Part shown: positions 1 to 64,000 of the stretch, piece after piece
How positions within the stretch are numbered: position 1 is the first letter of the stretch
How the letters are laid out: each line of letters starts with the position of its first letter
Source of the DNA: Kiritimatiellia bacterium
GTDB taxonomy: Bacteria > Verrucomicrobiota > Kiritimatiellia > CAIQIC01 > Lenti-01
DNA length: 64,000 nucleotides
Reading direction: 5' to 3'
Assembly (NCBI GenBank): GCA_017527155.1
Contig: JAFXQI010000012.1
Coordinates: 1 to 64,000 of the forward strand
Notes under the pieces: generated by a model
What the model saw: the letters and a program-made list of their open reading frames with translations, nothing else
Told to the model about the DNA's origin: nothing
The model's database searches: none
Position numbers and translations under genes: made by a program

Positions 1-195
1 AGCCGCGGCGGGGTCCGCGGCAGCGGCGGGGGCGGCCTCGGCGGCGGGGGCGGCCTCGGCGGCGGGGGCTGCGGCCGGGGCTTCGGGGGCGGCGGATTCG
101 CTCGGGGAAGCGGGCGCGGCGGAATCGTCGTTGCAGGCGGCCAGAGCGGCCAGCAGCGCCAGGCAGGGAATCATCCAAACGAGTTTCTTGTTCAT
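1..195 (-). CDS. Putative lipoprotein with Ala/Pro/Glu-rich linker (3' end beyond window)
   Basis: Only the first 65 codons lie in the window; the gene continues past the left edge. The protein opens with two lysines, a hydrophobic stretch and a lipobox (L-A-A-C, Cys21), so it should be a lipid-anchored envelope protein. After the cysteine comes a low-complexity segment built from Ala, Pro and Glu, typical of a spacer holding a domain away from the membrane. An AAAGGA ribosome-binding site lies just upstream of the ATG. It shares strand with the microcompartment genes but is separated from them by 310 bp. The function cannot be told because the folded part is missing. Confidence 0.75.
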   Translation of the reverse strand, partial: MNKKLVWMIPCLALLAALAACNDDSAAPASPSESAAPEAPAAAPAAEAAPAAEAAPAAAADPAAA

Positions 196-505
196 GGGGT
201 CATTGGTCCTTTCATGCAGGAAGCGCCGGAAACCGTTTTCCGGCAGGCTGTTTTCAATTGCCGGGGACTATACCGGGGTGGGGTCCCCTTGTCAAATTGC
301 GCATGGCAGGGGCTGGAGGGGGGGCGGAGGCCGGGATGGGCGTGTGTTCATGGAGAAGGGATGGGGGGAAAAGAGGGGGAAACCCCGGGGTTTTTCCTGT
401 TTCCAAAAGTGGATCCGGTGGGGGTGCGGCGGGGACGGGAAAAATGGAAAAGCGGCGGTCTCCGGGTTGGGGAGGCCGCCGCCAGGGAATGGAAACGGAA
501 AGGGG
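196..505. other. Intergenic region with one ATG-ended module
   Basis: This 310-bp gap contains no convincing gene. It holds one copy of the dispersed 65-nt ATG-ended module (347-412) and otherwise G-rich sequence. A short hairpin GCCGGAAA/TTTCCGGC lies around 222-247, in the leader of the lipoprotein gene. Confidence 0.6.
347..412 (-). repeat. Dispersed ATG-ended module, copy 1
   Basis: Read on the minus strand: CTTTTGGAAACAGG, then GAAAA, a 39-nt C-rich segment with CATCCC, then CC-ATG-AACAC. It is one of nine related intergenic copies in this window. Confidence 0.7.
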
Positions 506-796
506 TCAGTCCTTGACGTAGAGGGTCTTGCCGCCGATTTCCCAGGTGTCGACGATGGCCATGATGACGGCATCGACAGGACGGTTCTGGGTGACGGTGG
601 TCTGGCGGGCGGAGGACCCGGCCGCGGTCAGGACGTACTCGCCGGGGCCCGCGCCCATGGCGTCGGCGGCGACGACGAAGTTGCCGGTTTCCTTGCCGTC
701 GGTGCCGACGAGGCGGACCAGCAGGAAGCGGATTCCGTCCAGGGACGGCTCTTTGCGGGTGGATACGACGGTGCCGACGACTTTGCCGAGGTTCAT
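506..796 (-). CDS. BMC vertex protein (EutN/CcmL family, BMC-P)
   Basis: This 96-residue protein has the length and pattern of the pentameric EutN/CcmL proteins that cap the vertices of microcompartment shells. It starts [13 protein letters not shown], carries the typical 'LVRLVG...[25 protein letters not shown]' segment around residues 25-64, and ends in the usual '[11 protein letters not shown]' strand near residues 74-83. It follows a BMC-H gene and an RpiB-DeoC enzyme gene on the same strand, so the three probably form one operon transcribed leftward. A GGAGAA ribosome-binding site sits 8 nt before the ATG. No unusual residue was seen. The call is strong; the substrate of the compartment is inferred from the neighbouring enzyme. 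Confidence 0.92.
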
Positions 797-904
797 GGGG
801 TTCTCCGGGAGGGTGGACGGGGTGGTCAGGAAGAGGGAAGGAATGGTGCGCAGGGAGGGCAGGGGGCTGTGGCCCGCCCGCCGGCCCTCCCCCGCGCGGA
901 GGGA

Positions 905-1207
905 TTACTTCCGGCCCTTCGGGGCTTCGGGAGCGCGGCCCAGCGGCAGCACGGCGTCGACGTTGGCGTGCGGACGCGCGATGACGTGGACGGAGACGAC
1001 TTCGCCGACGCGGCCGGCGGCGATCTGCCCGGCGTCGCAGGCGGCCTTGACGGCGGCGACGTCGCCGCGGACGATGACGGTGGTGAAACCGCCGCCGGTC
1101 TTTTCGTAGGTGACGAGTTCGACCTTGGCGGCCTTGACCATCGCATCGGCGGCCTCGACGGTCGCGGGGAAGGAACGGGTTTCGATCATTCCGAGTGCAT
1201 CTGCCAT
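905..1207 (-). CDS. BMC shell hexamer protein (BMC-H, PduA/EutM type)
   Basis: This 100-residue single BMC domain forms the hexameric facet tiles of a bacterial microcompartment. Typical features are the start [23 protein letters not shown], the 'KAAKVELV' helix-strand junction at residues 25-32, the '[18 protein letters not shown]' segment near residues 42-60 and a short C-terminal tail. AGAGG lies 7 nt before the ATG. It sits between the fusion enzyme and the vertex protein. Only one BMC-H and one BMC-P are present here, the minimum set for a closed shell, so other shell genes may lie elsewhere or the locus may be a satellite. Confidence 0.94.
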
Positions 1208-1248
1208 AATTTTACCTCTTGTTGTTTCGGGGTTGCTTTTTTAAATCT

Positions 1249-2535
1249 TCAGCGTCCGCCGCAGGCGGCGAGGGCTTCTTCCATCATCTTGACGGAGGAG
1301 GAGGCGCCGATGCGGGTGGCGCCGTTGCGGATCATGAGCATGGCGTCGGCGTAGGTGCGGACGCCGCCGGAGGCCTTGACGCCGAGCTTGGGGGCGACGG
1401 TGCGGGCCATGAGGGCGACGTCCTCGGCCTTGGCCCCGCCCTTGTTGAAGCCGGTGGAGGTCTTGACGTAGTCGGCGCGGGCCTTCATGGATGCGAGGCA
1501 GGCCTTGACGATCTCGTCGGGAGTCAGCAGGCAGGTCTCGAGGATGACCTTGAGCAGGCCGCGGCCGTCCTTGACGGATTCGCAGACGGTGCGGATGTCG
1601 CGCGCGACGCCGTCCCAGTCGCCGGACTTGGCCTTGCCGACGTTGATGACCATGTCGATTTCGCGGGCGCCGTTGCGCATGGCGTTGCGGGCTTCCATGG
1701 CCATCATCTGCGCGGACATGGCGCCGAGCGGGAACCCGACGACGGCGCAGACCTTGACGGAGGAGCCGCGGAGGGCCTGGGCGGCGACGGGGACCATGGC
1801 GGAGTTCACGCAGCAGCTCCAGAAGTTGTACTGGATGGCTTCGGCGCAGAGTTTCTTCACGTCGTCGGCCGTGGCCTCGGGCTTGAGGAGGGTGTGGTCG
1901 ATCATGCGCGCGAGCTGCTGGGCGGAAAGGTTGCCGGTGGCGGCCGCGACCTGGGCGCCGCCGACGGCGCAACCGCCGCCGACGATCTGCTTCACTCGCT
2001 CGGCGATCCGGGCGATGTCCTGGGGGCTGAGGTCCAATTTCATCTCCTTCATTGCGGCCATGACGGGCGAAGCCGCGCGTCCGGTCTCGAGGTCCTTGAT
2101 CATCCGGACGCGCCGCAGGTGCCTCTCTTCGGTGCAGTCCGTGGCCAGGAAGGTCTGGATGATGCCTTTGGCCTGTTCGAAAGGGGTCTGTCCGGAGCCG
2201 AGGGTGAGGAGGTTGGCTCCGTTGTGCTGGCGGGAATTGCGGGCGAGGGCCTCGTTGTAGCAGGCGGCGGCGCGGACGCCGGGGATCTTGTTGGCGGTCA
2301 TCGCGGAACCGATGCCGGCGCCGTCGACCATGATGCCGACGTCGGCGCGGCCGGCGGCGACGGTACGGGCGACCTTGGCGGCGAAGACGGGGTAATCGAC
2401 GGAGGGGGTCTTGGCGGCGGTGCCGACGTCGATGACGGCATGGCCGAGCGACTTGAGCCAGGAGGCGATCTGCTCCTTGAGCTCGAAGCCGCCGTGGTCG
2501 GCGCCGACGACGATTCTGCACGTTCCCGTTGACAT
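1249..2535 (-). CDS. RpiB-like isomerase fused to deoxyribose-phosphate aldolase (DeoC), BMC-targeted
   Basis: This 428-residue two-domain enzyme probably works inside the microcompartment. Residues 6-150 are an RpiB/LacAB-type sugar-phosphate isomerase (GADHGG at 11-16, RQHN at 102-105). Residues 207-425 are a class I DeoC aldolase, which splits deoxyribose-5-phosphate to acetaldehyde and glyceraldehyde-3-phosphate; both lysines are intact (Schiff-base K358 in VKTSTG, K387 in VKASGG). Between them, residues 168-187 form an amphipathic helix followed by Gly-rich sequence, like BMC encapsulation peptides. In RpiB the catalytic cysteine normally occupies I-C-G-T-G-I-G; here it is Asp71 (V-D-G-A-G-I-G). 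The start at 2535 is chosen because GGAGGAAA lies upstream and the RpiB fold begins at once; longer in-frame starts add an unrelated extension. RpiB plus DeoC define the known 'sugar phosphate utilizing' BMC type. Confidence 0.9.
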   Translation of the reverse strand: MSTGTCRIVVGADHGGFELKEQIASWLKSLGHAVIDVGTAAKTPSVDYPVFAAKVARTVAAGRADVGIMVDGAGIGSAMTANKIPGVRAAACYNEALARNSRQHNGANLLTLGSGQTPFEQAKGIIQTFLATDCTEERHLRRVRMIKDLETGRAASPVMAAMKEMKLDLSPQDIARIAERVKQIVGGGCAVGGAQVAAATGNLSAQQLARMIDHTLLKPEATADDVKKLCAEAIQYNFWSCCVNSAMVPVAAQALRGSSVKVCAVVGFPLGAMSAQMMAMEARNAMRNGAREIDMVINVGKAKSGDWDGVARDIRTVCESVKDGRGLLKVILETCLLTPDEIVKACLASMKARADYVKTSTGFNKGGAKAEDVALMARTVAPKLGVKASGGVRTYADAMLMIRNGATRIGASSSVKMMEEALAACGGR

Positions 2536-2681
2536 GATGCGGACAGTTTCCTCCCGCGCGGCGCGGGCGGCAAGCGCAAAGCGGGGGGGCGGAGTGAAAC
2601 GGTTTACCCGTGCGGGCGATCCCGCGCCCGCGTCCGCGCCGTCGGCAATGGGGTGTCCGCTGCGCGCGCGAAAAAGCGTGA

Positions 2682-2710
2682 TTGCCAAGGGCCATGGAAT
2701 GAGATAGGAT
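2682..2710 (+). promoter_or_regulatory. Promoter of the acidic repeat protein gene
   Basis: TTGCCA (2682-2687), 17-bp spacer, TAGGAT (2705-2710). A leader of about 25 nt with AAGGAG (2730-2735) precedes the ATG at 2743. Confidence 0.65.
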
Positions 2711-2742
2711 GTCGGAAATTATTGTAAACAAGGAGTGTTGTT

Positions 2743-3867
2743 ATGTCGCGTTGGATGTTGACGGTTGTTTGCGCGCTGTCGGTTGCGGCCGTGGCCGGGG
2801 CGCAGGATGACGATTGGGATGATTTGCTGGCCGGACTGGGCGACGATGCCGTCGAAGAAGCGCCGGCGGCGGTGGAAGTGACCGAGACCGCCGTGGTCGA
2901 AGAAGACCCGTTCGCGGACCTCTTCGACGAGGCGGAAGCCGTGCCCGAGGCGGTGGAAGCCGCCGCGGACGGGGCGGCGGATGCCGTGGCCGAAGCGGCC
3001 GAGGCCGTCGAGGCGATTCCGGAGGCCGTCGAAGAGGCCGATCCGTTCGCCGACGCCTGGGTCGATGCGGAACCGGTGGATGTATCCGGCGCGGTGGAAG
3101 AAGCCGCGGAAGAGGTCGCGGAGACGGTCGACGAAATGGCCGGGGCCGTGGAAGCGGGCGGGGAGGATCCGTTCGCGGACCTGTTCGAGGATGCGGGAAC
3201 GGAAGCCGCGGCGGCCGGGGAAGCCGTGGAAGAAACCGCGGATGCCGCGGTCGAAGAGGTCACCGCGGCCGCGGAAGCGGTGGCGGAGGAAGTGGTCGAA
3301 GAGGACCCGTTCGCGGACCTGTTCGCGGAAGAAGACGGGGCCTTCGGGGCCGAACCGGCCGCGGAAGCCGTCGAAGAAGCCGTCGAAGAAGCGGCCGAAG
3401 CGGTGTCCGAGGCCGTCGAGGAAGAGGCCGCGGCCGTCGAAGAGGCGGTTGTGGCGGAAGAAGCCGCAGCCGAAGAGGCGGTCGCCGAGGTGGCGGTCGC
3501 CGAAGAAGAGATGGCGCCGGTGGAAGAAGACGTGGCCGAAGCCGAAGCGTCGTTTGCGACCCCGGAAGAGGGCGAAGCGGCGGCGGACGTCATCCGCGCG
3601 GCGAAGAAGGGCAAGGGCAAAGGCAAGGACCGTGCCATGCGGGACGGCGAGCGGGTCCGTCCGGTGGAACCGATGGGGGCGTCGCAGAAGCAGGACACGT
3701 TCTCGTCGGAAGCCCGCAAGCCGCTCAAGCCGAAGACGGCGGTGCCGGCCTGGGATTCGCCCGTGATGCTGGATGGTTCCGAAGCGGAGCCGGCGGCGAA
3801 GCCCGCGAAGGCGGCCCCGGCCGCGCGCGAGTCGAAGGGCGATTGGAACGAGCCGGTGGTCTGGTAG
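2743..3867 (+). CDS. Secreted acidic repeat protein with DPFADLF motifs
   Basis: The 374-residue product starts with a clear signal peptide (MSRWMLTVVCALSVAAVAGA), so it is exported. The rest is strongly acidic and built from Ala, Glu and Val, with four spaced copies of (E)DPFAD(L/A)(F/W) near residues 55, 106, 148 and 191. The segments between them read like long helices or coiled coil (EEAVEEAAEAV pattern). Near residue 295 there is a short basic patch (KGKGKGK), then a Pro-rich tail ending in GDWNEPVVW. No enzyme domain is visible. It is transcribed divergently from the BMC genes, with its own promoter, ribosome-binding site and terminator. It may be a periplasmic scaffold or adhesin; this is a guess. 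Confidence 0.8.
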   Translation: MSRWMLTVVCALSVAAVAGAQDDDWDDLLAGLGDDAVEEAPAAVEVTETAVVEEDPFADLFDEAEAVPEAVEAAADGAADAVAEAAEAVEAIPEAVEEADPFADAWVDAEPVDVSGAVEEAAEEVAETVDEMAGAVEAGGEDPFADLFEDAGTEAAAAGEAVEETADAAVEEVTAAAEAVAEEVVEEDPFADLFAEEDGAFGAEPAAEAVEEAVEEAAEAVSEAVEEEAAAVEEAVVAEEAAAEEAVAEVAVAEEEMAPVEEDVAEAEASFATPEEGEAAADVIRAAKKGKGKGKDRAMRDGERVRPVEPMGASQKQDTFSSEARKPLKPKTAVPAWDSPVMLDGSEAEPAAKPAKAAPAARESKGDWNEPVVW

Positions 3868-3896
3868 CCGCCGCCGGATTGCAATCGAATCCGCTG

Positions 3897-3923
3897 GGAG
3901 CCGGTTCCGCCGGCTCCTTTTTT
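3897..3923 (+). terminator. Rho-independent terminator
   Basis: GGAGCCGG - ttccg - CCGGCTCC followed by six T residues, 30 bp after the stop codon of the acidic repeat protein. Confidence 0.85.
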
Positions 3924-4033
3924 CATGCAGGGATGAATGGGTAAAACAGGCCTGTTTTGGCGTGTTTTCCTTGATATCGCGTGTGGGGAGTCCTTCGGAG
4001 CGGAGGCGGGAGGAGGGACCTCGATGGCACTCG

Positions 4034-4063
4034 TTTGCAATCGATTGCAGTCGATTGCAATCG
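4034..4063. repeat. Three in-phase ATTGCARTCG decamers
   Basis: Units TTTGCAATCG, ATTGCAGTCG and ATTGCAATCG follow each other without gaps, giving an exact 10-bp period. An isolated unit lies at 3878-3887, just after the preceding stop codon. A five-unit array is at 30553-30602. Confidence 0.75.
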
Positions 4064-4079
4064 AGGGGGGGAGGCCCGG

Positions 4080-5642
4080 TCAGTCGAGGTAGGTGCCGGC
4101 GCGGGCGGCGGTTGGCTTGCCGTCGAGGAGGGCGGGGGTGCCGTCGACGAAGACGGCGGCGACGCCGGTGCAGAAGGAGTGGGGCTTGGCGTAGGTGGCG
4201 GTGTCGCGGAAGGCGGAGGGGTCGAGGACGGTGATGTCGGCCCAGTTGCCTTCGCGCAGGATGCCGCGGCCGGACAGGCGGAAGCGTTCGGCGGGAAGGG
4301 AGGTGATCTTGCGGATGGCTTCCGGCGCGGGGAGGCGCAGTTCGTCGAGGGCGAGGCGGAAGTAGCGGGCCATGGTGCCGTAGGCGCGCGGATGGGGGTG
4401 GTCGGCGGCCAGCGGGCCGGTCGGGGCGCGGAGGGAGGCGTCGGAGCCGACCATGATCCACGGCTCGGCGAGGATGCGGCGCATGTTGTCTTCGCTCATG
4501 CCGAAGAAGAAGCCGCCGGTGTAGAGGTCGTCGGTGTCCATGAAGCGGAGGGCGGCTTCGGGAGGGGGCAGGTGCCAGGCGTCGGCGGCTTCGCGCAGGG
4601 GGCGGCCGGTGAAGGGGGCGTTTTCGGGGGCGTGGGTGCAGCCGATCCATACGGTGTCCCAGTCGGCGTCGGTGCGGCTCTCGGCCCACTCGGCGAGGAT
4701 GCGGGCACGGGTGGTGCCGTCGCGGACGCGCGCGAGGATGGCGTCGCGGCCGTCCTGTTCGGCCCACTCGGGGAGCAGGATGTCGAGGTCGGTGCCGGAG
4801 GCGGTGTAGGGGTAGCGGTCGGAGGCGACGTCGGTGCCGGCGGCGCGGGCGCGGCGGAGGGTTTCCAGGAGCTCGCCGATCTTGTGCCAGTTGCGGCGGC
4901 CGCTTGTCTTGAGGTGGGAGATCTGGAGGCGCACGCCGGTGGAGCGGGCGAGGTCGAGGGCTTCGTCCACGGCTTCGAGCAGGCGCGCGGATTCGCTGCG
5001 CATGTGGGTGGCATACAATCCCCCGCGGCGGGCGGCGGAGCGGCAGAGGGCGAGGAGTTCGTCGCGGCCGGCGAACATGGCGGGGGCGTAGACGAGGCCG
5101 GTGGAGACGCCGGCGGCACCTTCGTCGAGGGCCTGATCGAGGAGGCGCACCATGGCGCGGACTTCGTCGGGGGTCGCGGCGCGCGGGGCGGTCCCCATGA
5201 CGGCGGCGCGCAGGTTGCGGTGGCCGCAGAGCATGCGGGAGTGGATGGCGGGGCGGCATTCGGCGAGGAGGGCGCGGTACTCGGCGACGGTGCGCCAGGG
5301 ACGGGGATACGTCTGCTGCCGCCAGTCGCTGGGCAGTTCGTAGCCGCCGAAGCGCGGCGCGGCGGAGGCGCCGCAGTTGCCGGTGATTTCGGTGGTGATG
5401 CCCTGCGTGAGCTTGGACGCGGCGGAGGGCTCGACGAGGAGGTAGGCGTCGGAGTGCGAGTGGGCGTCGATGAAGCCGGGGCACACCCAGCGGCCCGCGG
5501 CGTCGAGGGTGTGCGCAGCCTCCACGCGCGAGAGGTCGCCGATGGCGGCGATGCGGCCGCCGGAAATCGCCAGGTCGGCGCGTCGGGCGGAGGAGCCCAG
5601 GCCGTCGTGGAGGGTGCCGTTGAGGATGAGCCAGTCGTACAT
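4080..5642 (-). CDS. N-acyl-D-amino-acid deacylase (D-aminoacylase), amidohydrolase superfamily
   Basis: This 520-residue protein has the size and layout of zinc-dependent D-aminoacylases, which remove acyl groups from N-acyl-D-amino acids. The metal site begins with GFIDAHSHSD (H61, H63). The 'TTEITGNCG' segment carries the metal-bridging cysteine (C90) that distinguishes this family from most amidohydrolases. Further ligands are likely in ATHMRSE and QISHLK, and the catalytic aspartate in MVGSDAS near residue 395. The N- and C-terminal strands form the usual small beta domain, ending in VFVDGTPALLDGKP. There is no signal peptide, so it is cytoplasmic. Possible roles are recycling of D-amino acids from peptidoglycan or degradation of peptides. 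It is convergent with the acidic repeat protein gene. Confidence 0.88.
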   Translation of the reverse strand: MYDWLILNGTLHDGLGSSARRADLAISGGRIAAIGDLSRVEAAHTLDAAGRWVCPGFIDAHSHSDAYLLVEPSAASKLTQGITTEITGNCGASAAPRFGGYELPSDWRQQTYPRPWRTVAEYRALLAECRPAIHSRMLCGHRNLRAAVMGTAPRAATPDEVRAMVRLLDQALDEGAAGVSTGLVYAPAMFAGRDELLALCRSAARRGGLYATHMRSESARLLEAVDEALDLARSTGVRLQISHLKTSGRRNWHKIGELLETLRRARAAGTDVASDRYPYTASGTDLDILLPEWAEQDGRDAILARVRDGTTRARILAEWAESRTDADWDTVWIGCTHAPENAPFTGRPLREAADAWHLPPPEAALRFMDTDDLYTGGFFFGMSEDNMRRILAEPWIMVGSDASLRAPTGPLAADHPHPRAYGTMARYFRLALDELRLPAPEAIRKITSLPAERFRLSGRGILREGNWADITVLDPSAFRDTATYAKPHSFCTGVAAVFVDGTPALLDGKPTAARAGTYLD

Positions 5643-5684
5643 GGGAGGGAACCTCGGGTTCTAGAGATCTAGATACCTAGATAC

Positions 5685-7367
5685 CTAGTTTTCCAGGGCT
5701 TGGGCCTCCTCCGCGGCGGGCGCGTCGAAGCTCCAGCTGCCGAGCCAGAGGAAGCGGAGGCGGCGCTCTCCGGGGGTGCGGTCCCAGGCGAGAAGGCCCT
5801 TGAGGAAGGACCAGTGGCGCTCGCCGCGCGGTTCGCTGCGGTCGTGGTCCCACAGGGGGAAGGCGCTGAAGCTGCGCGAGCCGTCGGCTTCGCAACGCTG
5901 GCGGTAGAGGCCCCAGAGGACGTCGAGTTCGGAGCGGCCCTCCTTCGCGCGGTAGTCGGCGAGGGTCCAGAGCGGTGCCCAGGAGCGCTCCACCGGCGCC
6001 GGATTCGGTCCGGGCCAGAGCTCCAGCGTGCGCCAGCGGATCTCGCCGGTGTCCACGTTCGACGCGTGCGACCAGAGCGGCCATACCTTGGTGCGCGTGG
6101 CGGTGATGCGGCGCGGACCGTCGTCGGCGGGCGGCGGCGGGGGCGCGGCGGCGGAATCGCCGTCGCCGTCCCCCGAACCGGGGGCGATGGCGGAGAAGAG
6201 GCTCCCGCGCTTCGGCTCCGGCGGCGGGTCGCCCACGGGCACGCTGGTGGTGACGCGGTTCCAGAAGGGTACCAGCGTCCAGCGCACGCGCTGCTCGCGG
6301 CCCACGCGGTTCTGCTCGCGGATGAGGAACGGCCAGGCCCAGAAGGTCCGCCGCAGGTCGCCGTCGGTGCGGGTGCCCCAGAACGGCCACACGTAGAGCC
6401 GCTGGCGGTACTTGCCGGTTTCGCGCTGGAAGAACGGCCACGGGCAGTAGAGGCGGGTCATCTGCTCGCCCTCCACGTACTGGAAGAGCGGCGGCAGCGC
6501 CATCCAGCCCTTCTGCGAATTGAGGTCCACGCGGCCGCATACCGGGAAGAGCACCCACGCCTTGCCGTTCGCCTTCGGGTGCGTGTACTCGGCCTGGTTC
6601 CAGAAGGGCCACATCACCGACTTCTTGACGAACTGGCGCTTGTTTTCGACGCGCGAATAGAACGGGAACACGCGCAGCTTGTCCCACTTGCCGTCATCGG
6701 AGAGGCCGCGCGAATAGATGGGCCAGAGGATGTCGGTGGTATGCAGGTCGTTGACGTCGCTCTCCATCCAGATGGGCCAGAGCACGAACGAAATGCGGTC
6801 CTTCCACAAAAAATCGCGCACCGTCCCGCCGAAGGGGAACAGCGCCGCGTACGACTGCCCCTCCGCCGTCTGCCCGCTCGCCCATACCGGAAGGACCCAC
6901 AGATGGTCCGCCTTCGACGTCGAGTCGGATGCATCCTTGTCGAACCCGAACACGTTCGCCACGCGCCACGACCGCTCGTCGCCGAACGTCTTCCCCGCCG
7001 CGACGGGCCAGCACGCATCCCAGTTGGTGCGCCCGCCGACCGGGTCGATGGCGCGGCTCCAGAAGGGCCGCACCGGCGCGAACAGCTCGGTGCCGTCCGG
7101 GGCGGTGGTGTGCTCGTAGAACGGCCCGGCGGCGCGGGTGCGGTCGGCGCCGTCGATGGACTCGAGATGCGAAGCGAATGCGCCGGCGTCCCACTCCCAC
7201 GGGAGGGGCCAGGCGGGGGGCTCGGGGGAACCGGCGGGGGGCTCGGGGGACGCCGCCGCGCGAGGCGGCGCGCAGAACCACGCGGAAAGGATGACCAGGG
7301 CGAGGGCGGAAGCTTTCCAATGATTGGAACATTCCGTTGGGGCGTGGATGGCGGTGGGGGTGTGCAT
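5685..7367 (-). CDS. Secreted WPFW-repeat protein of unknown function
   Basis: The 560-residue product has an N-terminal signal sequence after MHTPTAIHAPTE and then about fifteen short units, each ending in an aromatic-proline motif such as VRPFW, VLPVW, LWPIW, MWPFW, VWPFW, AWPFL, LVPFW, VWPLW or AFPLW. Units are spaced by roughly 20-35 residues, which suggests a beta-propeller or stacked-sheet fold in the periplasm or outer membrane. No known domain was recognised. The start at 7367 is preferred over an in-frame ATG about 96 nt upstream, because a promoter lies 7 nt before 7367 and the signal peptide follows directly. A copy of the TTTCCAAT-GATTGGAA palindrome lies inside the signal-peptide coding region (7314-7328). 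Confidence 0.75.
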   Translation of the reverse strand: MHTPTAIHAPTECSNHWKASALALVILSAWFCAPPRAAASPEPPAGSPEPPAWPLPWEWDAGAFASHLESIDGADRTRAAGPFYEHTTAPDGTELFAPVRPFWSRAIDPVGGRTNWDACWPVAAGKTFGDERSWRVANVFGFDKDASDSTSKADHLWVLPVWASGQTAEGQSYAALFPFGGTVRDFLWKDRISFVLWPIWMESDVNDLHTTDILWPIYSRGLSDDGKWDKLRVFPFYSRVENKRQFVKKSVMWPFWNQAEYTHPKANGKAWVLFPVCGRVDLNSQKGWMALPPLFQYVEGEQMTRLYCPWPFFQRETGKYRQRLYVWPFWGTRTDGDLRRTFWAWPFLIREQNRVGREQRVRWTLVPFWNRVTTSVPVGDPPPEPKRGSLFSAIAPGSGDGDGDSAAAPPPPPADDGPRRITATRTKVWPLWSHASNVDTGEIRWRTLELWPGPNPAPVERSWAPLWTLADYRAKEGRSELDVLWGLYRQRCEADGSRSFSAFPLWDHDRSEPRGERHWSFLKGLLAWDRTPGERRLRFLWLGSWSFDAPAAEEAQALEN

Positions 7368-7374
7368 GGGGAGA

Positions 7375-7404
7375 AGTGTAGCAACGGGGGGACGGGAGGG
7401 ACAA
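7375..7404 (-). promoter_or_regulatory. Leaderless promoter of the WPFW protein gene
   Basis: TTGTCC, 18-bp spacer, TACACT, then only 7 nt to the ATG at 7367; no ribosome-binding site. Confidence 0.6.
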
Positions 7405-7437
7405 GCGCGTTTTCGGAGGGCGGACGGCGGAAAAGTG

Positions 7438-7466
7438 TTGTCATCGGCGCGGAGTTGCCCCAAGAT
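7438..7466 (+). promoter_or_regulatory. Promoter of the exbB-exbD operon
   Basis: TTGTCA (7438-7443), 17-bp spacer, CAAGAT (7461-7466). The leader contains AAAAAGG, about 8 nt before the ATG at 7497. Confidence 0.55.
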
Positions 7467-7496
7467 GGGCGGTTGTCTTCAAAAAGGAAACCACGC

Positions 7497-8225
7497 ATGA
7501 AAACCCTCTTGAAATCCGCCGCCGGACTGCTTTCCATCCCCGCCTGCGCCCTCGCCACCGAGGCGGAGGCCGTCGCCGCCCCCGCGGGCCTGACGCCCGC
7601 GGAGCTGTTCCGCATCGGCGGGCCGCTGATGTACGTGCTGCTGGCGCTTTCGGTGGTGGGACTGGCCTTGATCGTGTATTACGCGGCGGTCCTCCGCACG
7701 GGCACCGTGGCGCCGGAAGCCCAGCGGGCCCGCCTCCGCGAGCTGCTTCTGGCCGGACGCGCCCGGGAGGCCCGCGCGCAGTGCGCGGACCGTCCGACGG
7801 CGCTCGGCCGCGTCGTCGCGGCCGGACTCGACTTCCTGGAGGACAACCCGGATGCGGGGGCGCCGGCGGTCCGGGAGGTCATGGAAAGCGAAGGGGTACG
7901 ACAGGCGGGGCGGATGCAGAGCCTCATCCACTACCTGATGGATTTGTCGTCGGTCGCGCCCATGGTCGGGCTGCTGGGAACGGTCGTGGGCATGCTGCGC
8001 GCGTTCAATTCGGTCGCCTTCGACATGGCCAAGGCCCGTCCGATGGAGCTGGCCGGCGGCGTGGGACAGGCGCTGATCACCACCATCGCCGGGTTGTGCG
8101 TGGCCATCCCCGCGCTGATCGCGTGGGCGGTCTTCCGCGGGCGCGTCGTCGCGCTGGTCGGCCGCCTGGAGACCGCGGTGGCCGAGCTGGCGGCGCTGCT
8201 GCCGCGCAAGGGGAGCCCGGAATGA
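7497..8225 (+). CDS. exbB: MotA/TolQ/ExbB proton channel family protein
   Basis: This 242-residue inner-membrane protein belongs to the ExbB/TolQ/MotA family, whose pentamers with ExbD/TolR dimers use the proton-motive force to power outer-membrane transport or cell-envelope work. A signal-like segment (residues 1-20) precedes the first membrane helix near residues 43-65. The conserved 'SVAPMVGLLGTVVGMLRAF' helix comes near residues 150-168, and the last helix is ALITTIAGLCVAIPALIAW. The reading frame is open far upstream, but the start at 7497 fits both the ribosome-binding site and the signal segment. It overlaps exbD by ATGA. A TonB partner gene is not seen nearby, so Ton versus Tol function is undecided. 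Confidence 0.88.
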   Translation: MKTLLKSAAGLLSIPACALATEAEAVAAPAGLTPAELFRIGGPLMYVLLALSVVGLALIVYYAAVLRTGTVAPEAQRARLRELLLAGRAREARAQCADRPTALGRVVAAGLDFLEDNPDAGAPAVREVMESEGVRQAGRMQSLIHYLMDLSSVAPMVGLLGTVVGMLRAFNSVAFDMAKARPMELAGGVGQALITTIAGLCVAIPALIAWAVFRGRVVALVGRLETAVAELAALLPRKGSPE

Positions 8226-8635
8226 ACTTCCTCAAGGCCGATCCGACCGCCGTGCAGGGCGGAGTGCCGCTCACGCCGATGATGGATGTGGTGTTCCTGC
8301 TGCTGTGCTTCTTCGTGACCAGCCAGATTTTCGCGCAGTGGGAGACGGAAATCGACGTGACGCTCCCCACCGCCGAGACGGGCGAGATCCCGCAGCGGCT
8401 GCCGGGCGAGGTCATCGTCAACGTGCTGCCCGACGGGCGTACCGTGGTCAACGGGCAGGACCTCGACGACGAGGCCCTGCGCGGGATGCTGGCGCGCCTG
8501 GTGGAGCTGTTTCCCGGCCAGCCGGTGCTGCTGCGGGCGGACAAGACGACGCCCTACGAGCATGTGGTGCGGGTGCTGGATTTCTGCCGCCAGGCGGATC
8601 TCTGGAACGTGTCGTTCGCGACGCTGGCTCCGTGA
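8222..8635 (+). CDS. exbD: ExbD/TolR family biopolymer transport protein
   Basis: This 137-residue protein has a short cytoplasmic N-terminus, a single membrane helix starting TPMMDVVFLLLCFFVTSQIF near residues 18-37 and a periplasmic domain. The aspartate in 'MMDVVF' is the conserved proton-carrying residue of ExbD/TolR. The ATG overlaps the exbB stop codon (ATGA), a translational coupling typical of this pair. The periplasmic part contains VNVLPDGRTVVNGQ and VLLRADKTTPYEHVVRVLDFCRQA, matching the ExbD fold. It should form the energising complex with the ExbB-type protein encoded just upstream. Confidence 0.9.
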   Translation: MNFLKADPTAVQGGVPLTPMMDVVFLLLCFFVTSQIFAQWETEIDVTLPTAETGEIPQRLPGEVIVNVLPDGRTVVNGQDLDDEALRGMLARLVELFPGQPVLLRADKTTPYEHVVRVLDFCRQADLWNVSFATLAP

Positions 8636-9017
8636 CAACCGGGAAGGGGAGGGGGGACACGAGAGACGAGTGACGAGATGCGGCGGGCCCGCGCCGCGGG
8701 CCGTCGCCGGCCCCGGGGAGTGGGTCCTGGCAGGGACCGTGGGATTGGGGGAACCTCCCGTGGTTTGGGCCATGCGCGCGGGGCGGGAAATTGTCCCGGT
8801 CGGGGAAATGAAATTTTCCAAGCGTTGAAAACTGTTCCGTGGAGGCAGTCCCCATCCGGCCCGTCCGGAATCCTTTTTGAGATTACGGGAAACATTGGAT
8901 TTTCCGTCGGTTCTGCCATGCTCCGACGCCATGAAAGACACGGGGCGTTTTTCCTTGCGGAGTCCGGGGCCTTGCGGCATTCTGCATTGCAAGAGAAACG
9001 TATTGGAGGCCACCGCC
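8636..9017. other. Intergenic region with degenerate palindrome and one ATG-ended module
   Basis: No gene is seen in these 382 bp. A decayed copy of the TTTTCCAA...TTGAAAA palindrome lies at 8814-8831 and an ATG-ended module at 8873-8935. The last 35 bp (CAAGAGAAACGTATTGGAGG block) form the leader of the following gene and recur before its paralogue at 11582. Confidence 0.6.
8873..8935 (+). repeat. Dispersed ATG-ended module, copy 2
   Basis: GAGATTACGGGAAAC, then TTTTCC, CATGCT and CC-ATG-AA at 8929-8935. It points toward the downstream secreted protein gene, but the ATG is not that gene's likely start. Confidence 0.65.
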
Positions 9018-10847
9018 ATGAAATCCACCATCCGCAATGCCGTATTCGCGATCGCCGCCGCTTTCGCGATGGTCCCGACCGTGCGTGCCGACGGGCCCGC
9101 CGCCTTCGCGCAGGTCGAAATCCGCGGGCTCGATGCCTTGTTCGCCGCCGCCGACCGCATCGCCGCACCCTACGTCCCCGCCGGGCAGGCCAAGGGGATG
9201 TTCATCGGGGCTTGCAGCGCGCGCGCCGTCGATCCGTTCGAGGTCGTCGACGGGGAGGGGACCGTGCGCTGCGTGGTCTACGGCATAGATGATGACTGGG
9301 ATGTGCTGGTCGATTTCCCGGCGGCCGGTGGCGATGCGGCCGGCGCGCTCGGGAAGCTGGCGGAAGCGCTTCCCGCAGCGGATGTGCCGGACGGGATCGT
9401 TCTCCCCGAAGGGGCCCTGTCGTTGCTCACCGGCGGCTTCTCCCTCTCCGGCACGCTCTGCATCCCCCGCGGGGAGCGCATCGCGCTGGTGCCCCATTCC
9501 GCGTTCGCGCACGATGTCCGCGACGTGGACGGAGCCCTCGCCCTGCTCGATGCCGCGCCGGACGTGCCCGCCGGTGGCGTGCTGGCCGCGGCCGTCGATT
9601 TCGGGGCCGTGCTGCCGCTCCTCGCCAAGTGCAGGGCGGGGACGAGCGGCGCGCAGTTGCGCGAGCGGCTGTCGGATTCCTCGTTCCCCGTCCGCGCCCT
9701 CGCCCTCGGGATCGGACTCGACGAGGCCAACCGCTTCCGCACCGATTGGTCGGTCGCGTACGTCCCCGACTCCCCACAGGCGCGCCACGGCTCGGGCATC
9801 GGGGCCCCCGTCTCGCCGCTCGCGAACGCCATCCTCTTCCCCGACGCCGTGGCGGCGGGCACCTACCACGGGGAGTTGTCCGGCATCTCCGACGACGAAC
9901 TCCGCGCTGTCCTGAACGGCAAAAACGGCTTGGCCTCCGTCGCCGGGGAGGACGACCCGCGGACCGCCGCCGTGCGCGACGCACTGGCCGCCGCCTACAT
10001 CCCGTTCCTCCGGATGCTCGGCGACGAGTTCGCCGTTGCCTATCTCCCCGCGGGCGAAGGGGAGGAGGGCGGCGGCTCCGCCCTGCTCTCGTTCCCCGCC
10101 GACCCGCAGGCCGCCCTCGACGGGGTGCCCGACTGCTTCAACGGGATGATTGGCGCGTTCGCCGATGCCCGCCGCTCTGCCGCCGACGATGACGACGATG
10201 TTCCCGACGTGGTCGACGCTTTGTCCCGCCTCCGCGTCGAGCCCGCCGGCGAACGGTCGGTGAGGGAGACGTCGGTGCGCCGCTATGTCGTGCGCCTGGA
10301 GGGGGAGGACGAGACGCCGGCGCGCGATTACGGGGCCTTCGAGGCCGCGGCCGCCGGACCCGCGCTGTACCTCGGGACGCTTCCCGACGGCCGCCTCGGC
10401 GACGTCCTCGCCGACCTCGCCGCCGGACATACCGCGAAGGGGCCGGTCGCCGCGATGCCGGCCTTCGCCGCCGCCTACGGGGAAGCGCCCGAAGGGGCCG
10501 CCTGCGGCTATGTGCGCCTGCGGCCGGCGCTCCGCGCGATCCTGCCCAAGCTCCAGGCTTTTGTCGACAACGTGATTGCCGAGGACGAAACCGGCATCGT
10601 CCCCGCCACCGCTGCGGCGCTCGCCGGAGTCGCGACCGCCTTCGCCAACGACCCCGCGCTCCCGGACATCACCCTGGCCTCGACCCAGCGCTGGCTCCCC
10701 GAGGGGGCCCGGCTGGAAAGCGTCGTTTCGATGCCGCTGTCGGATTTCCATGTTGCCATCGACGCCATCAGCAAGGCCGCGATTGCGATCCGTACCGGTG
10801 TCGCCGGGGTCGCCCATTCCGGTCGCCCCGGTTCCGCCGGGCGGTAA
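9018..10847 (+). CDS. Secreted protein of unknown family, tandem paralogue 1
   Basis: The 609-residue product has a signal peptide (MKSTIRNAVFAIAAAFAMVPTVRA) and is otherwise a soluble, Ala/Asp-rich protein with no recognised domain. Residues 25-80 (ADGPAAFAQVEIRGLDALF...) and a C-terminal block (PALYLGTLPDGRLGDVLADL...CGYVRLRPALRAILP) are nearly identical to the tandem neighbour at 11582, while the central part has diverged. The overall look, with a long alternation of short strands and helices and repeated LRVEP/VRRY elements, recalls bacterial periplasmic proteins of PVC bacteria, but no function can be given. The start at 9018 follows GGAGG and the signal peptide; an upstream in-frame ATG belongs to the ATG-ended module. 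Confidence 0.78.
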   Translation: MKSTIRNAVFAIAAAFAMVPTVRADGPAAFAQVEIRGLDALFAAADRIAAPYVPAGQAKGMFIGACSARAVDPFEVVDGEGTVRCVVYGIDDDWDVLVDFPAAGGDAAGALGKLAEALPAADVPDGIVLPEGALSLLTGGFSLSGTLCIPRGERIALVPHSAFAHDVRDVDGALALLDAAPDVPAGGVLAAAVDFGAVLPLLAKCRAGTSGAQLRERLSDSSFPVRALALGIGLDEANRFRTDWSVAYVPDSPQARHGSGIGAPVSPLANAILFPDAVAAGTYHGELSGISDDELRAVLNGKNGLASVAGEDDPRTAAVRDALAAAYIPFLRMLGDEFAVAYLPAGEGEEGGGSALLSFPADPQAALDGVPDCFNGMIGAFADARRSAADDDDDVPDVVDALSRLRVEPAGERSVRETSVRRYVVRLEGEDETPARDYGAFEAAAAGPALYLGTLPDGRLGDVLADLAAGHTAKGPVAAMPAFAAAYGEAPEGAACGYVRLRPALRAILPKLQAFVDNVIAEDETGIVPATAAALAGVATAFANDPALPDITLASTQRWLPEGARLESVVSMPLSDFHVAIDAISKAAIAIRTGVAGVAHSGRPGSAGR

Positions 10848-10991
10848 GGCCGTGACAAAGCACGGCCCTCCCTCCTGGAACATCTCCCGGAAGGGCGGCG
10901 CATGAAATGCGGTTTCGGGAGGGCCGCGCTTCGTCGCGGCCGTGTGAAAGGGAAGTTGCCGGAGAGCGGCGGAATTCCTTGAACCGTTTGA

Positions 10992-11057
10992 GGACGCGCA
11001 GAAGCGCGTCCCTCCCCCTTGGAGAGCGGACGGGGAGGGTCGCGCTTCCGCGCGACC
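10992..11057. repeat. Composite GC-rich double-hairpin element, copy 1
   Basis: GGACGCGC-agaa-GCGCGTCC (10992-11011), a C-rich/G-rich spacer that can also pair, then GGTCGCGC-ttcc-GCGCGACC (11038-11057). Relatives are at 13414, 35217 and 38486. Confidence 0.75.
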
Positions 11058-11119
11058 TTGTTTTGACTTCGGACGCCGGACTTCGGACCGCCCCCGCCAA
11101 CCCGCGGGGGGCTTGTGTA

Positions 11120-11183
11120 TTCATGGGGGGGATGATGGGTGTGAAACGGTGGAAAATGTGTGGTTTTTCCATAATCTCACGCG
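11120..11183 (-). repeat. Dispersed ATG-ended module, copy 3
   Basis: Minus-strand reading: GAGATTATGGAAAAA, 39-nt segment with TTTTCC and CATCAT, then CC-ATG-AATAC. Almost identical to copy 5. Confidence 0.7.
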
Positions 11184-11229
11184 ATGGGTCGGGAGGCGGT
11201 TTTTTTGGGGGGCGGGAGGGGTGGAAAAA

Positions 11230-11323
11230 TTTTTCCAACCATTGGAAAGTTTTTTTCCAATCATTGGAAAAAATGGGCGGAGTTTTCCAACCATTGGAAA
11301 AAAGTTTTCCAATCATTGGAAAA
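11230..11323. repeat. Palindrome array A (four TTTTCCAAYCATTGGAAAA units)
   Basis: Four near-palindromes are centred at 11240, 11262, 11292 and 11314, giving centre-to-centre spacings of 22, 30 and 22 bp. Unit centres are CCAACCATTGG or CCAATCATTGG. The array lies about 260 bp upstream of the second paralogue. Confidence 0.9.
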
Positions 11324-11416
11324 GTTGCGGGCGGGGGGCGGGCGGAGCGGGTTGTGGCCGGCGGGGCGGCCACGGCAAGACTCGGATGGGGCGGCGGCGG
11401 AGGGAAAGGGGAGATT

Positions 11417-11480
11417 TTCATGGGGATGGAATGTGGGTGAAATCGACGGGAAAGGCGTGTATTTTCTGTAATCTCATCGG
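11417..11480 (-). repeat. Dispersed ATG-ended module, copy 4
   Basis: Minus-strand reading: GAGATTACAGAAAAT, C-rich segment, CATTCC, then CC-ATG-AAAAT. On that strand palindrome array A follows about 95 nt after the ATG. Confidence 0.65.
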
Positions 11481-11581
11481 TGGGTTGGAGGGGGCGGGGG
11501 CCGGGGGCGGTTTTTGCTTGCGGGAAGGGGCGGGGGTCGGGCATGCTTTGATGCAAGAGAAACGTATTGGAGGCTTCCGCC

Positions 11582-13354
11582 ATGAAATCCACCATCCGCC
11601 ATGCCGTGCTCGCGATCGCCGCCGCTCTCGCGATGGTCCCGACCGTGCGCGCCGACGGGCCCGCCGCCTTCGCGCAGGTCGAAATCCGCGGGCTCGATGC
11701 CTTGTTCGCCGCCACCGACCGCATCGCCGCTCCCTACGTCCCCGCCGGGCAGGCCAAGGGGATGTTCATCGGGGCTTGCGAGGCCCGTGGCATCAATCCG
11801 TTCGAGGTCGTTGACGGCGGGGAGACCGTTCGCTTCCTGGTTTGCGAGGCGCCGAATTACCTGCTCGACATCCCCGCCGCCGGAGGCGATGCCTCCGCAG
11901 TCCTCGAGAAGCTGGCCGGAGCACTGGGTGCCGTCGACACCCCCAAAGGCGTCGACATGCCGGAAGGGGCGCATTTCCTCCGTACGGGCCTTCCCGCGAA
12001 CGCCCGGAGCCTCTTCATTCCCCGCGGAGGACGTCTCGTAGCCATCGACTACACCAAACCCAACCCGATCCCCCCGGCGCAGGCCCTCGCGCTACTCGAC
12101 GCCACCCCCGACGTGCCCGCCGAAGGCGTGCTGGCCAGTACCATCGATTTCGAGGCGCTGAAAACGGTCTGGACCCCAGCTCCGGAGGATTCTTCCGCCA
12201 CAGGGTTCCGGGAGATCCTGGCGGACCCCGATTTCCCCTTCCGTGCCGTCGCGTTCGGACTTGGACTCGACGGGGCCGACCGCTTCCGCGCCGATTTCTC
12301 CGCCGCGTACATTCCCGACGTACCCCAGGCACGCATCGTTTCGGGCATCGGGGCCCCCGTCTCGCCGCTCGCGAACGCCATCCTCTTCCCCGACGCCGTG
12401 GCGGCGGCCACCTGCCGCCAGGAACTGTCCGTCCTCTCCGACGATGAACTCCGCTCCTTCCTGTCCGGCGACACCGGGGACGACGACCCGCGGATCGCCG
12501 CCGCGGACGTTGCCCTGACCGCCGCCTGCCTCCCGCTCCTCCGGCTGCTTGGCGACGAATACGCCATTGCCCTCCTCCCTGCGGACGACGGGGAGGAAGC
12601 CGGCAGCGCCGCCCTCCTCGCGTTCCCAGCCGACCCGCAGACCGCCCTCGACGGGGTGCCCGCCATCCTCGAGGGGGGGATATCCGCGTTCGCCGGGGCC
12701 TTCGCGGCCATCGCCGAAGAGGATGGCGACGACGTTCCCGACGTGGCCGTGGCCGCCTCCCGGATCCGCATCGAGCCCGTCGGCGAACGGACTGTGCAGG
12801 GGACGCCCGTGCGCCGCTACACTTTCCGCCTGGAGGGAGAAGGCAACGATTCCGCGCGCGATCTCGGCTTCTTCGAGGCCGCGGCCGCCGGACCTGCGCT
12901 GTACCTCGGGACGCTCCCCGACGGCCGCCTCGGCGACGTGCTCGCCGACCTCGCCGCCGGGCATACCGCGAAGGGCCCGGTCGCCGCCATGCCGTCCTTC
13001 GCCGCCGCCTACGGGGAAGCGCCCGAAGGGGCCGCCTGCGGCTACGTGCGCCTGCGGCCGGCGCTCCGCGCGATTCTGCCGGCGCTGCGCAACCTGATGC
13101 GGGCCATGGGCGCGGACGAGATCGAACTCAAGGACCTCGTCAACCCCGTGTCGTTTGCGCTCTCCCTGGATGGACATCCCTACCTCCCGGACGTCACCCT
13201 GGCCTCCACCCAGCGCTGGCTCCCCGACGGCAACCGCCTGGAAAGCATCGTCTCGATGCCGCTGGCGGACCTCCATGCCGCCATCGACGCCGTTGTCACT
13301 TGCCATCGCCGCGCCTGCGAAATCATCGGCGCACATGGCGCCGCCGGGCGGTAA
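11582..13354 (+). CDS. Secreted protein of unknown family, tandem paralogue 2
   Basis: The 590-residue product is the tandem duplicate of the protein encoded at 9018. It shares an almost identical signal peptide and first 80 residues, the 'SGIGAPVSPLANAILFPDAVAA' stretch in the middle and a long identical block near the C-terminus (residues about 435-500). Segments between these blocks differ strongly, including in length, so the pair is mosaic rather than uniformly diverged. No domain was recognised. The leader with GGAGG is also duplicated, so the start at 11582 corresponds to 9018. It is probably exported to the periplasm; role unknown. Confidence 0.78.
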   Translation: MKSTIRHAVLAIAAALAMVPTVRADGPAAFAQVEIRGLDALFAATDRIAAPYVPAGQAKGMFIGACEARGINPFEVVDGGETVRFLVCEAPNYLLDIPAAGGDASAVLEKLAGALGAVDTPKGVDMPEGAHFLRTGLPANARSLFIPRGGRLVAIDYTKPNPIPPAQALALLDATPDVPAEGVLASTIDFEALKTVWTPAPEDSSATGFREILADPDFPFRAVAFGLGLDGADRFRADFSAAYIPDVPQARIVSGIGAPVSPLANAILFPDAVAAATCRQELSVLSDDELRSFLSGDTGDDDPRIAAADVALTAACLPLLRLLGDEYAIALLPADDGEEAGSAALLAFPADPQTALDGVPAILEGGISAFAGAFAAIAEEDGDDVPDVAVAASRIRIEPVGERTVQGTPVRRYTFRLEGEGNDSARDLGFFEAAAAGPALYLGTLPDGRLGDVLADLAAGHTAKGPVAAMPSFAAAYGEAPEGAACGYVRLRPALRAILPALRNLMRAMGADEIELKDLVNPVSFALSLDGHPYLPDVTLASTQRWLPDGNRLESIVSMPLADLHAAIDAVVTCHRRACEIIGAHGAAGR

Positions 13355-13413
13355 GGGCCCCCTCGGCAAGGCGCAAGGGACAAAGAAACGGGAGCCGAAT
13401 TTGGTTTTGCGGA

Positions 13414-13433
13414 GGACGCGCAGAAGCGCGTCC
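13414..13433. repeat. GC-rich hairpin element, partial copy
   Basis: GGACGCGC-agaa-GCGCGTCC survives; the second hairpin has decayed to GGAGGGGCGC followed by an eight-T run (about 13453-13472), which could act as a terminator. Confidence 0.65.
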
Positions 13434-13530
13434 CTCCCCTTGGGGAGCGCTCCGGGAGGGGCGCTTTTTTTTGACTTCGGACACCGGACTTCGGACGGCC
13501 TCCCAAGGGGGGGGGCGGGCGGGGTGTGTG

Positions 13531-13594
13531 TTCATGGGGGGGATGATGGGTGTGAAACAGGGGAAAATGTGCGATTTTTCCGTAATCTCACGCG
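13531..13594 (-). repeat. Dispersed ATG-ended module, copy 5
   Basis: Minus-strand reading: GAGATTACGGAAAAA, 39-nt segment with TTTTCC and CATCAT, then CC-ATG-AACAC. Confidence 0.7.
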
Positions 13595-13640
13595 ATGGGT
13601 CGGGAGGCGGTTTTTTTGGGGGGCGGGAGGGGCGGAAAAG

Positions 13641-13745
13641 TTTTTCCAATCGTTGGAAAACGGGCGAAAAATTTTTCCAATCATTGGAAAAATCGCGGAA
13701 ATTTTTCCAACCATTGGAAACTTTTTTTCCAATCATTGGAAAAAC
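13641..13745. repeat. Palindrome array B (four units)
   Basis: Units are centred at 13651, 13682, 13712 and 13734 (spacings 31, 30, 22 bp). The first unit has a variant core, CCAATCGTTGG. It is the duplicate of array A but has a different first spacing. Confidence 0.9.
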
Positions 13746-13803
13746 CGCGGGCGGCGGGCGGGCGGGCGGGTTGTGGCCGGCGGGGCGGCCACGGGCCATA
13801 CTC

Positions 13804-15549
13804 TTATGGGGCGGGGGCGATGGTCCAGGAGAGGGGGGGGATGGGCGGGGTGCCGGAGGGGAAGGCGGGGGGCGGCGGGAGGGGGGCGGGGCCTTTGTTG
13901 AGGCAGACGAGGACGCGGTCGGGGCCGAGGCGGCGTTCGTAGGCGATGGCGGTCTCGGTTCCGGTTTCGAGCCAGCGGAAGGTGCCGCGGCGGAGAGCCG
14001 GGTGGGCGGCGCGGAGGGTCGCCAGGGCGCGGTAGTGGGCGAGGAGGGGCGCGTTCGGGACGCGGGGGGTGGCGGCGGGCAGGGGGCCGCGGTAGCCGAG
14101 GGTCTCGGGGTCGAGGGGAATGTCGGGCCACGGCATGGGCTGCCGGTCGCAGGGGTCGTTGGCGCCCCAGAGGCCGAGTTCGTCGCCGTAGTAGATCATC
14201 GGGGCGCCCGGGGCGGTGAATTGCCATACGGTCGCGAGGCGCAGGCGGGCGAGGGCGTCGGGGGACGGGGCGTCGGTCCGCAGCTGCGCGTTGTCGGCCA
14301 CGCGCGCCCAGCGGAAGTAGTTGTCCCAGTTGGCGAAGGGCGGGCACGAGGAGTGCAGCATGGTCAGGATGCGCCCGGTGTCGTGGGAGCCGAGGAGGTT
14401 CTGCATGACGAGCGTGGTGCCGGGGTCGTGCCGGGCGTGCAGGCGGTCGATGGCGGCGCGGAAGGCGGTCGCGGTCAGGGCCTGGCTGTGCGGGGTGAAG
14501 AAGGAGAGGGTGGGAAAAAGCCACTCGTAGTTCATCGCGGCGGTGAATTCGCCGGGGCGCACCCACTCCTGCGCGGGGCCGACGATTTCGGCCGTGGTGT
14601 AGGCGTCGGGGTTCAGCGCGCGGACGTGGGCGTGCCAGTCGCGCCAGAAGCCGTGGGGGACGCAGAAGGCGACGTCCAGGCGCCAGCCGTCGATGCCGTC
14701 GCGGGGGACGCCGGGCGGCGGGTCGGGGCGCATCCAGCGGCGGGTGATGTCGAAGAGGTAGCGCTTGACGGGCGCCGCGAGGTCGTCGCCGCCGGGGGCG
14801 CGCGCGAAGGCGGGCAGGGATCCGTTCGGGCCGTCCCACGCGGCGTATTCGGGGGTGCCGTCGCGCCGGAAGCGGGCGACCTGGTACCAGCCGAGGTAGG
14901 GGGACGCGGGGCCGTTTTCGAGGATGTCCCGGAAGGCGAAGCACCGGCGCCCGCTGTGGTTGAACACGCCGTCGAGGATCACCCGGATGCCCAGGGCGTG
15001 GGCGTCGCGCACGAGCTCCAGGAATTGGCGGTCGGCGGCGGTCCAGATCCACGTGGACGGGTCCTCGGTCTCGCGCGCGGCGGCCAGCGCGGCGAGGTCG
15101 CCGGCGCGGTCGGGGCCGAGGGTCGGGTCGATGTGGTGGTAGCAGGTGGCGTCGTACTTGTGCAGGGAGGCGGCCTGGAAGACGGGGTTGAGGTAGAGGG
15201 CCGTGACGCCGAGGTCGCGCAAATACGGCAGTTTTTCGCGCACGCCCACGAGGTCGCCGCCGAGGCGGCGGTCGAAGACGGTGTCCCAGTACTTCGGGGA
15301 TCGGGCCGTCTCCCAGGCGTCGCGCGCGTACCACTCCATCCCCCACGGGCGGATGCGCCAGCCGGGAATCGGGCGGTCGGAAAAGTCCTCGGGCCGCGGA
15401 TCGGACTGCGGGGCGCCGTTGCGGAAGCGCTCGGGGAAGATCTGGTACCAGACGGCGTCCTTCGCCCAGTCGGGCGCCGCGGGCGGGTCCTCGGCGACGC
15501 GGATGGCGGAGGGCGGCGGGGGCGGCGGCGGCGTGGAGAACAGCGGCAT
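13804..15549 (-). CDS. GH13 alpha-amylase family glycosidase
   Basis: This 581-residue cytoplasmic enzyme belongs to glycoside hydrolase family 13 and resembles cyclomaltodextrinase/neopullulanase-type alpha-glucan hydrolases. The conserved regions are ILDGVFNHSG (191-200), DGWRLDVAF with nucleophile D292, TTAEIVG with acid/base E321, and LLGSHDTGR with D390. The last region has Ser instead of the usual Asn before His-Asp. WAKDAVWYQIFPERF near residue 28 is the typical barrel start. There is no signal peptide. The catalytic barrel is followed by a short beta domain ending in a Pro-rich tail. It faces the secreted paralogue convergently and is followed by an unrelated rhomboid gene on its upstream side. 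Confidence 0.9.
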   Translation of the reverse strand: MPLFSTPPPPPPPSAIRVAEDPPAAPDWAKDAVWYQIFPERFRNGAPQSDPRPEDFSDRPIPGWRIRPWGMEWYARDAWETARSPKYWDTVFDRRLGGDLVGVREKLPYLRDLGVTALYLNPVFQAASLHKYDATCYHHIDPTLGPDRAGDLAALAAARETEDPSTWIWTAADRQFLELVRDAHALGIRVILDGVFNHSGRRCFAFRDILENGPASPYLGWYQVARFRRDGTPEYAAWDGPNGSLPAFARAPGGDDLAAPVKRYLFDITRRWMRPDPPPGVPRDGIDGWRLDVAFCVPHGFWRDWHAHVRALNPDAYTTAEIVGPAQEWVRPGEFTAAMNYEWLFPTLSFFTPHSQALTATAFRAAIDRLHARHDPGTTLVMQNLLGSHDTGRILTMLHSSCPPFANWDNYFRWARVADNAQLRTDAPSPDALARLRLATVWQFTAPGAPMIYYGDELGLWGANDPCDRQPMPWPDIPLDPETLGYRGPLPAATPRVPNAPLLAHYRALATLRAAHPALRRGTFRWLETGTETAIAYERRLGPDRVLVCLNKGPAPLPPPPAFPSGTPPIPPLSWTIAPAP

Positions 15550-15606
15550 GGGGGAGGGGCGAGTGAAAAGTGAAAAGAGAAAAGTGAAAAACGGGCGGTG
15601 GTTGCC

Positions 15607-16485
15607 TTACATCGTGCGGGAGGCGCGGTGGAGGGTCTGGCGCTCGGCGCGGGTGAGGGACTCGATGCCGTCGCGGGCGATCTTTTCGAGGATGCGGTCC
15701 ACTTCCTCGCGGGAGGGCGGCGGGTCGCGGTCGGGGTCGCGCGAGAAGGGGGACCGCCGGGCGTCGCCGCCGCCGAAGGGCCACTTGAAGCCGCCGCCGA
15801 TGCGCGAGAGCAGGCGCCGGAAGTGGCGGTTCTCGAAAAGCTGGTCGATGTAGAGGAAGCCCGCGAAGGCGCCCGCCAGGTGCGCCGCGTACGCGATGTT
15901 GTCGTTCGCGCCGCCCGTCACCAGCAGGAACTGCAGCAGCGAGATGCCCGCGACGATCTTCCACGCGGCCGCGGTGACGGGGAAGATGAAGACGAAGATC
16001 GTCAGCTCGCGCTTGGGGTACAGCGTCGCGAACGCGCCCAGGATGCCAAAGATCGCGCCCGACGCGCCCACGCAGGATGCCGCCGCCGACCCGGACAACC
16101 ACAGCCAGCCGAGTCCGCCGATGATGCCGCTCAGCAGGTACATCGCGAGGAAGTGGCGCGAGCCCATGGTGCGCTCCGTCTCGGGGCCGAGGAAGTAGAG
16201 CGTCATCATGTTGAACAGGATGTGGATGAAGCCGCCGTGCAGGAACATGTACGTCAGCGGCTGCCAGACCATCCCCTGCTTCACGCCCGCCAGGGAGAGC
16301 GCCAGGATGGAATAGAGATAGTTGAAAATCGGGCTGCGCAGGACGCCGCACCCGATCCACGTGACGAGATACGCCGCGATGTTCGCCTTCATGAGCCACC
16401 CCGTCACCGGGGGCAGGCGGTCGAAGAAGCCGCCGCCGCGCGGGGCCGAGAAGGGGCTGAAGGGCCGACCGTAGTAGCCGCTCAC
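15607..16485 (-). CDS. Rhomboid family intramembrane serine protease
   Basis: This 292-residue protein has six or more membrane helices and the rhomboid catalytic set: GASGAIFG with nucleophile S142 and H202 in YAAHLAGAFAG. The HxxxN pattern (H88, N92 in FIHILFNMM) is also in place. It should cleave membrane-spanning substrates within the bilayer. The C-terminal 70 residues are cytoplasmic, basic and acidic mixed, with a short helical motif (SREEVDRILEKIARDGIESLTRAERQTL) seen after rhomboid domains in other bacteria. Its ATG overlaps the stop of the upstream 114-residue gene (ATGA), so the two are translationally coupled. Confidence 0.92.
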   Translation of the reverse strand: MSGYYGRPFSPFSAPRGGGFFDRLPPVTGWLMKANIAAYLVTWIGCGVLRSPIFNYLYSILALSLAGVKQGMVWQPLTYMFLHGGFIHILFNMMTLYFLGPETERTMGSRHFLAMYLLSGIIGGLGWLWLSGSAAASCVGASGAIFGILGAFATLYPKRELTIFVFIFPVTAAAWKIVAGISLLQFLLVTGGANDNIAYAAHLAGAFAGFLYIDQLFENRHFRRLLSRIGGGFKWPFGGGDARRSPFSRDPDRDPPPSREEVDRILEKIARDGIESLTRAERQTLHRASRTM

Positions 16486-16826
16486 GCTTCACCGCCTTCC
16501 GCGAGCAGCGCGTGGAGCGCCACCGAGGCCTCGTACTGGTGGAGGGCGGTGCGGTAGATGGCGACGCCTTCCTGCTGCGCCGCCGATTCCATGTCCTCCG
16601 GCACCGGCCGCGACGTGCAGACCAGGATCGCGGGAATCCCCACCAGCGTCGCGACGGCGATCGTGTTCTTGTGCGCCTGGATGGTCATCAGCACCGCGCC
16701 CTCCGACGCGTTGCCCATCACGTCGCTGAGCAGGTCGGAGGTGAATCCGGTGGTGAACTCCGCGTCCGCGGGGCCCGCGAGCACGCACTCGGTGGAGGGG
16801 ATGGAGAGAAGGCGGTCGAGTTTCAC
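16482..16826 (-). CDS. Small DRTGG-like domain protein
   Basis: The 114-residue product starts at GTG (16826) and resembles the DRTGG domain found near HPr kinase and phosphotransacetylase sequences. It has a conserved 'GNASEGAVLMTIQAHKNTIAVATLVGIPAILVC' core and the ending EDMESAAQQEGVAIYRT, which implies an alpha/beta fold that binds a small ligand or partner. In related operons such proteins accompany signalling or redox modules; here it is coupled to a rhomboid protease and preceded by a two-helix membrane protein, 10 bp away. Function is unknown. The family assignment is by pattern only and should be treated as moderate. Confidence 0.65.
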   Translation of the reverse strand: MKLDRLLSIPSTECVLAGPADAEFTTGFTSDLLSDVMGNASEGAVLMTIQAHKNTIAVATLVGIPAILVCTSRPVPEDMESAAQQEGVAIYRTALHQYEASVALHALLAEGGEA

Positions 16827-16836
16827 GGCTGGGACG

Positions 16837-17109
16837 TCAGTTGACCGGCGCCGACGGGTATTCCATGGGCGCCTTCTGCGGCTCGTCCGGGGACTCCGGA
16901 ATCCAGTGCTGGAACATGTAATGGACGCCGAACGCGAATCCGGCGGCCGCCACCAGCGCCACGACGGTGTGGAGGATGCGACGCCCCGTCGTCGGCGAGT
17001 ACCGCGCGTTCTTCAGGGCGATCGGCACGATGAAAATCAGGAGCCCCAGACCCAGCGCGATGCCGAGCCGGACGAGGACTTCGAGGACCGGATAGTTCGG
17101 ATTGTTCAT
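16837..17109 (-). CDS. Small membrane protein with two transmembrane helices
   Basis: This 90-residue protein (MNNPNYPVLEVLVRLGIALG...) has two hydrophobic helices, about residues 8-30 and 45-66, joined by a short basic loop (KNARYSPTTGRRIL), and a Pro/Glu-rich soluble tail. No family was recognised. The start at 17109 is supported by a strong promoter whose -10 hexamer lies only 7 nt upstream; the longer in-frame version would begin inside the promoter. It is the first gene of a three-gene run with the DRTGG-like protein and the rhomboid protease. Confidence 0.75.
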   Translation of the reverse strand: MNNPNYPVLEVLVRLGIALGLGLLIFIVPIALKNARYSPTTGRRILHTVVALVAAAGFAFGVHYMFQHWIPESPDEPQKAPMEYPSAPVN

Positions 17110-17116
17110 GCGGCGA

Positions 17117-17146
17117 ACCATACCGCACCCGCCCCCCCGCTTGCAA
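17117..17146 (-). promoter_or_regulatory. Leaderless promoter of the small membrane protein-rhomboid operon
   Basis: TTGCAA (17146-17141), 18-bp spacer, TATGGT (17122-17117), then 7 nt to the ATG. Confidence 0.75.
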
Positions 17147-17227
17147 GCCCCATCACCGCCGCGCGGAAGCGTGGCCCTTCCCCGCGGAGGGCGCAACGGG
17201 AAGGGGGAGGGGACGGGGTGCGAGCGC

Positions 17228-19483
17228 TCAGTTGCCGGCGCGGCGGGGGCGGCGCGGACGGCGGGGAGGGCGGGGAGGGCGGGCTTCCGGGAGGGCGAAG
17301 TCGATGCGCTGGAGGCGTTCGTCGACGGCGGCGAGGATGACGTCCACGGGCTGGCCGAGGCGGTAGGGGGAGCCGCCGGAACGGCCGCGGGCGGAGCATT
17401 GGTCGTCGGCGACGCAGTACCGCTCCTTGCCGAGCGCGGCGTAGGGGAGCATGCCCTGCTGGAGCGTGTCGGGGAGCTCGACGATCAGGCCCTTCGGGGT
17501 GAGGCCGACGATGACGCCCGGCCAGGGACCGACGTCGTGCCGCTCCAGCCGTTCGGCGTACCAGCGGATGCGCTTGGCGACGACGGCCTGGATTTCCATC
17601 TCCGCGGATTCGCGTTCGGTGCCGGAGCAGTGGACGGCGAGGGCGGCGATGTCTTCGGCGGAGTAGGCGGGGCGGCGGCGGCGTTCTTCGAGGGCGTTCA
17701 GGATGCGGTGGAGCAGCAGGTCGGGATAGCGGCGGATGGGCGAGGTGAAGTGGGCGTAGCGTTCGAAGCCGAGCCCGAAATGCGGCAGGCATTCGGCGGC
17801 GTAGACGGCGCGTTTCATGTTGCGCAGGAGCGTGAGCGTCACCATGTACTGCTCCGGGCGCCCGACGACGCCGCGCGCGATGCCGTTGAGTTCCTGGGCG
17901 TCGCGCCGCCGCAGGCCGTCCTGCCCGAGCGCGCGCAGTTCGGTATCCATGCGCGCCCACTGCTCGTCGGACGGCTCCTCGTGGATGCGGTAGATGCAGG
18001 GGAGACCGGCAGAAAAAACCTTCTCGGCGACGGCGCGGTTCGCGGCGAGCATGCATTCCTCGATGAGCGCGTACGCCTCCGACGAGCCGCGCTTCTCGAA
18101 CCCCGCCGTCCGCCCCTCCGCGTCCACGAGCACGTGCACCTCGGGGAGCGAGAAGTCGAGCGCGCCTTCCGCGAAACGGCGTTCGCGCAGGACGCGGGCC
18201 AGGTCGCGCAGGCGTCCGAGCGCGGGGAGGACGCGCTCCGGGATGCGTCCCGGCCCGGCCCCGTCGAACCAGGCCTGCACCTGTTCGTAGCTCAGGCAGG
18301 CGGCGGAGCGGATGACCGACCGGAAGGTGCGGACGGCGGTGCGGGTTCCGTCCGGGAGGAAATCCATCTCGACGCTGTGCGTCCAGTGGTCCTCGCCCGG
18401 CTGGAGGCTGCACACGCGGACGGTGAGGTCCTCGGGCAGCATGCGGATCACGCGGTCGGGCAGGTAGGTGCTGTTGCCGCGGCGGCGGGCTTCGAGATCG
18501 ATCTCCGACCCCGGCTCCACGTACGCCGCCACGTCCGCGATGTGCACCCCCAGGCGCCACCCGCCGCCGTCGAGCGGGTCGACGGACACCGCGTCGTCGT
18601 AGTCGTGCGCGTCGGCGGGGTCGATCGTCACGATCGTCCGCCCCCGCAGGTCCTCGCGGCCGCGCGGCACGGCGCCGTCCGCGCCCCGGCGCGGCGGCCG
18701 GGCGCGACGGGCTTCCTTGACGACGGCCTGCGGAAACTCCTCCCGCCGTCCGTGGTCCAGCAGGATGGCCGGTATGTCGTTCGCCGGGTCCTCCGGGTCG
18801 CCGAGGTCCTCGGTGAACTCCGCCCGCAGCACCGCCTCCGATCCCGCCTCCGGCTCCAGCAGCCGCGCCGCCGCGAGGTGCCCCGCGTGCGCGGCGAGCG
18901 CCGCCGGATCGCCCTCCAGCCGCACGTTCGCGGGCAGGAGCGGATCGCGCGGCACGAGATAGGCGTAGTAGGGGGTGGTGCGCAGGACGCCGACGACGTG
19001 CGTCCGCCGGCGTTCCAGAACCTTGACCACCTGCGCCCAGCGGACGTCCCCGCGCCCGCTGCCCGCATCGCCGAACATCCGCGCCGAAGCCGCGCTGCGC
19101 ACCTCGGGCTGCACCTGGACCCGGTCACCGTTGAGCGCCGCCCCCGTGCGCTCGGGGCGGATCCGCAGCAGCGGCGAATCCGGCGAATCCGGAACGAGCC
19201 AGCAGGACCCGTTCGCCCGCACCCGGAACACGCCCTCCGCGAGCCCCGCCGTCTTGCGCGACGATGCGCTCCAACGGCCGCCGCGCGAGGGTGCGGCGAT
19301 TCCGCGGTCCTGGAGGTCGCGCAGCGCGGTGCGCAGCGCCCCGCGTTCGCCGGGACCGAGTCCCAGCGCCTTCGCGAGGTCGCGCTCCCGTACCGGCTTC
19401 GCTCCCGGCGCGGTGAACAGCGTTTCCAGACGCCGCACCAGGGCCGCGCCCTGCCTGTTTCCGTTCGTTTCGGTAGTCTTCAT
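17228..19483 (-). CDS. rnr: Ribonuclease R (RNB family exoribonuclease)
   Basis: This 751-residue protein has the RNase II/R layout: an N-terminal winged-helix-like region, cold-shock domains, an RNB catalytic domain and a C-terminal S1 domain. The catalytic metal-binding motif DPADAHDYDD is at residues 288-297, and GNSTYLPDRVIRMLPE follows near 338. The S1 domain begins near residue 655 (GPWPGVIVGLTPKGLIVELP). RNase R degrades structured RNA from the 3' end and helps in rRNA and mRNA turnover. The C-terminus is short and basic (PRPPRRPRRPRRAGN). A sigma70-like promoter ends 6 nt before the ATG, implying a leaderless transcript. It is a single-gene unit. Confidence 0.93.
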   Translation of the reverse strand: MKTTETNGNRQGAALVRRLETLFTAPGAKPVRERDLAKALGLGPGERGALRTALRDLQDRGIAAPSRGGRWSASSRKTAGLAEGVFRVRANGSCWLVPDSPDSPLLRIRPERTGAALNGDRVQVQPEVRSAASARMFGDAGSGRGDVRWAQVVKVLERRRTHVVGVLRTTPYYAYLVPRDPLLPANVRLEGDPAALAAHAGHLAAARLLEPEAGSEAVLRAEFTEDLGDPEDPANDIPAILLDHGRREEFPQAVVKEARRARPPRRGADGAVPRGREDLRGRTIVTIDPADAHDYDDAVSVDPLDGGGWRLGVHIADVAAYVEPGSEIDLEARRRGNSTYLPDRVIRMLPEDLTVRVCSLQPGEDHWTHSVEMDFLPDGTRTAVRTFRSVIRSAACLSYEQVQAWFDGAGPGRIPERVLPALGRLRDLARVLRERRFAEGALDFSLPEVHVLVDAEGRTAGFEKRGSSEAYALIEECMLAANRAVAEKVFSAGLPCIYRIHEEPSDEQWARMDTELRALGQDGLRRRDAQELNGIARGVVGRPEQYMVTLTLLRNMKRAVYAAECLPHFGLGFERYAHFTSPIRRYPDLLLHRILNALEERRRRPAYSAEDIAALAVHCSGTERESAEMEIQAVVAKRIRWYAERLERHDVGPWPGVIVGLTPKGLIVELPDTLQQGMLPYAALGKERYCVADDQCSARGRSGGSPYRLGQPVDVILAAVDERLQRIDFALPEARPPRPPRRPRRPRRAGN

Positions 19484-19489
19484 GCGGCC

Positions 19490-19518
19490 ATCATACCCGA
19501 TTTCCCTGTCCTGCGCAA
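19490..19518 (-). promoter_or_regulatory. Leaderless promoter of rnr
   Basis: TTGCGC (19518-19513), 17-bp spacer, TATGAT (19495-19490), 6 nt to the ATG at 19483. Confidence 0.8.
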
Positions 19519-19614
19519 AGCCCGGTTGCGGCGGGTGCAGACGGGCTGCAGAGGGAGGGGAAAGGGGAGGGGGACCGACGGGGCGGCCACGGGCGGACCG
19601 GGACAGGGAGGGAA

Positions 19615-20094
19615 TCAGGAGGGGAAGACGAAGCGGTAGGCGGGGAGGGCGAGGTAGGGGGCGGGGGCGGGGTCGGGGTGCCAGCCGGCGGAGCGGAAGG
19701 CGGCGAGGGAGGGGGCGTTTTCGATGCGGACCCAGGCGGTCATGGGGCGGGGGTCGGGGTGCAGGAGGAGGTGATGGCGGGTGCCGTCGTTGATGAGGGG
19801 GGCGGAGAGGTGGCGGCCGCGGCAGGGGGGGGCGAGGTAGACGCTGATTTCGGGTTCGCCAAGGTGGTTGTCTTCGAAGCGGACGTAGCCGGCGGGGAGG
19901 CCGTCGTGTTCGGCGATGTAGAGGTGGCGGGTGGTGCCGAGGAGGGTTGTTTTATACCACTTCTGGTGGGTTTCCCAGGGGATGGGTTCGTGGGTGCGGA
20001 AGGTGTGCGCGAGGAGGGCCGGGTCGTTGGCCCAGGTCCAGACGAGGCGGCAGTCGGAGTCGGTGGCGGGGCGGAAGGTGAGGGGATTGTTCAT
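19615..20094 (-). CDS. GNAT family N-acetyltransferase
   Basis: This 159-residue protein has the GNAT fold pattern: MNNPLTFRPATDSDCRLVWTWANDP at the N-terminus, the central strand GYVRFEDNHLGEPEISVYLAPPCRGRHLSAPLI with the acetyl-CoA pyrophosphate loop (CRGRHLSAP), and WVRIENAPSLAAFRSAGW near residue 125. This subtype resembles the acetyltransferases that modify sugar or antibiotic amines (Acetyltransf_3 type). It is the last gene of a four-gene envelope operon, 9 bp after ArnD, so an amino sugar on lipid A or LPS is a plausible substrate. That role is inferred only from position. Confidence 0.78.
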   Translation of the reverse strand: MNNPLTFRPATDSDCRLVWTWANDPALLAHTFRTHEPIPWETHQKWYKTTLLGTTRHLYIAEHDGLPAGYVRFEDNHLGEPEISVYLAPPCRGRHLSAPLINDGTRHHLLLHPDPRPMTAWVRIENAPSLAAFRSAGWHPDPAPAPYLALPAYRFVFPS

Positions 20095-20103
20095 GGATGG
20101 GCC

Positions 20104-21030
20104 TCAGGGGGTGGGCGGGGTTTCGGGGTCGATGGTGGCGAGGGAGCCTTCGCGGCCGGGGGTGGTGTGGAGGTCGAGGCGGGCGGTGGGGAGGGTCGTC
20201 AGGTCGGCGGGGAGGAGGGTTTCCAGGGCGGTGAAGGTGTGGCCGGCGGAGAGGGCGCGGTCGAGGAAGTCGCGGAAGAGGGTGTGGCAGGCGACGCCTT
20301 CGGCTTCGGCGTGGATGCAGAGGACGCGGAGGGGGGTGGGGGTGGGCGCTTCGATGAGGGCGAGGAGGCGGGCGTTGTAGTTTTCGGCGGTGGTGCCGTC
20401 GCGGCCGATGAGTTCGTCGTAGGTGGGAAGGGTGGTGGGGATCTGGGGTTGGGGCGAGGGGGTGCCGTCGGGGAGGAGGGGGCGGAAGATGTAGCTGCCG
20501 CGGCAGTCGGAGTTGTAGCGGAGGGTGGGGAAGCCGGACTTGGCGAGGGCGGTGTCGGGGGAGGCTTGCCAGCCGGGGGCGGCGGAGGTGGTGACGGGGC
20601 GGCCGAGGATGCGCTGGAGTTCGGCCATGCCGCGGGTGAGTTGGTCGGTGGCTTCGGCGCGGCCTTTTCCGGGATGCGCGGCGCGGGCTTGCCAGCCGTG
20701 GTGGTCCCAGGCGTGGAGGCCGATTTCGTGGCCGAGGTCGGCGGTCTGGCGGATGATGCTTTCGCAGCGGCGGCCGATGCGCGGGCCGGGGCCGAGGGTG
20801 CCCTTGAGGAGGATGTCCCAGCCGTAGAGGTTGGGGGCGTTGGAGTGGAGCATCTTCAGGAAGAACGCGGGCTTGAGGAGCCGGAAGAGGTGGCGGCCCA
20901 TGTTGTCGGGGCCCACGGAGAAGTAGAAGGTGGCGCGTTGGCCGCGGTCGGCCAGCAGGCGCGCGAGGGGAAGGACGCCGAGGCGGGTGCCGCGGAGGGT
21001 GTCTACGTCGATTTTGAGGCCGATTTGCAT
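20104..21030 (-). CDS. Polysaccharide deacetylase, ArnD-like
   Basis: This 308-residue protein has the NodB/polysaccharide deacetylase fold and closely resembles ArnD, which removes the formyl group from undecaprenyl-phosphate-Ara4FN during aminoarabinose modification of lipid A. Diagnostic segments are MQIGLKIDVDTLRGTRLG at the start (metal ligand Asp), the GHEIGLHAWDHHGWQ motif near residues 110-124 and the late RVLCIHAEAEG histidine segment. The start at 21030 follows an AAGGAG ribosome-binding site, and the catalytic strand begins at once. No other arn genes are in the window. The neighbours (LPS-type kinase, WaaE-like transferase, GNAT) support an envelope-glycolipid role. Confidence 0.85.
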   Translation of the reverse strand: MQIGLKIDVDTLRGTRLGVLPLARLLADRGQRATFYFSVGPDNMGRHLFRLLKPAFFLKMLHSNAPNLYGWDILLKGTLGPGPRIGRRCESIIRQTADLGHEIGLHAWDHHGWQARAAHPGKGRAEATDQLTRGMAELQRILGRPVTTSAAPGWQASPDTALAKSGFPTLRYNSDCRGSYIFRPLLPDGTPSPQPQIPTTLPTYDELIGRDGTTAENYNARLLALIEAPTPTPLRVLCIHAEAEGVACHTLFRDFLDRALSAGHTFTALETLLPADLTTLPTARLDLHTTPGREGSLATIDPETPPTP

Positions 21031-21043
21031 GGGGGGCTCCTTT

Positions 21044-21166
21044 TGGAAAACAACTAAAACAACTTGGAAGACAACTGGGGACAAGCGGGACGGACGGGAC
21101 AGACGGGACAACCGGGACGGAGCGGACGGATTGTGTGGAGTTGTTTTGGAGTTGTTTGAGTTGTTT
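21044..21166. repeat. Compound repeat: inverted AACAACT motifs flanking a 9-bp tandem repeat
   Basis: One end reads AAAACAACTAAAACAACT (from 21046), the other AGTTGTTTGAGTTGTTTT (to 21166). The middle (about 21083-21129) is five tandem copies of CGGGACGGA and variants. It fills exactly the space between the stop codon of the kinase-glycosidase gene and the ribosome-binding site of arnD. Confidence 0.75.
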
Positions 21167-23329
21167 TCATTCTTGGGTGTAGGTGGGCGGGGTGTCGAGG
21201 GTCCAGCGGACGGTGAGGGGGGAGGCGGAGGGGCGGGTGAAACGGAGGGTGCGGGTGCCGTCGGGGGTGGTTTGGATGCCGGTGCCGTCGTAGGTGGCGG
21301 AGGAGAGGTTGGCGAGGAGGGTGCGGAGGGCGTGGTAGGCGGGGCGGGGGCGGCGGGCGGCGGGGTCGGTGTCGTCGACGAGGCCGAAGCCGCGGGCGGC
21401 CAGGCGGAACCAGTGGACGCGTGTGACGTGTCCGGAGGCCAGGGCGAGGAGAAGGTAGCGGGCCATGTAGGCGGCGTAGTTTTCTTCGGTGACGGAAGGG
21501 TCGTTGCGGCGCGGGTCGAGGGTTTCGTAGGGGGAGGTGACGGGGGACCAGGGTCCGGTGCCGAGCAGGGGCCAGTTGGTTTCGGTGATGGCGATGCGGT
21601 CGGTCGGAAAACCGTGGACGCGGGCGGCGGCGCGCAGGAGGGCGCATTTGGCGACGAGGTCGAAGCGTCCCTGGAAGGCTTCGGGGGGGCCGCGGCGGTC
21701 GACGTACAAATGGTGGGAGAGGGCGGCGAAGGGGAGGGGCTTCTTTATCGCGTGGAGGAAGGCGAGGAGGGCGTGGGGTTCGAAGTCGATGCAGGCGGGG
21801 CCGATGGTCACGGCGCGGGGGCGGGCGGCGGAGAGGATGTCGCGGACGGGGGCGAGGAGGGTTTCGATTTCGCGCGGGTCCCAGAGGCCCCATTTGCAGC
21901 GGTTGACGGCGTGGCCGATCTCGATGGCGTCGGCCCAGTCGGAGGCGCGGGAATAGGCGAGTTCGACGAGGGTGCGCCAGGTGCCGGGGTCGGTGATGGC
22001 GCGTCGGGACTGGAGGAGGGCGAGGGTGATCGGGTGTCCGGCGCGGCGGAGTTCGCCGGCGCGGTCGAGGGTCCAGTTCCAGTGGTCGGGGCCGAGGTGG
22101 TGGTGGAGGCGGAGAAGGACGGGCAGGGGGGCGGCGCCGGGCGGGCGGAGGCCGTCGAGTTCGGCGAATTGGGGGGACCAGGTGGCGGGGTCGGGGTCGA
22201 GGGTGACGCCGATGGCGCCCGCGAAAGGGACGGGGGTGCGGAAGGATTCGGCGAGCAGGCGGTGGTATTCGCGGCGGAGGGGGAGTCCGCGGCGAAAGGC
22301 CCCGGCGAGGGCGCAGGTGACGTTGGCGTTGGAGAGGTAGCGGTGGCGGTCGCGGGAGGTGTAGGCGGGGATGGGTTGTGAGGAGCGGTCGTCCCAGATC
22401 CAGAGGTCGCGGCCGCGGGTGCGGGGCGGGGCGGTTCCGGCGGCGCGGGCGGCGGCTTCGGCGCGGCGGATGCGGGCTTCGCGGATGGGGTGGCGGTAGG
22501 GGCGCAGGGCGGTGTGGCGGGCGAAGGCGGCGCGGGTCTTGGCTTCGGCGCGCAGGAGGGTTTTGGACGGGGTGTAGCCGCGGTTGTACATGGCCAAAAA
22601 GACGCGGCGGAAGTCGCTCGGCAGGTCGAGGCGGGCGAGGTCGGCCCCGCGCTGGGCGTCGGTGGGGGCCGGGTCGCAGGCGCGCGCGCGGTTGAGGTCG
22701 AGGAAGAGAACGCGCCAGCCGTGCGGGGCGCCGGGGTCGCGCCGGAGGGGGATGTTCTGGTTGCCGAGGTCGCGGTGGACGAGGCCGGCGTCGTGGAAGG
22801 CGCGCACGGCGGTCGCGACGGCTTCGAGGAGGTCCATGAGGGGCGCGCAGAGGGGGGCCTCGGCGTAGATGCGTTCGAGTTCGGCGCGGAAGTCGGTGAG
22901 GCCGGGTTCGTACGCGGTCACGAGGCGGCTTTCGAGGAGGCGTCCGGTGCGCGGGTCGCGGCGTTCGAGGGCCGCCAGGGGCGCGGGGGTGCCGACGGCG
23001 GCGTCCTGCAGGCGGCGGGCGTTCAGGAAGGCGCGCACGGCCTTGCCCGCGATGCCGAGACGGCGGGCGGCGGCGTCGCGCCAGGCGGGGACGGGGCCGT
23101 AGGTTTTGACGACGAGGTCGTGCGGGCCGCCGCCGGGCAGGTCGTCGGGGGAGAGGATGATGCGGTCGAGGCGGTGGCGTCCGGGGGGACAGAGGAGGGT
23201 GCCGTGTGCGGCGAGGAGGTCGCCGAGGCGCGGGGCCAGCGGGCGCCAGGCGTCGGCGGGGGCGTCCGGGGTGAGCCACAGGGTCCAGCCGCCGGGGGCG
23301 TCGAGCCGCTGGTGGGCGGGGTCGGTCAT
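21167..23329 (-). CDS. LPS-type kinase fused to a glycoside hydrolase-like TIM barrel
   Basis: The 720-residue protein joins two domains. Residues 1-300 look like the Kdo/LPS kinase family (WaaP/KdkA type): K75 in VVKTYG, the catalytic loop HDAGLVHRDLGNQNI (D187, N192) and FLDLNRAR (D211) in place of DFG. Residues 306-720 resemble a clan A glycoside hydrolase barrel, with a likely acid/base in DAIEIGHAVNRCKWG (E470) and a likely nucleophile in AITETNWP (E583). The protein lacks a signal peptide. The start at 23329 overlaps the stop of the upstream glycosyltransferase gene (ATGA). A kinase that phosphorylates a core sugar combined with a glycosidase in one chain is unusual. Both assignments rest on motifs alone. 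Confidence 0.78.
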   Translation of the reverse strand: MTDPAHQRLDAPGGWTLWLTPDAPADAWRPLAPRLGDLLAAHGTLLCPPGRHRLDRIILSPDDLPGGGPHDLVVKTYGPVPAWRDAAARRLGIAGKAVRAFLNARRLQDAAVGTPAPLAALERRDPRTGRLLESRLVTAYEPGLTDFRAELERIYAEAPLCAPLMDLLEAVATAVRAFHDAGLVHRDLGNQNIPLRRDPGAPHGWRVLFLDLNRARACDPAPTDAQRGADLARLDLPSDFRRVFLAMYNRGYTPSKTLLRAEAKTRAAFARHTALRPYRHPIREARIRRAEAAARAAGTAPPRTRGRDLWIWDDRSSQPIPAYTSRDRHRYLSNANVTCALAGAFRRGLPLRREYHRLLAESFRTPVPFAGAIGVTLDPDPATWSPQFAELDGLRPPGAAPLPVLLRLHHHLGPDHWNWTLDRAGELRRAGHPITLALLQSRRAITDPGTWRTLVELAYSRASDWADAIEIGHAVNRCKWGLWDPREIETLLAPVRDILSAARPRAVTIGPACIDFEPHALLAFLHAIKKPLPFAALSHHLYVDRRGPPEAFQGRFDLVAKCALLRAAARVHGFPTDRIAITETNWPLLGTGPWSPVTSPYETLDPRRNDPSVTEENYAAYMARYLLLALASGHVTRVHWFRLAARGFGLVDDTDPAARRPRPAYHALRTLLANLSSATYDGTGIQTTPDGTRTLRFTRPSASPLTVRWTLDTPPTYTQE

Positions 23330-24126
23330 TTGGTCGGCTGGGCCTCGGCGGCGCGGCGCTGCTGCTCGATTTCCATGAGCTTGGCGTACTTGAGGAAGAC
23401 GCCGAAGGCCGAGATGTAGGCGACGATGAAGCCTTGCTTGCCGGACAGGAAGCCGCGCTTGAGGAAGTAGGATTTGAAGAAGCGCCAGGGCGGGCGGAAG
23501 AGGAGGTCGCGCCAGCGGAAGGGTTCGCCGTTGGCCGCCTTCTGCTTCGCCGAGATGGTCGAGAAGCGGTTGAGGGTGTTGATGTGGTCCGACATGTCGT
23601 CGTATGTGAAGTGGTGGAGCGGGGCCTTGAGCGTCTTGACGGGGCCGGTGACGATGACGCGGTCGTGGGGTTCCTGGCCGCCGCTGTAGCCGCAGTCCTT
23701 GCGGAAGAGGCGGAGCTTCATGTCGGGATACCACTCGCCGTGGCGGATCCATTTGCCGAGGTAGTGGACCATGCGCGGGAACTGGTAGCCGACCGTCTCG
23801 CCGGGGCCGCGCTCGAACTCGGCTTCAATCTCCTCGCGGAGCTCGTCGGAGACCACTTCGTCGGCGTCCACGAAGAGGATCCACGGGTAGTTGGCCAGGG
23901 AGCGGATGTAGTTCTTCTGCGCGATGTAGCCTTCCCAGGGGTGCTGGACGACGTTGGGGGTGTACTGCTTGCAGATCTCGAACGTCCGGTCCTTGCTGTA
24001 GGAATCGACGACGATGATCTCGTCGCACCATTGCAGGCTGGCGAGGCAGGCGGCGATCTTGTCTTCTTCGTTGCCGGCGGTGACGCAGGCGGAAATCTTG
24101 AGGGAAGGTGGACGCGGCTTTTTCAT
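23326..24126 (-). CDS. Glycosyltransferase family 2, WaaE/KdtX-like
   Basis: This 266-residue protein is a GT-A glycosyltransferase resembling the LPS-core transferases WaaE/KdtX. It starts KISACVTAGNEEDKIAACLASLQWCDEIIVVDSYSKDRT, has the DxD metal motif in LFVDADEVV and the family-typical 'YIAQKNYIRSLANYPW' and 'HGEWYPDMKLRLFRKDCG' segments. A hydrophobic stretch near residue 240 may anchor it to the membrane. It is the first gene of the envelope operon with the kinase-glycosidase, ArnD-like and GNAT genes. The start is uncertain: ATG at 24126 was chosen; ATGs at 24135 or 24138 are possible, and no ribosome-binding site is visible. Confidence 0.87.
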   Translation of the reverse strand: MKKPRPPSLKISACVTAGNEEDKIAACLASLQWCDEIIVVDSYSKDRTFEICKQYTPNVVQHPWEGYIAQKNYIRSLANYPWILFVDADEVVSDELREEIEAEFERGPGETVGYQFPRMVHYLGKWIRHGEWYPDMKLRLFRKDCGYSGGQEPHDRVIVTGPVKTLKAPLHHFTYDDMSDHINTLNRFSTISAKQKAANGEPFRWRDLLFRPPWRFFKSYFLKRGFLSGKQGFIVAYISAFGVFLKYAKLMEIEQQRRAAEAQPTK

Positions 24127-24200
24127 GTCCGGCATCATGCCGCGTCGCGGGCGCGCGGGCGAGAAAAAACGTGCGGCGCCCGCCGCCCGCCATGTCGTGC

Positions 24201-24255
24201 AATCACGTGAACCCGGAGAAATCACCCCGGATTCCGTCATGCTTTCCTCCATGAA
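24201..24255 (+). repeat. Dispersed ATG-ended module, shortened copy 6
   Basis: CACGTGAACCCGGAGAAATC, CATGCT, then CC-ATG-AAAAAC at 24249-24258. It is shorter than the other copies. Array C begins about 35 nt after its ATG. Confidence 0.55.
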
Positions 24256-24286
24256 AAACAGGGATGCGACGATAGGGCCTCGGATG

Positions 24287-24379
24287 TTTTCCAATGGTTG
24301 GAAAACTTTTTTCCAATGGTTGGAAAAATCGGTCGGGGTTTTCCAATGGTTGGAAAAAAAGTTTCCAATGGTTGGAAAA
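24287..24379. repeat. Palindrome array C (four TTTTCCAATGGTTGGAAAA units)
   Basis: Units are centred at 24296, 24318, 24348 and 24370: spacings 22, 30, 22 bp, identical to array A although the flanks are unrelated. All four cores read CCAATGGTTGG, which is the complement of the CCAACCATTGG core in other arrays. Confidence 0.92.
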
Positions 24380-24466
24380 CCGGACCGGAAGGGATGGTGG
24401 CGCGAGGGAGGGCGGTCGGGGCGCCCGGTGGATGGGAAAGGAAGAGGTGAGGAATCGCCGTGGCAA

Positions 24467-25333
24467 TCAGTCTGCGGGGGTGCTACGGAGCCAGGCGAGG
24501 GCTTGATCCCGCAGGCGGCCGAGTTTGCGGGTGGGCGGGGGCTCGCGGAGGAAGCGGATGAGTTCGCGTTTGGTGGCGTCGACTTGCACGGATCGGTCGT
24601 GCGGCGGCGTGGCGCGGGGACGGCGGGGCCGGCGGGAGGGGAGAAGCGGCGGGAGCCCCAGTTTGGTTTCGACGTGGGCTTTCAGGCGGGTGAAGTTCCA
24701 GTGGTCGCGGAGAAGGCGGGCAAGGCGGCGGCGGGCGGTGGCGTAGGGGGCGAGCAGGTCCGGCGGGAGGGGGTGGTCGGGCGCCTCGCCGGGGAGAAGC
24801 CATTCGAGCGGAAGGCGGTCGTCGAGGGCGAGGAGCTGGCGGAGGCGCTGGGCGAGTTTCTTGTAGCGGACGAGGGTGGTGTAGTTGGCGGGAACGCGGC
24901 GGTCCGCCAGCCACCCTTTCATGCCGGGGGCGCGGGAGCGGATGCGCTTCTGGCCGTTGCGGAGTTTCTTGAAGCCGAGGGTCGTGGTGTCGAGCGTGGG
25001 TTCGAGGTCGGCCAGGCGGGAGCCGAGGCGAAGACGGACGAGGAGGGTGCGGGGCCGGGTTTCGATGTCGGCCGCGAGTTCGGCGGGGGTGGGGGCGCCG
25101 CGGAGGGAGGGGCTGTCGGGGTGTTTTTCGCGGAGGCGCTGGCGGCGCCTGAGTTCGCGGACGATCGCCAGGCCGGTCTCGGTGGCGGCGAAGACGGTGA
25201 AGGCGGCGACGCTCACGCCGAGGACGAGGGGGACGAGGCCGAGGGCGATGCCGGCGTGTTGGGTGCCGGCGATGTCGAGGGCGGCGCGGGTGATGGGGGT
25301 GGTACGGGAGGAGGCGGTTTTCAGGATGTTCAT
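24467..25333 (-). CDS. Membrane-anchored protein of unknown family, copy 1
   Basis: The 288-residue protein has a single hydrophobic helix (about residues 28-50, ALGLVPLVLGVSVAAFTVFAATETG) followed by a basic cytoplasmic domain. Conserved blocks shared with the copy at 60216 are SLRGxPTxxEL, PRTLxVRLRxGSRLADLxPTLD, KRIxSRxPG, the 'LADxRxPAxYxTLxRY' block and RLPLEWLLPGE, then TARRRLARLLR. The Arg/Leu-rich helices and the 'PAxYxTLxRY' block look like a nucleic-acid-binding or helix-turn-helix region, but no known family fits. Both copies have a consensus TTGACA box and short C-rich leaders. It stands alone between array C and the polymerase IV gene. Confidence 0.75.
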   Translation of the reverse strand: MNILKTASSRTTPITRAALDIAGTQHAGIALGLVPLVLGVSVAAFTVFAATETGLAIVRELRRRQRLREKHPDSPSLRGAPTPAELAADIETRPRTLLVRLRLGSRLADLEPTLDTTTLGFKKLRNGQKRIRSRAPGMKGWLADRRVPANYTTLVRYKKLAQRLRQLLALDDRLPLEWLLPGEAPDHPLPPDLLAPYATARRRLARLLRDHWNFTRLKAHVETKLGLPPLLPSRRPRRPRATPPHDRSVQVDATKRELIRFLREPPPTRKLGRLRDQALAWLRSTPAD

Positions 25334-25341
25334 GGGAGGGG

Positions 25342-25370
25342 AGTGTGGGGGATGGGGAGGGGGATGTCAA
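25342..25370 (-). promoter_or_regulatory. Promoter of membrane-anchored family copy 1
   Basis: Consensus TTGACA (25370-25365), 17-bp spacer, CACACT (25347-25342), 8 nt to the ATG; no ribosome-binding site. Confidence 0.7.
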
Positions 25371-25425
25371 GGGGATTCTCGTGATTGCAGAATTTGGAGG
25401 GGAGGATGGCGGGGGCGAGGCCGGG

Positions 25426-26748
25426 TCAGGTCTTTTCCGGAGGGGAGGGGCGGTTGCCGGGCGAGCGGGCGGCGCGGGGCGGGGGAGGGGGGAGGGTGCG
25501 GGCGCGGCGGAGGGATTTGCGGCCGAATCGCTCGCGGATGCCGTCGGCCGTGCGGGCGAGGCGCGCCTGCTTGCCGCGGCGGGCTTCGGTGGCCGAGGAG
25601 GGCGCCGCGGGGGCGCCGGTCGCCGGATCGAAGAGGTCCAGCTGGCGCGGGCGGGGGGCGTCGCTGCCGAGGTCGCCCACGCCGAAGCCGATCAGGCGGA
25701 CCGGATGCGAGAGGTCCACCGACCGGAACAGGTCATGGGCCATCGCGCGGAGGTCTTCCTCCAGGTTCGTCGGACGGTAGAAGGGGCGCTGGCGGGTGAG
25801 GGTCTCGAAGCCCTGCCAGCGGAGCTTGAGGCGGCCGAGGGAGGCGAGGCGCCCGTCGGTCCGCAGGCGCGCCGCCACGTCGTCCACCAGGTCGAGCAGG
25901 GTGTCTTCGAGGACGGCGCGGGAGGTTTCGTCGCGCAGGAAGGTGTATTCGCGGGAGATGGTCTTTTCGCGGACGTCGAGTTCGATCTCGCGCGGATCGT
26001 CGCCGTAGGCGAGCGCCCGCAGGTGGGCGGCGCCGTGGGGGCCGGCGACGTGGCGGAGGAGGGCTTCCGGCGCGTCCTGGAGGTCGCCGATGGTGTGCAG
26101 CGCGGCCCGGTCGAGCGCCATGCGCATCACCTTGCCGACGCCCCATACGCGCGTCACCGGCAGCGGCCGCAGGAAGGCCGCGATCTCCGCCCGTCCGAAG
26201 GGCAGAACGGTCAGGCCGTCGGGTTTGCGGTATTCGCTGCCGAGCTTGGCCAGGAACTTGTTCGGCGCGACGCCCGCGGAGCAGGTCAGTCCGGTCTCGC
26301 GGCGGATGTCGGCGCGGATGCGTTCGGCGATTTCGCGCCCGTCGCCGTAGAAGCGGCGCGAGCCGGCGACTTCGAGGAAGGCTTCGTCGATGGAGAGGCC
26401 TTCGACGTACGGGGTGTAGCGGTTGAAGATGCCGAAGACCTGCGCCGACACCTGTTCGTAGCGCACCATGTCGGGCGGCACGAATATGGCGTGGGGGCAG
26501 CGCCGCCCCGCCTCGGAGGAGGGCATCGCCGAGTGGATGCCGTATTCGCGTGCTTCGTAGGATGCGGTGGAGACGACGCCGCGCTGGTCCGGCGGCGCGC
26601 CGACCACGACGGGCTTGCCGCGCCATTCGGGATGGTCGCGCTGCTCGATCGCCGCGAAGAACGCGTCCATGTCCACGTGGACGAACACGCGCGGCGCGTC
26701 CGCCGGGATTTCCGGCCGCGCGCCGCCGTCCGTGCCTGCCGCCGCCAT
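25426..26748 (-). CDS. dinB: DNA polymerase IV (Y family)
   Basis: This 440-residue error-prone polymerase acts in translesion synthesis. Catalytic motifs are intact: VHVDMDAFFAAIEQ (D26, D28) and GLSIDEAFLEV (D121, E122). The thumb helix-hairpin-helix region (VTRVWGVGKV) and little-finger domain follow. Near the C-terminus the motif QLDLF matches the consensus for binding the sliding clamp (QLxLF), but it is followed by a further basic tail of about 60 residues, so it is internal rather than terminal. The start at 26748 is chosen because the longer in-frame extension is Arg-rich antisense sequence. It is 10 bp downstream of the PIG-L gene and may be cotranscribed with it. Confidence 0.93.
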   Translation of the reverse strand: MAAAGTDGGARPEIPADAPRVFVHVDMDAFFAAIEQRDHPEWRGKPVVVGAPPDQRGVVSTASYEAREYGIHSAMPSSEAGRRCPHAIFVPPDMVRYEQVSAQVFGIFNRYTPYVEGLSIDEAFLEVAGSRRFYGDGREIAERIRADIRRETGLTCSAGVAPNKFLAKLGSEYRKPDGLTVLPFGRAEIAAFLRPLPVTRVWGVGKVMRMALDRAALHTIGDLQDAPEALLRHVAGPHGAAHLRALAYGDDPREIELDVREKTISREYTFLRDETSRAVLEDTLLDLVDDVAARLRTDGRLASLGRLKLRWQGFETLTRQRPFYRPTNLEEDLRAMAHDLFRSVDLSHPVRLIGFGVGDLGSDAPRPRQLDLFDPATGAPAAPSSATEARRGKQARLARTADGIRERFGRKSLRRARTLPPPPPRAARSPGNRPSPPEKT

Positions 26749-26758
26749 GGGGATGCCT

Positions 26759-28552
26759 TTACCAGACCACCGTTTCGTCCGCGCTGCCCGCCGCCGTGGC
26801 GTGCGCGCGGCGCGTGGCCGCCGAGGTGTCGCCCGGTTTCGGCTTCGGCTTGCCGGCGGGCGGCGAGGCCGGAGGCGGTTCCGGGGCGGGAACAGGAAGG
26901 GGCGCGAGGACCGGTGCAACCGGTTGGCGTGCGCTCACGCGCGGCACGAGCTTCGGACCGTCCGGGGCGGAGGGGCGCCGCGCCGCCGAGGCCGAGGCGT
27001 AGGGATCGGGCCGGGCCGGGTCGGCCGACGGCGGGGGCGGAGGCTCCGCCGCCCCCGCGGCGCCGCCGAAATCCACCGCGCGCCACGCGGCCCAGTCCAG
27101 GGGCATGTCGCCGCGCGAGACGGATGCCGACACCAGCAGTTTCTGCGGGTTCCCCAGCAGCGCCAGCGGCACCGTGATGCCCAGCTCGTTGCCGTAGAGT
27201 CCATCGGGTACCGCCACCGCGGACGCGTCGAGCTTGCGGTCCAGGTCCGTCACCGCTTTCACCTTGCCCGGGACCATCCGCACGAGGATTTTCGGCATCT
27301 GCCCGAACGGCACGTCCGGCCGCCAGCCGTAGAAACGCAGTTCCGCGGAGGCGCGCGCCGGCACCGGCCGCGAGAAGCGGCAGACCATCGTCAGGTTCCG
27401 GCCGTCCGACGAAATGCGCCGGTCGAGGAAGTCCAGATCGTCACCGCCGACCTGCGCTTCTTCGTCGTCCTGCTGGTCGGCGATCCTGCGCCAGGCCGGG
27501 TCTTCCGCCGCCAGGTCGTCGAGGAAGGCGTCGTCCTGCGCGCAGGCGCCGGTGTCGCCGTCTTCCAGTTCCTCCCGGCCGACGCCGCCCGGCAGCACGA
27601 TGTCGTCGAAGTCCCCGAACCACTCGCTCGTCCGCACGAAGGACGTCAGGTAGCCCGACGAATACAGGCACTGCGAGCGGTGCGCCTCCACCGCCGCCAG
27701 CTTGTTCGTCACCTGCCACGGCGCCAGCGAGAACACCTGCCAGCCGATTTCGTCCGATCCCGCCAGGAGCGGCGGCGGCGCGGCCTCCAGCTCCGGGTGC
27801 AGGCGGCGCGGCGCGGGCCAGCGGGAATAGTGGACCGGGTAGGCGAGGCGCTCGGGGGCGATGCCTTCCGCCGCCAGATCCCACAGCGCCACGCGCGCGA
27901 AGAGGTAGAGCGCCCGGTGGTCCACGTTGTGGTCCGCCGCGCTCGGCAGCGCCACGTGCGTCGGACGGAACTCGCGGATGACCTCCGTCAGGTCTTCCAG
28001 CAGATCCTCGCCCGCGTAGGCCGCGCCGGGGGTGCGGGCCTCGGGGTAGGGGACCGCCGTCGCGCGCGTCAGCATCGAGCGCAGCGGCGTCACGTCGCGC
28101 CAGTGGTCGTTCCAGATGTGCAGCGTCCCGAAATCGGGATAGCCCAGGAACACCAGGTCCGCCGACGGGTCCAGCCCCAGCCGCCGCGCCGCCTCCCGGG
28201 CCTCGCCCATGCGGACCTCGCCCATCCGCCGCACCGCGCCCGGCATCACCACCGGATGCTTGCGCACGAACAGGAACGCCAGCTCGTTGTTGTCGCCCAT
28301 CGTCAGGAAACACACCCTGACCGGAATCCCCAGCTCGACGGCCTCCTGGATGAGGCCGCCGGCGCCGATGGTCTCGTCGTCGGGATGCGGCGCCAGCACG
28401 AGCAGGCGCTCCTCCTCGTCGCCCAGCAGCAGCGGGTCGGCATCCGGCAGCGCCGCCGCGCGCGCCGCCGCCGCAGCCAGCACGCATGCCGCCGCGGCAA
28501 CCCCCAGCATCCGCCCCGCCCGATGGACCAACCGACACGTCTTCGTCTTCAT
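26759..28552 (-). CDS. Secreted PIG-L family deacetylase with C-terminal extension
   Basis: The 597-residue protein has a signal peptide (residues 1-33) and a PIG-L/LmbE deacetylase domain (about 48-330). The zinc motif is LVLAPHPDDETIGAGG (H56, D58, D59), with the second histidine pair in SAADHNVDHRAL. Such enzymes remove acetyl groups from N-acetylglucosamine-type substrates. A second region (about 385-500: RNLTMVCRFSRPVPARASAELRFYGW...) resembles a beta-sandwich. The final 90 residues are a Pro/Ala-rich linker ending in ADETVVW, similar to the last residues of the acidic repeat protein at 2743 (NEPVVW). Export implies work on envelope glycans. Confidence 0.86.
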   Translation of the reverse strand: MKTKTCRLVHRAGRMLGVAAAACVLAAAAARAAALPDADPLLLGDEEERLLVLAPHPDDETIGAGGLIQEAVELGIPVRVCFLTMGDNNELAFLFVRKHPVVMPGAVRRMGEVRMGEAREAARRLGLDPSADLVFLGYPDFGTLHIWNDHWRDVTPLRSMLTRATAVPYPEARTPGAAYAGEDLLEDLTEVIREFRPTHVALPSAADHNVDHRALYLFARVALWDLAAEGIAPERLAYPVHYSRWPAPRRLHPELEAAPPPLLAGSDEIGWQVFSLAPWQVTNKLAAVEAHRSQCLYSSGYLTSFVRTSEWFGDFDDIVLPGGVGREELEDGDTGACAQDDAFLDDLAAEDPAWRRIADQQDDEEAQVGGDDLDFLDRRISSDGRNLTMVCRFSRPVPARASAELRFYGWRPDVPFGQMPKILVRMVPGKVKAVTDLDRKLDASAVAVPDGLYGNELGITVPLALLGNPQKLLVSASVSRGDMPLDWAAWRAVDFGGAAGAAEPPPPPSADPARPDPYASASAARRPSAPDGPKLVPRVSARQPVAPVLAPLPVPAPEPPPASPPAGKPKPKPGDTSAATRRAHATAAGSADETVVW

Positions 28553-28558
28553 GCCCCC

Positions 28559-28586
28559 ACCATACAAAACGCCCATCCCGAAACAA
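28559..28586 (-). promoter_or_regulatory. Leaderless promoter of the PIG-L gene
   Basis: TTGTTT (28586-28581), 16-bp spacer, TATGGT (28564-28559), 6 nt (GGGGGC) to the ATG. Confidence 0.7.
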
Positions 28587-28663
28587 AGCCCAAATCCCCG
28601 CGGGCGCCGGGGCGGGGGTGCAGGAGGGTTGTGTGACTTCGGATGCCCGGTTGGGAAATTGGA

Positions 28664-28707
28664 TGCGGACGCCATTCAGCCGGAACTTGGGGAAACAGGC
28701 GTCCGCA
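28664..28707. repeat. Inverted repeat TGCGGACGCC / GGCGTCCGCA
   Basis: Ten-base arms separated by 24 bp in the gap between divergently placed gene ends. A single palindrome unit CCAATGGTTGG (centre 28815) lies further right. No gene is seen in 28553-28847. Confidence 0.6.
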
Positions 28708-28847
28708 CATTTCCGGCGCCGTCCTCCGGCATGACGGACACCGGCGGGCAGGGACTGCCCGCCCTACCATCCTTGCACATGGGAAACCGCAAGGGGTCCG
28801 GGTGACGACTCCAATGGTTGGAAAACCCCGGAGCCGGGGGAGGGGCG

Positions 28848-30476
28848 TCAGATGGCGCCGCCGCCGGGGAGGTCGTGGATGACCGTGTCGCGGCACATGC
28901 TGTCCACCGGCGTCGGGTAGTCCAGCGTGTAGTGGAGGCCGCGGCTCTCGCGGCGCAGCATCGCGGAGCGGATCACCAGTTCGCCGACGGCGGCGATGTT
29001 GCGCAGTTCGAGGAGGTCGTCGGTCACCAGGTAGTCGCGGTAGTAGGCGCGGATTTCGCGGCGCAGGTTCGCGATGCGGTGCAGGGCGCGGGAGAGGCGC
29101 CGGTTGGAGCGGACGATGCCGACGTAGTCCCACATCGCGGTGCGGACTTCGTCCCAGTTGTGCGCCACGACGACCGCTTCGTCGGAGGGCACGGCGTTGC
29201 CGGTCTTCCAGGCCGGGATCCGGATCTTGCGCACGGACGGCAGCGGGTTCTCCAGGATGTCCCGCGCGGCGGCGTGCCCGCAGACCAGCGCCTCCAGCGT
29301 GGAGTTGCTGGCCAGGCGGTTGGCGCCGTGGAGGCCGGTGCAGGCGACTTCGCCAACCGCGTGGAGGCCTTCCATGCCGGTGCGGCCGTTGACCGACGCC
29401 GCGACGCCGCCGCAGAAGTAGTGGGCCGCCGGGACGACCGGGATGGGCGCCTTCGCCATGTCGAAGCCGTATTTCAGGCACGTCGCATAGATGTTCGGGA
29501 AGCGGTTGCGGATGAAGGACCGGCCCTTGTGCGTGATGTCGAGGTAGACGCACGCGTCGCCGCGGGACTTGATTTCGTGGTCGATCGCCCGCGCCACGAT
29601 GTCGCGCGGGGCCAGCTCGGCGCGCGGGTCGTAGCGCTTCATGAAGGGCTTGCCCGCCGCGTTCAGCAGCCGCGCGCCCTCGCCGCGCACCGCCTCGGAG
29701 ATCAGGAACGATTTCGCCTGCGGGTGGTAGAGGCACGTGGGGTGGAACTGCACGAACTCCATGTTGCGCACCGGCAGCCCCGCGCGCCACGCCATCGCCA
29801 CGCCATCGCCGGTCGCGGCGTCGGGGTTCGAGGTGTAGAGGTAGACCTTTCCGGCGCCGCCCGTCGCCAGGATGGTGTGCGGGGCGCGCACGGCCAGGAT
29901 TTCGCCGGTCTTGCGGTCGAGGAAGTAGGCGCCCAGGCAGGCGTCGCGGCCGCCGATCTTGAGCCATCCGGTCGTCAGCAGGTCGATCGCCATCAGGTGC
30001 TCGCGGATGTCGATGTCGGGACGCGCGCGCGCCGCCTCCGCCATCGCGCGGATCACTTCCGCGCCCGTGATGTCGCCGCTGTGCAGGATGCGGCGCACGC
30101 TGTGGCCGCCCTCGCGGCCGAGGTCGTAGGCCGCGTCCGCTTCGCGCGTGCCGGGCGCCGCCGGGGCCCGCTCGAAGCGCACGCCCCAGCGCTCCAGGTC
30201 GGCGATGCGCGCCGGGCCCGCCGCGATGATCTCGCGCGCGACCGCGGCGTCGGTCAGCCCGGCGCCCGCGACGAGGGTGTCCTGGAGGTGGGCGTCCACG
30301 CTGTCGGCGTCGTCGATGGGCACGGCGATGCCGCCCTGGGCGTGGGAGGAGTTGCTTTCGGTCAGGTCGGTCTTGGTGCAGAGGACGGTGCGTCCGTGCC
30401 CGGAGAGTTCGAGGGCCGCGGAGAGGCCGGCCAGGCCGGCGCCGATGACGAGATGGTCGCAGTCGATGGTTTTCAT
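28848..30476 (-). CDS. nadB: L-aspartate oxidase
   Basis: This 542-residue flavoprotein oxidises L-aspartate to iminoaspartate, the first step of bacterial NAD synthesis. The FAD-binding start is DHLVIGAGLAGLSAALEL (residues 6-23). Other family signatures are SNSSHAQGGIAV near residue 46, LATGGAGKVYLYTSNP near 205, MEFVQFHPTCLY near 240 and GLHGANRLASNSTLEALVCG near 378. The closely related SdhA/FrdA proteins lack this C-terminal layout, and no other Sdh subunits are near, which favours NadB. NadA and NadC are not in the window. The start at 30476 is chosen because the FAD fold begins there and a weak promoter ends 7 nt upstream. Transcribed divergently from the DUF2959 lipoprotein. Confidence 0.92.
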   Translation of the reverse strand: MKTIDCDHLVIGAGLAGLSAALELSGHGRTVLCTKTDLTESNSSHAQGGIAVPIDDADSVDAHLQDTLVAGAGLTDAAVAREIIAAGPARIADLERWGVRFERAPAAPGTREADAAYDLGREGGHSVRRILHSGDITGAEVIRAMAEAARARPDIDIREHLMAIDLLTTGWLKIGGRDACLGAYFLDRKTGEILAVRAPHTILATGGAGKVYLYTSNPDAATGDGVAMAWRAGLPVRNMEFVQFHPTCLYHPQAKSFLISEAVRGEGARLLNAAGKPFMKRYDPRAELAPRDIVARAIDHEIKSRGDACVYLDITHKGRSFIRNRFPNIYATCLKYGFDMAKAPIPVVPAAHYFCGGVAASVNGRTGMEGLHAVGEVACTGLHGANRLASNSTLEALVCGHAAARDILENPLPSVRKIRIPAWKTGNAVPSDEAVVVAHNWDEVRTAMWDYVGIVRSNRRLSRALHRIANLRREIRAYYRDYLVTDDLLELRNIAAVGELVIRSAMLRRESRGLHYTLDYPTPVDSMCRDTVIHDLPGGGAI

Positions 30477-30483
30477 GCCGCCC

Positions 30484-30513
30484 ATGGTAGCACCGGCGGC
30501 GCGGGGGGCGGAA
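30484..30513 (-). promoter_or_regulatory. Possible leaderless promoter of nadB
   Basis: TTCCGC, 18-bp spacer, TACCAT (30489-30484), 7 nt to the ATG. The -35 match is poor. Confidence 0.4.
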
Positions 30514-30552
30514 GCGGAAAGTCGCGGCGGCGGCGGCGGGGGAGGGGGAGCG

Positions 30553-30602
30553 ATTGCAGTCGAATGCACTCGATTGCAGTCGGTTGCAGTCGAATGCCCC
30601 GG
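30553..30602. repeat. Five in-phase ATTGCAGTCG-type decamers
   Basis: Units ATTGCAGTCG, AATGCACTCG, ATTGCAGTCG, GTTGCAGTCG and AATGCCCCGG are contiguous with an exact 10-bp period. They lie in the divergent nadB/DUF2959 promoter region, ending 15 bp before the -35 box of the lipoprotein gene. Confidence 0.8.
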
Positions 30603-30617
30603 CGGATGCATCGGGCG

Positions 30618-30646
30618 TTGCCAAGGGCGGCGGCGGGGGGTATGGT
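30618..30646 (+). promoter_or_regulatory. Leaderless promoter of the DUF2959 lipoprotein gene
   Basis: TTGCCA (30618-30623), 17-bp spacer, TATGGT (30641-30646), 7 nt to the ATG at 30654. Confidence 0.8.
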
Positions 30647-30653
30647 GGGGGGC

Positions 30654-31319
30654 ATGAAAACATTCCTCCGCACCGTTCTCGCGTCCCTCGTCGTCCTGTC
30701 GGCCTTCCTGCCGGCGGGGTGCTGCCTGTTCGATCCGGTCTACTACAAGACCATGGCCGCTTTCGGCCAGGAGAAGCGCGACCTGCTCGTATCCAAGGTG
30801 GCCAAGGCGCGCGATGCGCAGAAGGAGACGCAGGAAGTCTTCAAGGACGCCCTGGAGCAGTTTGGTTCGGTGGTGCACTTCGACGGCGGCGACCTCCAGA
30901 AGGAATACAACCGCCTTTCCAAGGAACTCGACCGCTGCGAAGGACGCGCGTCCGAGGTGTCCTCGCGGATCGACGCGGTGGAGAAGGTGGCCAAGGACCT
31001 CTTCAAGGAGTGGAAGGGCGAACTCGGCGAGTACCAGAACGAGGCCTACCGCCGCGACAGCGAGAAGAAGCTCAAGGCGACCCAGGCCGACTGCGAGCGG
31101 ATGCTCGACGCCATGCGCGCGGCACAGTCGCGGATCGAGCCGGTGCTGTCCGTCTTCCGCGACCAGGTCCTCTACCTCAAGCACAACCTCAACGCCCGCG
31201 CCATCGCGTCGATGCAGGGCGAGACCGCGCGCGTGGAAACCGACGTCGCCCGCCTGGTGGACGACCTCTCCAAGGCCATCGAGGAAGCCGACCGCTTCAT
31301 CGCCGGCATCGGCGAGTGA
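30654..31319 (+). CDS. DUF2959 family lipoprotein
   Basis: The 221-residue product has a lipoprotein signal (MKTFLRTVLASLVVLSAFLPAGC, lipobox PAGC, Cys23) and the DUF2959 pattern YYKTMAAFGQEKRDLLVSKVAKARDAQKETQEVFKDALEQF. The rest is long charged helices that probably form a coiled coil in the periplasm. Proteins of this family have no known biochemical role; their length and coiled-coil form suggest a structural or envelope-tethering job. A strong promoter ends 7 nt before the ATG, with the decamer array just upstream. The following small membrane protein has its own promoter. Confidence 0.85.
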   Translation: MKTFLRTVLASLVVLSAFLPAGCCLFDPVYYKTMAAFGQEKRDLLVSKVAKARDAQKETQEVFKDALEQFGSVVHFDGGDLQKEYNRLSKELDRCEGRASEVSSRIDAVEKVAKDLFKEWKGELGEYQNEAYRRDSEKKLKATQADCERMLDAMRAAQSRIEPVLSVFRDQVLYLKHNLNARAIASMQGETARVETDVARLVDDLSKAIEEADRFIAGIGE

Positions 31320-31378
31320 GGCGGGGCGGGGCGCAGGGGGGAGGAGTCGATAGCCCCCGAACCCGCGCGAACCCGCTC

Positions 31379-31407
31379 TTGACCGCCGGGGGCGGTGTCG
31401 GCAGAAT
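31379..31407 (+). promoter_or_regulatory. Promoter of the 70-residue membrane protein gene
   Basis: TTGACC (31379-31384), 17-bp spacer, CAGAAT (31402-31407); a 31-nt leader includes GGAGGAAAA, 6 nt before the ATG. Confidence 0.65.
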
Positions 31408-31438
31408 GGGGAAAACAAAACGGACCGGAGGAAAATCC

Positions 31439-31651
31439 ATGATGACCAAATTGTTGCTCAAGAAGATTCTGCCGACCGTCGTCGGCGTTGCGCTGCTGGT
31501 GCTGGCCGGGCTGTGGCTCTACGGCTACGTCGGCGTCAAGGCCGGGTGGGTCGGCGTCGGCGACTACAGCTCGCTCAATGCCATTTCCCAGCACGGGGCG
31601 GACACCGCCGGCGGGCTGACCGCCATCGGCAAGAAGGCCGTCGGGCTCTGA
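31439..31651 (+). CDS. Small single-pass membrane protein, 70 residues
   Basis: The product begins MMTKLLLKKILPTVVGVALLVLAGLWLYGYVGVKAGWVGVG: a positively charged start and one membrane helix, about residues 11-32, then a short Gly/Ser-rich tail (SSLNAISQHGADTAGGLTAIGKKAVGL). No family was recognised. It has its own sigma70-like promoter and a good ribosome-binding site (GGAGGAAAA), which make a real gene likely despite its size. It lies between the DUF2959 lipoprotein and the NfnAB operon, and could act with either. Confidence 0.72.
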   Translation: MMTKLLLKKILPTVVGVALLVLAGLWLYGYVGVKAGWVGVGDYSSLNAISQHGADTAGGLTAIGKKAVGL

Positions 31652-31717
31652 GATACCCCCGGGCGGGGTAGGGGGGGACGGATGGAAGTGCCAAAGCGGC
31701 ACGGCCGCAATATGGGA

Positions 31718-31747
31718 TTGGCCAACCGGGGGGGATTGCGGTACAAC
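31718..31747 (+). promoter_or_regulatory. Promoter of the NfnAB operon
   Basis: TTGGCC (31718-31723), 18-bp spacer, TACAAC (31742-31747). The 48-nt leader contains a hairpin GCGGCCCC-gtg-gcGGGGCCGC (about 31759-31778) before GGAG and the ATG at 31796. Confidence 0.6.
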
Positions 31748-31795
31748 AGTCGGGAAGGCGGCCCCGTGGCGGGGCCGCGCAACGTGGAGTGTGCC

Positions 31796-32653
31796 ATGAA
31801 CAAGATCATCCAGAAACAGCAGCTCTCCCAGGACGTCTACCGCCTGGTCGTCGAAGCGCCCGAAATCGCCCGCGAGCGCAAGCCGGGGCAGTTCATCATC
31901 CTGCAGCTCGACACCGAGTTCGGCGAGCGCATCCCCCTGACCATCGCCGACGCGGACGAGCGGGCGGGGACCGTCACGCTCATTTTCCAGGTCGTCGGCG
32001 CCACCACGCGCAAGCTCGCGGCGCTGCGCGAAGGCGACTCCATCGAGAACCTCGTCGGTCCGCTGGGACGCCCGACGCACATCGAGAAGTTCGGCACGGT
32101 GGTGTGCGTGGGCGGCGGCATCGGCGTCGCGCCGCTGTACCCCATCGCGCAGGGCATGAAGGCGGCGGGCAACAAGCTGGTCGTCATCATCGGCGCGCGC
32201 ACGAAGGACCTGGTCATCCTGGAGCCCGAGATGCGCGCGATCGCGGACGAGGTGATCGTCTGCACGGACGACGGCTCGTACGGCCGCAAGGACCTCGTCA
32301 CGGCCCCGCTCAAGGAGCTGTGCGAGCAGGTGCCGCCGCCGGACCTGGCGGTCGCCATCGGCCCGCCCATCATGATGAAGTTCTGCGCGAAGACGACGGA
32401 GCCGTACAACGTCAAGACGGTCGTCAGCCTCAACACGATCATGATCGACGGCACGGGCATGTGCGGCGGTTGCCGCGTGTCGGTGGGCGGCGAGACGAAG
32501 TTCGTGTGCGTGGACGGGCCGGAATTCGACGGCCACCAAGTGGACTTCGACCAGATGATGTCGCGCCTGGGCGCCTTCAAGGCGCAGGAACGCATCGCGG
32601 ACGAGCACTGCCGCTTCCACGCGGAGGCGGTTGCCAAGGGCTTGAAGGAATAG
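31796..32653 (+). CDS. Ferredoxin-NADP+ reductase subunit alpha (NfnA-like)
   Basis: This 285-residue protein has the layout of the sulfide dehydrogenase/NfnA family: an FAD-binding domain (GQFIILQLDTEFGERIPLTI), an NAD-binding domain starting VVCVGGGIGVAPLYPIAQGMK and a C-terminal iron-sulfur cluster site (GTGMCGGCRVSVGG...FVCVDGPEFDGHQVDF). With the next gene it should form a two-subunit enzyme that moves electrons between NADH, NADPH and ferredoxin, by flavin-based bifurcation in characterised relatives. It may instead function as the reductase half of glutamate synthase-like complexes. A gap of 13 bp separates it from the beta subunit. Confidence 0.88.
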   Translation: MNKIIQKQQLSQDVYRLVVEAPEIARERKPGQFIILQLDTEFGERIPLTIADADERAGTVTLIFQVVGATTRKLAALREGDSIENLVGPLGRPTHIEKFGTVVCVGGGIGVAPLYPIAQGMKAAGNKLVVIIGARTKDLVILEPEMRAIADEVIVCTDDGSYGRKDLVTAPLKELCEQVPPPDLAVAIGPPIMMKFCAKTTEPYNVKTVVSLNTIMIDGTGMCGGCRVSVGGETKFVCVDGPEFDGHQVDFDQMMSRLGAFKAQERIADEHCRFHAEAVAKGLKE

Positions 32654-32666
32654 AGGAGGCGCATCC

Positions 32667-34076
32667 ATGACCCCGAAAGAGAAGATGGCGATTCCCCCGC
32701 AGGCGATGCCCGAGCAGCCGGCGGACGAGCGGCGGCGCAACATGAAGGAGGTCGCCCTCGGCTACACCGCCGAACAGGCGCGCCTCGAAGCCTCCCGCTG
32801 CCTCCAGTGCAAGAACGCGCCGTGCGTGGCGGGCTGCCCCGTGGCGATCCGCATCCCCGAGTTCCTGGCGGCGGCGGCCGAAGGCGACTTCGCCGGCGCG
32901 CTGGGCATCATCCGCGAGACGAGCCTGCTGCCCGCCGTGTGCGGCCGCGTATGCCCGCAGGAGAAGCAGTGCCAGAAGAACTGCACGATGGGCAAGGCCC
33001 TCAAGGACGTCAACAAGGCCGTCGCCATCGGCCGCGTCGAGCGCTACTGCGCCGACCTCGGCCGCGCCACCGGCTCCCAGCCCGCGCCCGTGATCGCGCC
33101 GCCGACCGGCAAGCGCGTGGCGGTGGTGGGCAGCGGGCCGGCGTCCATCACGGTGGCGGCCGACGTGCGCCGCGCCGGGCACGAAGTCGTCATGTTCGAG
33201 GCCTTCCACAAGGCGGGCGGCGTGCTGGTGTACGGCATCCCCGAGTTCCGCCTCCCCAAGGCCATCGTGCAGGCCGAGCTCGACAACCTCGCCGCCATGG
33301 GCGTCGAAATCCGCACCAACTACGTCGTCGGCCGCACCCGCAAGCTCACCGACCTGCTCGACAAGGACGGCTTCGATGCCGTGTTCGTCGGCACCGGCGC
33401 CGGGCTGCCCAAGTTCATGGACATCGAGGGCGAGAACCTCGTCGGCGTCTACTCCGCCAACGAATACCTCACCCGCTCGAACCTCATGAAAGCCTACGAC
33501 ACCGCCCACGCCGACACCCCGATGGCGGCCGCCAGGCGCGTCGCCGTCCTCGGCGGCGGCAACGTCGCCATGGACGCCGCGCGCACCGCCCTGCGGCTCG
33601 GCGCCGAGGAGGTGCACCTCATCTACCGCCGCACCGAAGTCGAGATGCCCGCGCGCGCCGAAGAAGTCCACCACGCCAAGGAAGAAGGCGTCCAGTTCCA
33701 CATGCTCGTCAACGCCAAGCGCATTCTGGGCGAAGGCGGCCGCGTGAACGCCATCGAGTGCCTCCGCTACGAACTCGGCGAACCCGACGCCAGCGGCCGG
33801 CGGCGCCCCGTCGCCATCCCCGGCAGCGAATACACCATGCCGGTCGACGCCGTCATCGTCGCCGTCGGCAACGGCTCCAACCCGCTCATCAAGGCGACCA
33901 CCCCCGGCCTCGAAACCGACGCCAAAGGCCACATCGTAGCCGACGAAAACGGCCAGACCAGCCTGCCGCGCGTCTTCGCGGGCGGCGACATCGTCCTCGG
34001 CGCCGCCACCGTCATCCTGGCCATGGGCGAAGGCCGCAAGGCCGCCGCCGCCATCAACCGCCTCCTCGCCCAGTGA
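32667..34076 (+). CDS. NfnB-like / NADPH-dependent glutamate synthase small subunit homologue
   Basis: This 469-residue protein carries two N-terminal [4Fe-4S] motifs (CLQCKNAPCVAGCP and CGRVCPQEKQCQKNC) and two nucleotide-binding domains: VAVVGSGPASITVAADV near residue 151 for FAD and VAVLGGGNVAMDAARTALRLG near 292 for NAD(P)H. It ends with the typical RVFAGGDIVLGAATVILAMGEGRKAA segment. In NfnAB this is the larger subunit with the bifurcating FAD. GltD alone would look similar, but the directly preceding NfnA-like gene favours Nfn. A GGAGG site precedes the ATG. It overlaps the downstream pseudouridine synthase by GTGA. Confidence 0.9.
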   Translation: MTPKEKMAIPPQAMPEQPADERRRNMKEVALGYTAEQARLEASRCLQCKNAPCVAGCPVAIRIPEFLAAAAEGDFAGALGIIRETSLLPAVCGRVCPQEKQCQKNCTMGKALKDVNKAVAIGRVERYCADLGRATGSQPAPVIAPPTGKRVAVVGSGPASITVAADVRRAGHEVVMFEAFHKAGGVLVYGIPEFRLPKAIVQAELDNLAAMGVEIRTNYVVGRTRKLTDLLDKDGFDAVFVGTGAGLPKFMDIEGENLVGVYSANEYLTRSNLMKAYDTAHADTPMAAARRVAVLGGGNVAMDAARTALRLGAEEVHLIYRRTEVEMPARAEEVHHAKEEGVQFHMLVNAKRILGEGGRVNAIECLRYELGEPDASGRRRPVAIPGSEYTMPVDAVIVAVGNGSNPLIKATTPGLETDAKGHIVADENGQTSLPRVFAGGDIVLGAATVILAMGEGRKAAAAINRLLAQ

Positions 34077-34975
34077 GGCCGCGGCGACCAGCGGCGGGCG
34101 GCGCGCCCGGAAAACCCGCGGGCGGCGGACATCTCCGCCGCCTCCCCCCTCCGCGCCGCAACGGCGTCGAACTCCAGGAATACCTGGCGGAAGCCCTCTT
34201 CTGCTCCCGGCGCGCCGCCAAGGCCCTTCTCGACGACCGCCTCGTCTTCGTCAACGGCCGCCGCATCTGGATGGCCCGCCACCTGCTGCAGACCCGCGAC
34301 ACCGTCGAACTCCTCCCCGGCGCCGTCCCCAAGGACGCCCCCTCCGCCACCCCGCCGCCGCCCATCCGCATCCTCCTCGACGACCCCCGTTTCCTGGTCG
34401 CCGACAAGCCCCCCGCCCTCCTGACCAACGGACCCAAATCCCTCGAAACCCGCCTCCGCGAACAGCTGGACCTCCCGTCGTTGCGCGCCGTCCACCGGCT
34501 CGACAAAGACACCACCGGCTGCGTCCTCTTCGCCAAGGACGAAGAAACCCGCCGCGCCCTCGTCGCCGAATTCGAGAACGGCGACGTCCGCAAACTCTAC
34601 CACGCCCTCGTCGCCGGCGTCCCGACCGAGACCGACTACGACATCCGCGAACGCATCGACGGCAAGGCGGCGGTGAGCCACGTCCACGTCGTCTCCGCCC
34701 GCCCGCGCGCGCCGAAGGCCGCGCACGTGACGGTCGGCATCGAGACCGGCCGCACCCACCAGATCCGCATCCACCTCCACGGCACCGGCACGCCGGTCCT
34801 GGGCGACCGCCAGTACTTCACCACGCGCGCCACCGATTTCCAGGAAGTCCCCCGCCAGCTCCTCCACGCCGCCGACCTCCGCTTCCTGCACCCCGCCACC
34901 CGCGCCCCCTTGCAGGCGACCTCCCCCCTCCCGCACGACTTCCGCACCTGGCTCAAGCGGCTCGGGCTGCGCTGA
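34073..34975 (+). CDS. RluA family pseudouridine synthase
   Basis: This 300-residue protein has an N-terminal S4-like region (LQEYLAEALFCSRRAAKALLDDRLVFVNGRRI) and a RluA catalytic domain with the signature RAVHRLDKDTTGCVLFAK; the aspartate in HRLDKDT is the catalytic residue. ETGRTHQIRIHLHGTGTPVLGD near residue 224 is the second conserved block. It converts uridine to pseudouridine in rRNA or tRNA. No ATG exists at a fitting place. The GTG at 34073 overlaps the TGA of the preceding NfnB gene, so this start is supported by coupling; it leaves a basic, disordered N-terminal 30 residues. Confidence 0.88.
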   Translation: MRPRRPAAGGAPGKPAGGGHLRRLPPPRRNGVELQEYLAEALFCSRRAAKALLDDRLVFVNGRRIWMARHLLQTRDTVELLPGAVPKDAPSATPPPPIRILLDDPRFLVADKPPALLTNGPKSLETRLREQLDLPSLRAVHRLDKDTTGCVLFAKDEETRRALVAEFENGDVRKLYHALVAGVPTETDYDIRERIDGKAAVSHVHVVSARPRAPKAAHVTVGIETGRTHQIRIHLHGTGTPVLGDRQYFTTRATDFQEVPRQLLHAADLRFLHPATRAPLQATSPLPHDFRTWLKRLGLR

Positions 34976-35102
34976 CGCGACCCGGGGCTTCGCGCACGGG
35001 GACGACGGCGGCCCGCCGGCGGCGTGCAGGTGTGATGCCGCACGATGCGCATGGGGGCGTAGAGCGCTCGAAATAGGGTGGTCGCCCCATGCCTTGGGCC
35101 CT

Positions 35103-35166
35103 GGTGGGGCGAGCACTCCGTGCGAGCCGCTCAAATGCTTGGAACGGCTTGCGCGGAGAGCTCGTC
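35103..35166. repeat. GGTGGGGCGAGC inverted-repeat element, copy 1
   Basis: GGTGGGGCGAGC-ACTCCG-TGCGAGCCGC pairs with GGCTTGCGCGGAGAGCTCGTCC across a short loop. The second copy (57874-57942) lies inside the PLD-like gene. Confidence 0.7.
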
Positions 35167-35216
35167 CAGAGCGGTCGAAGATTGTCTGTGGCTTTTCGGC
35201 CGTTTCCCAAACACAA

Positions 35217-35261
35217 GGTCGCGCGGAAGCGCGACCCTCCCGGGGGGAGGGACGCGCGTCC
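35217..35261. repeat. Composite GC-rich double-hairpin element, shortened copy
   Basis: GGTCGCGC-ggaa-GCGCGACC (35217-35236), CTCCCGGGGGGAG, then GGACGCGCGTCC, in which the second hairpin has lost its loop. Confidence 0.7.
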
Positions 35262-35442
35262 GGGCTGGAAAAGGGGGCGACACAACGGGCGGCGGCTACG
35301 CTGTTTCTGAACCGCTGTAGAAGACGAAGCAGAAGCCATACTGTTTCTTGACCCAATCCAGCGACGGTGCCCCGCCGTCGGCGTGCGGGCAGAACGTGGG
35401 CGGGATGCGGGTGCGGTCGCGGCACCCCCATGGTGCTCCACC

Positions 35443-35943
35443 CTATTCGAGCGGAATCCAGCGGTAGGCGCCGGTGGCGGTGTCGAGGACGGCGACGGTG
35501 GGGATGTCGTTGCGGGGACGGGCGGCCGAGCCGGGGTTCAGGAGGACGGTGCGGCCGGAGGTTTCGAGGGAGGGGCGGTGCGTGTGGCCCGTGAAGAGGT
35601 AGTCAAGGCGCCCCGAGGCGGCCAGGCGGTAGAGGCCCCAGGCGTCGTCGCCGTGCATCACGGCGCAGGACTTTCCGTCCGCGTCGAAGAAGACGGTGCG
35701 GGCGAGGGTGATCCCGGCAGGCGCCGGACGGACGGCGGCGTCGCTCCATCCGTCGCAGTTGCCCAGGGCGGCCCAGGCGCGGATGCCGCGGTCGAGGCAT
35801 TCGGCGGAAAGCAGGTCGAGGGCGTCGTCGCCGATGTCGCCGCAGTGGACGAGCGTCTCCTCCCCGGCGGCGGCGAGCGCGGCCAGGGCGCGGCGCGTGG
35901 CGTCGAGGTGGTTGTGGGTGTCGGAGAGGATGCCGAGGATCAT
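35443..35943 (-). CDS. YfcE/MJ0936-type metallophosphoesterase
   Basis: This 166-residue protein is a small calcineurin-like phosphodiesterase. Metal-binding motifs in order are GILSDTHNHLD (D8, H10), LVHCGDIGDDAL, AALGNCD, AVMHGDD and LFTGHTHRP, all at the expected spacing. NPGSAARPRNDIPTVAVLD closes the fold. The substrate is unknown; relatives act on cyclic or bis-nucleotide phosphodiesters in vitro. It follows RadC by 13 bp on the same strand and is the last gene of a run with coiled-coil protein, GT4 and RadC. A likely start at 35943 gives the family's usual length. Confidence 0.9.
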   Translation of the reverse strand: MILGILSDTHNHLDATRRALAALAAAGEETLVHCGDIGDDALDLLSAECLDRGIRAWAALGNCDGWSDAAVRPAPAGITLARTVFFDADGKSCAVMHGDDAWGLYRLAASGRLDYLFTGHTHRPSLETSGRTVLLNPGSAARPRNDIPTVAVLDTATGAYRWIPLE

Positions 35944-35956
35944 GGGGCCGGACCTT

Positions 35957-36682
35957 TCAGCCGTCGAACTGGACGGCGGCGGTGGCGCGGAGGCTGGTAT
36001 GCGGGGGCGGGGGCGGGCCGCGGCCGATGACGACGTGGTCGAGGACGGGGATGCCGACCACGCGTCCGGCATCGACGAGGCGGCGCGTCATGCGGAGGTC
36101 TTCGCGCGAGGGGTGCGGGTCGCCGGAGGGATGGTTGTGGGCGAGGACGATGGCGGCGGCCATGCAGCGGATGGCCTCGCGGAAGACTTCGCGGGGATGG
36201 GCGAGGCTGGTGTCGAGCAGGCCGGTGGTGATCTCGACGGGCGGCCGCAGGAGACGGTATTTGGCGTCGAGGGGCAGCATCCAGAAGACTTCCTGCGAGA
36301 GGCGCGCGGCGCGCGGGCCGAGCAGCTGCAGGACGGGCGCGGCGTCGAGGACGACGGGGCGGGCGCCGGCGGTGTCGGGGGTGGCGGAGCGGCGGCCGAG
36401 TTCGAGCGCGGCCTTGAGTTCGAGGGCCTTGACGGGGCCGAGCCCGGGGAGGGCGACGAGTTCTTCGACGGAGGCGTCGGCGAGCCGTTCGAGGGAATGC
36501 CCGGAGCGGGCGAGGACGTCGCGCGCGAGTTCGAGGACGCCCTGCCCGCGGCGCCCGCCGGTACGGAGGAGGATGGCCAGCAGGATGTCGTCGTCGGTGC
36601 GGTCGACGCCGCGTTCGAGGGCGATTTCGCGCGGGCGCGCCTTGCCGGGGATGTCCCGTATGAGCGTGGTCCGGGCGGTCAC
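35957..36682 (-). CDS. radC: RadC/JAB-domain DNA repair-associated protein
   Basis: The 241-residue product has an N-terminal helix-hairpin-helix-like part (IRDIPGKARPREIALERGVDRTDDDILLAILLRTG...LVALPGLGPVKALELKAALELG) and a C-terminal JAB/MPN metallo-domain with the zinc motif AIVLAHNHPSGDPHPSREDLRMTRRL (H-x-H, Asp). This is the RadC family; despite the name its role in repair is unproven, and the fold suggests a metal-dependent hydrolase. The start is GTG at 36682, overlapping the TGA of the upstream glycosyltransferase gene (GTGA). Confidence 0.92.
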   Translation of the reverse strand: MTARTTLIRDIPGKARPREIALERGVDRTDDDILLAILLRTGGRRGQGVLELARDVLARSGHSLERLADASVEELVALPGLGPVKALELKAALELGRRSATPDTAGARPVVLDAAPVLQLLGPRAARLSQEVFWMLPLDAKYRLLRPPVEITTGLLDTSLAHPREVFREAIRCMAAAIVLAHNHPSGDPHPSREDLRMTRRLVDAGRVVGIPVLDHVVIGRGPPPPPHTSLRATAAVQFDG

Positions 36683-37869
36683 GGGCGGCGCGGGAGGAGG
36701 GCGTCGATGGCCCCGGCGAGCTTTCGCTCGATGGCGGGCCAGGCGTATTCGCGGGCGACGAAGCGGCGTCCGTTGGCGCCGAGCGCGGCGCGGGCGGCGG
36801 GGTCGTCGAGCAGCCGGAGCAGCTCGGCCTCGAAGTCGGGGTAGTGGCGGAACCAGAGACCGGCCTGCGCGGCGCGGCACTGGGCGACGAGAACGCGGCT
36901 CTTGGCGTGCACGAGCGCCGGGGTCCCTGCCAGGAACGACTCCAGCAGCACGATGCCGAAGCTTTCGTTGACGGAGGGATGGATGAAGGCGACGGCGCCG
37001 GCCATTGCCTCGTGCTTCTCTTCCTCGGAGACGAATCCGGCGTCGAGGATGGCCGGACGCAGGGCGTCGGCGGCCTCGATGTCGCCGGAGCCGGTGAAGA
37101 CGACGCGGACATCGCGGCCGGTCCGCTCGCGGAAGGTCAGCATGTAGTCGCAGATGAGGGGCGTGCCCTTGAGGGGTTCGCGGCGTCCGCAGTAGAGGAC
37201 GTACGGGGCGTCGAGGCCGCGGCGGGCGGCGAAGGCGCGCGGGTCGGCGTCGAACGGATCGAGCCCCATGCCGACGGTGCGGGCGCGGGCGTCGGGGAAG
37301 CCGTAGAGCTCGCCGGCGAGCGCGCGTTCGGCACCGGAATTGAAGAGGCATCCGGCGACGGCGCCGAACATCGCGCGGATGGTCGCGAGCCGCGCGAACG
37401 GCTCGTCGTGCAGGCACGGGACGAGGAGGGTCTTTTCCGGGTGGGCCGTGGCGGCGGCGACGGTCAGGCCGAAGAGGTACGGCCCCGCGAGGACCGCACG
37501 GTAGCCGTCCGCGTTGGCCGCCAGGTGCGCGAGCAGCGCCGAGGAATGCACCCCGTTGCGCAGCCAGAGCGCCTCGTCCGCGGCCGGTACCGCCACCCCG
37601 CGGTCGATCTGCTGCTGGATGCGCAGGAAGGCGCCCTCGTCGCGGGGATCGACGGGGAAGAAGCGGACGGTCATGCCGTCGGTCTCTCGCGCGCCGGGCG
37701 GGAGGGTGTTCTCCCAGGTGTAGTGGTTCTGGGCGCAGGTGGTGAGGAAATCGACCTCGTACCCCATGCGCGCGGCATGGATGGCGAGGTTCTTGAGCAG
37801 CGTCTCGGCGCCGCCGACCGCGCCGTCCCCGGCGTAGCGGGGGGCGACGAACGCCAGGCGCTCAGCCAT
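36679..37869 (-). CDS. GT4 family glycosyltransferase
   Basis: The 396-residue protein has the GT-B two-domain layout. The N-terminal part begins LAFVAPRYAGDGAVGGAETLLKNLAIHAARMGYEVDFLTTC, and the C-terminal sugar-nucleotide domain contains YVLYCGRREPLKGTPLI and the E-x7-E signature within HPSVNESFGIVLLESFLAGTPAL. It is probably a hexosyl or mannosyl transferase of surface polysaccharide or glycolipid. Its start overlaps the end of the preceding coiled-coil gene by 8 bp, so both are coupled, and it overlaps radC at its end. The pairing with a coiled-coil protein suggests a membrane-associated glycan complex. Confidence 0.9.
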   Translation of the reverse strand: MAERLAFVAPRYAGDGAVGGAETLLKNLAIHAARMGYEVDFLTTCAQNHYTWENTLPPGARETDGMTVRFFPVDPRDEGAFLRIQQQIDRGVAVPAADEALWLRNGVHSSALLAHLAANADGYRAVLAGPYLFGLTVAAATAHPEKTLLVPCLHDEPFARLATIRAMFGAVAGCLFNSGAERALAGELYGFPDARARTVGMGLDPFDADPRAFAARRGLDAPYVLYCGRREPLKGTPLICDYMLTFRERTGRDVRVVFTGSGDIEAADALRPAILDAGFVSEEEKHEAMAGAVAFIHPSVNESFGIVLLESFLAGTPALVHAKSRVLVAQCRAAQAGLWFRHYPDFEAELLRLLDDPAARAALGANGRRFVAREYAWPAIERKLAGAIDALLPRRP

Positions 37870-38349
37870 CGCCGCGGGCCTTTCCGGGGGCCGCCGCCGC
37901 GCCCAGCCGCGCCTCCAGCTCCGCAACGCGCGCTTCCAGCTTGGCGATGCGGCCTTCCGTCTGTTCCTCGATGCCCTGGAGGGCGGTGATGACCAGGCCG
38001 TTGACCTGGTTCTGCTGGGACCAGAGGCGGTAGGTGTAGAACTTGAGGAGCTTCCAGATGACCTTCTTGAGCGCGACGAGGGCGGGGGCGAAGGCGCTGC
38101 GGCGCTCGCGGATCTCGAAGTCGGAGATGTCCACGAAGACCGCGTCCCGCAGGCACGCGAGATAGAAGGTGAGGAATCCGTCGGTGCCGCGCAGGTGGAC
38201 GAGGTTGGTCTTCTCGGCGCGTGCGACGCGGGCGTCGGAGTAGACGCCGTCGCGCATCTTGCGGTCGGCGGTGGCCTGGATTTCGGCGACGAGGCGCTCG
38301 ACGTCGAGCCCCGGCGCGCCGATGGACAGCAGCTGTTCGTTATCGCTCA
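37862..38349 (-). CDS. Coiled-coil protein coupled to GT4 transferase
   Basis: This 162-residue protein has a helical N-terminal half (LDVERLVAEIQATADRKMRDGVY...), a central segment LVALKKVIWKLLKFYTYRLWSQQNQVN that could lie on the membrane, and a C-terminal coiled coil (EEQTEGRIAKLEARVAELEARLG). Similar helical segments are found at the start of methyltransferases and glycosyltransferases in O-antigen clusters, where they are thought to organise the enzymes. No catalytic motif is seen. The start at 38349 is supported by a promoter 7 nt upstream. It overlaps the GT4 gene by 8 bp. Confidence 0.72.
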
Positions 38350-38356
38350 TGTCCGC

Positions 38357-38386
38357 CACTTTATCCCTCCCCTCCCATTCCATGCA
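38357..38386 (-). promoter_or_regulatory. Leaderless promoter of the coiled-coil/GT4/radC operon
   Basis: TTGCAT (38386-38381), 18-bp spacer, TAAAGT (38362-38357), 7 nt to the ATG at 38349. Confidence 0.7.
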
Positions 38387-38485
38387 ATGCAAAACCCTGC
38401 CCCTCCCCGGACGGGATTGCATCTCCGTTTTGTGCCCCCAGGGACGAAGGCGGGAAAATCCGGCACGGACGTTTTCCTACCCCAA

Positions 38486-38550
38486 GGTCGCGCGGAAGCG
38501 CGACCCTCCCGGTGTGCTCTCCACGGGGAGGGACGCGCTTCTGCGCGTCC
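38486..38550. repeat. Composite GC-rich double-hairpin element, complete copy
   Basis: GGTCGCGC-ggaa-GCGCGACC (38486-38505), a 25-nt middle with CTCCC/GGGAG that can pair, and GGACGCGC-ttct-GCGCGTCC (38531-38550). It is the reverse orientation of the copy at 10992. Confidence 0.78.
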
Positions 38551-38708
38551 GTGCTGGAAACGGAGGCGGCACAATGGGCTGTGGTTTCCCTGTTTCTGAA
38601 ACCGCTCGGGCGCCCCCGCCGCCGTCCGCGCATGATCCTGCCACGGGAGCGTCGGCCCCGTGAGCGGAGATGCGCCCTCCCGTCCGGACGGAATGGAAAA
38701 GGGGTGTG

Positions 38709-38775
38709 TTCATGGGCAAGGGGTATGGGTGGGAAAGGGTGGAATTGTTGGGGTTTCCCGTAATTGCAAAAGTGG
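38709..38775 (-). repeat. Dispersed ATG-ended module, copy 7
   Basis: Minus-strand reading: CTTTTGCAATTACGGGAAAC, 39-nt segment with CATACC, then CC-ATG-AACAC. Confidence 0.7.
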
Positions 38776-38830
38776 AAAGACCGGATGGCAGCAAGGCGGG
38801 AGCGGAATCTCCAGAAGTCGGGGAAGGCCG

Positions 38831-39871
38831 CTACGGGGCGTGGCAGACGCGGCGGAAGACGTCGCGGCAACGGCCGCAGCGGGTGCAGTCGGCAGCGCAG
38901 GTGGCGCCGATGCCGGATGTCGCCCAGTCGGGGGGGAAGAGTTTGTTGTCCACCACCAGGGGGGCGAAGGCCACCGAATGGTCGGGATCCATCAGCCCGA
39001 CCAGGTTGCCGTCGAAGGAATAGCCCGCGTACGCCCGCAGGATTTCGACCGGCCGCGGATGCCGGCGGGTCGCCAGCTTGAAGAGGGAGATTCCAGCTTC
39101 TTCCCAGAGGGGCACGTCTTCCGGGCGGATCCACGTCGCGCGGAGGAAATCCTCCAGGGCGTCCCCGCCGGCGGCGTAGTGGGTCTTGCAGCGGAAGAAG
39201 GAGAAGCCATACTCATCCGCCGCCGCCCGGTCCTGCGGCCGCCGCCCGTCGCCGTGCCCGTGGAGGTTGTCGTGGAAGGTCTGGAACGGGCATTCGCGCA
39301 GGCAGCCGCTGTTGACCTGCATGCCGACAGTCTTGCCGTTCGCGCGCGCCCAGTCCGCCATCCGCGCCGCGTAGGCGAGGTCGCGCTGGCGTTCGCGGGA
39401 GAGGTAGAACTCGTCGAACAGGTCCGCCGCGTAGCCGAAGCCCACCGAGCCGTGGATGCGCATGTTCACCGAGGCCCGGATGCGCACCGCCGGATACTTC
39501 ACCCGCAGCACCCGCGCGATGAACGGGGAGGTGGTCGTCACCGTGTCGGGGAACAGCCCTTCCTCCTCCATCTCGCCGAGCATGCGCGAGACGAAATCCG
39601 CTAGGCCGGTGCTGATGGCTTCGTCGCCGTAGCAGTTGGCGTTGAACAGCGTGTCGAGGCGGATACCGTTCGCCCGCGCCCATTTCAGGTCGCCGACCAG
39701 GCGGGCGCGGACCTCGGGGGTGAACTCCGGCGCCGGACGGCAGGAGAGCACGCCCGGCCAGGCGAAAAACACCTCGGCGATGCGCGGCAGCAGCGGCGCG
39801 CACGCCTCCCGGAACGGGGCGTTGTAGAAATGGCCGACGGCCAGGTTCCGTTTCACGGCGGGTTCGTTCAT
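38831..39871 (-). CDS. U32 family peptidase-like protein with C-terminal cysteine cluster
   Basis: The 346-residue protein resembles the U32 'collagenase-like' family, whose better-studied members (RlhA, TrhP, UbiU/V) modify RNA or quinones rather than cut peptides. It has a TIM-barrel-like pattern (ANGIRLDTLFNANCYGDEAISTGLADFVSRML, then RIRASVNMRIHG), the stretch NSGCLRECPFQTFHDN near residue 192, and a C-terminal cysteine cluster CAADCTRCGRCRDVFRRVC that could bind a metal or iron-sulfur cluster. The cysteine-rich C-terminus is reminiscent of UbiU/UbiV. A good promoter with AGGAGA precedes the ATG. The family assignment is by pattern and moderate. Confidence 0.75.
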   Translation of the reverse strand: MNEPAVKRNLAVGHFYNAPFREACAPLLPRIAEVFFAWPGVLSCRPAPEFTPEVRARLVGDLKWARANGIRLDTLFNANCYGDEAISTGLADFVSRMLGEMEEEGLFPDTVTTTSPFIARVLRVKYPAVRIRASVNMRIHGSVGFGYAADLFDEFYLSRERQRDLAYAARMADWARANGKTVGMQVNSGCLRECPFQTFHDNLHGHGDGRRPQDRAAADEYGFSFFRCKTHYAAGGDALEDFLRATWIRPEDVPLWEEAGISLFKLATRRHPRPVEILRAYAGYSFDGNLVGLMDPDHSVAFAPLVVDNKLFPPDWATSGIGATCAADCTRCGRCRDVFRRVCHAP

Positions 39872-39894
39872 GGTTCTCCTGTTCGCTTTCCGGT

Positions 39895-39923
39895 ATCTAA
39901 CAGGATAAGCGCCCGGTTGTCAC
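39895..39923 (-). promoter_or_regulatory. Promoter of the U32-like gene
   Basis: GTGACA (39923-39918), 17-bp spacer, TTAGAT (39900-39895); 23-nt leader with AGGAGA before the ATG at 39871. Confidence 0.65.
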
Positions 39924-39960
39924 GTCCGGTTCGCGCGGGGGGAGGGAACGGAGCGGTGCC

Positions 39961-41373
39961 TCAGCGGGCGATGGGGGTGTGCAGGCGGATGCCGTCGGGG
40001 ATGGTGGCGGGGCGGTCGGTGGGGTTGCGGAGGTGGACGGCGCCTTCGACGCGCACGTCGCGGCCGAAGCGGATGTCGCCTTCGACGGTCAGGGAGTCGC
40101 AGTAGAGGAGGGACGGGGCACCGTTGGGGAAGCGGAGCTCGAAGTCGGCGATGTGCTTGCAGTAGCGGGGGTCGAGGCGGATGTCCGGCGGCGGTGCGAA
40201 GCGCTGGGGATGCAGGGTGACCTGGTGGTCTTCGCCAAGGCGGTAGAGGTCGGAGCGGACGGCGAGCAGGTCGTTGGTGGTCTTGACGGGGGCGAAGCGG
40301 CGGCGCGGGACGACGAGCGCGGTCGCGCCCTCGAAGCAGGAGATGGCCGCCCCCATCGCGGATTCGAGCTGCACGACGGGCGTGCTGTCGGGGCGAACGG
40401 GGTCGACGGTCTTGCGGTTGACGATGAGGGGAAGGCTGAGGAGGCCGTCGTAGGCGGCCAGGGCGTCGCGCAGGGCTTCGAGATCGATCCAGAGGTTGTT
40501 GGTGTTGAAGAGGGAGTACTTGGCGATGTCCTGGAAGTCCTCGGTTTCGTCCGCCGGGCACTGGGCGGATTCGCGCAGGAGGAGCCGGCCGGACGCGCGG
40601 TCGCGGGCGAGGTGCCCGCCCTTGCGGTCGCATTCGGTGCGGGCGGTCACTTCCATCAGGAACGGGATCCGCCGGCGTGCGACGAACCCCAGGATGCCCA
40701 TGTGCAGGATGGCGCCGAGGTTGTCGGAGTTGGATACGAAGGCGTGGCGGTAGCCGGACGCGAGGAGGCGGTCGAGGAGGCCCGTGGTCTGGAGGGCGAG
40801 GTAGATGTCGGCGTGGCCGGGCGGGCACCACTCGAGCTGCGGGTTGTCGGGCCAGGTGACCGGTTCGGCGGTCTCCGCGACGAGCTTCGGCACGCGGTGC
40901 TGCAGGAACGACAGGGGCAGGCCGTCCGGGTTCGCGAAGCCGGGATGGTTCGCCGCGATGGACGCCAGGGAGTCGGCGTCGGTCGAGAAGCTGTCCATCA
41001 GGAGAAAGGGCAGCGGCGCACGGCAGCGGCGGCGCAGGAATTCGATCTGGCGGACCAGGATGTCCAGGAACGTCAGGCCGTTCTTCGCCACGATCAGCGA
41101 TTTGGCCTTGTCCAGCCCCATCCCGGTGCCGAGGCCGCCGTTGAGCTTGATGACGACGGTGCGGCGGATCGCTTCCTCGCCGGCGGGGTCCAGTTCGTCG
41201 AGGTCGGAGAGCTTCGGGAGGGGGCCGATGGGGGAGAGGTGGCGGCCGGGAATCACGCCCAGGTCGCCGGAACCCCAGCGGCGCACGTTTTCGAGGAAGG
41301 AGCGCGCGACGAGCGGCGGCGTGCGGTCGGAGTCGAGGCGGGCGCGGATGGAGGCGAGGGGAAGGGAGGGCAT
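39961..41373 (-). CDS. UDP-glucose/UDP-sugar pyrophosphorylase (UDPGP family)
   Basis: This 470-residue enzyme is a UDPGP-type nucleotidyltransferase, the eukaryote-like class rather than bacterial GalU. The nucleotide-binding loop is VVIKLNGGLGTGMGLDKAKSLI near residue 68. LPFLLMDSFSTDADS, EWCPPGHADIYLAL and AFVSNSDNLGAILHM follow in the family order, and a left-handed beta-helix-like C-terminal part (GDIRFGRDVRVEGAVHL) ends the protein. It makes UDP-glucose or another UDP-sugar for glycan synthesis, in line with the glycosyltransferases nearby. The ATG at 41373 is preferred over an upstream TTG in frame. It is 31 bp downstream of the zinc-ribbon gene. Confidence 0.9.
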   Translation of the reverse strand: MPSLPLASIRARLDSDRTPPLVARSFLENVRRWGSGDLGVIPGRHLSPIGPLPKLSDLDELDPAGEEAIRRTVVIKLNGGLGTGMGLDKAKSLIVAKNGLTFLDILVRQIEFLRRRCRAPLPFLLMDSFSTDADSLASIAANHPGFANPDGLPLSFLQHRVPKLVAETAEPVTWPDNPQLEWCPPGHADIYLALQTTGLLDRLLASGYRHAFVSNSDNLGAILHMGILGFVARRRIPFLMEVTARTECDRKGGHLARDRASGRLLLRESAQCPADETEDFQDIAKYSLFNTNNLWIDLEALRDALAAYDGLLSLPLIVNRKTVDPVRPDSTPVVQLESAMGAAISCFEGATALVVPRRRFAPVKTTNDLLAVRSDLYRLGEDHQVTLHPQRFAPPPDIRLDPRYCKHIADFELRFPNGAPSLLYCDSLTVEGDIRFGRDVRVEGAVHLRNPTDRPATIPDGIRLHTPIAR

Positions 41374-41404
41374 TTCAGGCAAAATCCAAAACGGGGTCGG
41401 GCCT

Positions 41405-42298
41405 TCAGGGAATGTCCTGGAGGGTCATGTCGAGGTCGTGGGCGGCGGTGGCGAGTTCGTCGGCGCGGCGGGCGGCTTCGAGCTGGTGCAGGCGGATGGC
41501 TTCGGCCTTGCGCTGGACGGGGGGCACGAGGAGAACCGGGTCGACGGCGGGGAGATAGGCGACGATGCCGGGATGCAGCTCGGAAAGGCGGTAGGTCGCG
41601 GTGCCGCCGCCGAAGCGGACCGATACCTGGTCGCCGTCGATGCCCGTGATTTCCGCGTTCTCGCGCAGGGTCTGGCCCTTCGCGCCGACCAGCGCGGGGA
41701 AGAGCAGCGTCCGACCGCTGTTCTGCAGGCCGCGGCCGGCTTCGGCGTCGCCGAACTCCGGCGCCGCCGGGAGGGCCGCCTTCGCTTCTTCGAGACGTTC
41801 GCGGACGTCGGCGCGGACGATCGCCTCCTGGTCGCGCTTGCTGTTCTCGATCAAGCGGTTTTCGGCGTCGTCGAGGGCGCGGAGGTAGGTGGTGGCGAGA
41901 TCGAGGATGGCGCGGGCCCGGTCCTCCACGGCGTCGATGCGGTCCTGGGTCTTGTCCTTCTGCTGGATCTGCTGGGCGGCGAGGCGGAGTTCGAGCTGCT
42001 CGGACGCGTCGTCGAGGCGGTCGCGGAGGTCGGCCGCCTCGGCTTCGGCGGCGGCGGCGCGGGCGTTGGCGGCGCGGCTGGCGTACGCCCCCCACGCGGC
42101 GGCGGCGGCCAGCAGGACGATGACGGCCACGGCGGCGATGGTGCGGGCGTGGCGGCGGAAGCCGGAGGTCTCGGACGGCATGTCGGGAATCTGGATGGGT
42201 TCGTTGCACTCGGGGCACTTGACGATGAAGCCGGCGCCGCGCTCGTCCACTTCCAGGTTGTGGCCGCATTCGGGACAGTCGAAATTGATGAACGCCAT
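41405..42298 (-). CDS. Zinc-ribbon membrane protein with coiled-coil domain
   Basis: The 297-residue protein starts with a zinc ribbon (FDCPECGHNLEVDERGAGFIVKCPECNEPIQIP, two CxxC pairs), followed by one membrane helix (about residues 52-72) and a long coiled coil (AAAEAEAADLRDRLDDASEQLELRL...). The remaining region contains a small beta-domain (LRENAEITGIDGDQVSVRFGGGTATYRLSELHPGI) similar to secreted domains of PVC proteins. It has no known family name. The ribbon would be cytoplasmic and the coiled coil periplasmic, suggesting a sensor or adaptor. Promoter and AAAGGAG leader support the start at 42298. Confidence 0.78.
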   Translation of the reverse strand: MAFINFDCPECGHNLEVDERGAGFIVKCPECNEPIQIPDMPSETSGFRRHARTIAAVAVIVLLAAAAAWGAYASRAANARAAAAEAEAADLRDRLDDASEQLELRLAAQQIQQKDKTQDRIDAVEDRARAILDLATTYLRALDDAENRLIENSKRDQEAIVRADVRERLEEAKAALPAAPEFGDAEAGRGLQNSGRTLLFPALVGAKGQTLRENAEITGIDGDQVSVRFGGGTATYRLSELHPGIVAYLPAVDPVLLVPPVQRKAEAIRLHQLEAARRADELATAAHDLDMTLQDIP

Positions 42299-42338
42299 GA
42301 TTCGCTCCTTTCGGGGGTCGGTTCCTTGTCTCATCCGC

Positions 42339-42367
42339 ACCTTACCCCCAAAAGGGGCGGACGGCAA
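42339..42367 (-). promoter_or_regulatory. Promoter of the zinc-ribbon gene
   Basis: TTGCCG (42367-42362), 17-bp spacer, TAAGGT (42344-42339); leader of about 40 nt with AAAGGAG. An ATG-ended module starts 30 bp upstream. Confidence 0.75.
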
Positions 42368-42396
42368 GCCCGCAGGCGGGGGGGAAGGGGATGCTG

Positions 42397-42463
42397 TTCA
42401 TGGGCAAGGAGGATGGTGGAAAATCCATGGAAAACATGGGATTTTTCCTGTTTCCAAAAGTGG
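42397..42463 (-). repeat. Dispersed ATG-ended module, copy 8
   Basis: Minus-strand reading: CTTTTGGAAACAGGAAAAA, a segment with TTTTCC and CATCCT, then CC-ATG-AACAG, which ends 30 bp before the -35 box of the zinc-ribbon gene. Confidence 0.7.
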
Positions 42464-42583
42464 GCGGAACAGGGGGATGGCAGGGGGCCGGTGGAGATGG
42501 GGCGAGGGCGGGATGGGGGAAAAACGGGACAGCCGGCGCACGGGGCGCCGGCTGCCGGGGGGAGAGGGAATGGGACGGCGGGG

Positions 42584-44353
42584 CTACTGGCCGGCGGCCA
42601 CCTTGGCGGCGACCTGTTCGCGGATGTGGCGGAGGACTTTGGGGGAGTATTCGTAGGGGCCGACGTAGTCTTCGGGGAATTCGGTCTGGTTGATCAGGCG
42701 CACCTGGCGGGCGTGGTTGAGTTCGCCCCAGATCTGGCGGGAGGCGGTGATGGCGCGGTAGCGGACCCAAGCGGATTCGGCTTCGGTCTTGGCTTCTTCG
42801 CGTTCGGCGGGGTCGGTGGCGGTGGCGGCGCGCTGGTCGGCGAGGATGGCGCGTCCGCGGATGCCGGCGAGGTATTGTTCGTTGCGCTGGATGCCGCGGC
42901 GCCAGTCGCGCTGCTGTTCGAGGAAGTCGTTGAGGCCGTTCTTGAGGTAGTATTTGGTGAAGTCTTCGGCGAATTTCTGCTTGGAGACCTGGTTGACTTT
43001 GTAGAGGTCGAGCTGCTGGCCCCAGGTGATGGTGGTGTTGCCGCCGAGGGCGAAGTTGATGTTGCCGTAGACGCCTTCCAAATGCGGCTCGAAGGCCTGC
43101 AGGAGCGGGATGATGTGGGTGCCCTTGATGGCGGGAATCCAGCCGATGCAGCGATTGAGTTCTTCGTTGCCTTTCTGGGAGGAGAGGAAGAGGAGGAAGT
43201 CGAGGGCGACGTCGAAGTGCTGGCTGGAGCGGGTGATGCCGAACTGGAAGCCGACGCCGGGGGATTCGTAGATGCGGCCTTCGACGACGCCGCCGTAGAC
43301 GGGGTCGTCGGGGGACGGCAGGGGGAAGTCCATGATGCCGATGTCGAACTGCCCGCGGGCCTGCTCCATGAGGGACCCGGCGTCCCAGGTGCCGGTGGTC
43401 ATGAAGACGGCGCGCTGCTGGGCGAAGAGGAAGACGGCTTCGTCGCGCCCGAGGCCGGTGTAGCCGGTCTGGAAGTAGTCGGTGACTTCGCGGATCATGG
43501 TGAGCCAGGCGTCGAGGGGCGGGTAGGTGAAGTCGAGGAGGCCCGTCTTGAAGGCGACGTAGGTTTCGTCGTTGCCGACGAAGCCGTCGCGGTTGAAGTC
43601 GGCGCGCCGCAGGCAGCCGTAGGTGACGGGGGAGAACATCATCGGGTCCCACTGGCCGTAGTGGTAGGCGCTGCCCGCGATGGCGATGTAGGGCTGGCCG
43701 GTGGCTTCGTTGGTGGAGTGGGCGATCTTGTCGCAGACGGCGAGGAATTCGCGGTAGTCGAGGGGGGCTTCGTCGAGGCCGGTGAGTTTTTTCAGGAGGG
43801 TCTTGTTGTAGAAGATGCGGGTGCCGAAGAGGGTCAGCGGGATGGCCATGTACTCCTGCATTTCGGCGACGTAGGCGGTTTTCATGCCGTCCTTGTAGGT
43901 CTGGCGGAGGGGGGTGTCGGCGAGTTCGGTTCCGGCGTTGTAGGGGTTGGGCGCGGAGACGTAGCGGGAGAGGGGGTGGAAGTAGCGGTTGTAGTAGCTC
44001 AACCAGATGTTGCCGGGCAGCTGCCCGCCCACCTGCAGGATGTCCGGCGCGGTGCCGCCCATCAGCTGGGTGGAGACCCACTGGCCGTAGGTGCTCTCGG
44101 GGATGGCGTCCTGGATGATGCGGATGTCGAGATCGGGGTGGAGCTTGCGGTACTCGTCGGCGAGCTGGTTGAGGCCGTCGCGGACGCCGGCTTCGAGCTG
44201 CCAGTGGCCGAGGCGGATGACGACGGCGTCGGGCGGGGTCTGCTCGGCGCGGTAGGTCACGATGACGAACGCCGACCAGACGAACACCGCCAGGACGACC
44301 AGCAGCGCGAAGTAGGTGCGGACGAAGTTGAATGCGGCGGAAATCCATTTCAT
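42584..44353 (-). CDS. Membrane-anchored extracellular solute-binding protein with EF-hand-like insert
   Basis: This 589-residue protein begins with a hydrophobic anchor (residues 14-32) and has the fold of ABC-type sugar-binding proteins (family 1 type): VVIRLGHWQLEAGVRDGLNQLADEYRKLHPDLDIRI, STQLMGGTAPDILQVGG, MAIPLTLFGTRIFYNKTLLKKL and FLLFLSSQKGNEELNRCIGWIPAIKG. Near residue 250 the loop DFNRDGFVGNDE matches a 12-residue EF-hand calcium site. No permease or ATPase genes are near, so uptake must use distant partners, or the protein works as a sensor. It shares an operon with the upstream TPR lipoprotein, 3 bp apart. Confidence 0.83.
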   Translation of the reverse strand: MKWISAAFNFVRTYFALLVVLAVFVWSAFVIVTYRAEQTPPDAVVIRLGHWQLEAGVRDGLNQLADEYRKLHPDLDIRIIQDAIPESTYGQWVSTQLMGGTAPDILQVGGQLPGNIWLSYYNRYFHPLSRYVSAPNPYNAGTELADTPLRQTYKDGMKTAYVAEMQEYMAIPLTLFGTRIFYNKTLLKKLTGLDEAPLDYREFLAVCDKIAHSTNEATGQPYIAIAGSAYHYGQWDPMMFSPVTYGCLRRADFNRDGFVGNDETYVAFKTGLLDFTYPPLDAWLTMIREVTDYFQTGYTGLGRDEAVFLFAQQRAVFMTTGTWDAGSLMEQARGQFDIGIMDFPLPSPDDPVYGGVVEGRIYESPGVGFQFGITRSSQHFDVALDFLLFLSSQKGNEELNRCIGWIPAIKGTHIIPLLQAFEPHLEGVYGNINFALGGNTTITWGQQLDLYKVNQVSKQKFAEDFTKYYLKNGLNDFLEQQRDWRRGIQRNEQYLAGIRGRAILADQRAATATDPAEREEAKTEAESAWVRYRAITASRQIWGELNHARQVRLINQTEFPEDYVGPYEYSPKVLRHIREQVAAKVAAGQ

Positions 44354-44356
44354 GGG

Positions 44357-45406
44357 TCAGTCCTCCTGGGGGGCGGCGGCGGTTTTCTTGGCGCGCTTCT
44401 TCGCGGGCTTCGGGGGGGCGGGGGGCTCGGCGGCGGCGGCGGCGGCGCCGTCGGCGGGGGCCGCTTCGACGGCCGGCTCCGCGGGCGCGGGGGCGGGCGC
44501 GTCCGCCGACTTCCCGGCGGCGAGTTCGGCGCGGATGCGCGCCTCCATGGCATCCATGCGTTCGAGGGCCTGCTTGCAGCCGTGGACGCGGATGTCGTTG
44601 GGGTACTCGCGGAGCAGCTCCTTGTAGTACTTGCGGGCGAGGTCGAAGTCGCCGACCTCGAACTCCGCGATCGTGCCGAGGTTCCAGTAGGCCCAGGCGT
44701 ATTCGACCGACGGGTCGAGCGGGTCCTTCTCGACGTTCTCGAACGACTTCTCCTCCGCGTGGAGCCGCTTCTCCTGCTCGTCCATCGTGACGTACGCGAC
44801 GGTCAGCAGCGACCACGCCGGGCTGACGAACTCGTGGTCCTCGTGCGAGATGAACTCCAGCAGGTTCGACTCCGCGACGCGCGAACTCTCCGGCGCCAGC
44901 TCCGAGAGCCGGATGCCTTCGAGATAGAGGAACGCCTCCTTCGCCGCGAGGTGGCCGGGATACGTGTCCATGATGTGCTGGAAGCCGGCCTTGACCGCGT
45001 CGTAGTCCGGCTCCTTGCCGACGGGCACCAGATGTTTCTGCCGGACCAGCGCCAGCTCGACCCAGGGCGCGATGGGCGAATTCGGGGCCTTCTCCATCGC
45101 CTCGTTGAAATACTTCGTCGCCTTGGCGGGGTCCTCGCCGGGGCGCTGGAGGTCCCACACGATGCCGAGCCCGTAGGTGGCCATCGCCCAGTCGTCGGAG
45201 CCGACCTCGGCGGCGGCGCGTGCGGCCTCGAAGTGGCGTATCGCGTCGTGGAACTCGTTGAGGCGGTAGGCGGTCCACGCCTGGTTGACGATGTCCTTGA
45301 CGTCGCCCTCGGCGGCGACATCGCCGTCCTTGGAGCACGCGCCGCCCGCGAGCGCGACCGCGAGGCCCACCGCGAGGAAGGCCGGGAATCTGAAATGAAA
45401 AGCCAT
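44357..45406 (-). CDS. TPR-repeat lipoprotein
   Basis: The 349-residue protein has a lipoprotein signal (FPAFLAVGLAVALAGGAC, lipobox AGGAC) and about six tetratricopeptide-like helix pairs (for example AWTAYRLNEFHDAIRHFEAARAAA, AWAYWNLGTIAEFEVGDFDLARKYYKELLREYPNDI). The C-terminal 60 residues are Ala/Pro/Lys-rich and disordered. It should be a protein-interaction scaffold on the periplasmic face. The ATG at 45406 has AAAGGA 8 nt upstream and is preferred over the ATG at 45415. The following gene is the solute-binding protein. Palindrome array D lies directly upstream of its promoter region (CATAGT about 45450). Confidence 0.85.
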   Translation of the reverse strand: MAFHFRFPAFLAVGLAVALAGGACSKDGDVAAEGDVKDIVNQAWTAYRLNEFHDAIRHFEAARAAAEVGSDDWAMATYGLGIVWDLQRPGEDPAKATKYFNEAMEKAPNSPIAPWVELALVRQKHLVPVGKEPDYDAVKAGFQHIMDTYPGHLAAKEAFLYLEGIRLSELAPESSRVAESNLLEFISHEDHEFVSPAWSLLTVAYVTMDEQEKRLHAEEKSFENVEKDPLDPSVEYAWAYWNLGTIAEFEVGDFDLARKYYKELLREYPNDIRVHGCKQALERMDAMEARIRAELAAGKSADAPAPAPAEPAVEAAPADGAAAAAAEPPAPPKPAKKRAKKTAAAPQED

Positions 45407-45521
45407 GGGATGCATCCTTTCTCCGGCAAGCCGGACCATCACCCCTCCACTATGCCGCTTCCCTCGGCGGGCTTCCAGCACAAAATTGGCCCCGCCGCGG
45501 CGCGGCGCCGGAGGGCGCGAA

Positions 45522-45645
45522 TTTTCCAATCATTGGAAACATTTTTTCCAATCATTGGAAAAATGCCGAAAATTTTTTCCAATCATTGGAAAAAACGGAC
45601 GGATTTTTCCAACCATTGGAAAAATATTTTCCAATCATTGGAAAA
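45522..45645. repeat. Palindrome array D (five units)
   Basis: Units are centred at 45531, 45553, 45584, 45614 and 45636: spacings 22, 31, 30, 22 bp. Four cores are CCAATCATTGG and one is CCAACCATTGG. The array lies between the stop of the MlaE gene (16 bp away) and the TPR lipoprotein promoter. Confidence 0.93.
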
Positions 45646-45661
45646 CTTTTCCGGGGCCGGG

Positions 45662-46453
45662 TCAGAGGTAGGCGGCGACGGAGATGAGCACGGAGACGAC
45701 GAACAGGGCCGCGATGGAACGGATGACGCCGCGGGTCGCCGCGATCGGGACCGCGCTGAAGGTGTGGCCCGCGGACAGGCCTTCTTCGCAGCAGCACGCG
45801 CCCGTCAGCATCCCGGGGAGGATCGATTTCGCCAGCAGGATGAACACGTCCGCCGGCCCCAGCGCCCCCACCACGTTCGCGAAGAACCGCGGCATCGAGA
45901 AGCCGCCCGCGTCCATCAGCCACAGGCACGCGAAGCCGCCCAGGAAGGATACCGTGCAGAAAACCACCGACAGGCAGAAGACCGATACCGCCACGCCGAG
46001 GATCCGCGGCATCGCGAGGTAGACGAACGGATCGAGGCCCATCGCGTCCAGCGCCCGGACTTCGCCGTTCACCGCCATGTTCGCCAGCTCCGTCGAGATC
46101 GCCGTGCCGCTGCGCGCGATCACCGCGAAGTTCGTCAGCAGCGGGCCCAGTTCGCGCACGAGAACCGTCACGAGCACCGGGCCGATGAGCGCCGTCTGGC
46201 CCAGCTTGTTCAGCCAGATCTGCGCTTCGACCACCGCCAGCACCCCGGACAGCAGCGCGATCAGCGAGACGAAGCCCGTCGCTTCGTAGCCCGTGAAGAG
46301 GATCTGGCGGGCGACGACGTTGCGGAAGGGGAGCGTCCAGGTGCGCGGCTGGAGGGCTTTCCAGACGACCGCGAAGAGGGTCCCGGCCTGGCGCGCGACG
46401 GCGCCGAGCCGGGCCAGGGTGGCGTTGCCGATGGACCCGATCCAGTTGTTCAT
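45662..46453 (-). CDS. mlaE: MlaE-type ABC transporter permease
   Basis: This 263-residue membrane protein belongs to the MlaE/YrbE permease family, which moves phospholipids or other lipids between membranes. It contains about five helices and the family segments GYEATGFVSLIALLSGVLAVVEAQIWL, LGPLLTNFAVIARSGTAISTELANMAVNGEVRALDAMGLDPFVYLAMPRILG and SCFCTVSF-like later helices. Its usual partners (ATPase MlaF, substrate-binding MlaD) are not adjacent. The start at 46453 is chosen because the only upstream in-frame ATG lies inside the -10 box of a leaderless promoter. Confidence 0.88.
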   Translation of the reverse strand: MNNWIGSIGNATLARLGAVARQAGTLFAVVWKALQPRTWTLPFRNVVARQILFTGYEATGFVSLIALLSGVLAVVEAQIWLNKLGQTALIGPVLVTVLVRELGPLLTNFAVIARSGTAISTELANMAVNGEVRALDAMGLDPFVYLAMPRILGVAVSVFCLSVVFCTVSFLGGFACLWLMDAGGFSMPRFFANVVGALGPADVFILLAKSILPGMLTGACCCEEGLSAGHTFSAVPIAATRGVIRSIAALFVVSVLISVAAYL

Positions 46454-46460
46454 GGCCCGG

Positions 46461-46490
46461 AGCATACGCCAAGGGAGGGGGCGCGGGCAA
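46461..46490 (-). promoter_or_regulatory. Leaderless promoter of mlaE
   Basis: TTGCCC (46490-46485), 18-bp spacer, TATGCT (46466-46461), 7 nt to the ATG at 46453. Confidence 0.75.
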
Positions 46491-46522
46491 GGAGGGAAGA
46501 AGGGGGGCGAGGAGGGGGATTT

Positions 46523-46589
46523 TTCATGGTGGGGAGGATGGGGGAGGAATGGGGGAAAATGTGGAGGTTTTCCGTGTTCTCAAAAGCAT
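46523..46589 (-). repeat. Dispersed ATG-ended module, copy 9
   Basis: Minus-strand reading: CTTTTGAGAACACGGAAAAC, a segment with TTTTCC and CATCCT, then CC-ATG-AAAAAT, ending 32 bp before the -35 box of mlaE. Confidence 0.7.
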
Positions 46590-46689
46590 GCGGCCCGGCG
46601 TCCGCGACGCCCCCCGGCATTTCGGGATGGTCCCGGACGGCTTTTGGAGTATAAGGAAGCCACGGAACGAACGCGAAAGGATGTCCAGC

Positions 46690-47850
46690 ATGAAGAAATC
46701 GGATGCGGTGGCGCTGTTGCGCCGGTTGGTGTCGCTGCCCAGCGTGGAACCCACGCAGACGGACCGGCCGGGGGAGATCGGCGGGGAGGCGCGCATGGCG
46801 GACTTCTTCGCCGGGTACATGGAGAATCTCGGGTTCGACATCGAGCGGCAGGAGGTCCTGCCCGGGCGGTGCAACGTCATCGCGCGGCGCGGGCCGGCGG
46901 ATCCGGAGCGTACCTGGTTGCTGGAGTCGCACATGGACACCGTCGGCATCGACGGGATGCTCCACGATCCGTTCGCCGGCGAAGTCCGCGACGGCCGCCT
47001 CTACGGCCGCGGTGCCGCCGACTGCAAGGGCGCCATGGCCGCCGCGATGGATGCGCTCGCCCGCATCGACCTCGACGCGGTGGCCGCGCGCGGCGACGCC
47101 ATCCTCTACGTCGGCGCCATGGGCGAGGAAACCGGCAACAACGGCGCCCGCGCCGTGCTGCCGCTCCTGCCGGAGCGCATCAGCCGGACCATCGTGCTGG
47201 AGCCCACCGAGGCGCAGGTCGTGCACGCCAGCAAGGGGATCGCCGCGCTCGAAATCGACTTCACGGGGCGCTCCGCGCACGGGTCGAACCCCGAGGTCGG
47301 CCTCAACGCCATCTACGCCGCGATGGAGTTCGTCGCGCGCCTCAAGGCCTACGCCGCCGCCGAGGCCGCCGCGCACCGGCATCCGCTCGTCGGCGCGCCG
47401 TCGATGAACGTCGGCGTCATCCGCGCCGGCATCGCGCCGAACGTCGTGCCGCCCGCCTGCCACCTCGAACTCGACTGGCGCGTGGTGCCCGGCGAGGACA
47501 TCGAGGACGTCAAGACCGCGCTCCGCGGCATCCTCGCCGACATGGTCCGCGAGGGCCTCTGCCTCGACGCGGCGCTGGAGCAGACCCAGCAGAACTGCCC
47601 GCTGGTGACGCCGGGGGATTCGCCGCTGGTGCGCGAACTGGTGGCCGCCTGCCGCGCGTCGGGGCTCGACAGCGCTCCCGGCGGCGTCCGCTGGTGCTGC
47701 GACGGGTCGGTGTTCTGCCCGCGTTCCGACGAGACGGTGGTCTTCGGTCCCGGCAGCATCAAGCAGGGCCACGCCACCGTCGAGTACATCGCCACCGCCG
47801 AACTCGAAGCCGCCTCCGACGCCCTCGCACGGCTGCTGGCCGGCGGGTGA
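46690..47850 (+). CDS. M20 family peptidase / deacetylase (ArgE/DapE type)
   Basis: The 386-residue protein is an M20 metallopeptidase. Zinc ligands and catalytic residues are in place: LLESHMDTVGIDGM, LYGRGAADCKGAMAAAM, AMGEETGNNGA and LEPTEAQVVHASKG, and the dimerisation-domain histidine is in GRSAHGSNPEVGLNAI. The late PGSIKQGHATVEYI block also matches. Substrates in this group are N-acyl amino acids or small peptides, so it may be ArgE, DapE or acetylornithine-like; the sequence alone does not decide. The ATG at 46690 has AAAGGA 8 nt upstream and is preferred to the ATG at 46681. Confidence 0.88.
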   Translation: MKKSDAVALLRRLVSLPSVEPTQTDRPGEIGGEARMADFFAGYMENLGFDIERQEVLPGRCNVIARRGPADPERTWLLESHMDTVGIDGMLHDPFAGEVRDGRLYGRGAADCKGAMAAAMDALARIDLDAVAARGDAILYVGAMGEETGNNGARAVLPLLPERISRTIVLEPTEAQVVHASKGIAALEIDFTGRSAHGSNPEVGLNAIYAAMEFVARLKAYAAAEAAAHRHPLVGAPSMNVGVIRAGIAPNVVPPACHLELDWRVVPGEDIEDVKTALRGILADMVREGLCLDAALEQTQQNCPLVTPGDSPLVRELVAACRASGLDSAPGGVRWCCDGSVFCPRSDETVVFGPGSIKQGHATVEYIATAELEAASDALARLLAGG

Positions 47851-47864
47851 ACCGGGAGCCGTGG

Positions 47865-48824
47865 TCAGAATACCAGTCCGGCATCGGCGAGCGAACGCCA
47901 GGATTCATAGCGGAGCGCGCCGGGATGCCAGAGGGTGAAGTCGGGGTCCTTTTCCAGGAGGGCGGAGTAGGCCTTGTATTCGGCGGAGCCGTTCCAGTAG
48001 ACGTCGCGGGAGGCTTCGCGGACGACCTTCGCGTGGAAATCCTGGAGGTACTTGAAGTGGAGGACGGCCGCCTGGTGGGCGGAAAGCAGCCCCCCTTCGA
48101 GGGTATGCAGTCCCCGCCGCAGGAACATCCCCGGGTCATACCGGAAGAGCGGCACCTTGGAACACCCGAACTCCCCGCCGAAGACGCGGGCGCGGGTGCC
48201 GCCCATGTAGATGAAGTCGGACCCGGGGCCGGAAAAGACCTTGCGGTAGGCTTTCTTGGAATAGCAGCCGGGCGGATCGAAGTACGGCGCGGCGTCGAGG
48301 AGGTTCCCGCCCCGGACGTAGCGGACGGCGGAAATGGGGGAGCGGGGGAACATCTCGACGAAGACGGCATGGAGCGCCTGCGCGCCTTCGGCATCGAGGC
48401 CGCGGACGAGGTCCGGCAAGGACCGGGAATCCATGTCCGGATAGGAGAAGAGTTCGTCGGCGTCGAGCACGAGGCACCAGCGGCCGCGCGCGTAACGGCG
48501 GAGGAGGGGCTCCTGCCAGTAGAGGGGGCCGCGGTAGGTTTCGGCGGAGGAGAAGACGTGGATGCGGGGGTCGTCCCGCACCAGGTCGAGGGTGCCGTCG
48601 GTGGAGACGTTGTCGATGAGCAGGACGCGCGAAACGCCGAGGCGGAAATGGTAGTCGAGCATGAAGGGCAGCCGCAGCGCCTCGTTCCGGCAGACCACCA
48701 TCATCCAGACTTCGCCGGGCTTCCATTCGGGCATGGGGTGCGGGTCCACCCGCACCAGATGCCGGGCCGCCTGCCAGCGGCGGACGGCGCGGTTGAGGCG
48801 GATTTCGAGGCGTTCGCGGAACAT
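47865..48824 (-). CDS. Family 2-like glycosyltransferase (DUF23/GT92-like)
   Basis: The 319-residue protein has the GT-A start VWMMVVCRNEALRLPFMLDYHFRLGVSRVLLIDNVSTDGTLDLV and the metal motif LVLDADELFSYPD. KVFSGPGSDFIYMGGTRAR near residue 205 and VLHFKYLQDFHAKVVREASRD near 270 are typical of the Glyco_tranf_2_4/GT92-like transferases that act on surface glycans. The sugar is unknown. It lies 24 bp after a methyltransferase gene and is the last gene of a cluster of transferases and methyltransferases, so a polysaccharide or glycoprotein decoration role is likely. Confidence 0.83.
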   Translation of the reverse strand: MFRERLEIRLNRAVRRWQAARHLVRVDPHPMPEWKPGEVWMMVVCRNEALRLPFMLDYHFRLGVSRVLLIDNVSTDGTLDLVRDDPRIHVFSSAETYRGPLYWQEPLLRRYARGRWCLVLDADELFSYPDMDSRSLPDLVRGLDAEGAQALHAVFVEMFPRSPISAVRYVRGGNLLDAAPYFDPPGCYSKKAYRKVFSGPGSDFIYMGGTRARVFGGEFGCSKVPLFRYDPGMFLRRGLHTLEGGLLSAHQAAVLHFKYLQDFHAKVVREASRDVYWNGSAEYKAYSALLEKDPDFTLWHPGALRYESWRSLADAGLVF

Positions 48825-48848
48825 GGAGGCGGGGGCGGGGAAGGCGGC

Positions 48849-49565
48849 TCAGAACGTCTTCCCGAAATACTTGTGCAAGAAGGCCCGTTTCGCGAGGGAC
48901 AGGCCGTATCGGGGGTCTTCCGCGTTGACTTTGCCCAGCCAGGCCACTGGATGGACGATGTCCAAGGGCAGGACCAGACCACGCTCCCCCCGCAGGGGGG
49001 CGCTGTCCTTCACGTACAGCAGCATGTTCTGGGAATACCAGCACGGGATGGAGTCGTCGTTCCAGAACCGCGGGCGGACGCAATCCGCCGGGGAATATCC
49101 GAGGTCGGCGAACAAGCCCGCCCAGAACCCCTGCCAGCGTTCGTTGACATGGTGGTATCCGCCCTGCCGGGGGATGGCGGCCGAGAACAGGACGTAGTCC
49201 GACAAGCGCGTCAGGTCTTCCACGAACCCGGGCGCCCTCTCCGGCGGAAGGTGTTCGGCTACTTCGAGGGAGATGGCCAGATCATACCGGACGGGCCAGT
49301 CGAGCGGCTGCTCGAGATCGACGCGCTTGAGCATCTCCACCGGGATTTCCAGTTGTCCGTCCTCCACCCAGAAGCCGTCGAATCCCTGAAGTGTCTCCAA
49401 GCCTTTTTCGCGCAGGGCGGCCAACCAGGCACCGACCCCGCACCCCACGTCGGCCGCGGATGCCGTGCGGGGCAACATCGGCAAGACGATATCCAGGATG
49501 GCGGAGGCGGCATGGTGGGTGTCCCGGTTCCGGGTGGAATAGAAATACGGTTCGTACTGCTTCAT
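48849..49565 (-). CDS. Class I SAM-dependent methyltransferase
   Basis: This 238-residue protein carries the SAM-binding motif ASAADVGCGVGAWLAALREKG near residue 37, with LAISLEVAEHLPPERAPGFVEDL for the acidic residue and strand 4, and a C-terminal helical part. It probably methylates a sugar, lipid carrier or protein in the surrounding polysaccharide cluster. It has its own promoter with only 6 nt to the ATG, so it may be leaderless. Downstream is the GT92-like transferase. Confidence 0.85.
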   Translation of the reverse strand: MKQYEPYFYSTRNRDTHHAASAILDIVLPMLPRTASAADVGCGVGAWLAALREKGLETLQGFDGFWVEDGQLEIPVEMLKRVDLEQPLDWPVRYDLAISLEVAEHLPPERAPGFVEDLTRLSDYVLFSAAIPRQGGYHHVNERWQGFWAGLFADLGYSPADCVRPRFWNDDSIPCWYSQNMLLYVKDSAPLRGERGLVLPLDIVHPVAWLGKVNAEDPRYGLSLAKRAFLHKYFGKTF

Positions 49566-49571
49566 GGGGGC

Positions 49572-49601
49572 ATGATGGTTGACATTCGGCTGGATTTGCA
49601 A
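49572..49601 (-). promoter_or_regulatory. Possible leaderless promoter of the methyltransferase gene
   Basis: TTGCAA (49601-49596), 18-bp spacer, CATCAT (49577-49572), 6 nt to the ATG at 49565. Confidence 0.55.
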
Positions 49602-49611
49602 GCACAAAAGG

Positions 49612-50583
49612 TCATCTGCCGGAAATCCGCTCCGCCGGTTCCAGAAGGAAAGCGGCCTGGTCCCCGACGGCCATGGCATTCGCCCATTTCGCCCAGCGGG
49701 CGAAGCGCGCGATGTCCTTGCGCCGGAAATGGGTCTGGGTGGGGTCGTGGGCGAAGGAACGCGGGTCGTTCATGCCGATACCCATGCGGTATTCCTCGCT
49801 GACCCAGAACTGGTCCTTGTTGGAATCGTGCCAGCATCCGGCAACGCTGAACCCGCATTTCCGGGCCAGGATGGAAAGGCTCTTTTGGGTGAACAGGTTG
49901 AGGTGTCGGGGGGCGTCGAGCTGGAACCAGTCCGCGCCGTAGCGCCAGAAGGCAAGGGAATCGGCCAGGGGAACCCGGACGACGACGGTCCCTCCCTCCA
50001 ACAGGCGTCCGCGGGCGCATTCCAGGTCCCGTCCGGGATCGGGCACGTGTTCCAGTGAATGGCTGAACAGGATGCCCTTGTAGGAACCCGGTTCGTTTGC
50101 GATATCCCGCCGGCAAAGGCGCACGCCTTCCGGCGTGTCCTCGTCCCCGGGCAGGAATGGGTCGATCCCCGTGCAGTCGAGTCCGGCGGCCTGCAGTTCA
50201 CGCAAGAAGTTGCCGGCTCCGCATCCCACGTCGAGGAACCGGTCTCCCGGACGCAGGCGCATGGTGGAGAGCCAGTCTGCGTACCAAGGCTTTTTGAGGG
50301 CCAGCATGAGACGGCCCATGGGCGTTCCTCCGCCCAGCATGACGGCGGTCCGGGTCTTGTGCAGCCATCTCCACCACCACGGCAGGCGCCGACGGGAGTA
50401 GGAGTAGTAGCCGTGGCCGTAGTAGCGCCCCATGTCCTCCGGGATGGAGACCAGATGCAGGTGGCCGCACTCCGGGCAGGACGCATACTGGAAGGGCTCG
50501 CGCGTTCCCTGCATCATTTCCCGCACGGTGAAACAACGGATGCCGTCCGCGTTCCCGCAGATGTTGCACGTCCTTCCGTCCAT
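49612..50583 (-). CDS. Class I SAM-dependent methyltransferase with N-terminal zinc-finger motif
   Basis: The 323-residue protein begins with a CxxC...CxxC motif (CNICGNADGIRC...CPECGHLHL) that likely binds zinc, as in several polysaccharide-cluster methyltransferases. The SAM domain starts FLDVGCGAGNFLRELQAAGLDCTGIDP near residue 118, followed by ILFSHSLEHVPDPGRDLECARGRLLEGGTVVVRVP. The typical C-terminal helices follow. It is 3 bp from the next gene (rhamnosyl-type transferase) and in the same operon direction. The methyl acceptor is unknown. Confidence 0.87.
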   Translation of the reverse strand: MDGRTCNICGNADGIRCFTVREMMQGTREPFQYASCPECGHLHLVSIPEDMGRYYGHGYYSYSRRRLPWWWRWLHKTRTAVMLGGGTPMGRLMLALKKPWYADWLSTMRLRPGDRFLDVGCGAGNFLRELQAAGLDCTGIDPFLPGDEDTPEGVRLCRRDIANEPGSYKGILFSHSLEHVPDPGRDLECARGRLLEGGTVVVRVPLADSLAFWRYGADWFQLDAPRHLNLFTQKSLSILARKCGFSVAGCWHDSNKDQFWVSEEYRMGIGMNDPRSFAHDPTQTHFRRKDIARFARWAKWANAMAVGDQAAFLLEPAERISGR

Positions 50584-50586
50584 TCG

Positions 50587-51402
50587 CTATCCCTCCTGCC
50601 TCCTGGACACGTACAGGACGGCCGTCGTGAAAAACTCCCGGATGCCCCAGAGGAGGCCGTGGCGGTTCCCGCGGGGCGCCTTGCGAGAGAACTGCCGCTC
50701 GAAAGGCCAGTAGACGCCGCGCAGGGCATTGGCCACGTTCTCGCCATGGATGACCTGGCACCACATCGGGGGGCGCCACTCGTAGACCACGGGGGCCATG
50801 TCGGCGATGTAGCGGTGGTCGGTGTCCAAGACCGTCCGTTGCGCCGCCGGGCCCGACACGTAGCTGCTGAACGGATTGTTGCGGTAGCGCTGGAGGTAGG
50901 CATCGCCCCCCCGCAGGCAGCATCCCAACGGGAAAGCCAGGAAAAAGCCCGTATCCAGATCGCGGCCGGCAGCCGCCTCCGCCCGGGCGCGGTCCTGCAT
51001 CCGTTCGACATATCTTGGATGCAGCATGTCATCGTTGTCCAGACGCGACGTGATGCGCAGGGCGGTTTCCTGCGGCTGGTGCGCCCCAATGACCCGCAGA
51101 ACCTCCCCGGCCGTGAATTCCCGGCAGTACACGGGCATCAAAAACGGATGCTCCTCCGCCAGGGCCGCCATTCGGTCCCGGTACCGGGACGGCGTCCGTT
51201 CGTCCAGAAACACGAGCCAGCGGAAATCCCAGACCGTTTGCGCAGCGACGGACGGCAGGCAATAGCGTTCATAGAGGGCGAAGCGCCGCTCCAGCCAGCC
51301 GGAATCCAACCCCAACCCCTTCGGGGCATCCCGCTCCGCCATGTCGAAGACCAGCCTGACATTGAACCGGGTCAGAATGAAATGGGCGATTTTCGGACTC
51401 AT
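50587..51402 (-). CDS. Putative rhamnosyl-type glycosyltransferase
   Basis: This 271-residue protein resembles the putative rhamnosyl transferase family (PF11316 type). Evidence is the start IAHFILTRFNVRL, the FRWLVFLDERTPSRY segment, the metal-binding-like ITSRLDNDDMLHPRYVERMQDRA and YEWRPPMWCQVIHGENVANALRG. The acceptor is unknown but probably part of a surface polysaccharide. ATG at 51402 is preferred over an upstream GTG at 51426. A TTGACA promoter lies upstream, and an insertion sequence lies exactly next to that promoter's -35 box. Confidence 0.8.
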   Translation of the reverse strand: MSPKIAHFILTRFNVRLVFDMAERDAPKGLGLDSGWLERRFALYERYCLPSVAAQTVWDFRWLVFLDERTPSRYRDRMAALAEEHPFLMPVYCREFTAGEVLRVIGAHQPQETALRITSRLDNDDMLHPRYVERMQDRARAEAAAGRDLDTGFFLAFPLGCCLRGGDAYLQRYRNNPFSSYVSGPAAQRTVLDTDHRYIADMAPVVYEWRPPMWCQVIHGENVANALRGVYWPFERQFSRKAPRGNRHGLLWGIREFFTTAVLYVSRRQEG

Positions 51403-51428
51403 GGACACCTTGGATGACACCTCCACTC

Positions 51429-51457
51429 ATCATGCGTGCTTTGCCGTTCCGTGTCAA
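51429..51457 (-). promoter_or_regulatory. Promoter of the rhamnosyl-type transferase gene
   Basis: TTGACA (51457-51452), 17-bp spacer, CATGAT (51434-51429). The -35 box is directly adjacent to the target duplication of the insertion sequence. Confidence 0.7.
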
Positions 51458-51473
51458 AGCTTTTGCGGACAGT
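51458..51473. repeat. Left 16-bp target site duplication of the IS
   Basis: AGCTTTTGCGGACAGT, repeated exactly at 53046-53061 on the other side of the element. Confidence 0.85.
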
Positions 51474-53045
51474 TGTCGCGTGGATTTCAAAACCGGAAAA
51501 TCTGTGGAGATCAAAACCGGAATGGGTGGGGTGACGGGAGTTGGCGTTCTGGGAGCGGGCGTTCAGGTTCTGAGAAGGTGCGGATGGTCCGTGTAGAGGA
51601 TGATCGGGTGGGTTCCGTGTTCGGGTTTGTTCAGGACCACTGACACCGCTCCGCAGGGGTGCCGGCAGAGCCAGACCTTCGTTCCGTTCACGCACTGCGT
51701 TGGAAGGAACCTGTTGCCCAGGGCCACGCGTCCGCGGGGGCCCGCCAGGGTCCGGCTCCACTCCGACCAGACCAGCTCCCACCAGCCGTCGCTGGGAACG
51801 GGACGCAGCTTGCAGCGCCCTTCCGCCACGGCGCGGGCCCAGGCGTTGCGCGGAGTGGTGGCGATCTCGCGGTGGATTTCGTGGGCGTTGCGGCGCTCGA
51901 CCAGGCGGTGAGGGTCTCGAAGTCCGCCTCTGGGCCGATGCCCTCGCCGGCGAAGTAGGCGGGGAGGCGGTCCTGCCAGACCAGGTGGATGCGCTCGACC
52001 TTGCCCTTGGCTTCGGGGGAGTTGGCGGTGACGAAGGAGATGTCGTAGAACTTCAGGCGGCGCGCGAGCTGGGTCGGCTGGCCGCTGTCGGTCACGAAGA
52101 AGCCGCCCCGGTCGACGTAGATTTCCAACGGCAGTCCGTAGGTCTCGAAAGCCCGCCGGAAAAAGTCGAGATATGAGGCAATGCATTCGCGCGGGTAGAG
52201 ACGGCACCCGACCTGCAGGCGGGAGCAGTCGTCGAGCATGTCCAGCAGTTGCAGGACGGGGGTGCCGGTGCCGCCGAGGAAGCGGTCGGGCGTCGCGTCC
52301 AGTTGCCAGAGTTCGCCGACGGACTGCCGTTGCCAGCGCCGCACGTGGGCGAGAGGCCGCGGCTTGGGGATGGCGGGGCACAGCCCGTGGTCGAGGGCCC
52401 AGTGGCGGACCTGCCCGCGGTCCACTTCGTGGCCGAAGCGTCGCCGAGTTCGCTGGCCGCAAAGGCGAAGGAATAGGGCTTCGCGCCTCCGGACGGAACC
52501 AGGGCGCGGCGCAGGAAGGCTTGCTCCTCGGGAGGCCACTCGCCCTTGTGGTTGCCGCCCGAACGGCCAGGAAGCCACGATGCGACGGCGCCCGCCGCGC
52601 GTGCGGCGAGGTAGGAGGTGCGCAGCTCGTAGAGGCGGGATTGGCCGATGCGGAGCGAGTCCATGGCCTGCTCGCGGGAGAGGGTTCCGTTGACGAATTG
52701 TTCCATCGTGTCGCGCACGTGGGCGACACCCAGCCGGTTGTGGATTTGTGTGTTCATGGGACGGGAGGTTACATCCGGATTCCGGCTTTGAAATCCACAC
52801 CGCGGTCGCCCCCCGGGGGGGCGAGGGTGGAGGGCTTGGAGGCCCGTCCTTGCGGACGGAACGGCCATGCCCCCCCGCTTCGTCAGCCTTCCGGTTTTGA
52901 AGTCCACACCGGCGGCCGCCCCCGGGGGCGGGGGGGGAGGATGGCTTTACCCCTGCTAGCATTGGGCAAACTGCATGTCCCCCCTTCCCAATTTCCATTC
53001 CGGTTTTGATCTCCACGGCCTTCCGGTTTTGATTTCACCGCGACA
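51474..53045 (-). mobile_element. Decayed insertion sequence of IS1202 (former ISNCY) type
   Basis: This 1,572-bp element begins TGTCGCG and ends CGCGACA. The inverted ends are related over about 50 bp and include repeated blocks TCAAAACCGGAA on both sides. A 16-bp direct repeat (AGCTTTTGCGGACAGT) flanks it exactly. As I recall, target duplications of about 15-18 bp and TGT ends are described for part of the IS1202 family, which was split from ISNCY. It holds one transposase gene, interrupted by two frameshifts. It sits between two genes of the polysaccharide cluster. Confidence 0.82.
51563..52758 (-). pseudogene. DDE transposase of the IS, interrupted by two frameshifts
   Basis: The reading starts at ATG 52758 (MNTQIHNRLGVAHVRDTMEQF), with an N-terminal helix-turn-helix region. 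Near 52445 the frame shifts after AASELG, continuing as RRFGHEVDRGQVRHW. Near 51903 it shifts again after FETLTAW, continuing as LVERRNAHEIHREI. The joined protein of about 398 residues has DDE residues in the expected order: LWQLDAT (D), EIYVDRGG (D) and NSPEAKGKVER (E), with 'LDDCSR' in between. The C-terminus VKLWLCRH-like strand ends near 51563. Two separate shifts suggest decay rather than programmed frameshifting. Confidence 0.85.
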
Positions 53046-53061
53046 AGCTTTTGCGGACAGT
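53046..53061. repeat. Right 16-bp target site duplication of the IS
   Basis: AGCTTTTGCGGACAGT, identical to 51458-51473. Confidence 0.85.
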
Positions 53062-53101
53062 GGCCTGGTGTGGGACGGCAAGGGCCCGCGGAGAGTCGGT
53101 G

Positions 53102-53130
53102 TTGCATGGCTGACTGGATGCTGGTAGAGT
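53102..53130 (+). promoter_or_regulatory. Promoter of the methyltransferase gene at 53189
   Basis: TTGCAT (53102-53107), 17-bp spacer, TAGAGT (53125-53130); leader of about 50 nt. Confidence 0.6.
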
Positions 53131-53188
53131 CCATGCTGCGGATACGGGAACGGACGTGGTGTCCACTTCGACCGGAGAACGACAAAGA

Positions 53189-53791
53189 ATGGAAATCCTT
53201 GCAAACATCCTGAAAAAGCTGGTTGGCCACACGGACGAATCGTTGTCGCGAGTGGTGATGGACAGACGGACGAAGGAATGGGTGGATGCCTTGCCTACCG
53301 ACCGGATGGACGCCTTCGAAATTTCGGGACTCGCATGGAAAAATCATGTGGCCAAACCATGGAAAAGCTTTTCCGAGGGGTGGTACCCCGAATTTGACAT
53401 TTGCTCGGCAAACATTGGGGGGGGCGTTGGACATGCCTCAAAATATGATATCATCTTTGCTGAACAGGTTTTCGAGCACTTGAAATCCCCGATCCGCGCG
53501 GTGCAAAACGTCCATGCGATGCTCCGTCCCGGCGGATATTTCCTGCTGACGGTCCCGTTCCTCTTCAAGGTCCATGCCAGCCCGACGGATTGCACCCGCT
53601 GGACACCGCAGGGTTTGGCCTGTTTGCTGGAAGACGGCGGTTTCGCCCCCGATGCGATCCGCACGGATTCGTGGGGAAACCGCCAGGCCGTCCGCCTTCA
53701 GTTGCGGCCCCGCAACTACTGCACCCGACTGCACTCGCTGAAAAACGAACCCGACTATCCGGTCGTCGTCTGGGCACTCGCCCGGAAGTGA
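53189..53791 (+). CDS. SAM-dependent methyltransferase (type 11-like)
   Basis: This 200-residue protein belongs to the small class I methyltransferases. Motif I is altered: the SAM loop region reads DICSANIGGGVGHASKYDIIFAEQVFEHLKSPIRAVQNVHAMLRPGGYFLLTVPF, which keeps the later DIIFAEQVFEH and RPGGYFLLTVP blocks but lacks a clear glycine-rich GxGxG loop. It may be a shortened or specialised enzyme. The sequence is visibly less GC-rich than the average here. It lies on the far side of the insertion sequence from the glycosyltransferase cluster and points away from it. Start at 53189 is preferred to an upstream in-frame GTG. Confidence 0.75.
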   Translation: MEILANILKKLVGHTDESLSRVVMDRRTKEWVDALPTDRMDAFEISGLAWKNHVAKPWKSFSEGWYPEFDICSANIGGGVGHASKYDIIFAEQVFEHLKSPIRAVQNVHAMLRPGGYFLLTVPFLFKVHASPTDCTRWTPQGLACLLEDGGFAPDAIRTDSWGNRQAVRLQLRPRNYCTRLHSLKNEPDYPVVVWALARK

Positions 53792-53821
53792 GGCAATGTC
53801 GGGAGCTGCCCCGCCCGGCGG

Positions 53822-56347
53822 CTACGCGTCGAAGAGGGAGAGCTGGTCGCCGAGGGTGATTTTGGGTTTGCGGGCGCGGGGTTGGGCGAGGCGGGCCTGG
53901 CCGAGGTCGCCGAGTTCGTTTTCTTCGAGGTTCGCAAGGATTTCTTTGGCGCGGGCGACGACTTCGGCGGGAAGGCCCGCCAGGCGCGCGACCTGGATGC
54001 CGTAGGATTTGTCGGCGGCCCCCGGTTCGATGCGGCGCAGGAACACGATGCGGTCGCCTTGTTCGCTGACGCGGACGTTGTAGTTCTTGACGCCCGGAAG
54101 GGAGAGGGCGATGTCGGTCAGTTCGTGGTAGTGGGTCGCGAAGAGGGTCTTGGCCTTGACCGCGGGGGTGTTGTGCAGGTGCTCGACGACGGACCAGGCG
54201 ATGGAGATTCCGTCGAAGGTGCTGGTGCCGCGGCCGATTTCGTCGAGGACGATCAGGGAGGAGGGGGTGGCGTTGTTGAGGATGTTCGCCGTCTCCTGCA
54301 TCTCGACCATGAAGGTGGAGCGCCCGCGGACGAGGTCGTCGCCGGCGCCGACGCGCGTGAATACGCGGTCGATGACGCCCATGCGCAGGGAGTCGGCCGG
54401 GACGTAGGCGCCCATCTGGGCCATGATGACGATCAGCGCGACTTGCCGGATGTAGGTGGATTTGCCGGCCATGTTGGGGCCGGTGATGATCATGATCTGG
54501 TTGTCGCCGCGGTCGAGGAGGGTGTCGTTGGGGACGAAGCGGGCGGCGTCGGGCAGGCGCTCGATGACGGGATGGCGGCCGCCGCGGATTTCGAGTCCGT
54601 CGCCGTCGGTGATCTCGGGGCGGGCGTAGCGGCAGACCTGGGCGCGCTCGGCGAAGGAGGAGAGGACGTCGAGGGCGGCCAGGGCGTCGGCGGTGCGCTG
54701 GATGGCGGCGGTCTTGGCGACGACGCGGTCGCGCAGGGCCTGGAAGAGTTCGTTTTCGAGGGCGATGGCTTTTTCTTCGGAGCCGAGGATTTTTTCTTCG
54801 TATTCCTTGAGTTCGGGCGTGACGAAGCGTTCGCCGGTGGCGATGGTCTGGCGGCGGACGTAGTCGGGGGGGACCTGGGAGAGGTTGGTTTTGGTGACTT
54901 CGATGAAGTAGCCGAAGACTTTGTTGTAGCGGACTTTGAGGGACTTGATGCCGGTGCGGGCGGCTTCGCGTTCCTGGAGTTGGGCGATCCAGTCCTTGCC
55001 CTGGGTGGAGGCGGAGCGGAGTTCGTCGAGGCGCGGGGAGTAGCCGGCGCGGATGTAGCCGCCGTCGCGGAGGAGGGCGGGCGGGTTGTCTTCGATGGCG
55101 CGCGCGATTTCGCCGGCGAGTTCGGGCTGGGGCTCGACGCGCGCGGCGAGGTCGGCGAGGAGCGGCGGCGCGGGCGCGATCTTGGCCAGGCGTTCGAGGA
55201 GGTCCGGTATGCGCTGGAGGGAGGCGCCCAGGGCCCGCAGGTCGCGGGGGTTTCCCGTGGTGGAGGAGAGGCGGGAGAGCAGGCGCTCGATGTCCTTGAC
55301 GCCGCCCAGGGCGTCGCGGAAGGCGTCCGCGGCGCGCCGGTCGGCGAGGAAGGCCGCCACGGCGTCGTGGCGCGCGGCGATGGGGGCGCGGCGGCGCAGG
55401 GGCCGCACGAGCCAGTCGCGCAGCAGGCGGGAGCCCATCGCGGTGCGGGTGGTGTCCATGGCCTGCAGGAGCGTGGAGGGGGCGTCGGCGCGCGGCGGGG
55501 TGCGGGTGGCGACGAGGTCGAGGTTGGCCAGGGTGGATTCGTCGAGGGCCATGGCGTCGCCGCCGTCGCGCAGGAGGATGCGGCGCACGTGGCCGGCGGC
55601 GCGGTGGAGGTCGCGCGTGACGTACTGGAGGAGGGCGCCCGCGGCGCCGGCGCCGGCGGGATGGCCTTCGCAGCCGAAGCCCGCGAGGGACTGCACGCCG
55701 AAGTGGCGGCAGAGGGCGGCTTCGGCGGAGGGCGGGTCGAACATCCAGTCCTCGCGCACCGCCAGCGCGAAGGAGCCCGCCGCGGCGCGCAGTCGCGCCA
55801 TGAAGGGCGCGTCGCCCGCCAGCGATTCGGGGAGCAGCAGCTCGGGCGGGGCGTAGCGGACGAGTTCGTCGAGGAGCGGCGCGGGGTCGGCGGCCTCTTC
55901 CATCCAGAAGGAGCCGGTCGAGAGGTCGAGCATCGCCAGGCCGTGGAGGGCGCCGGCGTGGAGAAGGCAGGCGAGGTAGTTGGGGCGGGCGGCGTCGAGC
56001 ATCGCGTCGTTCAGGACCGTGCCCGGCGAGACGATGCCCGTGATCTCGCGCTTGACGAGGCCCTTGGCGGTGCGGGGGTCCTCCATCTGGTCGCAGAGGG
56101 CGACCTTCTTGCCGGCGCGGATGAGCTTGGAGAGGTAGAGCTCGGCGGCGTGGTAGGGGACGCCGCACATCGGCAGGTTCTGGCGCTTGGTCAGGGTCAG
56201 GCCGAGGATCGACGACGCGGTGATGGCGTCCTCGGAGAACATCTCGTAGAAGTCGCCGAGGCGGAAGAACAGGATGGTGTCGGCGTCGAGCTCCGCCTTC
56301 GCGCGGAGGTACTGCCGCATCACCGGAGTGGCCACGTCATCGCTCAT
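53822..56347 (-). CDS. mutS: DNA mismatch repair protein MutS
   Basis: This 841-residue protein recognises base mismatches and starts repair. The mismatch-binding N-terminus has FFRLGDFYEMF (the Phe-x-Glu wedge within DFYEMF) near residue 28. The ATPase domain contains Walker A GPNMAGKSTYIRQVAL near residue 615, the later LIVLDEIGRGTSTFDGISIAWSVVEHL block and ATHYHELTDIA. It ends with the short C-terminal region DQLSLFDA, a possible clamp-binding motif (QLSLF). The start at 56347 is preferred because the conserved N-terminal domain follows at once and a promoter lies 8 nt upstream. No MutL gene is adjacent. Confidence 0.96.
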   Translation of the reverse strand: MSDDVATPVMRQYLRAKAELDADTILFFRLGDFYEMFSEDAITASSILGLTLTKRQNLPMCGVPYHAAELYLSKLIRAGKKVALCDQMEDPRTAKGLVKREITGIVSPGTVLNDAMLDAARPNYLACLLHAGALHGLAMLDLSTGSFWMEEAADPAPLLDELVRYAPPELLLPESLAGDAPFMARLRAAAGSFALAVREDWMFDPPSAEAALCRHFGVQSLAGFGCEGHPAGAGAAGALLQYVTRDLHRAAGHVRRILLRDGGDAMALDESTLANLDLVATRTPPRADAPSTLLQAMDTTRTAMGSRLLRDWLVRPLRRRAPIAARHDAVAAFLADRRAADAFRDALGGVKDIERLLSRLSSTTGNPRDLRALGASLQRIPDLLERLAKIAPAPPLLADLAARVEPQPELAGEIARAIEDNPPALLRDGGYIRAGYSPRLDELRSASTQGKDWIAQLQEREAARTGIKSLKVRYNKVFGYFIEVTKTNLSQVPPDYVRRQTIATGERFVTPELKEYEEKILGSEEKAIALENELFQALRDRVVAKTAAIQRTADALAALDVLSSFAERAQVCRYARPEITDGDGLEIRGGRHPVIERLPDAARFVPNDTLLDRGDNQIMIITGPNMAGKSTYIRQVALIVIMAQMGAYVPADSLRMGVIDRVFTRVGAGDDLVRGRSTFMVEMQETANILNNATPSSLIVLDEIGRGTSTFDGISIAWSVVEHLHNTPAVKAKTLFATHYHELTDIALSLPGVKNYNVRVSEQGDRIVFLRRIEPGAADKSYGIQVARLAGLPAEVVARAKEILANLEENELGDLGQARLAQPRARKPKITLGDQLSLFDA

Positions 56348-56355
56348 GCCCCGCC

Positions 56356-56384
56356 ATGAAACCAAAATCCCGCCCGGCGCGCAA
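56356..56384 (-). promoter_or_regulatory. Possible leaderless promoter of mutS
   Basis: TTGCGC (56384-56379), 17-bp spacer, TTTCAT (56361-56356), 8 nt to the ATG. Confidence 0.6.
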
Positions 56385-56417
56385 GCCGCCCGCCGCGAAA
56401 GGCGGGAGCCGGGCCGG

Positions 56418-58016
56418 TCATTGCAGGCGGAAGAACCGCGCCGGAGCCGAGGAGGCGGGAATGGTGAGGACGTGGGCTCCGGGGGCGTTGGAGAGAGCCG
56501 CCAGCGGGGTCCAGCGGGTTGAGAGAACGTCGGGCGAGACCGCCAGGGACTTCGGCAGCGACGCCGCGGGCAGCGGCGGCAGCCAGTAGGCGATGTTCAG
56601 GACGCCGCCCTTGCGCGGGGCGACCGAGAGCAGCCGCGGGCTGAGCCCGTCGGTCTCCGCCGCGAACTGCGCGAGGAAGGCCGCCGCGATGCCCGGATGC
56701 GAGAGGAACAGCACGTTCTCGTCGTTCGCCGAGGTGTAGACCAGCGCGGACGCGGTCCAGTTCGCCGAGCCGTGGATGACGAGCGGGCGCTCGCCGAGCG
56801 GGTCGATGACCATGTACTTGGTGTGGACCAGGTCGCGGTTGTTGTTGTCGTAGGATGCATGGTCGGCGGCGTAGTACGCGTCGTAGAGGCGGACGCGGTT
56901 GGCCGTCGTGTAGGCGCCGGAATGCAGCAGGTTGGTGTACGCCGCGTAGCTGTCGTCCGCGGGGACGAGCCGGTCGGACTTGGGGATGACGCCGTGGACG
57001 GTCACCCCCCGGTTGCACGCGCGGACGAGCTGGTCGACGACGTCCGCGCGCGTGAGCTTGTTGAGCGAGAAGTAGATGTCGGTGGTGGCGGCGGCGATGG
57101 CGTTGGTGATGTCGCGCAGGGCGTTGTCGCCGCCGTACGCGCCGTCCGGGTACGGCGCGAACCGCACCCACGAGTCGGCCGCGGCCCCGGTGAGCCGGAA
57201 GCGCGTGCCGTCGGGCGCGTGCGACTTGGCGGGATTCGCGTGGAAGAGGCCGCCGAGCATCTGCGAGAGTTCGTTGGATACGGCGGCCGCGAGACGGTCG
57301 TTGCGGATTTCCGCCAGGATGTTCCACTGCTGGCTGGAGGCGCCGCCGGTGTAGTTCCACGAGCCGGACAGCACCCACCGTTCCTTGCGGGACTTGTACC
57401 AGAAGACGCCGAGCTTGTCGTGCATGATCCCCCCCGACGGCGCGCGCGACAGCTTCAGCGGATTGCTCTTCCGCGAGGAGAGCGACTTGAGCGAGCAGCC
57501 CGGCCAGTAGTTGCTCGCGACGTCCACCGAGTAGCCCGCCACGAACCCCACCGACGCCCCGCGCGCGAGCGCGTTGGACACGGCGCCGAGGATCGGCCCC
57601 GCCGCGCCGACGCTCTCCGACGGCCCCGAGAACGTGTACGTCGAAAGGCACGCCCAGTCGCCCTTCTGCAACGCTTCGATGCGCGCGAGCCAGGCGTCGC
57701 GGATGACGAATTCGTCCGGGCCGACGGTCTTGTAGGAGGTCGTCTGGTCGGGGAGGTTGAAGTGGACGACCCAGTCCGCGCCGGTGACGCTCCCGGCGCG
57801 GGCAGAACCCAGCGAAAGGAACCCTGCGGCGGCAATGGCCAAGGCGGTCTTGAAGGCACCACGGGCGCTCCGTGGTGGGGCGAGCACTCCGTGCGAGCCG
57901 CAGGGGGGATTGGAGCGGCTCGCTCGGAGAGCTCGCCCCACCGGGCCAATGCACACAAACCGGCTGAGCCTTTTTGGAGCCCGATCTGACGGAACTGTGC
58001 GCCGTGCGTCCGTCAT
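56418..58016 (-). CDS. Secreted phospholipase D-like protein
   Basis: The 532-residue protein has two HKD motifs of the PLD superfamily: IMHDKLGVFWYKSRKERWVLSGSWN and LVHTKYMVIDPLGERPLVIHGSANW. It should hydrolyse or transfer phosphodiesters of lipids or nucleic acids outside the cytoplasm. A signal-like helix (FKTALAIAAAGFLSLGSARA) lies only at residues 55-74. Residues 25-48 before it are encoded by a GGTGGGGCGAGC inverted-repeat element (57874-57942). The start at 58016 is supported because it overlaps the stop of the upstream gene (ATGA). The last 30 residues (RWTPLAALSNAPGAHVLTIPASSAPARFFRLQ) look like a short beta C-terminal module of PVC exported proteins. Confidence 0.85.
   Translation of the reverse strand: MTDARRTVPSDRAPKRLSRFVCIGPVGRALRASRSNPPCGSHGVLAPPRSARGAFKTALAIAAAGFLSLGSARAGSVTGADWVVHFNLPDQTTSYKTVGPDEFVIRDAWLARIEALQKGDWACLSTYTFSGPSESVGAAGPILGAVSNALARGASVGFVAGYSVDVASNYWPGCSLKSLSSRKSNPLKLSRAPSGGIMHDKLGVFWYKSRKERWVLSGSWNYTGGASSQQWNILAEIRNDRLAAAVSNELSQMLGGLFHANPAKSHAPDGTRFRLTGAAADSWVRFAPYPDGAYGGDNALRDITNAIAAATTDIYFSLNKLTRADVVDQLVRACNRGVTVHGVIPKSDRLVPADDSYAAYTNLLHSGAYTTANRVRLYDAYYAADHASYDNNNRDLVHTKYMVIDPLGERPLVIHGSANWTASALVYTSANDENVLFLSHPGIAAAFLAQFAAETDGLSPRLLSVAPRKGGVLNIAYWLPPLPAASLPKSLAVSPDVLSTRWTPLAALSNAPGAHVLTIPASSAPARFFRLQ
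57874..57942. repeat. GGTGGGGCGAGC inverted-repeat element, copy 2 (within a gene)
   Basis: GGTGGGGCGAGC at 57874-57885 and GCTCGCCCCACC at 57931-57942 are perfect arms, with TGCGAGCCGC/GCGGCTCGC pairing inside. It is translated in frame as part of the N-terminus of the PLD-like protein. Confidence 0.82.
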
Positions 58017-60145
58017 GGCCCGGCGGAGATGTGCACGCCGAAGACGGCGGCGGGGTTGGTGCATCCGGTGAGGTCGAAGTCCAGCCGCGCCGGACCGGTG
58101 GATTCCACCGGCGGCGCGCTCCAGATCCACGCTTCTTCCGCCGCCCCCGCGTCCGGGGACGCGACCGCGAACGGCGTGAACCAGCGCGGTTCCGCGTTGT
58201 CCGCACGCAGCGAGAGGTTCGTCAGCGTGTAGGCCTCGATGACGTACGTTTCGCCGGGCGGCGGCGGCGTGTTGGTCGAGAGGACGAGGATGGGGAACGC
58301 GTTCGTCGCCGTCGCCCCCGTGCCCAGGTCCGTCAGCACCGCCGTGAGGACGTGCGTGCCGACGTCGGCCTCTGTGGTTCCGGTGCGGATGAAGAAGCGG
58401 CTTTTGTTCGCGGTGGTGGCCTCGTTCTCGAACGCGGGATCGGCCTCCCACGCCGTGCTCCACGCGTTCGTGTTATCACCGTGCAGCACCACGTTCGCCA
58501 CGCGCACGTCCACCGCCCCCGGCACCTCCACCGACGCCGTGCCCGCCAGCTCGAACCGCGGCGCCGACACCACGCGCACCACCGCCTGCGTGCGGCACGC
58601 CGTGCCGTCCGCCGGCAGCCGCGCCTCCACCGCGAGCGCGTACTCCCCCCAGTCCGCCTCCGTTTCCGGCGCGAACGCGAACAGCAGGTCGCCGCCCGCC
58701 GTCTCTTCGAACGACGCCGCATCCGACGGCGGCTCCAGCGACCACGACCACTCGCGTACCATTCCGTCCGCGTGCAGCAACTCGAAAACCACCTCCGCGC
58801 GCGAACCCACCGTCACCACCGCGGGGACGTCCGCGGACAGCACCGGCGGCGACTCCCCGTAGGGGAGGATGGCGATGTCGTCGAGGTTCGCGATCTCCCC
58901 GGCGTTCCCCGTCGTGGCCAGCCGGACCCACACCGGATCGACCCGCTCCACCGGCAGCACGTACACGCAGTTCGTGATGTCCAGGCACCCGCGGCTGGAG
59001 AAGCCGCCGGCCGCCGACCACTCCTCCCCGTCGCCGCGGACCTGCAGCTCGAAGTTCACCGTGCGGTTCGACTGGAAGCACGCGCAGTGTACCGTCACCG
59101 CCCCCACGCCGTCGTACGGGTCCAGCGATTCGAGGATGGCCGGCTGCGACGCCGCCGAATGCCGGAAGCGCGCCGAGCCGCCCCCGATCTTCGCATCCCG
59201 CTTGTCGCTCGTGCACACGTTGAACCACCGCCAGTTCACGCCGCGCATCGCGACGACCGTGCCCGCGTTGGTGTCGTAGTTGACCGTGGGCAGCCCCTCG
59301 AAATCCAGGAACCGCGGATTCATCGAGTCCGACACCGTGAACGTGCACGACGCCTCCGCGGCCGTCCCCGGGTCCTCCGTTTCCCACGCCCGCGCCGTCA
59401 GCGTGAACGTCTTCCCCAGGTCCTCCTCCGCCGGCACCAGCGTCAGGCGCGGATCGCCCCAGTCGTTCGCGAACCCGGCGAACTCCGGCTCGATCGACCA
59501 CGAGAAACCCACCGACTCCGCCGCATGCACCACCGTCGCCGCGATGTCCGTCTCGCGCCCCAGCGGCAGGTCCCCGTCCGCCGGGCCCTCCACCGACACG
59601 TACAGGCGGAACGGCTCGATTTCCAGGTCGTCGATCGTGCACGTCGCCCCGCGGTTCGAGATGCAGAACGCGGACACCGCCCGCAGCGGCGCCGCCTCCG
59701 GTACCAGCCGCGCCCGCACGGCCCCGTCGCCCGTTTCCCCGGGCGCGAAGGTGGCGAACGACACCCCGTCCGCCAGCAGGTCGAGCCGGATCGCCGCCCC
59801 CGCGCCCCCACTTGCGAGTTTGGCGGTGAAGGACACCGCGCCGATCCCCCCCTCCAGCGGTTGCGCCAGCGCGAGCGTACCACGCTGCGCCGGCGTCGTG
59901 CTCCCCCGCAGCGCCAGCGCCGGGTTCCCTTCCTCGATCTGCGGATTTCCGCGCGCCGACGTCCACGTCCATTCCGCCCCCGTCTCCGCGTTGGTGAACC
60001 CGCCCGCCGCCGACCACGCCGACGCCGTCGCCGACAGCCCCGTGCCGTCGAACGTCTCCACAACCGTGCCCGCCCCGGCCGTCCCGGCCGCGAGCCCCGC
60101 CGCCACCGCCCCAATCAAAAGCATTCGAACCAAATGCGTCTTCAT
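58013..60145 (-). CDS. Large secreted beta-sandwich protein of unknown function
   Basis: The 710-residue protein has a signal peptide (MKTHLVRMLLIGAVAAGLAAGTAGA) and many strand-rich segments without a catalytic motif. Residues 30-160 (VVETFDGTGLSATASAW...RAVSAFCISNRGATCTIDDLEIEP) resemble a carbohydrate-binding jelly roll, as does 320-440 (DAKIGGGSARFRHS...WVRLATTGNAGEIANLDDIAILP). Between and after them are Ig-like stretches (FSWSIEPEFAGF, REWSWSLEPPSDAASF). It overlaps the downstream PLD gene (ATGA), so the two products may act together on the cell surface. A promoter with only 6 nt to the ATG supports the start at 60145. Confidence 0.75.
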   Translation of the reverse strand: MKTHLVRMLLIGAVAAGLAAGTAGAGTVVETFDGTGLSATASAWSAAGGFTNAETGAEWTWTSARGNPQIEEGNPALALRGSTTPAQRGTLALAQPLEGGIGAVSFTAKLASGGAGAAIRLDLLADGVSFATFAPGETGDGAVRARLVPEAAPLRAVSAFCISNRGATCTIDDLEIEPFRLYVSVEGPADGDLPLGRETDIAATVVHAAESVGFSWSIEPEFAGFANDWGDPRLTLVPAEEDLGKTFTLTARAWETEDPGTAAEASCTFTVSDSMNPRFLDFEGLPTVNYDTNAGTVVAMRGVNWRWFNVCTSDKRDAKIGGGSARFRHSAASQPAILESLDPYDGVGAVTVHCACFQSNRTVNFELQVRGDGEEWSAAGGFSSRGCLDITNCVYVLPVERVDPVWVRLATTGNAGEIANLDDIAILPYGESPPVLSADVPAVVTVGSRAEVVFELLHADGMVREWSWSLEPPSDAASFEETAGGDLLFAFAPETEADWGEYALAVEARLPADGTACRTQAVVRVVSAPRFELAGTASVEVPGAVDVRVANVVLHGDNTNAWSTAWEADPAFENEATTANKSRFFIRTGTTEADVGTHVLTAVLTDLGTGATATNAFPILVLSTNTPPPPGETYVIEAYTLTNLSLRADNAEPRWFTPFAVASPDAGAAEEAWIWSAPPVESTGPARLDFDLTGCTNPAAVFGVHISAGP

Positions 60146-60151
60146 GCCCCC

Positions 60152-60180
60152 ATCAAACCACACTCATCTTCCCGACGCAA
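60152..60180 (-). promoter_or_regulatory. Leaderless promoter of the secreted protein-PLD operon
   Basis: TTGCGT (60180-60175), 17-bp spacer, TTTGAT (60157-60152), 6 nt (GGGGGC) to the ATG at 60145. Confidence 0.72.
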
Positions 60181-60215
60181 CAGGGAACCCCGTTCCCGCG
60201 TTCTTGCACCCGCCG

Positions 60216-61169
60216 TCAGCGGTTTCCGATCCGCGATCCGGAGGTGTCGGCAAGCCACCGGGCGAAGCGGTCGCGGTGGACGGCGATCGGTTTGGGTAGA
60301 TCGCGTTCCTCCAGGAAGCGGGCGAATGCGCGCATCGTCGCGTCCAGACGGGACGGCGTCACGGCCACCGTGCAATCGCCGAGGATCACCGATTGGCAGG
60401 AAACCGGCTTTCGCTCCGCGAGCCAGCGGCGGGATTTTGCCGCTTCCTTCGCGCGGCGGGCGGTGCGGCGGACGGCCAGCAGCTCGGGGATGCCCAGCTC
60501 CGCGTCGACGTGCTTGCGGAGGCGGTCGAAGTTCCGGTGTTCGCGGAGAAGGCGGGCGAGGCGGCGGCGGGCGGTGGAGCAGGGGGCCTGGAGGGCGGCG
60601 GGAAGCGGGCGGTCCGGGGATTCGCCGGGGAGGAGCCATTCGAGGGGAAGGCGCGGATCGAGCCGGAGGAACTGGCGGAGCCGGAGAGCGAGGAGGCGGT
60701 AGCGCATGAGGGTGGAGTAGCTGGCCGGAATGCGGTTGTCGGCAAGGTAGCCGCGAAGGCCGGGACCGCGCGACTGGATGCGTTTGGCGCCGGTCGGGGA
60801 TTCGCGGTAGCGGTTGCCGCTGTCGAGCGTGGGGCCGAGGTCGGCCAGGCGCGACCCGATGCGCAGGCGGACGCGGAGGGTGCGCGGCGAAACCGCGCAA
60901 TCGGCCTTCAGTTCCTTCGCGGTCGGCGTCCCGCGGAGGGAGGGGCTTCCGGGAGGCGCGGCGCGGAGACGGCCCCGGCGGCGGAGTTCGCCGAGAATCG
61001 CCGCGCCGGTCTCGGTGGCGAGGAAGCCGACGAAAGCGGTTGCCGTGATGCCGAGAATCGCCGGCATGAATGCCAGGCCGAGCGCGCCGTTGCCGCCGCG
61101 GAAGGGAGAGCAGGCGGCATCGAAGACGGATTGGGTGAGGTCGGAGGCGTTGCGGAGGATGTCTTTCAT
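60216..61169 (-). CDS. Membrane-anchored protein of unknown family, copy 2
   Basis: The 317-residue protein is the paralogue of the one encoded at 24467. It has one membrane helix (about residues 34-56) followed by the shared blocks SLRGTPTAKELKADCAVSPRTL, VRLRIGSRLADLGPTLDSGN, KRIQSRGPG, then LADNRIPASYSTLMRY and RLPLEWLLPGESPDRPLP. The last 100 residues differ between copies; here they include LDATMRAFARFLEERDLPKPIAVHRDRFARWLADTS. No known domain was recognised. A consensus TTGACA box is 33 nt upstream of the ATG. It is not close to the first copy or to any mobile element, so this looks like a dispersed family. Confidence 0.75.
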   Translation of the reverse strand: MKDILRNASDLTQSVFDAACSPFRGGNGALGLAFMPAILGITATAFVGFLATETGAAILGELRRRGRLRAAPPGSPSLRGTPTAKELKADCAVSPRTLRVRLRIGSRLADLGPTLDSGNRYRESPTGAKRIQSRGPGLRGYLADNRIPASYSTLMRYRLLALRLRQFLRLDPRLPLEWLLPGESPDRPLPAALQAPCSTARRRLARLLREHRNFDRLRKHVDAELGIPELLAVRRTARRAKEAAKSRRWLAERKPVSCQSVILGDCTVAVTPSRLDATMRAFARFLEERDLPKPIAVHRDRFARWLADTSGSRIGNR

Positions 61170-61178
61170 GGTGGGAGG

Positions 61179-61207
61179 AGGATGGCGGAAAGGGGATATG
61201 TTGTCAA
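61179..61207 (-). promoter_or_regulatory. Promoter of membrane-anchored family copy 2
   Basis: TTGACA (61207-61202), 17-bp spacer, CATCCT (61184-61179), 9 nt to the ATG; the -10 match is weak. Confidence 0.5.
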
Positions 61208-61284
61208 TAATTTCGTGTTCCCAAATGTAGTGGACGATGCGGCGCGGCAGGGCTTGGAGATGGGGAAGAAGAGGGGGGCGTGGG

Positions 61285-62379
61285 CTAGCCCCGGGCGGGG
61301 CCGTAGAGGAAGCGGAGGAAGCGGGGGACCATGCGGGACCAGGCTTTTTCGTTGTGCTCGGCCCAGGCTTCGATGCGGACGATCAGGTCGCGGGTCGGGA
61401 AGTGCGAGGCTTTCAGGGCATCGACCATGCGGAGGGTGCCTTTCAGGAGCTCGGCTTCGAGGTCGCCCTTGCCGCCGCAGGAGATGAAGAGGCGCGTCTT
61501 CGGGAGGGGCAGGTGCCCCGCGGCCGCGGCGCGCACCATGCGGAGGCATTCGGCGTCGAGGCCGGCGCAGAAGGCCGGGGAGAGGCAGGCGGCCGCGGTC
61601 CAGACGTCGGGACGGGTCCAGGCGGCGTAGAAGGAGATGAGGCCGCCCATGGAGGAGCCGGCGATGGAGGTCCGGGCCGGGTCGGTGCGCCAGCGGGCGT
61701 CGACCATCGGCTTGAGTTCGTCGGTCAGGAAGCGGAGGTAGGCGTCGCCCAGGCGCGCGGGGTCGTATTCGGCGTCGCGGTCGGGCGTGCAGTCGGCCGC
61801 GACGGCGATGAAGGGTTCGAGTTCGCCGCCGAGGATCATGTCCTGGGCATGGTCGTCGACCATCCAGTCGTGGCCCCAGGTGGAGGTGTCGGGGTCGAAG
61901 ACCTGCCGGCCGTCGTGCAGGTAGAGGACGGGATAGCGCCGCCGCGGCCGCTCGTCGTAGCCGGGCGGGAACCAGACGATGACGTCGCGCGGCCGCTCGA
62001 GCCAGCGGGATTTGACGGCGGGGAGTTTGATCCAGTTGCCGATGATGCGGGGTCCGGGCGGGGTGCCGAGGCGGTCTTTCCAGCCGGCGGCGCGGAGGGT
62101 GACGGTGCCGTCGGGGACGGCTTCGAGGTGGGCGTTGGCGGGGATGTGGCCGAATTCGTCGGCGGCCTCGGTGTCCCAGCTGCCGCGCGTGACTTTGCAT
62201 TCGAAGGGGCCCGGGGCCTCGAAGAGGACGTCGGCCTCCCAGGTGCGGTCGGCGGTGCGCCGCAGCGGCACGCCGGCGGGGTCCCAGCGCCCCATGGTGG
62301 CGGGGGATCCGGCGAGGTATACGCGTTCGCCGGCGGGCAGGGCGCGGGCGGTCTCGACCCGCATGGCCATCCGGATCAC
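61285..62379 (-). CDS. Esterase D/enterochelin-esterase-like enzyme with N-terminal CBM20-like domain
   Basis: This 364-residue protein begins with a starch-binding-like beta domain (ARALPAGERVYLAGSPATMGRWDPAGVPLRRTADRTWEADVLF, residues about 10-95) followed by an alpha/beta-hydrolase of the Esterase D family. The nucleophile elbow is SIAGSSMGGLISFYAAW, and RYPVLYLHDGRQVFD is the oxyanion region. The catalytic His is probably in EAWAEHNEKAW. No signal peptide is present. Substrates could be acyl esters of sugars. The start is GTG at 62379, which overlaps the stop of the Na/Pi cotransporter gene (GTGA). Confidence 0.83.
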   Translation of the reverse strand: MIRMAMRVETARALPAGERVYLAGSPATMGRWDPAGVPLRRTADRTWEADVLFEAPGPFECKVTRGSWDTEAADEFGHIPANAHLEAVPDGTVTLRAAGWKDRLGTPPGPRIIGNWIKLPAVKSRWLERPRDVIVWFPPGYDERPRRRYPVLYLHDGRQVFDPDTSTWGHDWMVDDHAQDMILGGELEPFIAVAADCTPDRDAEYDPARLGDAYLRFLTDELKPMVDARWRTDPARTSIAGSSMGGLISFYAAWTRPDVWTAAACLSPAFCAGLDAECLRMVRAAAAGHLPLPKTRLFISCGGKGDLEAELLKGTLRMVDALKASHFPTRDLIVRIEAWAEHNEKAWSRMVPRFLRFLYGPARG

Positions 62380-64000
62380 GGGGAGTCCTCGCGCGGTTTG
62401 GCGGCGTCGGAAGGGTGGGGGACGGACGGCGGCGGGCGGATGCCGTGCGCGGCGTCGGGGTCTTCGTCGGTGTCGGGCGCGTCGTCGTCCTCGGTGGCGG
62501 TCCATTCGCCGTCGGGGGCGGAGTGCGGGGCGCGCGCGGGGATGTGGGAGGTGATTTCCTCGGGCAGGTCGGAGTCGTCGAAGGGCGTCGCCTGGCGCAG
62601 CATCTTGAGGTAGGCGCTGGGGTCGACGGGCTTCGCCGGCTCGTACTCGCCGGGGTCGCCGACGCTCTTCTCCAGCTTGGTCTGCTTGACCCAGAAGTCG
62701 GGCTGCCGCTCGGAGAACGCGACGGATTTGGCGCGGCGGACAAGGCGGTCGAGGTCTTCGACGTAGCGGTTGAGGTAGTAGCCGGCGACGGGCGAGATGC
62801 GCTTCTCGCGGCTCGCGCCCACGAAGTCGGCCTTGGCGTCCATGGACTGGATCATGTAGGCGTCGCGCGCGCGCAGGATCTTCAGCGCGGTCTTCTGGAA
62901 GGGCTCGTCGGTCTGGCCGAATGAGTCCGCCATCATCGCGATGACGCGCTTGGCGGAGCAGAAGAGCATGAACCAGGTCTTGAAGAGGTCTTCCGGCACG
63001 AGGGCGCCCTTGATGCGCATGCGTTCGACGGAGGTGTCGCCGATGTGGGCGAGGTGGTCGCCGATGCGCTCGATGTCCTTCATGCAGCTGTGCAGGTGCT
63101 GGACGAAGAGCGTCTGGCGGCGCGAGAGGTAGCGGCGGGTCAGGCGCCCGAGGTACGCCTCCATCGAGTGGCGGATTTCGTTGATGACCTCCTCGTTCGC
63201 CATCAGCTTGCGGTACAGCGGCTGGCTCGGCTCCAGGATCAGGTGCCCGTTGACCATCATGCTGTCCACGCAGATCTTCGCCATGCGCCGCAGCTCCTTG
63301 ATGACCGCCTCCAGCGCCGCCTCCGGCTTCACCAGCAGCTTCTCCTCCAGGAACGACGGATCCGGCTCGGGCTCCTTCGACGGCGTGATCCACAGGATGA
63401 ACCGCATGAACGCGCGCGAGAGCGGCAGCAACACGAGGGTGCCCGCCGTCATCAGCAGCACGTGCAGGTTCGCGCCCTGGCGCACCAGGTTGCCCGGCGC
63501 CGACCACTCGCAGAAGCGCATCAGCCACGGCCACGCCGACAGCGCCAGCCCCACGTTCACCACGTTGAAGAGCACGTGCGCGAGCGCCGCGCGCTTCGCC
63601 GCGATGCGCATCGGCAGCGACGCCATCACCGGCACGATGCACGTGCCGACCATCGCGCCCAGGATGATCACCGCGACCTGGTGGAACTCCGTGAAGACCC
63701 CCGCCGTCGCCAGTGCGAACGTGAGCCCGATCATCGCCCCCGACGACGTCAGCAGCGCCGTCAGCACCGTCGAGATGCCCACGCCCGCCAGGCGCCACGT
63801 CCACACGTCCCCGCGGATGCCCGAGAGGTACGGCGCCAGCAGCTCCTTGTGCGGCGCGATCGCGTGCGAAATCGTCGCCATGCCGAGGAAGAGGAGGCCG
63901 AAGCCGATCCCCGCGTCGCCGAGCTTGCTCCACCGCTCCGACCGTATGAACGAGCGCGCGAGGAACCCGATCCCGATGGCGACCCAGCAATACTGGGTGA
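62376..64000 (-). CDS. Na/Pi cotransporter family protein with PhoU-like domain (5' end beyond window)
   Basis: About 541 codons are in the window; the start lies beyond the right edge. The membrane part contains the NptA-type repeats VLTALLTSSGAMIGLTFALATAGV and VAVIILGAMVGTCIVPVMASL, and helices continue to about residue 180 of the visible part. A cytoplasmic PhoU-like helical domain follows (LVKPEAALEAVIKELRRMAKICVDSMM...HSCMKDIERIGDHLAHIGD). The last 80 residues are acidic and disordered. It exports or imports phosphate with sodium. The esterase gene is translationally coupled downstream. Confidence 0.9.
   Translation of the reverse strand, partial: TQYCWVAIGIGFLARSFIRSERWSKLGDAGIGFGLLFLGMATISHAIAPHKELLAPYLSGIRGDVWTWRLAGVGISTVLTALLTSSGAMIGLTFALATAGVFTEFHQVAVIILGAMVGTCIVPVMASLPMRIAAKRAALAHVLFNVVNVGLALSAWPWLMRFCEWSAPGNLVRQGANLHVLLMTAGTLVLLPLSRAFMRFILWITPSKEPEPDPSFLEEKLLVKPEAALEAVIKELRRMAKICVDSMMVNGHLILEPSQPLYRKLMANEEVINEIRHSMEAYLGRLTRRYLSRRQTLFVQHLHSCMKDIERIGDHLAHIGDTSVERMRIKGALVPEDLFKTWFMLFCSAKRVIAMMADSFGQTDEPFQKTALKILRARDAYMIQSMDAKADFVGASREKRISPVAGYYLNRYVEDLDRLVRRAKSVAFSERQPDFWVKQTKLEKSVGDPGEYEPAKPVDPSAYLKMLRQATPFDDSDLPEEITSHIPARAPHSAPDGEWTATEDDDAPDTDEDPDAAHGIRPPPSVPHPSDAAKPREDSP

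Follow-up and report, generated by a model that had tools for sequence, protein, structure and literature searches.

The window (the whole stretch of DNA that was analysed, 64,000 nucleotides) carries a gene that fuses RpiB to the deoxyribose-phosphate aldolase DeoC, and its product is probably a bifunctional enzyme that works inside a bacterial microcompartment on pentose phosphates derived from nucleosides, its isomerase half being active and of an Asp type. This reading draws on the domains, the residues, the gene context, a clade-wide signature, a match to an encapsulation-peptide (EP) profile and a coupled loss in relatives, all of which were observed here. The RpiB-DeoC fusion itself is not new: an aldolase-isomerase fusion in sugar phosphate utilization (SPU) loci of Marinimicrobia is already in print (Axen 2014, PMC4207490; this and the other papers are cited from excerpts of their text). 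What we could not find described in the literature searched is an internal EP, and an Asp-Ala-Ser class of RpiB that follows the shell.

The fusion gene and its microcompartment locus

The features of the locus are as follows.

1249..2535, minus strand: RpiB-DeoC fusion gene, 428 aa, ATG at 2535, stop at 1251-1249; homologues share the start Met
2098..2514, minus strand: RpiB domain (LacAB_rpiB, PF02502), residues 8-146, by Pfam and by sequence match to solved RpiBs
2323..2325, minus strand: codon of Asp71, the residue that replaces the catalytic Cys of classical RpiB; Ala73 and Ser77 stand close by
1975..2034, minus strand: EP-like amphipathic helix, residues 168-187, inter-domain; AlphaFold2 helix, match to an AldDH-derived EP profile
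1282..1917, minus strand: DeoC domain, residues 207-418, by TIGR00126 and solved DERAs
1462..1464, minus strand: Lys358 (VKTSTGF), kept in 21/21 aligned fusions
1375..1377, minus strand: Lys387 (VKASGG), kept in 21/21 aligned fusions
905..1207, minus strand: BMC-H shell protein, 100 aa, PF00936 at 101.8 bits
506..796, minus strand: BMC-P (EutN/CcmL) shell protein, 96 aa, PF03319 at 104.1 bits

The first-pass annotation had placed RpiB and DeoC in one 428-residue chain with both DeoC lysines intact, and the reading frame, Pfam and NCBIfam bear this out, the lysines being invariant among the aligned fusions. We take Lys358 to be the Schiff-base lysine and Lys387 the second catalytic lysine, by homology. 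By Pfam, LacAB_rpiB covers residues 8-146 with 157 bits and DeoC residues 211-411 with 46 bits, and the NCBIfam deoC equivalog TIGR00126 scores 261 bits against a cut-off of 117.3. The RpiB half passes the cut-off of PRK05571 (159 vs 135) and narrowly misses that of the rpiB equivalog TIGR01120 (137.0 vs 138.65), which counts against our preferred reading. Among the matches listed, a PDB fold search with the fusion model returned DeoC only.

SPU compartments are among the most prevalent types of microcompartment (BMC), and a DeoC-type (pfam01791) and an RpiB-type (pfam02502) enzyme are common to all seven of their subtypes (Sutter 2021, PMC8217296). Both enzymes are present here, and the fusion gene is followed on the same strand, after a 41-base gap, by the BMC-H gene and, after a further 108 bases, by the BMC-P gene. 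The sugar-phosphate BMC proposed at first pass was thus recovered by Pfam as one of SPU type, and by gene content the fusion locus is an ordinary member of that group. A characterised SPU enzyme was not found in the literature searched. Since contig C29 of the source genome (3.2 Mb, 114 contigs) begins at the first base of the window, the window cannot be taken as the whole locus. The gene of the aldehyde dehydrogenase (AldDH) is not beside the fusion. It belongs to a second shell cluster, with one BMC-T and two BMC-P genes, on contig C34; this CoA-acylating AldDH, which bears an N-terminal EP (MRLTDQDIEAIAQRIAGDMRGGG), is contiguous with the fusion in relatives such as L050. Three observations count against the preferred reading: the SPU locus of the source genome is divided between C29 and C34, PduL (PF06130) has no match in that genome, and no CcmP-like shell gene lies beside the fusion. 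PduL is described as common in SPU loci, though not universal, and as absent from those of Marinimicrobia (Axen 2014, PMC4207490). Of the 16 fusion loci fetched from the same phylum, 14 have the CcmP-like gene, the exceptions being L049 (of the source genus) and L063.

Genes that make pentose phosphates accompany the fusion elsewhere. The phosphopentomutase DeoB was found in 24 of 26 genomes (the 25 fusion genomes and G112), in 14 of the 25 on the contig of the fusion and within 6 kb of it; DeoA, uridine phosphorylase and cytidine deaminase are near the fusion in some loci. Neither DeoB nor DeoA was found beside the gene in the window or in L016-L018; in the source genome a phosphopentomutase is encoded on C31 and a pyrimidine-nucleoside phosphorylase on C96.

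Some other genes may be mentioned in passing. The divergent neighbour of the fusion (2743-3867, plus strand) is a 374-aa frame with Ala/Glu/Val repeats and a signal-like start. Two adjacent long frames on the plus strand (8877-10847 and 11567-13354) are near-identical in their N-terminal parts (MKSTIR to ADRIAAPYVPAGQAKGMFIGAC), apparently an exported protein that was duplicated in tandem. In SPU loci of Chloroflexota and Bacteroidota, a 133-aa protein without a Pfam match stands among the shell genes (L103:15145-15543) and is shared by L100, L115 and L120.

Of 387 genomes of the phylum, 25 encode the fusion at full or almost full length, among them the source genome; all 8 genomes of the source family have it. 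For other genomes we rely on 80 named loci, the best of 572 confirmed, retrieved with RpiB-domain patterns made from Asp-type sequences, which biases the sample; 54 of these are Asp-type, 22 of them fused to DeoC, and 26 are Cys-type. Recurrence in 25 of 387 phylum genomes and in 22 of these best 80 of 572 argues that the architecture is not a chance product. Among the phylum genomes and the same best 80, fused forms occur in records named Verrucomicrobiota/Kiritimatiellota, Lentisphaerota, Acidobacteriota and Planctomycetota, as well as Calditrichota, Fibrobacterota, Krumholzibacteriota, Pseudomonadota and Elusimicrobiota. A tree of 97 RpiB rows (16 loci of same-phylum genomes, the best 80 of 572 and the Cys-type RpiB of the source), computed by a quick method from only 143 columns, requires a single change for the fusion (SH-aLRT 97), with or without the columns around residue 71. 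One change despite so many phyla suggests that the fusion arose once and then spread horizontally.

The active site of the RpiB half

The first-pass annotation had noted Asp71 where the catalytic Cys is expected, and alignment with solved RpiBs (e.g. 3ph3/3he8, IVICGTG) confirms this. Across the 97 rows (named loci being the best 80 of 572), the comparison proposed there gave 70 Asp and 27 Cys at this position, the Asp types comprising 38 fused and 32 free RpiBs. Two further positions differ along with it in this same set: residue 73 is Ala in 62 and Val in 5 of the 70 Asp types, with others in the rest, and Thr (25) or Ser (2) in the 27 Cys types, while residue 77 is Ser in 70/70 Asp types, all of which also have Gly74, and Ile (12), Met (10), Val (3), Gln (1) or, in L134, Ala in the Cys types. 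The remaining pocket residues (Asp13, His14, Tyr48, His104, Asn105, Arg138 and Arg142) are invariant in 21/21 aligned fusions. With the best 80 of 572 as named loci, the signature is invariant over more than ten phyla, fused and free. Judged from this alignment, the Asp71 of the fusion is the shared mark of an organelle-linked family and not a defect of a single gene. The Asp types as one clade were not upheld by the tree: one change suffices with all columns, two are needed once the columns around residue 71 are omitted.

In classical RpiBs the Cys acts as the C2 base and a Thr is held to shuttle a proton between O1 and O2; in the mycobacterial enzymes Glu75 serves as the base in place of Cys (PMC3755991, PMC4783025). 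The fusion has neither the Cys nor this Glu, having Asp71 and Ser77 instead, so that the Asp type is, by sequence, distinct from both described catalytic solutions. No description of an Asp-type RpiB was found in the open-access literature, including the excerpts of PMC3212906, PMC3755991 and PMC4783025. The possibility, raised at first pass, that Asp marks a normal active variant gains from these data: Asp is the norm in this group (70/70, with the best 80 of 572 as named loci) and the other catalytic positions are kept, so activity is predicted.

The Asp type goes with shell genes. Among the best 80 of 572 loci, the fetched stretch contains shell genes for 38 of 54 of the Asp type and 0 of 26 of the Cys type (p 2e-10, by profiles grown from the shell proteins of the source genome); for whole genomes, searched with Pfam, the counts are 52/54 and 5/26 (Fisher p 1.4e-12), both p-values treating as independent loci that are in part related. 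The Asp-type exceptions in this sample of the best 80 are L092 and L113; the Cys-type loci whose genomes have shell genes are L126, L137, L143, L144 and L146, none with shell genes around the RpiB stretch.

A second RpiB is encoded in 23 of the 25 fusion genomes. Of 26 such further RpiBs (that of G112 included), 24 are Cys-type and run into serine hydroxymethyltransferase (SHMT), as judged by eye, and two are Glu-type. With a Cys-type RpiB-SHMT copy in 22 of the 25 fusion genomes, housekeeping need not depend on the RpiB of the BMC. The copy of the source genome (L014 / L017:2767-4506, contig C27, minus strand) is Cys-type and shares one frame with serine hydroxymethyltransferase, as confirmed by Pfam. 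The two Glu-type RpiBs with the motif GGSGNGE, L180 (G312) and L200 (G118), stand alone in genomes that have an Asp-type fusion; since G312 has a Cys-type RpiB as well, all three active-site types meet in one genome. We take GGSGNGE to be the mycobacterial Glu75 motif.

The first-pass annotation had offered a changed substrate, inactivity or a scaffold role for the isomerase half. The latter two are not favoured in view of the invariant signature, and the first appears doubtful, though far from negligible. It would have the Asp-Ala-Ser half active on another aldose or ketose phosphate of the compartment pathway (a tetrose, hexose or modified pentose phosphate). Residues 71, 73 and 77 switch together, and the Thr lost along with the Cys contacts O1/O2 of the substrate in LacAB, activity falling about 20-fold in LacB T67A (PMC3755991), so that a different reaction could be catalysed; the second RpiB of most fusion genomes fits this too, and the decay or absence of the RpiB half in two shell-less genomes (below) would tie its role to the shell. 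Against it, the fusions retain Arg138/Arg142, which bind phosphate, and His104, which opens the ring, and the neighbouring genes make pentose phosphates.

The helix between the domains

The first-pass annotation had described an EP-like helix at residues 168-187 (DLSPQDIARIAERVKQIVGG), lying between the domains. The AlphaFold2 model of the fusion (mean pLDDT 87.9; a pTM of 0.57 does not fix the domain arrangement) has an isolated helix at 171-186 between low-confidence stretches, with pLDDT below 50 for residues 186-199. The segment resembles the N-terminus of the AldDH of the source genome. An EP profile was built from 35 AldDH N-termini only, 6 of 41 having been dropped for a plainly wrong start codon. 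With the best 80 of 572 as named loci, 36 of 38 fusions match the profile best in the linker between the domains, and the linker scores exceed the 95th percentile of 760 shuffled linkers in 30/38 and their maximum in 16/38. Profile and model together uphold the helix as described. The exceptions are L054, where a short RpiB match outscores the linker (LDLSPEDIAKITARVKDIL), and L063. Scores are low in absolute terms, and in six fusions whose best match is in the linker they lie below zero bits, which counts against our preferred reading.

Like the other EPs of the locus, the segment is a short amphipathic helix on a disordered tether. EPs are called terminal (PMC8217296, PMC12339742, PMC11157265), but this one occupies residues 168-187 of 428; in free DeoCs it is found at the N-terminus. 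For 28 free DeoC frames the best profile match lies ahead of the barrel in 17 and inside it in 6, with none in 5. An EP between two domains was not mentioned in the literature among the matches listed. Many SPU DeoCs have, between the EP and the barrel, a Cys-rich stretch and then a conserved helix ending in GAxR (e.g. CAFCKVCAETNPELVRQFLEMGADRI). The Cys-rich stretch, a possible metal site, was seen in L077:1531-2961 (where it has no Pfam match), L079, L080, L090 and L108 and in the free DeoCs L087, L095, L100 and L103, and is absent from the protein of the window.

Two genomes without shell genes bear on the matter. In G047 (95% complete, no PF00936 match), the fusion belongs to a run that also includes DeoB, DeoA, Cdd and a gene that by eye resembles purine-nucleoside phosphorylase. 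The EP pattern is gone from the linker of this fusion; of the positions that are invariant elsewhere, the RpiB half has changed 6 of 37, including Y48C, P49A and R138L, and DeoC 3 of 66. As 5 of 37 RpiB positions have changed in G386, which has shell genes, the count for G047 alone is not extreme, and which residues changed matters more. In G112 a DeoC (67% identical) adjoins DeoB, and no shell gene, RpiB half or EP was found. By sequence, then, the EP and the RpiB half are eroded or gone in the shell-less relatives (n=2) while DeoC persists; these act as natural knock-outs that tie tag and isomerase half to the shell.

The first-pass annotation had named the occurrence of the helix with no BMC nearby as a point against an EP. 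Among the best 80 of 572 loci, 16 of the 54 Asp-type ones indeed have no shell gene in the stretch, and 14 of these 16 genomes have one elsewhere. Of the shell-less genomes of the same class, G047 has a degenerate helix and G112 none, so these do not refute the reading; L113, a MAG without PF00936 whose DeoC yet carries the helix, is an ambiguous exception.

That the segment is a mere linker helix with no targeting role seems quite improbable. The low profile scores of some fusions and the terminal position ascribed to published EPs would fit it, but the segment matches AldDH EPs, stands at the N-terminus of the free SPU DeoCs and has degenerated in G047, a fusion genome without any shell gene.

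Proposed function and comparison with known systems

Under the preferred reading, the fusion would be cargo of an SPU-type BMC that handles pentose phosphates from nucleosides, with acetaldehyde oxidised inside the shell by the CoA-acylating AldDH encoded with the C34 shell genes. Its activity, substrate, shell binding and luminal location are what we infer. The RpiB half would be a working aldose-ketose isomerase whose active site forms a class of its own (Asp71-Ala73-Ser77 for Cys-Thr-hydrophobic); its substrate would most likely be ribose-5-phosphate, and Asp71 would act as the base. Each half would use one of the two phosphopentomutase products, deoxyribose-5-phosphate and ribose-5-phosphate, and they would work in parallel and not in series, because 2-deoxyribose has no C2 hydroxyl and is no substrate for an aldose-ketose isomerase; sequential RpiB-to-DeoC chemistry on deoxyribose was ruled out on this ground. 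The inter-domain helix may be the former N-terminal EP tag of DeoC, from before RpiB joined in front, and would now direct both activities to the shell in a 1:1 ratio.

A bolder version, which we offer tentatively as a possibility, is that Asp71-Ala73-Ser77 constitutes a third catalytic class of RpiB, beside Cys and the mycobacterial Glu, which arose together with microcompartments, has remained bound to them and disappears when the shell is lost. Its substrate would then differ from plain ribose-5-phosphate, or else it would open the deoxyribose-5-phosphate ring for the aldolase to which it is tethered. At the other extreme, an isomerase half without activity, presenting the EP as a scaffold or as a module for oligomerisation, is very improbable: the catalytic Cys is replaced, and C69A and C69S forms of trypanosomatid RpiBs are inactive (PMC4783025), but the signature is invariant in more than ten phyla, fused and free, and is kept by free Asp-type RpiBs unjoined to an EP-DeoC (both with the best 80 of 572 as named loci), the other active-site positions are kept in 21/21 aligned fusions, and a scaffold has no need for Asp13, His14, His104 or Arg138. 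A dead or scaffold RpiB is therefore unlikely by sequence, and was ruled out as the main reading by the clade-wide invariance.

With the Asp-Ala-Ser signature, the RpiB of a compartment can be told from a housekeeping one from nothing more than its sequence, and a definite question arises for chemistry: what takes over from the Cys-Thr pair. The internal EP, if true, would widen the rule that EPs are terminal and offer a model from nature for enclosing two enzymes at a fixed ratio.

Published SPU BMCs (Axen 2014, PMC4207490; Sutter 2021, PMC8217296) combine DeoC, RpiB, BMC-H and BMC-P as here, together with an AldDH, which in the source genome is encoded on C34 and not beside the fusion; in our case, by contrast, the locus lies on two contigs, the EP stands between domains and the RpiB is of the Asp71-Ala73-Ser77 type, the last two features finding no mention in the excerpts of those papers. 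The RpiB half shares with classical Cys-type RpiBs (3he8, 1nn4, 2vvr) the family profile and the pocket of Asp13, His14, Tyr48, His104, Asn105, Arg138 and Arg142, but has Asp for Cys, Ala for the proton-shuttling Thr, and Ser at 77. Mycobacterial-type RpiBs likewise have no Cys and use a carboxylate base; their Glu is at the place of residue 77 (GGSGNGE, as in L180 and L200), whereas the fusion has Asp71 and Ser77. The N-terminal EPs of AldDH and of PduP/PduL are, like the segment described here, amphipathic helices of about 18 residues on a disordered tether; in the fusion, by contrast, the helix is internal, between two catalytic domains.

What the first reader, a model, noticed from the sequence alone, without database searches (positions are those of the whole stretch)
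21167..23329. LPS kinase fused to a glycoside-hydrolase-like barrel in an envelope operon
One 720-residue chain contains a WaaP/KdkA-like kinase with the HRD-type loop (D187) and a clan A hydrolase-like barrel with two plausible catalytic glutamates (E470, E583). It is flanked by a WaaE-like transferase and an ArnD-like deformylase. A coupled trimming and phosphorylating enzyme for a core sugar would be new to me.
Basis: partly seen in the sequence, partly recalled or inferred. Interest (0 to 1): 0.66.

Follow-up and report, generated by a model that had tools for sequence, protein, structure and literature searches.

The report
Endotoxin kinase fused to lapsed sugar-cutter
In a little-known group of bacteria, a kinase that probably phosphorylates the sugar core of the outer-membrane lipopolysaccharide is permanently joined to a barrel descended from a sugar-cutting enzyme that has lost part of its cutting machinery, so the barrel probably recognises or remodels the same sugar chain.

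Summary
One 720-residue ORF (21167-23329, minus strand) carries a Kdo/WaaP-family kinase (residues about 56-300) and a (beta/alpha)8 barrel (about 361-678). It is not an assembly error: all 17 genomes of its family match. Of 65 strong barrel matches in 387 phylum genomes, 52 lie behind a kinase in one frame, 8 lie in front of a kinase in one frame, 2 are separate adjacent genes, 1 has a lapsed kinase tail and 2 are cut by contig ends (with 15 and 27). In related orders the gene ends an LpxK, heptosyltransferase, WaaE-like operon. The nearest fold is PslG, a GH39 retaining glycosidase (Z 26, next 21.8).

E583 matches the PslG nucleophile Glu276 and is kept in 52 of 52 sequences. The acid-base place is A474, not E470 (never Glu or Asp in 52). 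In the reversed fusions both catalytic residues are gone while the pocket remains. A plain trimming hydrolase is therefore unlikely. Best reading: a core kinase with a glycosidase-derived domain that binds nascent lipid A-core. Still open: a natural acid-base-less retaining transferase. No paper on the fusion was found in the searches named.

The parts
21167..23329 (-). Whole gene: kinase-barrel fusion, 720 aa
   Evidence: Open frame, ATG start overlapping the stop of the upstream gene; same fusion in 17 of 17 family genomes
22430..23164 (-). Kinase domain, about residues 56-300 (K75, HRD D187, N192, D211)
   Evidence: Pfam Kdo (52 of 52 members); profile matches WaaP 6dfl_A E 2.8e-15; model of residues 1-330, pLDDT 80, WaaP Z 17.3 over 230 residues
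22250..22429 (-). Linker, about residues 301-360, with conserved W310, W312, D313, S316, Q318
   Evidence: Alignment of 52; mostly low pLDDT at 300-337 in the full model
21296..22249 (-). (beta/alpha)8 barrel, about residues 361-678, PslG-like
   Evidence: Model; PslG best by VIA-align, Z 26; no Pfam GH family
21170..21295 (-). C-terminal strands, residues 679-720, part of the match to PslG (aligned to residue 720)
22769..22771 (-). D187, kinase catalytic Asp (49 of 52)
21920..21922 (-).
21908..21910 (-). A474, at the place of the GH39 acid-base Glu (PslG Glu165); 50 A, 1 T, 1 C of 52
21581..21583 (-). E583, at the place of the GH39 nucleophile (PslG Glu276); 52 of 52
23326..24294 (-). Upstream GT2 glycosyltransferase, WaaE/KdtX-like (true start inside this ORF)
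   Evidence: Pfam Glycos_transf_2; homologue directly upstream in all 10 of L021-L030
20104..21030 (-). Downstream ArnD-like deformylase; not a conserved neighbour
   Evidence: NF011923 331 bits, cut-off 382; absent beside the fusion in the other loci

Best explanation
The protein is a cytoplasmic lipopolysaccharide inner-core sugar kinase (Kdo or heptose) fused to a glycan-recognition barrel that descends from a GH39/PslG-like retaining glycosidase and no longer works as an ordinary hydrolase. The barrel's groove, lined with conserved Arg, Lys, Asn, Gln and Trp, holds the anionic nascent lipid A-core. The kinase, in the same chain, phosphorylates a core sugar next to the glucose-type residue added by the WaaE-like enzyme. 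Shown by computation: the fusion, its recurrence in both orders, kinase family and catalytic residues, barrel fold and PslG kinship, loss of the acid-base residue, LPS operon. Inferred: the glycan bound, the sugar phosphorylated, the cytoplasmic place and the binding role.
For: Kinase: Pfam Kdo in 52 of 52; PDB WaaP by profile and by fold (Z 17.3, 3.9 A, 230 residues, 24% identity; tied with PRPK/Bud32 at Z 18.1); K75, D187, N192 and D211 in 49-50 of 52. Barrel: PslG Z 26 over 321 residues, 20-21% identity, next rows 21.8 or less; the reversed-order barrels alone find PslG by sequence (E 0.0021); profile-profile match to GH39-type proteins 96%. Loss of hydrolase chemistry: A474 at the acid-base place; in reversed fusions H or N replaces E583 and T replaces the acid-base. 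What all 60 barrels keep is a pocket: Q440, W451, N476, R477, W480, P511, D515, R545, P549, K561, W586 and G649 are invariant across both orders and the split form. Linkage: of 65 strong barrels, 52 kinase-barrel, 8 barrel-kinase, 2 adjacent, 1 with a lapsed kinase tail, 2 cut by contig ends. LPS setting: LpxK and heptosyltransferase by Pfam in L063 and L069, same clusters in L064, L077 and L086; own genome has WaaA (Glycos_transf_N) and 5 heptosyltransferase-family matches.
Against: E583 (52 of 52) and Y542 (52 of 52), at the places of the GH39 nucleophile and of an invariant GH39 tyrosine, argue that the kinase-barrel branch may still do covalent chemistry; a mere binder need not keep them. 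No binding or kinase assay exists. Substrate (Kdo, heptose or other) is not resolved: KdkA and RfaP models score 24.3 and 18.4 bits against cut-offs of 142 and 170. Reversed fusions sit beside GT4, O-antigen-ligase-type, PMT_2 and GT2 genes, which could mean another glycan.
Confidence: 0.45

Rival explanations
1. The barrel of the kinase-barrel branch is an active enzyme of unusual kind: E583 forms a covalent glycosyl intermediate, and no acid-base is needed because the leaving group is good (a sugar phosphate, nucleotide sugar or lipid diphosphate sugar), so that it acts as a retaining transferase or phosphorylase beside the kinase.
For: E583, N585, W586 and Y542 are invariant in 52 of 52 while the acid-base place is Ala, Thr or Cys in 52 of 52; basic residues R407, R442, R477, K479, R545, R546 and K561 are invariant, fit for phosphates. 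Precedent for a kinase joined to a glycosidase-fold enzyme around a sugar phosphate: TreS:Pep2 (PMC6509496, passages). Naturally acid-base-less retaining glycosidases (myrosinase) are recalled.
Against: The reversed fusions keep the pocket but not the nucleophile. No donor is known. The basic residues may bind Kdo carboxylates or core phosphates instead.
Confidence: 0.3
2. One reading: a true trimming glycosidase coupled to the kinase, with E470 and E583 as the acid-base/nucleophile pair.
For: Clan A-type barrel with PslG as nearest fold; E470 lies on strand 4 and E583 on strand 7; PslG itself takes part in making its own polysaccharide (PMC6813494, passages).
Against: E470 aligns with Gln161 of PslG, four residues before the acid-base, and is Q or F in 5 of 52. 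The model coordinates could not be measured here.
Confidence: 0.12
3. The kinase phosphorylates a surface glycan other than the lipid A-core (capsule, O-antigen or exopolysaccharide sugar), and the barrel is the reader of that polymer.
For: Reversed fusions neighbour GT4, Wzy_C/ligase-type, PMT_2 and GT2 genes; PslG acts on exopolysaccharide.
Against: LpxK, heptosyltransferase and WaaE-like genes precede the kinase-barrel form in five loci, and the WaaE-like gene directly precedes it in all 10 of L021-L030.
Confidence: 0.1
4. An accidental fusion or a sequencing error joining two unrelated genes.
For: None found beyond the novelty of the pair.
Against: Recurs in 52 barrels as kinase-barrel and in 8 in the other order; purifying selection on both halves against the 95% identical sister (dN/dS about 0.25 kinase, 0.34 barrel).
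Confidence: 0.01

Closest known systems
WaaP/RfaP and KdkA (Kdo/WaaP kinase family, PF06293)
   Same: Kinase half: family profile, fold, catalytic residues, LPS operon setting
   Different: Carries a second, larger domain; far below the KdkA and RfaP equivalog cut-offs; substrate unknown
PslG of Pseudomonas aeruginosa (CAZy GH39)
   Same: Barrel fold with C-terminal strands, best structural match, nucleophile place, encoded among glycan-synthesis genes
   Different: Acid-base Glu replaced by Ala; joined to a kinase; no membrane segment apparent; about 20% identity
TreS:Pep2 (trehalose synthase and maltokinase, complex or fusion)
   Same: A glycosidase-fold enzyme paired with or fused to an APH-like sugar kinase (PMC6509496, passages; fold names recalled)
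   Different: TreS is GH13 and active (recalled) and the pathway is alpha-glucan; here GH39-like, acid-base lost, WaaP-type kinase, LPS genes

Membership tests
Kdo/WaaP kinase family (PF06293) | Profile match over the curated cut-off | tested here: met
   36 bits against 21.3; 52 of 52 relatives match at E 1 or better
Kdo/WaaP kinase family (PF06293) | Kinase catalytic residues (VVK Lys, HRD Asp, Asn, DFG-place Asp) | tested here: met
   K75 49, D187 49, N192 50, D211 50 of 52
Kdo/WaaP kinase family (PF06293) | Phosphorylates an LPS core sugar | not testable with these tools
   Needs an assay; operon context only
KdkA (NF002475) or RfaP (NF011703) equivalogs | Score over the equivalog cut-off | tested here: not met
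   24.3 of 142 and 18.4 of 170 bits
GH39 retaining glycosidases (PslG) | Barrel fold | tested here: met
   PslG Z 26, 3.2 A, 321 residues
GH39 retaining glycosidases (PslG) | Nucleophile Glu on strand 7 | tested here: met
   E583, 52 of 52; replaced by H or N in the reversed fusions
GH39 retaining glycosidases (PslG) | Acid-base Glu after strand 4 (NE motif) | tested here: not met
   A474: A 50, T 1, C 1 of 52, by two profile alignments
GH39 retaining glycosidases (PslG) | Match to the Pfam GH39 profile or any Pfam GH profile | tested here: not met
   No GH family for 60 barrels at E up to 10
ArnD (NF011923), neighbour gene | Score over the equivalog cut-off | tested here: not met
   331.2 of 382 bits: a close relative, not a safe member
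TreS:Pep2-like kinase-glycosidase pair | GH13 barrel and maltokinase | tested here: inconclusive
   Maltokinase appears among kinase fold rows at Z 13.3, below WaaP; GH13 was not listed for the barrel, which excludes nothing

The most novel reading that the evidence does not exclude
A natural glycosidase-derived retaining transferase that works without an acid-base residue: the barrel of the kinase-barrel branch uses E583 as nucleophile on a phosphate-activated sugar donor and adds (or moves) a sugar on lipid A-core, while the fused kinase phosphorylates the same core; the reversed fusions are its pseudoenzyme cousins that keep only binding.
Probability: 0.2. Interest if true: 0.85.

Novelty: new variant of a known kind. 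Interest (0 to 1): 0.55.

Why it matters
Core phosphates hold the outer membrane together (established knowledge). A whole group of bacteria seems to have welded the core kinase to a former glycosidase, in both orders, which says that the two acts belong together. It gives an undescribed barrel family (no Pfam or NCBIfam match) a setting and a testable role, and offers a natural case of a retaining-glycosidase site that has shed its acid-base residue but, in one branch, kept its nucleophile without exception.

Tried and rejected
Sequence search of the PDB with the single protein gave only kinases at E 0.08 or worse, and with the whole barrel profile nothing real; only the reversed-order barrels reached PslG. 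Foldseek by E-value ranked GH30 xylanases first with TMt about 0.53; PslG came out best only in the VIA-align second look, so the PslG kinship rests on that plus the sequence match. A PslG relative was needed to place the acid-base: a 59-residue PslG stretch copied found a Burkholderia protein, which matches PslG at 3.4e-25. One comparison was weak: hhalign of the seven reversed barrels against that protein gave only 5.9%. The full-length model was poor in the kinase half (pLDDT under 50 at 143-199 and 201-219); folding residues 1-330 alone gave a better one. The kinase's best fold rows are PRPK/Bud32, tied with WaaP. No matches in plasmids. Paper searches for the fusion or its parts: listings only for this purpose (passages of PMC1183210 were read and did not bear on it); none described it, but most subscription journals are not held. 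Neighbour genes were called by a home-made codon score, so gene starts and some small ORFs are uncertain.

Dropped before counts: rows with E above 1e-20 (16 of 82 rows, among them G316 and G352, whose degenerate barrels have no kinase nearby in L133 and L134). G152 was counted once though split over two rows by a frame break near a contig end. The 52-sequence alignment left out duplicates of the same genome, the partial L018 and all matches under 200 bits, so it holds only kinase-barrel forms; the three-way conservation statement uses the 60-row set, which lacks L015. A5 and A6 held 50 of 77 upstream and 30 of 44 downstream ORFs listed.

Full report
What is there. The frame 21167-23329 is on the minus strand and encodes 720 residues; the start overlaps the stop of the upstream glycosyltransferase gene as ATGA. 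The 861-residue ORF listed at the same place merely runs back into that gene. Pfam finds one family, Kdo/WaaP kinase, at residues 96-235. Nothing in Pfam or NCBIfam covers the second half. The genome (3.2 Mb, 114 contigs) is that of an uncultured bacterium. Its nearest named record is a contig of 'uncultured bacterium isolate RUG11196' (96% identical), and other relatives are titled Verrucomicrobia, Lentisphaerae, Kiritimatiellae, Spartobacteria or Opitutia. I infer Kiritimatiellae-like Verrucomicrobiota from those titles.

The fusion is real and old. All 17 genomes of the family match, 16 of them over most of the protein and one (G012) at residues 261-718 only. Among 337 genomes of the phylum 72 have some match; in a barrel-only search 77 of 387 do. 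Taking barrels at E 1e-20 or better (65 in 64 genomes), I classed each by scanning the loci with a kinase and a barrel profile (G314): 52 kinase-then-barrel in one frame, including the truncated G367, the degenerate G109 and G039 with a partial kinase match; 8 barrel-then-kinase in one frame, one of them cut in the kinase by a contig end; 2 adjacent separate genes (G235, G320); 1 barrel with a kinase-like tail that the profile no longer recognises (G202); and 2 cut off by contig ends (G349 C31, G152). No complete free-standing barrel was seen at that threshold. Two weaker ones (G316, G352) have no kinase nearby. Such recurrence in three arrangements is the strongest argument that the halves work on the same thing.

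Kinase half. A profile of 52 relatives finds Pseudomonas WaaP (6dfl_A) at E 2.8e-15 (species recalled). Residues 1-330 folded alone give pLDDT 80 and match PRPK/Bud32 (Z 18.1) and WaaP (Z 17.3, 3.9 A, 230 residues, 24% identity), which differ by less than 1. K75, D187, N192 and D211 are kept in 49-50 of 52, so I expect an active kinase. Equivalog scores for KdkA and RfaP are far below cut-off, so the sugar is open.

Barrel half. The model has strands at 373-377, 404-409, 434-439, 468-471, 507-514, 536-542, 579-585 and 635-642. In the VIA-align second look the three PslG entries lead with Z 25.8-26.1 over 321-326 residues at 20-21% identity, and the next row is 21.8; Foldseek alone put GH30 first. 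Independently, a sequence profile of seven reversed-order barrels finds PslG in the PDB at E 0.0021, its H-V-A-W-S lying on S-T-E-W-G-W-S of PslG. PslG is GH39, with Glu276 as nucleophile and Glu165 as acid-base (PMC11912335, passages; PMC6813494, passages).

Catalytic residues. A Burkholderia PslG relative (L098) aligns with PslG at 3.4e-25; chain positions 139 and 250 there are Glu165 and Glu276 (offset 26 for both). Profile alignment of 60 barrels to L098 (81.6%) and to six GH39-type proteins (96.3%) agree: E470-I-G-H-A474 lies on E-V-W-N-E, so the acid-base place is A474, and E583 lies on the nucleophile. In PslG the residue opposite E470 is Gln161, and PslG is active. In 52 fusions position 474 is A 50, T 1, C 1; position 470 is E 47, Q 4, F 1; position 583 is E 52; Y542 is Y 52. 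The reversed barrels read E-I-G-S-T-C-N-R-R-K-W and T-H-V-A-W-S or similar: both catalytic residues are gone. What stays invariant across all 60 barrels is Q440, W451, N476, R477, W480, P511, D515, R545, P549, K561, W586 and G649 (converted to full-length numbers). By the model's strand ends most of these lie just after strands 3 to 8, the face where clan A enzymes bind sugar.

Setting. The WaaE-like gene is directly upstream in all 10 of L021-L030 and one place further upstream in five loci of other families (15 loci of the 49 put to gene calling, of which 48 gave a main gene). Those five (L063, L064, L069, L077, L086) share a run of upstream clusters; Pfam names LpxK and heptosyltransferase in L063 and L069, the others by cluster only. 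An Rce1-like gene lies directly upstream in 8 loci. Around the reversed fusions are GT4, Wzy_C/ligase-type, PMT_2 and GT2 genes. The own genome has Glycos_transf_N (WaaA) and five heptosyltransferase-family matches, and no WaaY match. No stretch of P0002 is hydrophobic enough for a membrane helix (best 19-residue Kyte-Doolittle mean 1.37, best near the N-terminus 0.69), so I infer a cytoplasmic protein acting on nascent lipid A-core.

Selection. Against the sister genome (L021), dN/dS is about 0.25 in the kinase and 0.34 in the barrel. Over 1275 pairs of fusions the two halves' identities rise and fall together (r 0.76), and the barrel is slightly the more conserved (mean 0.475 against 0.434).

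Reading. The common denominator of the three arrangements is kinase plus a kept pocket, not kept hydrolase chemistry. Hence the best explanation is a core kinase with a glycosidase-derived recognition domain (0.45). The unfailing E583 and Y542 of the main branch leave real room for chemistry without an acid-base residue (0.3). A plain trimming enzyme with E470 as partner is unlikely (0.12). A kinase joined to a glycosidase-fold enzyme is not unheard of: TreS:Pep2 fusions occur in 96 bacterial and 6 archaeal species (PMC6509496, passage). They differ in fold family, kinase family and pathway.

Limits. Only one phylum could be searched, and it was sampled. Counts depend on incomplete genomes. 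The absence from print rests on open-licence papers and the searches named in Tried and rejected.

Noticed in passing
L059 (G109) 7534-9639 minus; L133 (G316) about 7699-9042; L134 (G352) about 5787-7151: Decayed cousins: in L059 the kinase HRD loop reads HGN and the barrel matches only in part; L133 and L134 are barrel-like proteins without either glutamate motif and without a kinase nearby.
   Followed up: partly
L063 7736-8713, L086 10205-11176 (minus), also L064, L066, L070, L076, L078, L080: An Rce1-like (CAAX protease family) membrane protein gene lies directly upstream of the fusion in 8 loci, often overlapping its start; its role beside an LPS kinase is unexplained.
   Followed up: partly
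window 26759-28675 minus: A PIG-L-type deacetylase with a long C-terminal extension and proline-rich tail sits a few genes upstream.
   Followed up: no
window 19615-20094 minus: A small PseH-like acetyltransferase follows the ArnD-like gene, suggesting a local amino-sugar modification pair.
   Followed up: no
L060, L061, L033 (family f53): Small genomes (1.6-2.1 Mb) of another class in the phylum carry the fusion at 43-46% identity, which may be horizontal transfer.
   Followed up: no
L129 2190-3332 plus and 7156-8289 plus; L130: Genome G349 holds both a kinase-barrel fusion (L130) and a reversed-type barrel at a contig end, with a further kinase-like ORF near by.
   Followed up: no

Follow-up and report, generated by a model that had tools for sequence, protein, structure and literature searches.

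The short intergenic module examined here, which ends in CC-ATG-AA, appears from its sequence to be an orphan operator-promoter of an amplified, autoregulated gene family, that is, a control region that was copied together with its start, and we put the probability of this reading at roughly one half. The genes of the family share the layout of the module in register, and the classes of box found at its 5' end are common to genes and orphans. The window, a stretch of 64,000 nucleotides from a Kiritimatiellia bacterium, belongs to a draft assembly of 3.23 Mb (G000), for which a sister species, also a draft assembly (G001), serves as the closest comparison.

Modules in the window and in related genomes

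All nine copies listed in the preliminary description of this DNA are present where it had placed them, those at 8873 and 24192 on the plus strand and the remaining seven on the minus strand. When the search profile is widened to all box classes, the window holds ten orphans and, in addition, the promoters of two genes. The tenth orphan, absent from the first list, lies at 3919-3986 on the minus strand and belongs to a third box class (GATATCAAGGAAAA). The other minus-strand orphans are found at 344-412 (box of the GGAAACAGGAAAAA class), 11118-11184 (GAGATTATGGAAAA), 11414-11478 (GAGATTACAGAAAA), 13528-13595 (GAGATTACGGAAAA; between convergent genes and kept in the sister species), 38706-38775 (GCAATTACGGGAAA), 42394-42464 (GGAAACAGGAAAAA; the copy named in the preliminary description, 95 nt upstream of gene 41405-42298), and 46520-46588 (GAGAACACGGAAAA; 54 nt upstream of gene 45662-46465), with gene starts, here and below, being approximate because the calls came from a codon-usage script. 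On the plus strand, the orphan at 8873-8939 (GAGATTACGGGAAA) is likewise kept in the sister species, and gene 9018-10847 starts 78 nt downstream of it; the orphan at 24192-24258 has a separate box class (GCAATCACGTGAA) and faces the 3' end of gene 24467-25333.

That gene and gene 60216-61169, both on the minus strand, are the two whose promoter and start are themselves the module, and both belong to the amplified family of proteins of about 310 amino acids. The module at 61160-61228 (minus strand; box GGGAACACGAAA, -35 TTGACA, -10 CATCCT, CC-ATG-AA) provides the leaderless start of gene 60216-61169, which encodes 317 amino acids, and the module at 25325-25389 (minus strand; box GCAATCACGAGAA, -35 TTGACA, -10 CACACT, CC-ATG-AA) provides the promoter and start of gene 24467-25333, which encodes 288.

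Beyond the window, the 11-mer ATTACGGAAAA has 54 exact matches in G000 and its reversed control has none. Allowing at most one mismatch, GAGATTACGGAAAA matches 102 times in G000 (controls, 0), 104 times in G001, 53 times in G002, which represents a related genus, and 13 times in G003, with at most one match in each of 13 further members of the taxonomic family. Two other boxes are confined more narrowly, with a few family genes counted in: G000 and G001 contain 79 and 24 copies of GATATCAAGGAAAA, respectively, and 22 and 25 copies of TTTGSAAACAGGAAAAA, with none of either in the controls or in G002 and G003. A profile search over 260 kb gave more than 50 strong matches against none in the reversed sequence, and the genome-wide search that the preliminary description had proposed yields at least 150 copies each in G000 and G001; all copy numbers of the module are lower bounds. 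Literature searches did not find a module of this kind described.

Anatomy and conservation of the module

From its 5' end, a full module reads TTTTG-AGATTACG-GAAAA, 8 nt, TTTTC, 4 to 5 nt, GTTTTCC, followed by CCATNCT, about 6 nt, and CC-ATG-AA[A/C][A/G]. The box at the 5' end spans about 18 bp (TTTTG-AGATTACG-GAAAA and its class variants), and the first A/T tract is T-rich or, in some copies, A-rich. The constant distance from box to ATG that had been noted in seven copies extends to the larger sample: when 141 orphans are aligned on their ATG, ungapped, A occupies positions -42 and -41 in 96 to 97%. In the same sample, similarity does end shortly past the ATG, running to about +7 (ATGAA[A/C][A/G]) and then stopping.

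A column-by-column comparison of 47 family-gene starts with the 141 orphans finds the box, the -10, and CC-ATGAA[A/C][A/G] in both sets, and the box-to-ATG spacing is as constant in the genes as in the orphans. A -10-like hexamer, [C/T]ANNNT within -15 to -5, is present in 61% of orphans and 91% of family genes. The -35 TTGA, 17 to 18 nt further upstream, is seen in 19% of orphans versus 81% of family genes, and its scarcity in orphans counts against the operator-promoter reading. Orphans carry A/T tracts at -31 to -29 and -21 to -19, and the genes are without such tracts. As the orphans lack a -35 and carry two extra A/T tracts, they form a class of their own rather than a set of decayed gene promoters. 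A core combined with phased A/T tracts is also the composition of the Haemophilus uptake-signal sequence, and an uptake signal was considered as another candidate identity.

Conservation between the two species follows the consensus. Across 15 ortholog pairs, mismatches number 18/420 in the 28 consensus columns versus 51/345 in the variable columns (4.3% versus 14.8%; P = 4.5e-7), in a pool that includes a few pairs lacking homology in one flank, a point against our reading; flanking DNA differs by about 10% downstream and about 17% upstream. Judging from these counts, the orphan consensus columns are under purifying selection. The suggestion that the module might be a mobile relic of a gene start holds only in part: the module does belong to an amplified gene family, yet the orphans differ from the promoters of its genes and show this selection.

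Three other identities were considered and set aside. The module does not read as an ECF-type sigma promoter with -35 GGAAAA and -10 GTTTTC, given that the family genes have TTGAC and TANNNT-like boxes in register and no GTTTTCC. Folds of single copies vary and share no common hairpin, which speaks against an intrinsic hairpin, and a known RNA is equally disfavored, as the Rfam 15 covariance models gave no match above the gathering score in the window.

The amplified protein family

Genes that combine the leaderless layout with the box come almost entirely from one family of about 310 residues, with at least 43 members in G000, at least 43 in G001, and 10 distant members in G003; among the other genomes of the taxonomic family that were tested, none has a member. 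The module is the promoter and start in nearly all of 49 members sampled from G000 and G001. Searches of Pfam and NCBIfam with the family gave no match above cut-off. AlphaFold models reach a mean pLDDT of 86 for the whole protein and 91 for a 155-residue core, and their comparison with the PDB gave no significant Foldseek match and VIA-align Z scores no higher than 4.0 (whole model) and 2.7 (core). One member weakly matched NCBIfam sigma-factor models (E = 0.0003), and ten others did not, so this was treated as chance. A transposase fold was rejected, whole-model and core-domain searches of the PDB and of viral structures being without significant match.

A strongly hydrophobic segment near the N-terminus, present in 49 of 51 members, is probably a membrane helix. 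The protein also contains the stretch G.KGWL...YST.MRYK.LA, which we suspect to be a helix-turn-helix-like motif. A DNA-binding domain was confirmed neither by Pfam nor by a fold match, and this weighs against the operator-promoter reading.

Box classes and inverted boxes

Boxes differ by subfamily of the protein, the classes being GAGATTACGGAAAA; GGGAACACGAAA or GGAAACAGGAAAAA; GATATCAAGGAAAA; GCAATCACG[T/A]GAA; and GGCACCACGGTTTT, and several of these are carried by orphans. In the GATTACGG and GATATCAAGG subfamilies, every gene has a second, inverted box in its 3' coding region, about 750 to 790 nt from the ATG, and inward-facing box pairs therefore cluster at 721 to 770 bp (7 of 18). The promoter box and the inverted 3' box of one gene are the same variant (GATTCCAG with GATTCCAG, GATATCAAGG with GATATCAAGG); over 14 genes, the two boxes within a gene agree at a mean of 15.3 of 20 positions versus 11.0 between genes. 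Some members of two other subfamilies have an inverted copy 200 to 260 nt past the stop codon, among them the window pair 24192-24258 and 25325-25389, in which the orphan and the promoter box of gene 24467-25333 are of the same class. The same protein family, again leaderless, occurs in G302, G253, and G346, which belong to another family of the class; there, the box upstream of the -35 is in reverse orientation, and inverted repeats lie towards the 3' side. Since the orientation of the box to the promoter can flip and the box co-varies with its gene, these patterns point to a protein-binding site, and the protein that binds it is probably the family protein itself.

Boxes that face each other across family genes could also be expected if the modules were solo or unpaired ends, similar to terminal inverted repeats, of mobile units that carry a gene of the amplified family in their interior. 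Its product would then recognize the ends, the promoter and start codon would lie inside the left end, and the orphans would be leftovers or non-autonomous derivatives. The spacing of the inward pairs, a 29-bp inverted repeat that flanks the genes in G302, several inverted repeats on both sides in G253 and G346, the joint amplification of family genes and modules in the same two genomes, and the resemblance of ATG-less modules to the 3' type of box all fit such units. However, two G302 copies stay homologous past the 3' repeat, as far as the stop codon, and the G302 copies show no target-site duplication. Inverted boxes span only some family genes, most subfamilies lacking the 3' box, and orphans alone have no terminal inverted repeats. 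The copies are moreover diverged and selectively maintained, and wherever the two species have preserved their gene order the positions of the copies agree; neither a transposase fold nor a transposase family was found. We therefore consider mobile ends an unlikely source of the modules.

Module-like copies without -10 and ATG were noted at L107:2840 and 5253, L110:11716, L121:2282, L109:2265, and in L125. One ATG-less copy (L110/L030) lies within a 2.1-kb stretch with 98% identity between G000 and the other genus, G002, suggesting either that DNA was transferred recently or that one of the assemblies is contaminated. At four loci (L045, L137, L141, and L149), assigned to G002, the box appears as tandem 18-bp repeats (GTGCGAGATTACGGAATTTC GTGCGAGATTACGGAAAAAC), and the promoter half is absent.

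Search for a coding signal downstream of the ATG

The preliminary description had proposed a promoter-plus-start cassette for tiny proteins or a small-RNA promoter, and each module could accordingly be active as the promoter of a small leaderless ORF or small RNA of its own. The geometry of the module does equal that of real leaderless genes, of which G000 offers 28 independent leaderless-like examples (TTGAC, 17 nt, a TANNNT-like -10, 6 to 7 nt, CC-ATG), and orphans retain the A-rich, G-poor start ATGAA[A/C][A/G]. For L170 and its ortholog L213, at least, the ATG opens a real gene outside the family, with weak similarity to the DUF367/TSR3 family. Yet over about 150 copies, the ATG frame has no coding signal and no stop-codon depletion, and the codon score is equal in the three frames. 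Some ortholog pairs also differ by frame-breaking indels of 1 or 2 nt right after the ATG. As there is no coding signal after the ATG and frames are not kept, tiny proteins are unlikely, and with the window also free of Rfam matches we regard this proposal in its full form as improbable. Its promoter half fares better: by analogy with leaderless genes of the same genome that share the box, -10, and CC-ATG-AA register, the module may well be a promoter joined to a start, and it may drive a small RNA.

Genomic context

Among 157 full copies from G000 and G001, those in co-directional gaps point with the genes in 63 cases and against them in 12 (P = 1.7e-9); copies also sit in divergent (44) and convergent (25) gaps. 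Gaps of at least 180 nt hold a module in 6 of 13 cases in the window, an unbiased sample, and in 73 of 124 cases in sampled loci that were chosen for holding copies. Within a sample chosen for elements, the convergent gaps of this length hold one in 10 of 20 cases versus 44/75 and 19/29 elsewhere. The preliminary description had remarked on strong -35 boxes downstream of copies 8 and 9 (42394-42464 and 46520-46588), and -35/-10 pairs are readable there (TTGCCG-17-TAAGGT at copy 8). More generally, a separate -35/-10 pair frequently precedes the next gene, 25 to 60 nt beyond the module. Because modules are present in convergent gaps too, driving the next gene was rejected as the sole function of the module. 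These pairs count against the operator-promoter reading, and so does the near-equal frequency in convergent gaps, which a promoter for the next gene leaves unexplained.

The 40 nt or so between the upstream stop codon and the module are C-rich and G-poor. A Rho-type terminator of the upstream gene was rejected, since divergent gaps show the same skew, which thus belongs to the surroundings of the module and not to the upstream gene.

That the modules are sites of chromosome cutting and rejoining, with transcription units shuffled as blocks between them, is improbable. On the one hand, gene order is broken at 13 of 14 orphan-module gaps in unbiased stretches of two species whose genes are 95 to 99% identical, and in some ortholog pairs homology is confined to one side of the module. 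On the other hand, module-free gaps of at least 100 nt are also often broken (7 of 11; the excess at modules is not significant, Fisher P = 0.13), G000 and G001 are both draft genomes, eight or more gaps with a module are conserved, and the point of homology change inside the module varies.

Proposed mechanism and relation to known systems

If the modules are orphan operator-promoters, the family proteins would bind the box and through it regulate their own genes. The same box at orphan sites would be bound likewise, which would either activate a weak promoter or keep it silent. RNA from such a promoter would start at the A of the ATG and would mostly run into the next co-directional gene, giving that gene an additional start further upstream, and transcripts in convergent gaps would be short and non-coding. 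The ATG-AA of an orphan could thus represent the 5' end of a leaderless RNA and not the start of a conserved protein.

Autoregulated DNA-binding proteins have operators at their own promoter and inside or after their own gene. The family resembles them in having a promoter box and a matching inverted box at the 3' end of the gene whose variants co-vary, and it is unlike them in that a single genome contains at least 40 paralogs whose box classes are private to them, as well as hundreds of orphan operator-promoters that retain a start codon. Leaderless sigma70-type promoters are similar in their -35, 17-nt spacer, and -10 about 7 nt before the ATG, as in the 28 genes here; orphans depart from them in lacking the -35, in their two A/T tracts, and in having no gene behind the ATG.

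It could be speculated further, although we consider it distinctly unlikely, that at least 40 paralogs, each with a probable membrane helix and a core that recognizes a box class of its own, mark several hundred promoter-like sites in about half of the long intergenic gaps and form a genome-wide system of tethering or insulation whose protein-DNA code has diversified, and not an ordinary regulon. Should the operator-promoter reading be right, one lineage would have amplified an uncharacterized protein family along with its control sites, the protein-DNA pairing would have diversified into classes, and several hundred operator-promoters bearing start codons would have spread over the chromosome. 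Such variant proteins paired with variant sites would offer natural material for deciphering the recognition code and a test case for the purpose of leaderless transcripts without a protein.

MITEs and Correia-type elements (reviewed in PMC10969869) are short, dispersed intergenic copies that number in the hundreds and may carry promoters. The modules are likewise short, dispersed, intergenic, and present in hundreds; they differ in that the orphan has no terminal inverted repeats, no target duplication was found, and their orientation bias with the genes is fixed. Gene-less integron cassettes with promoter activity (PMC11014356) similarly represent gene-less units that carry promoters, but here no integron or attC site was seen, and the copies are spread over the whole genome.

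Other repeats and gene order around the modules

When window positions 1-20000 and 36000-56000 are compared with G001, gene order is almost wholly shuffled while the genes are 95 to 99% identical; the counterparts in G001 are blocks of 1 to 4 kb spread over separate contigs, and almost all transcription-unit boundaries show a break. Genes 9018-10847 and 11582-13354 represent a duplication relative to G001, each bordered by modules (8873-13595). The region 48849-51138 is inserted relative to G001, and its genes have unusually low codon scores.

Another dispersed repeat, some 130 bp in length and with a long hairpin (TAGGGCGAGC...GCTCGCCCTACC), is found in the window at 38466-38607, 45522-45660, and 13629-13785, as well as at L103:2500-3600, and has dozens of copies in G001 at 80 to 95% identity. 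Four units of about 284 bp stand in tandem at L103:2746-3662, every one of them a module followed by this hairpin repeat. Short tandem palindromes of the TTTTCCAATGGTTGGAAAA type, with T-runs between them, occupy 24258-24400 and other intergenic stretches.
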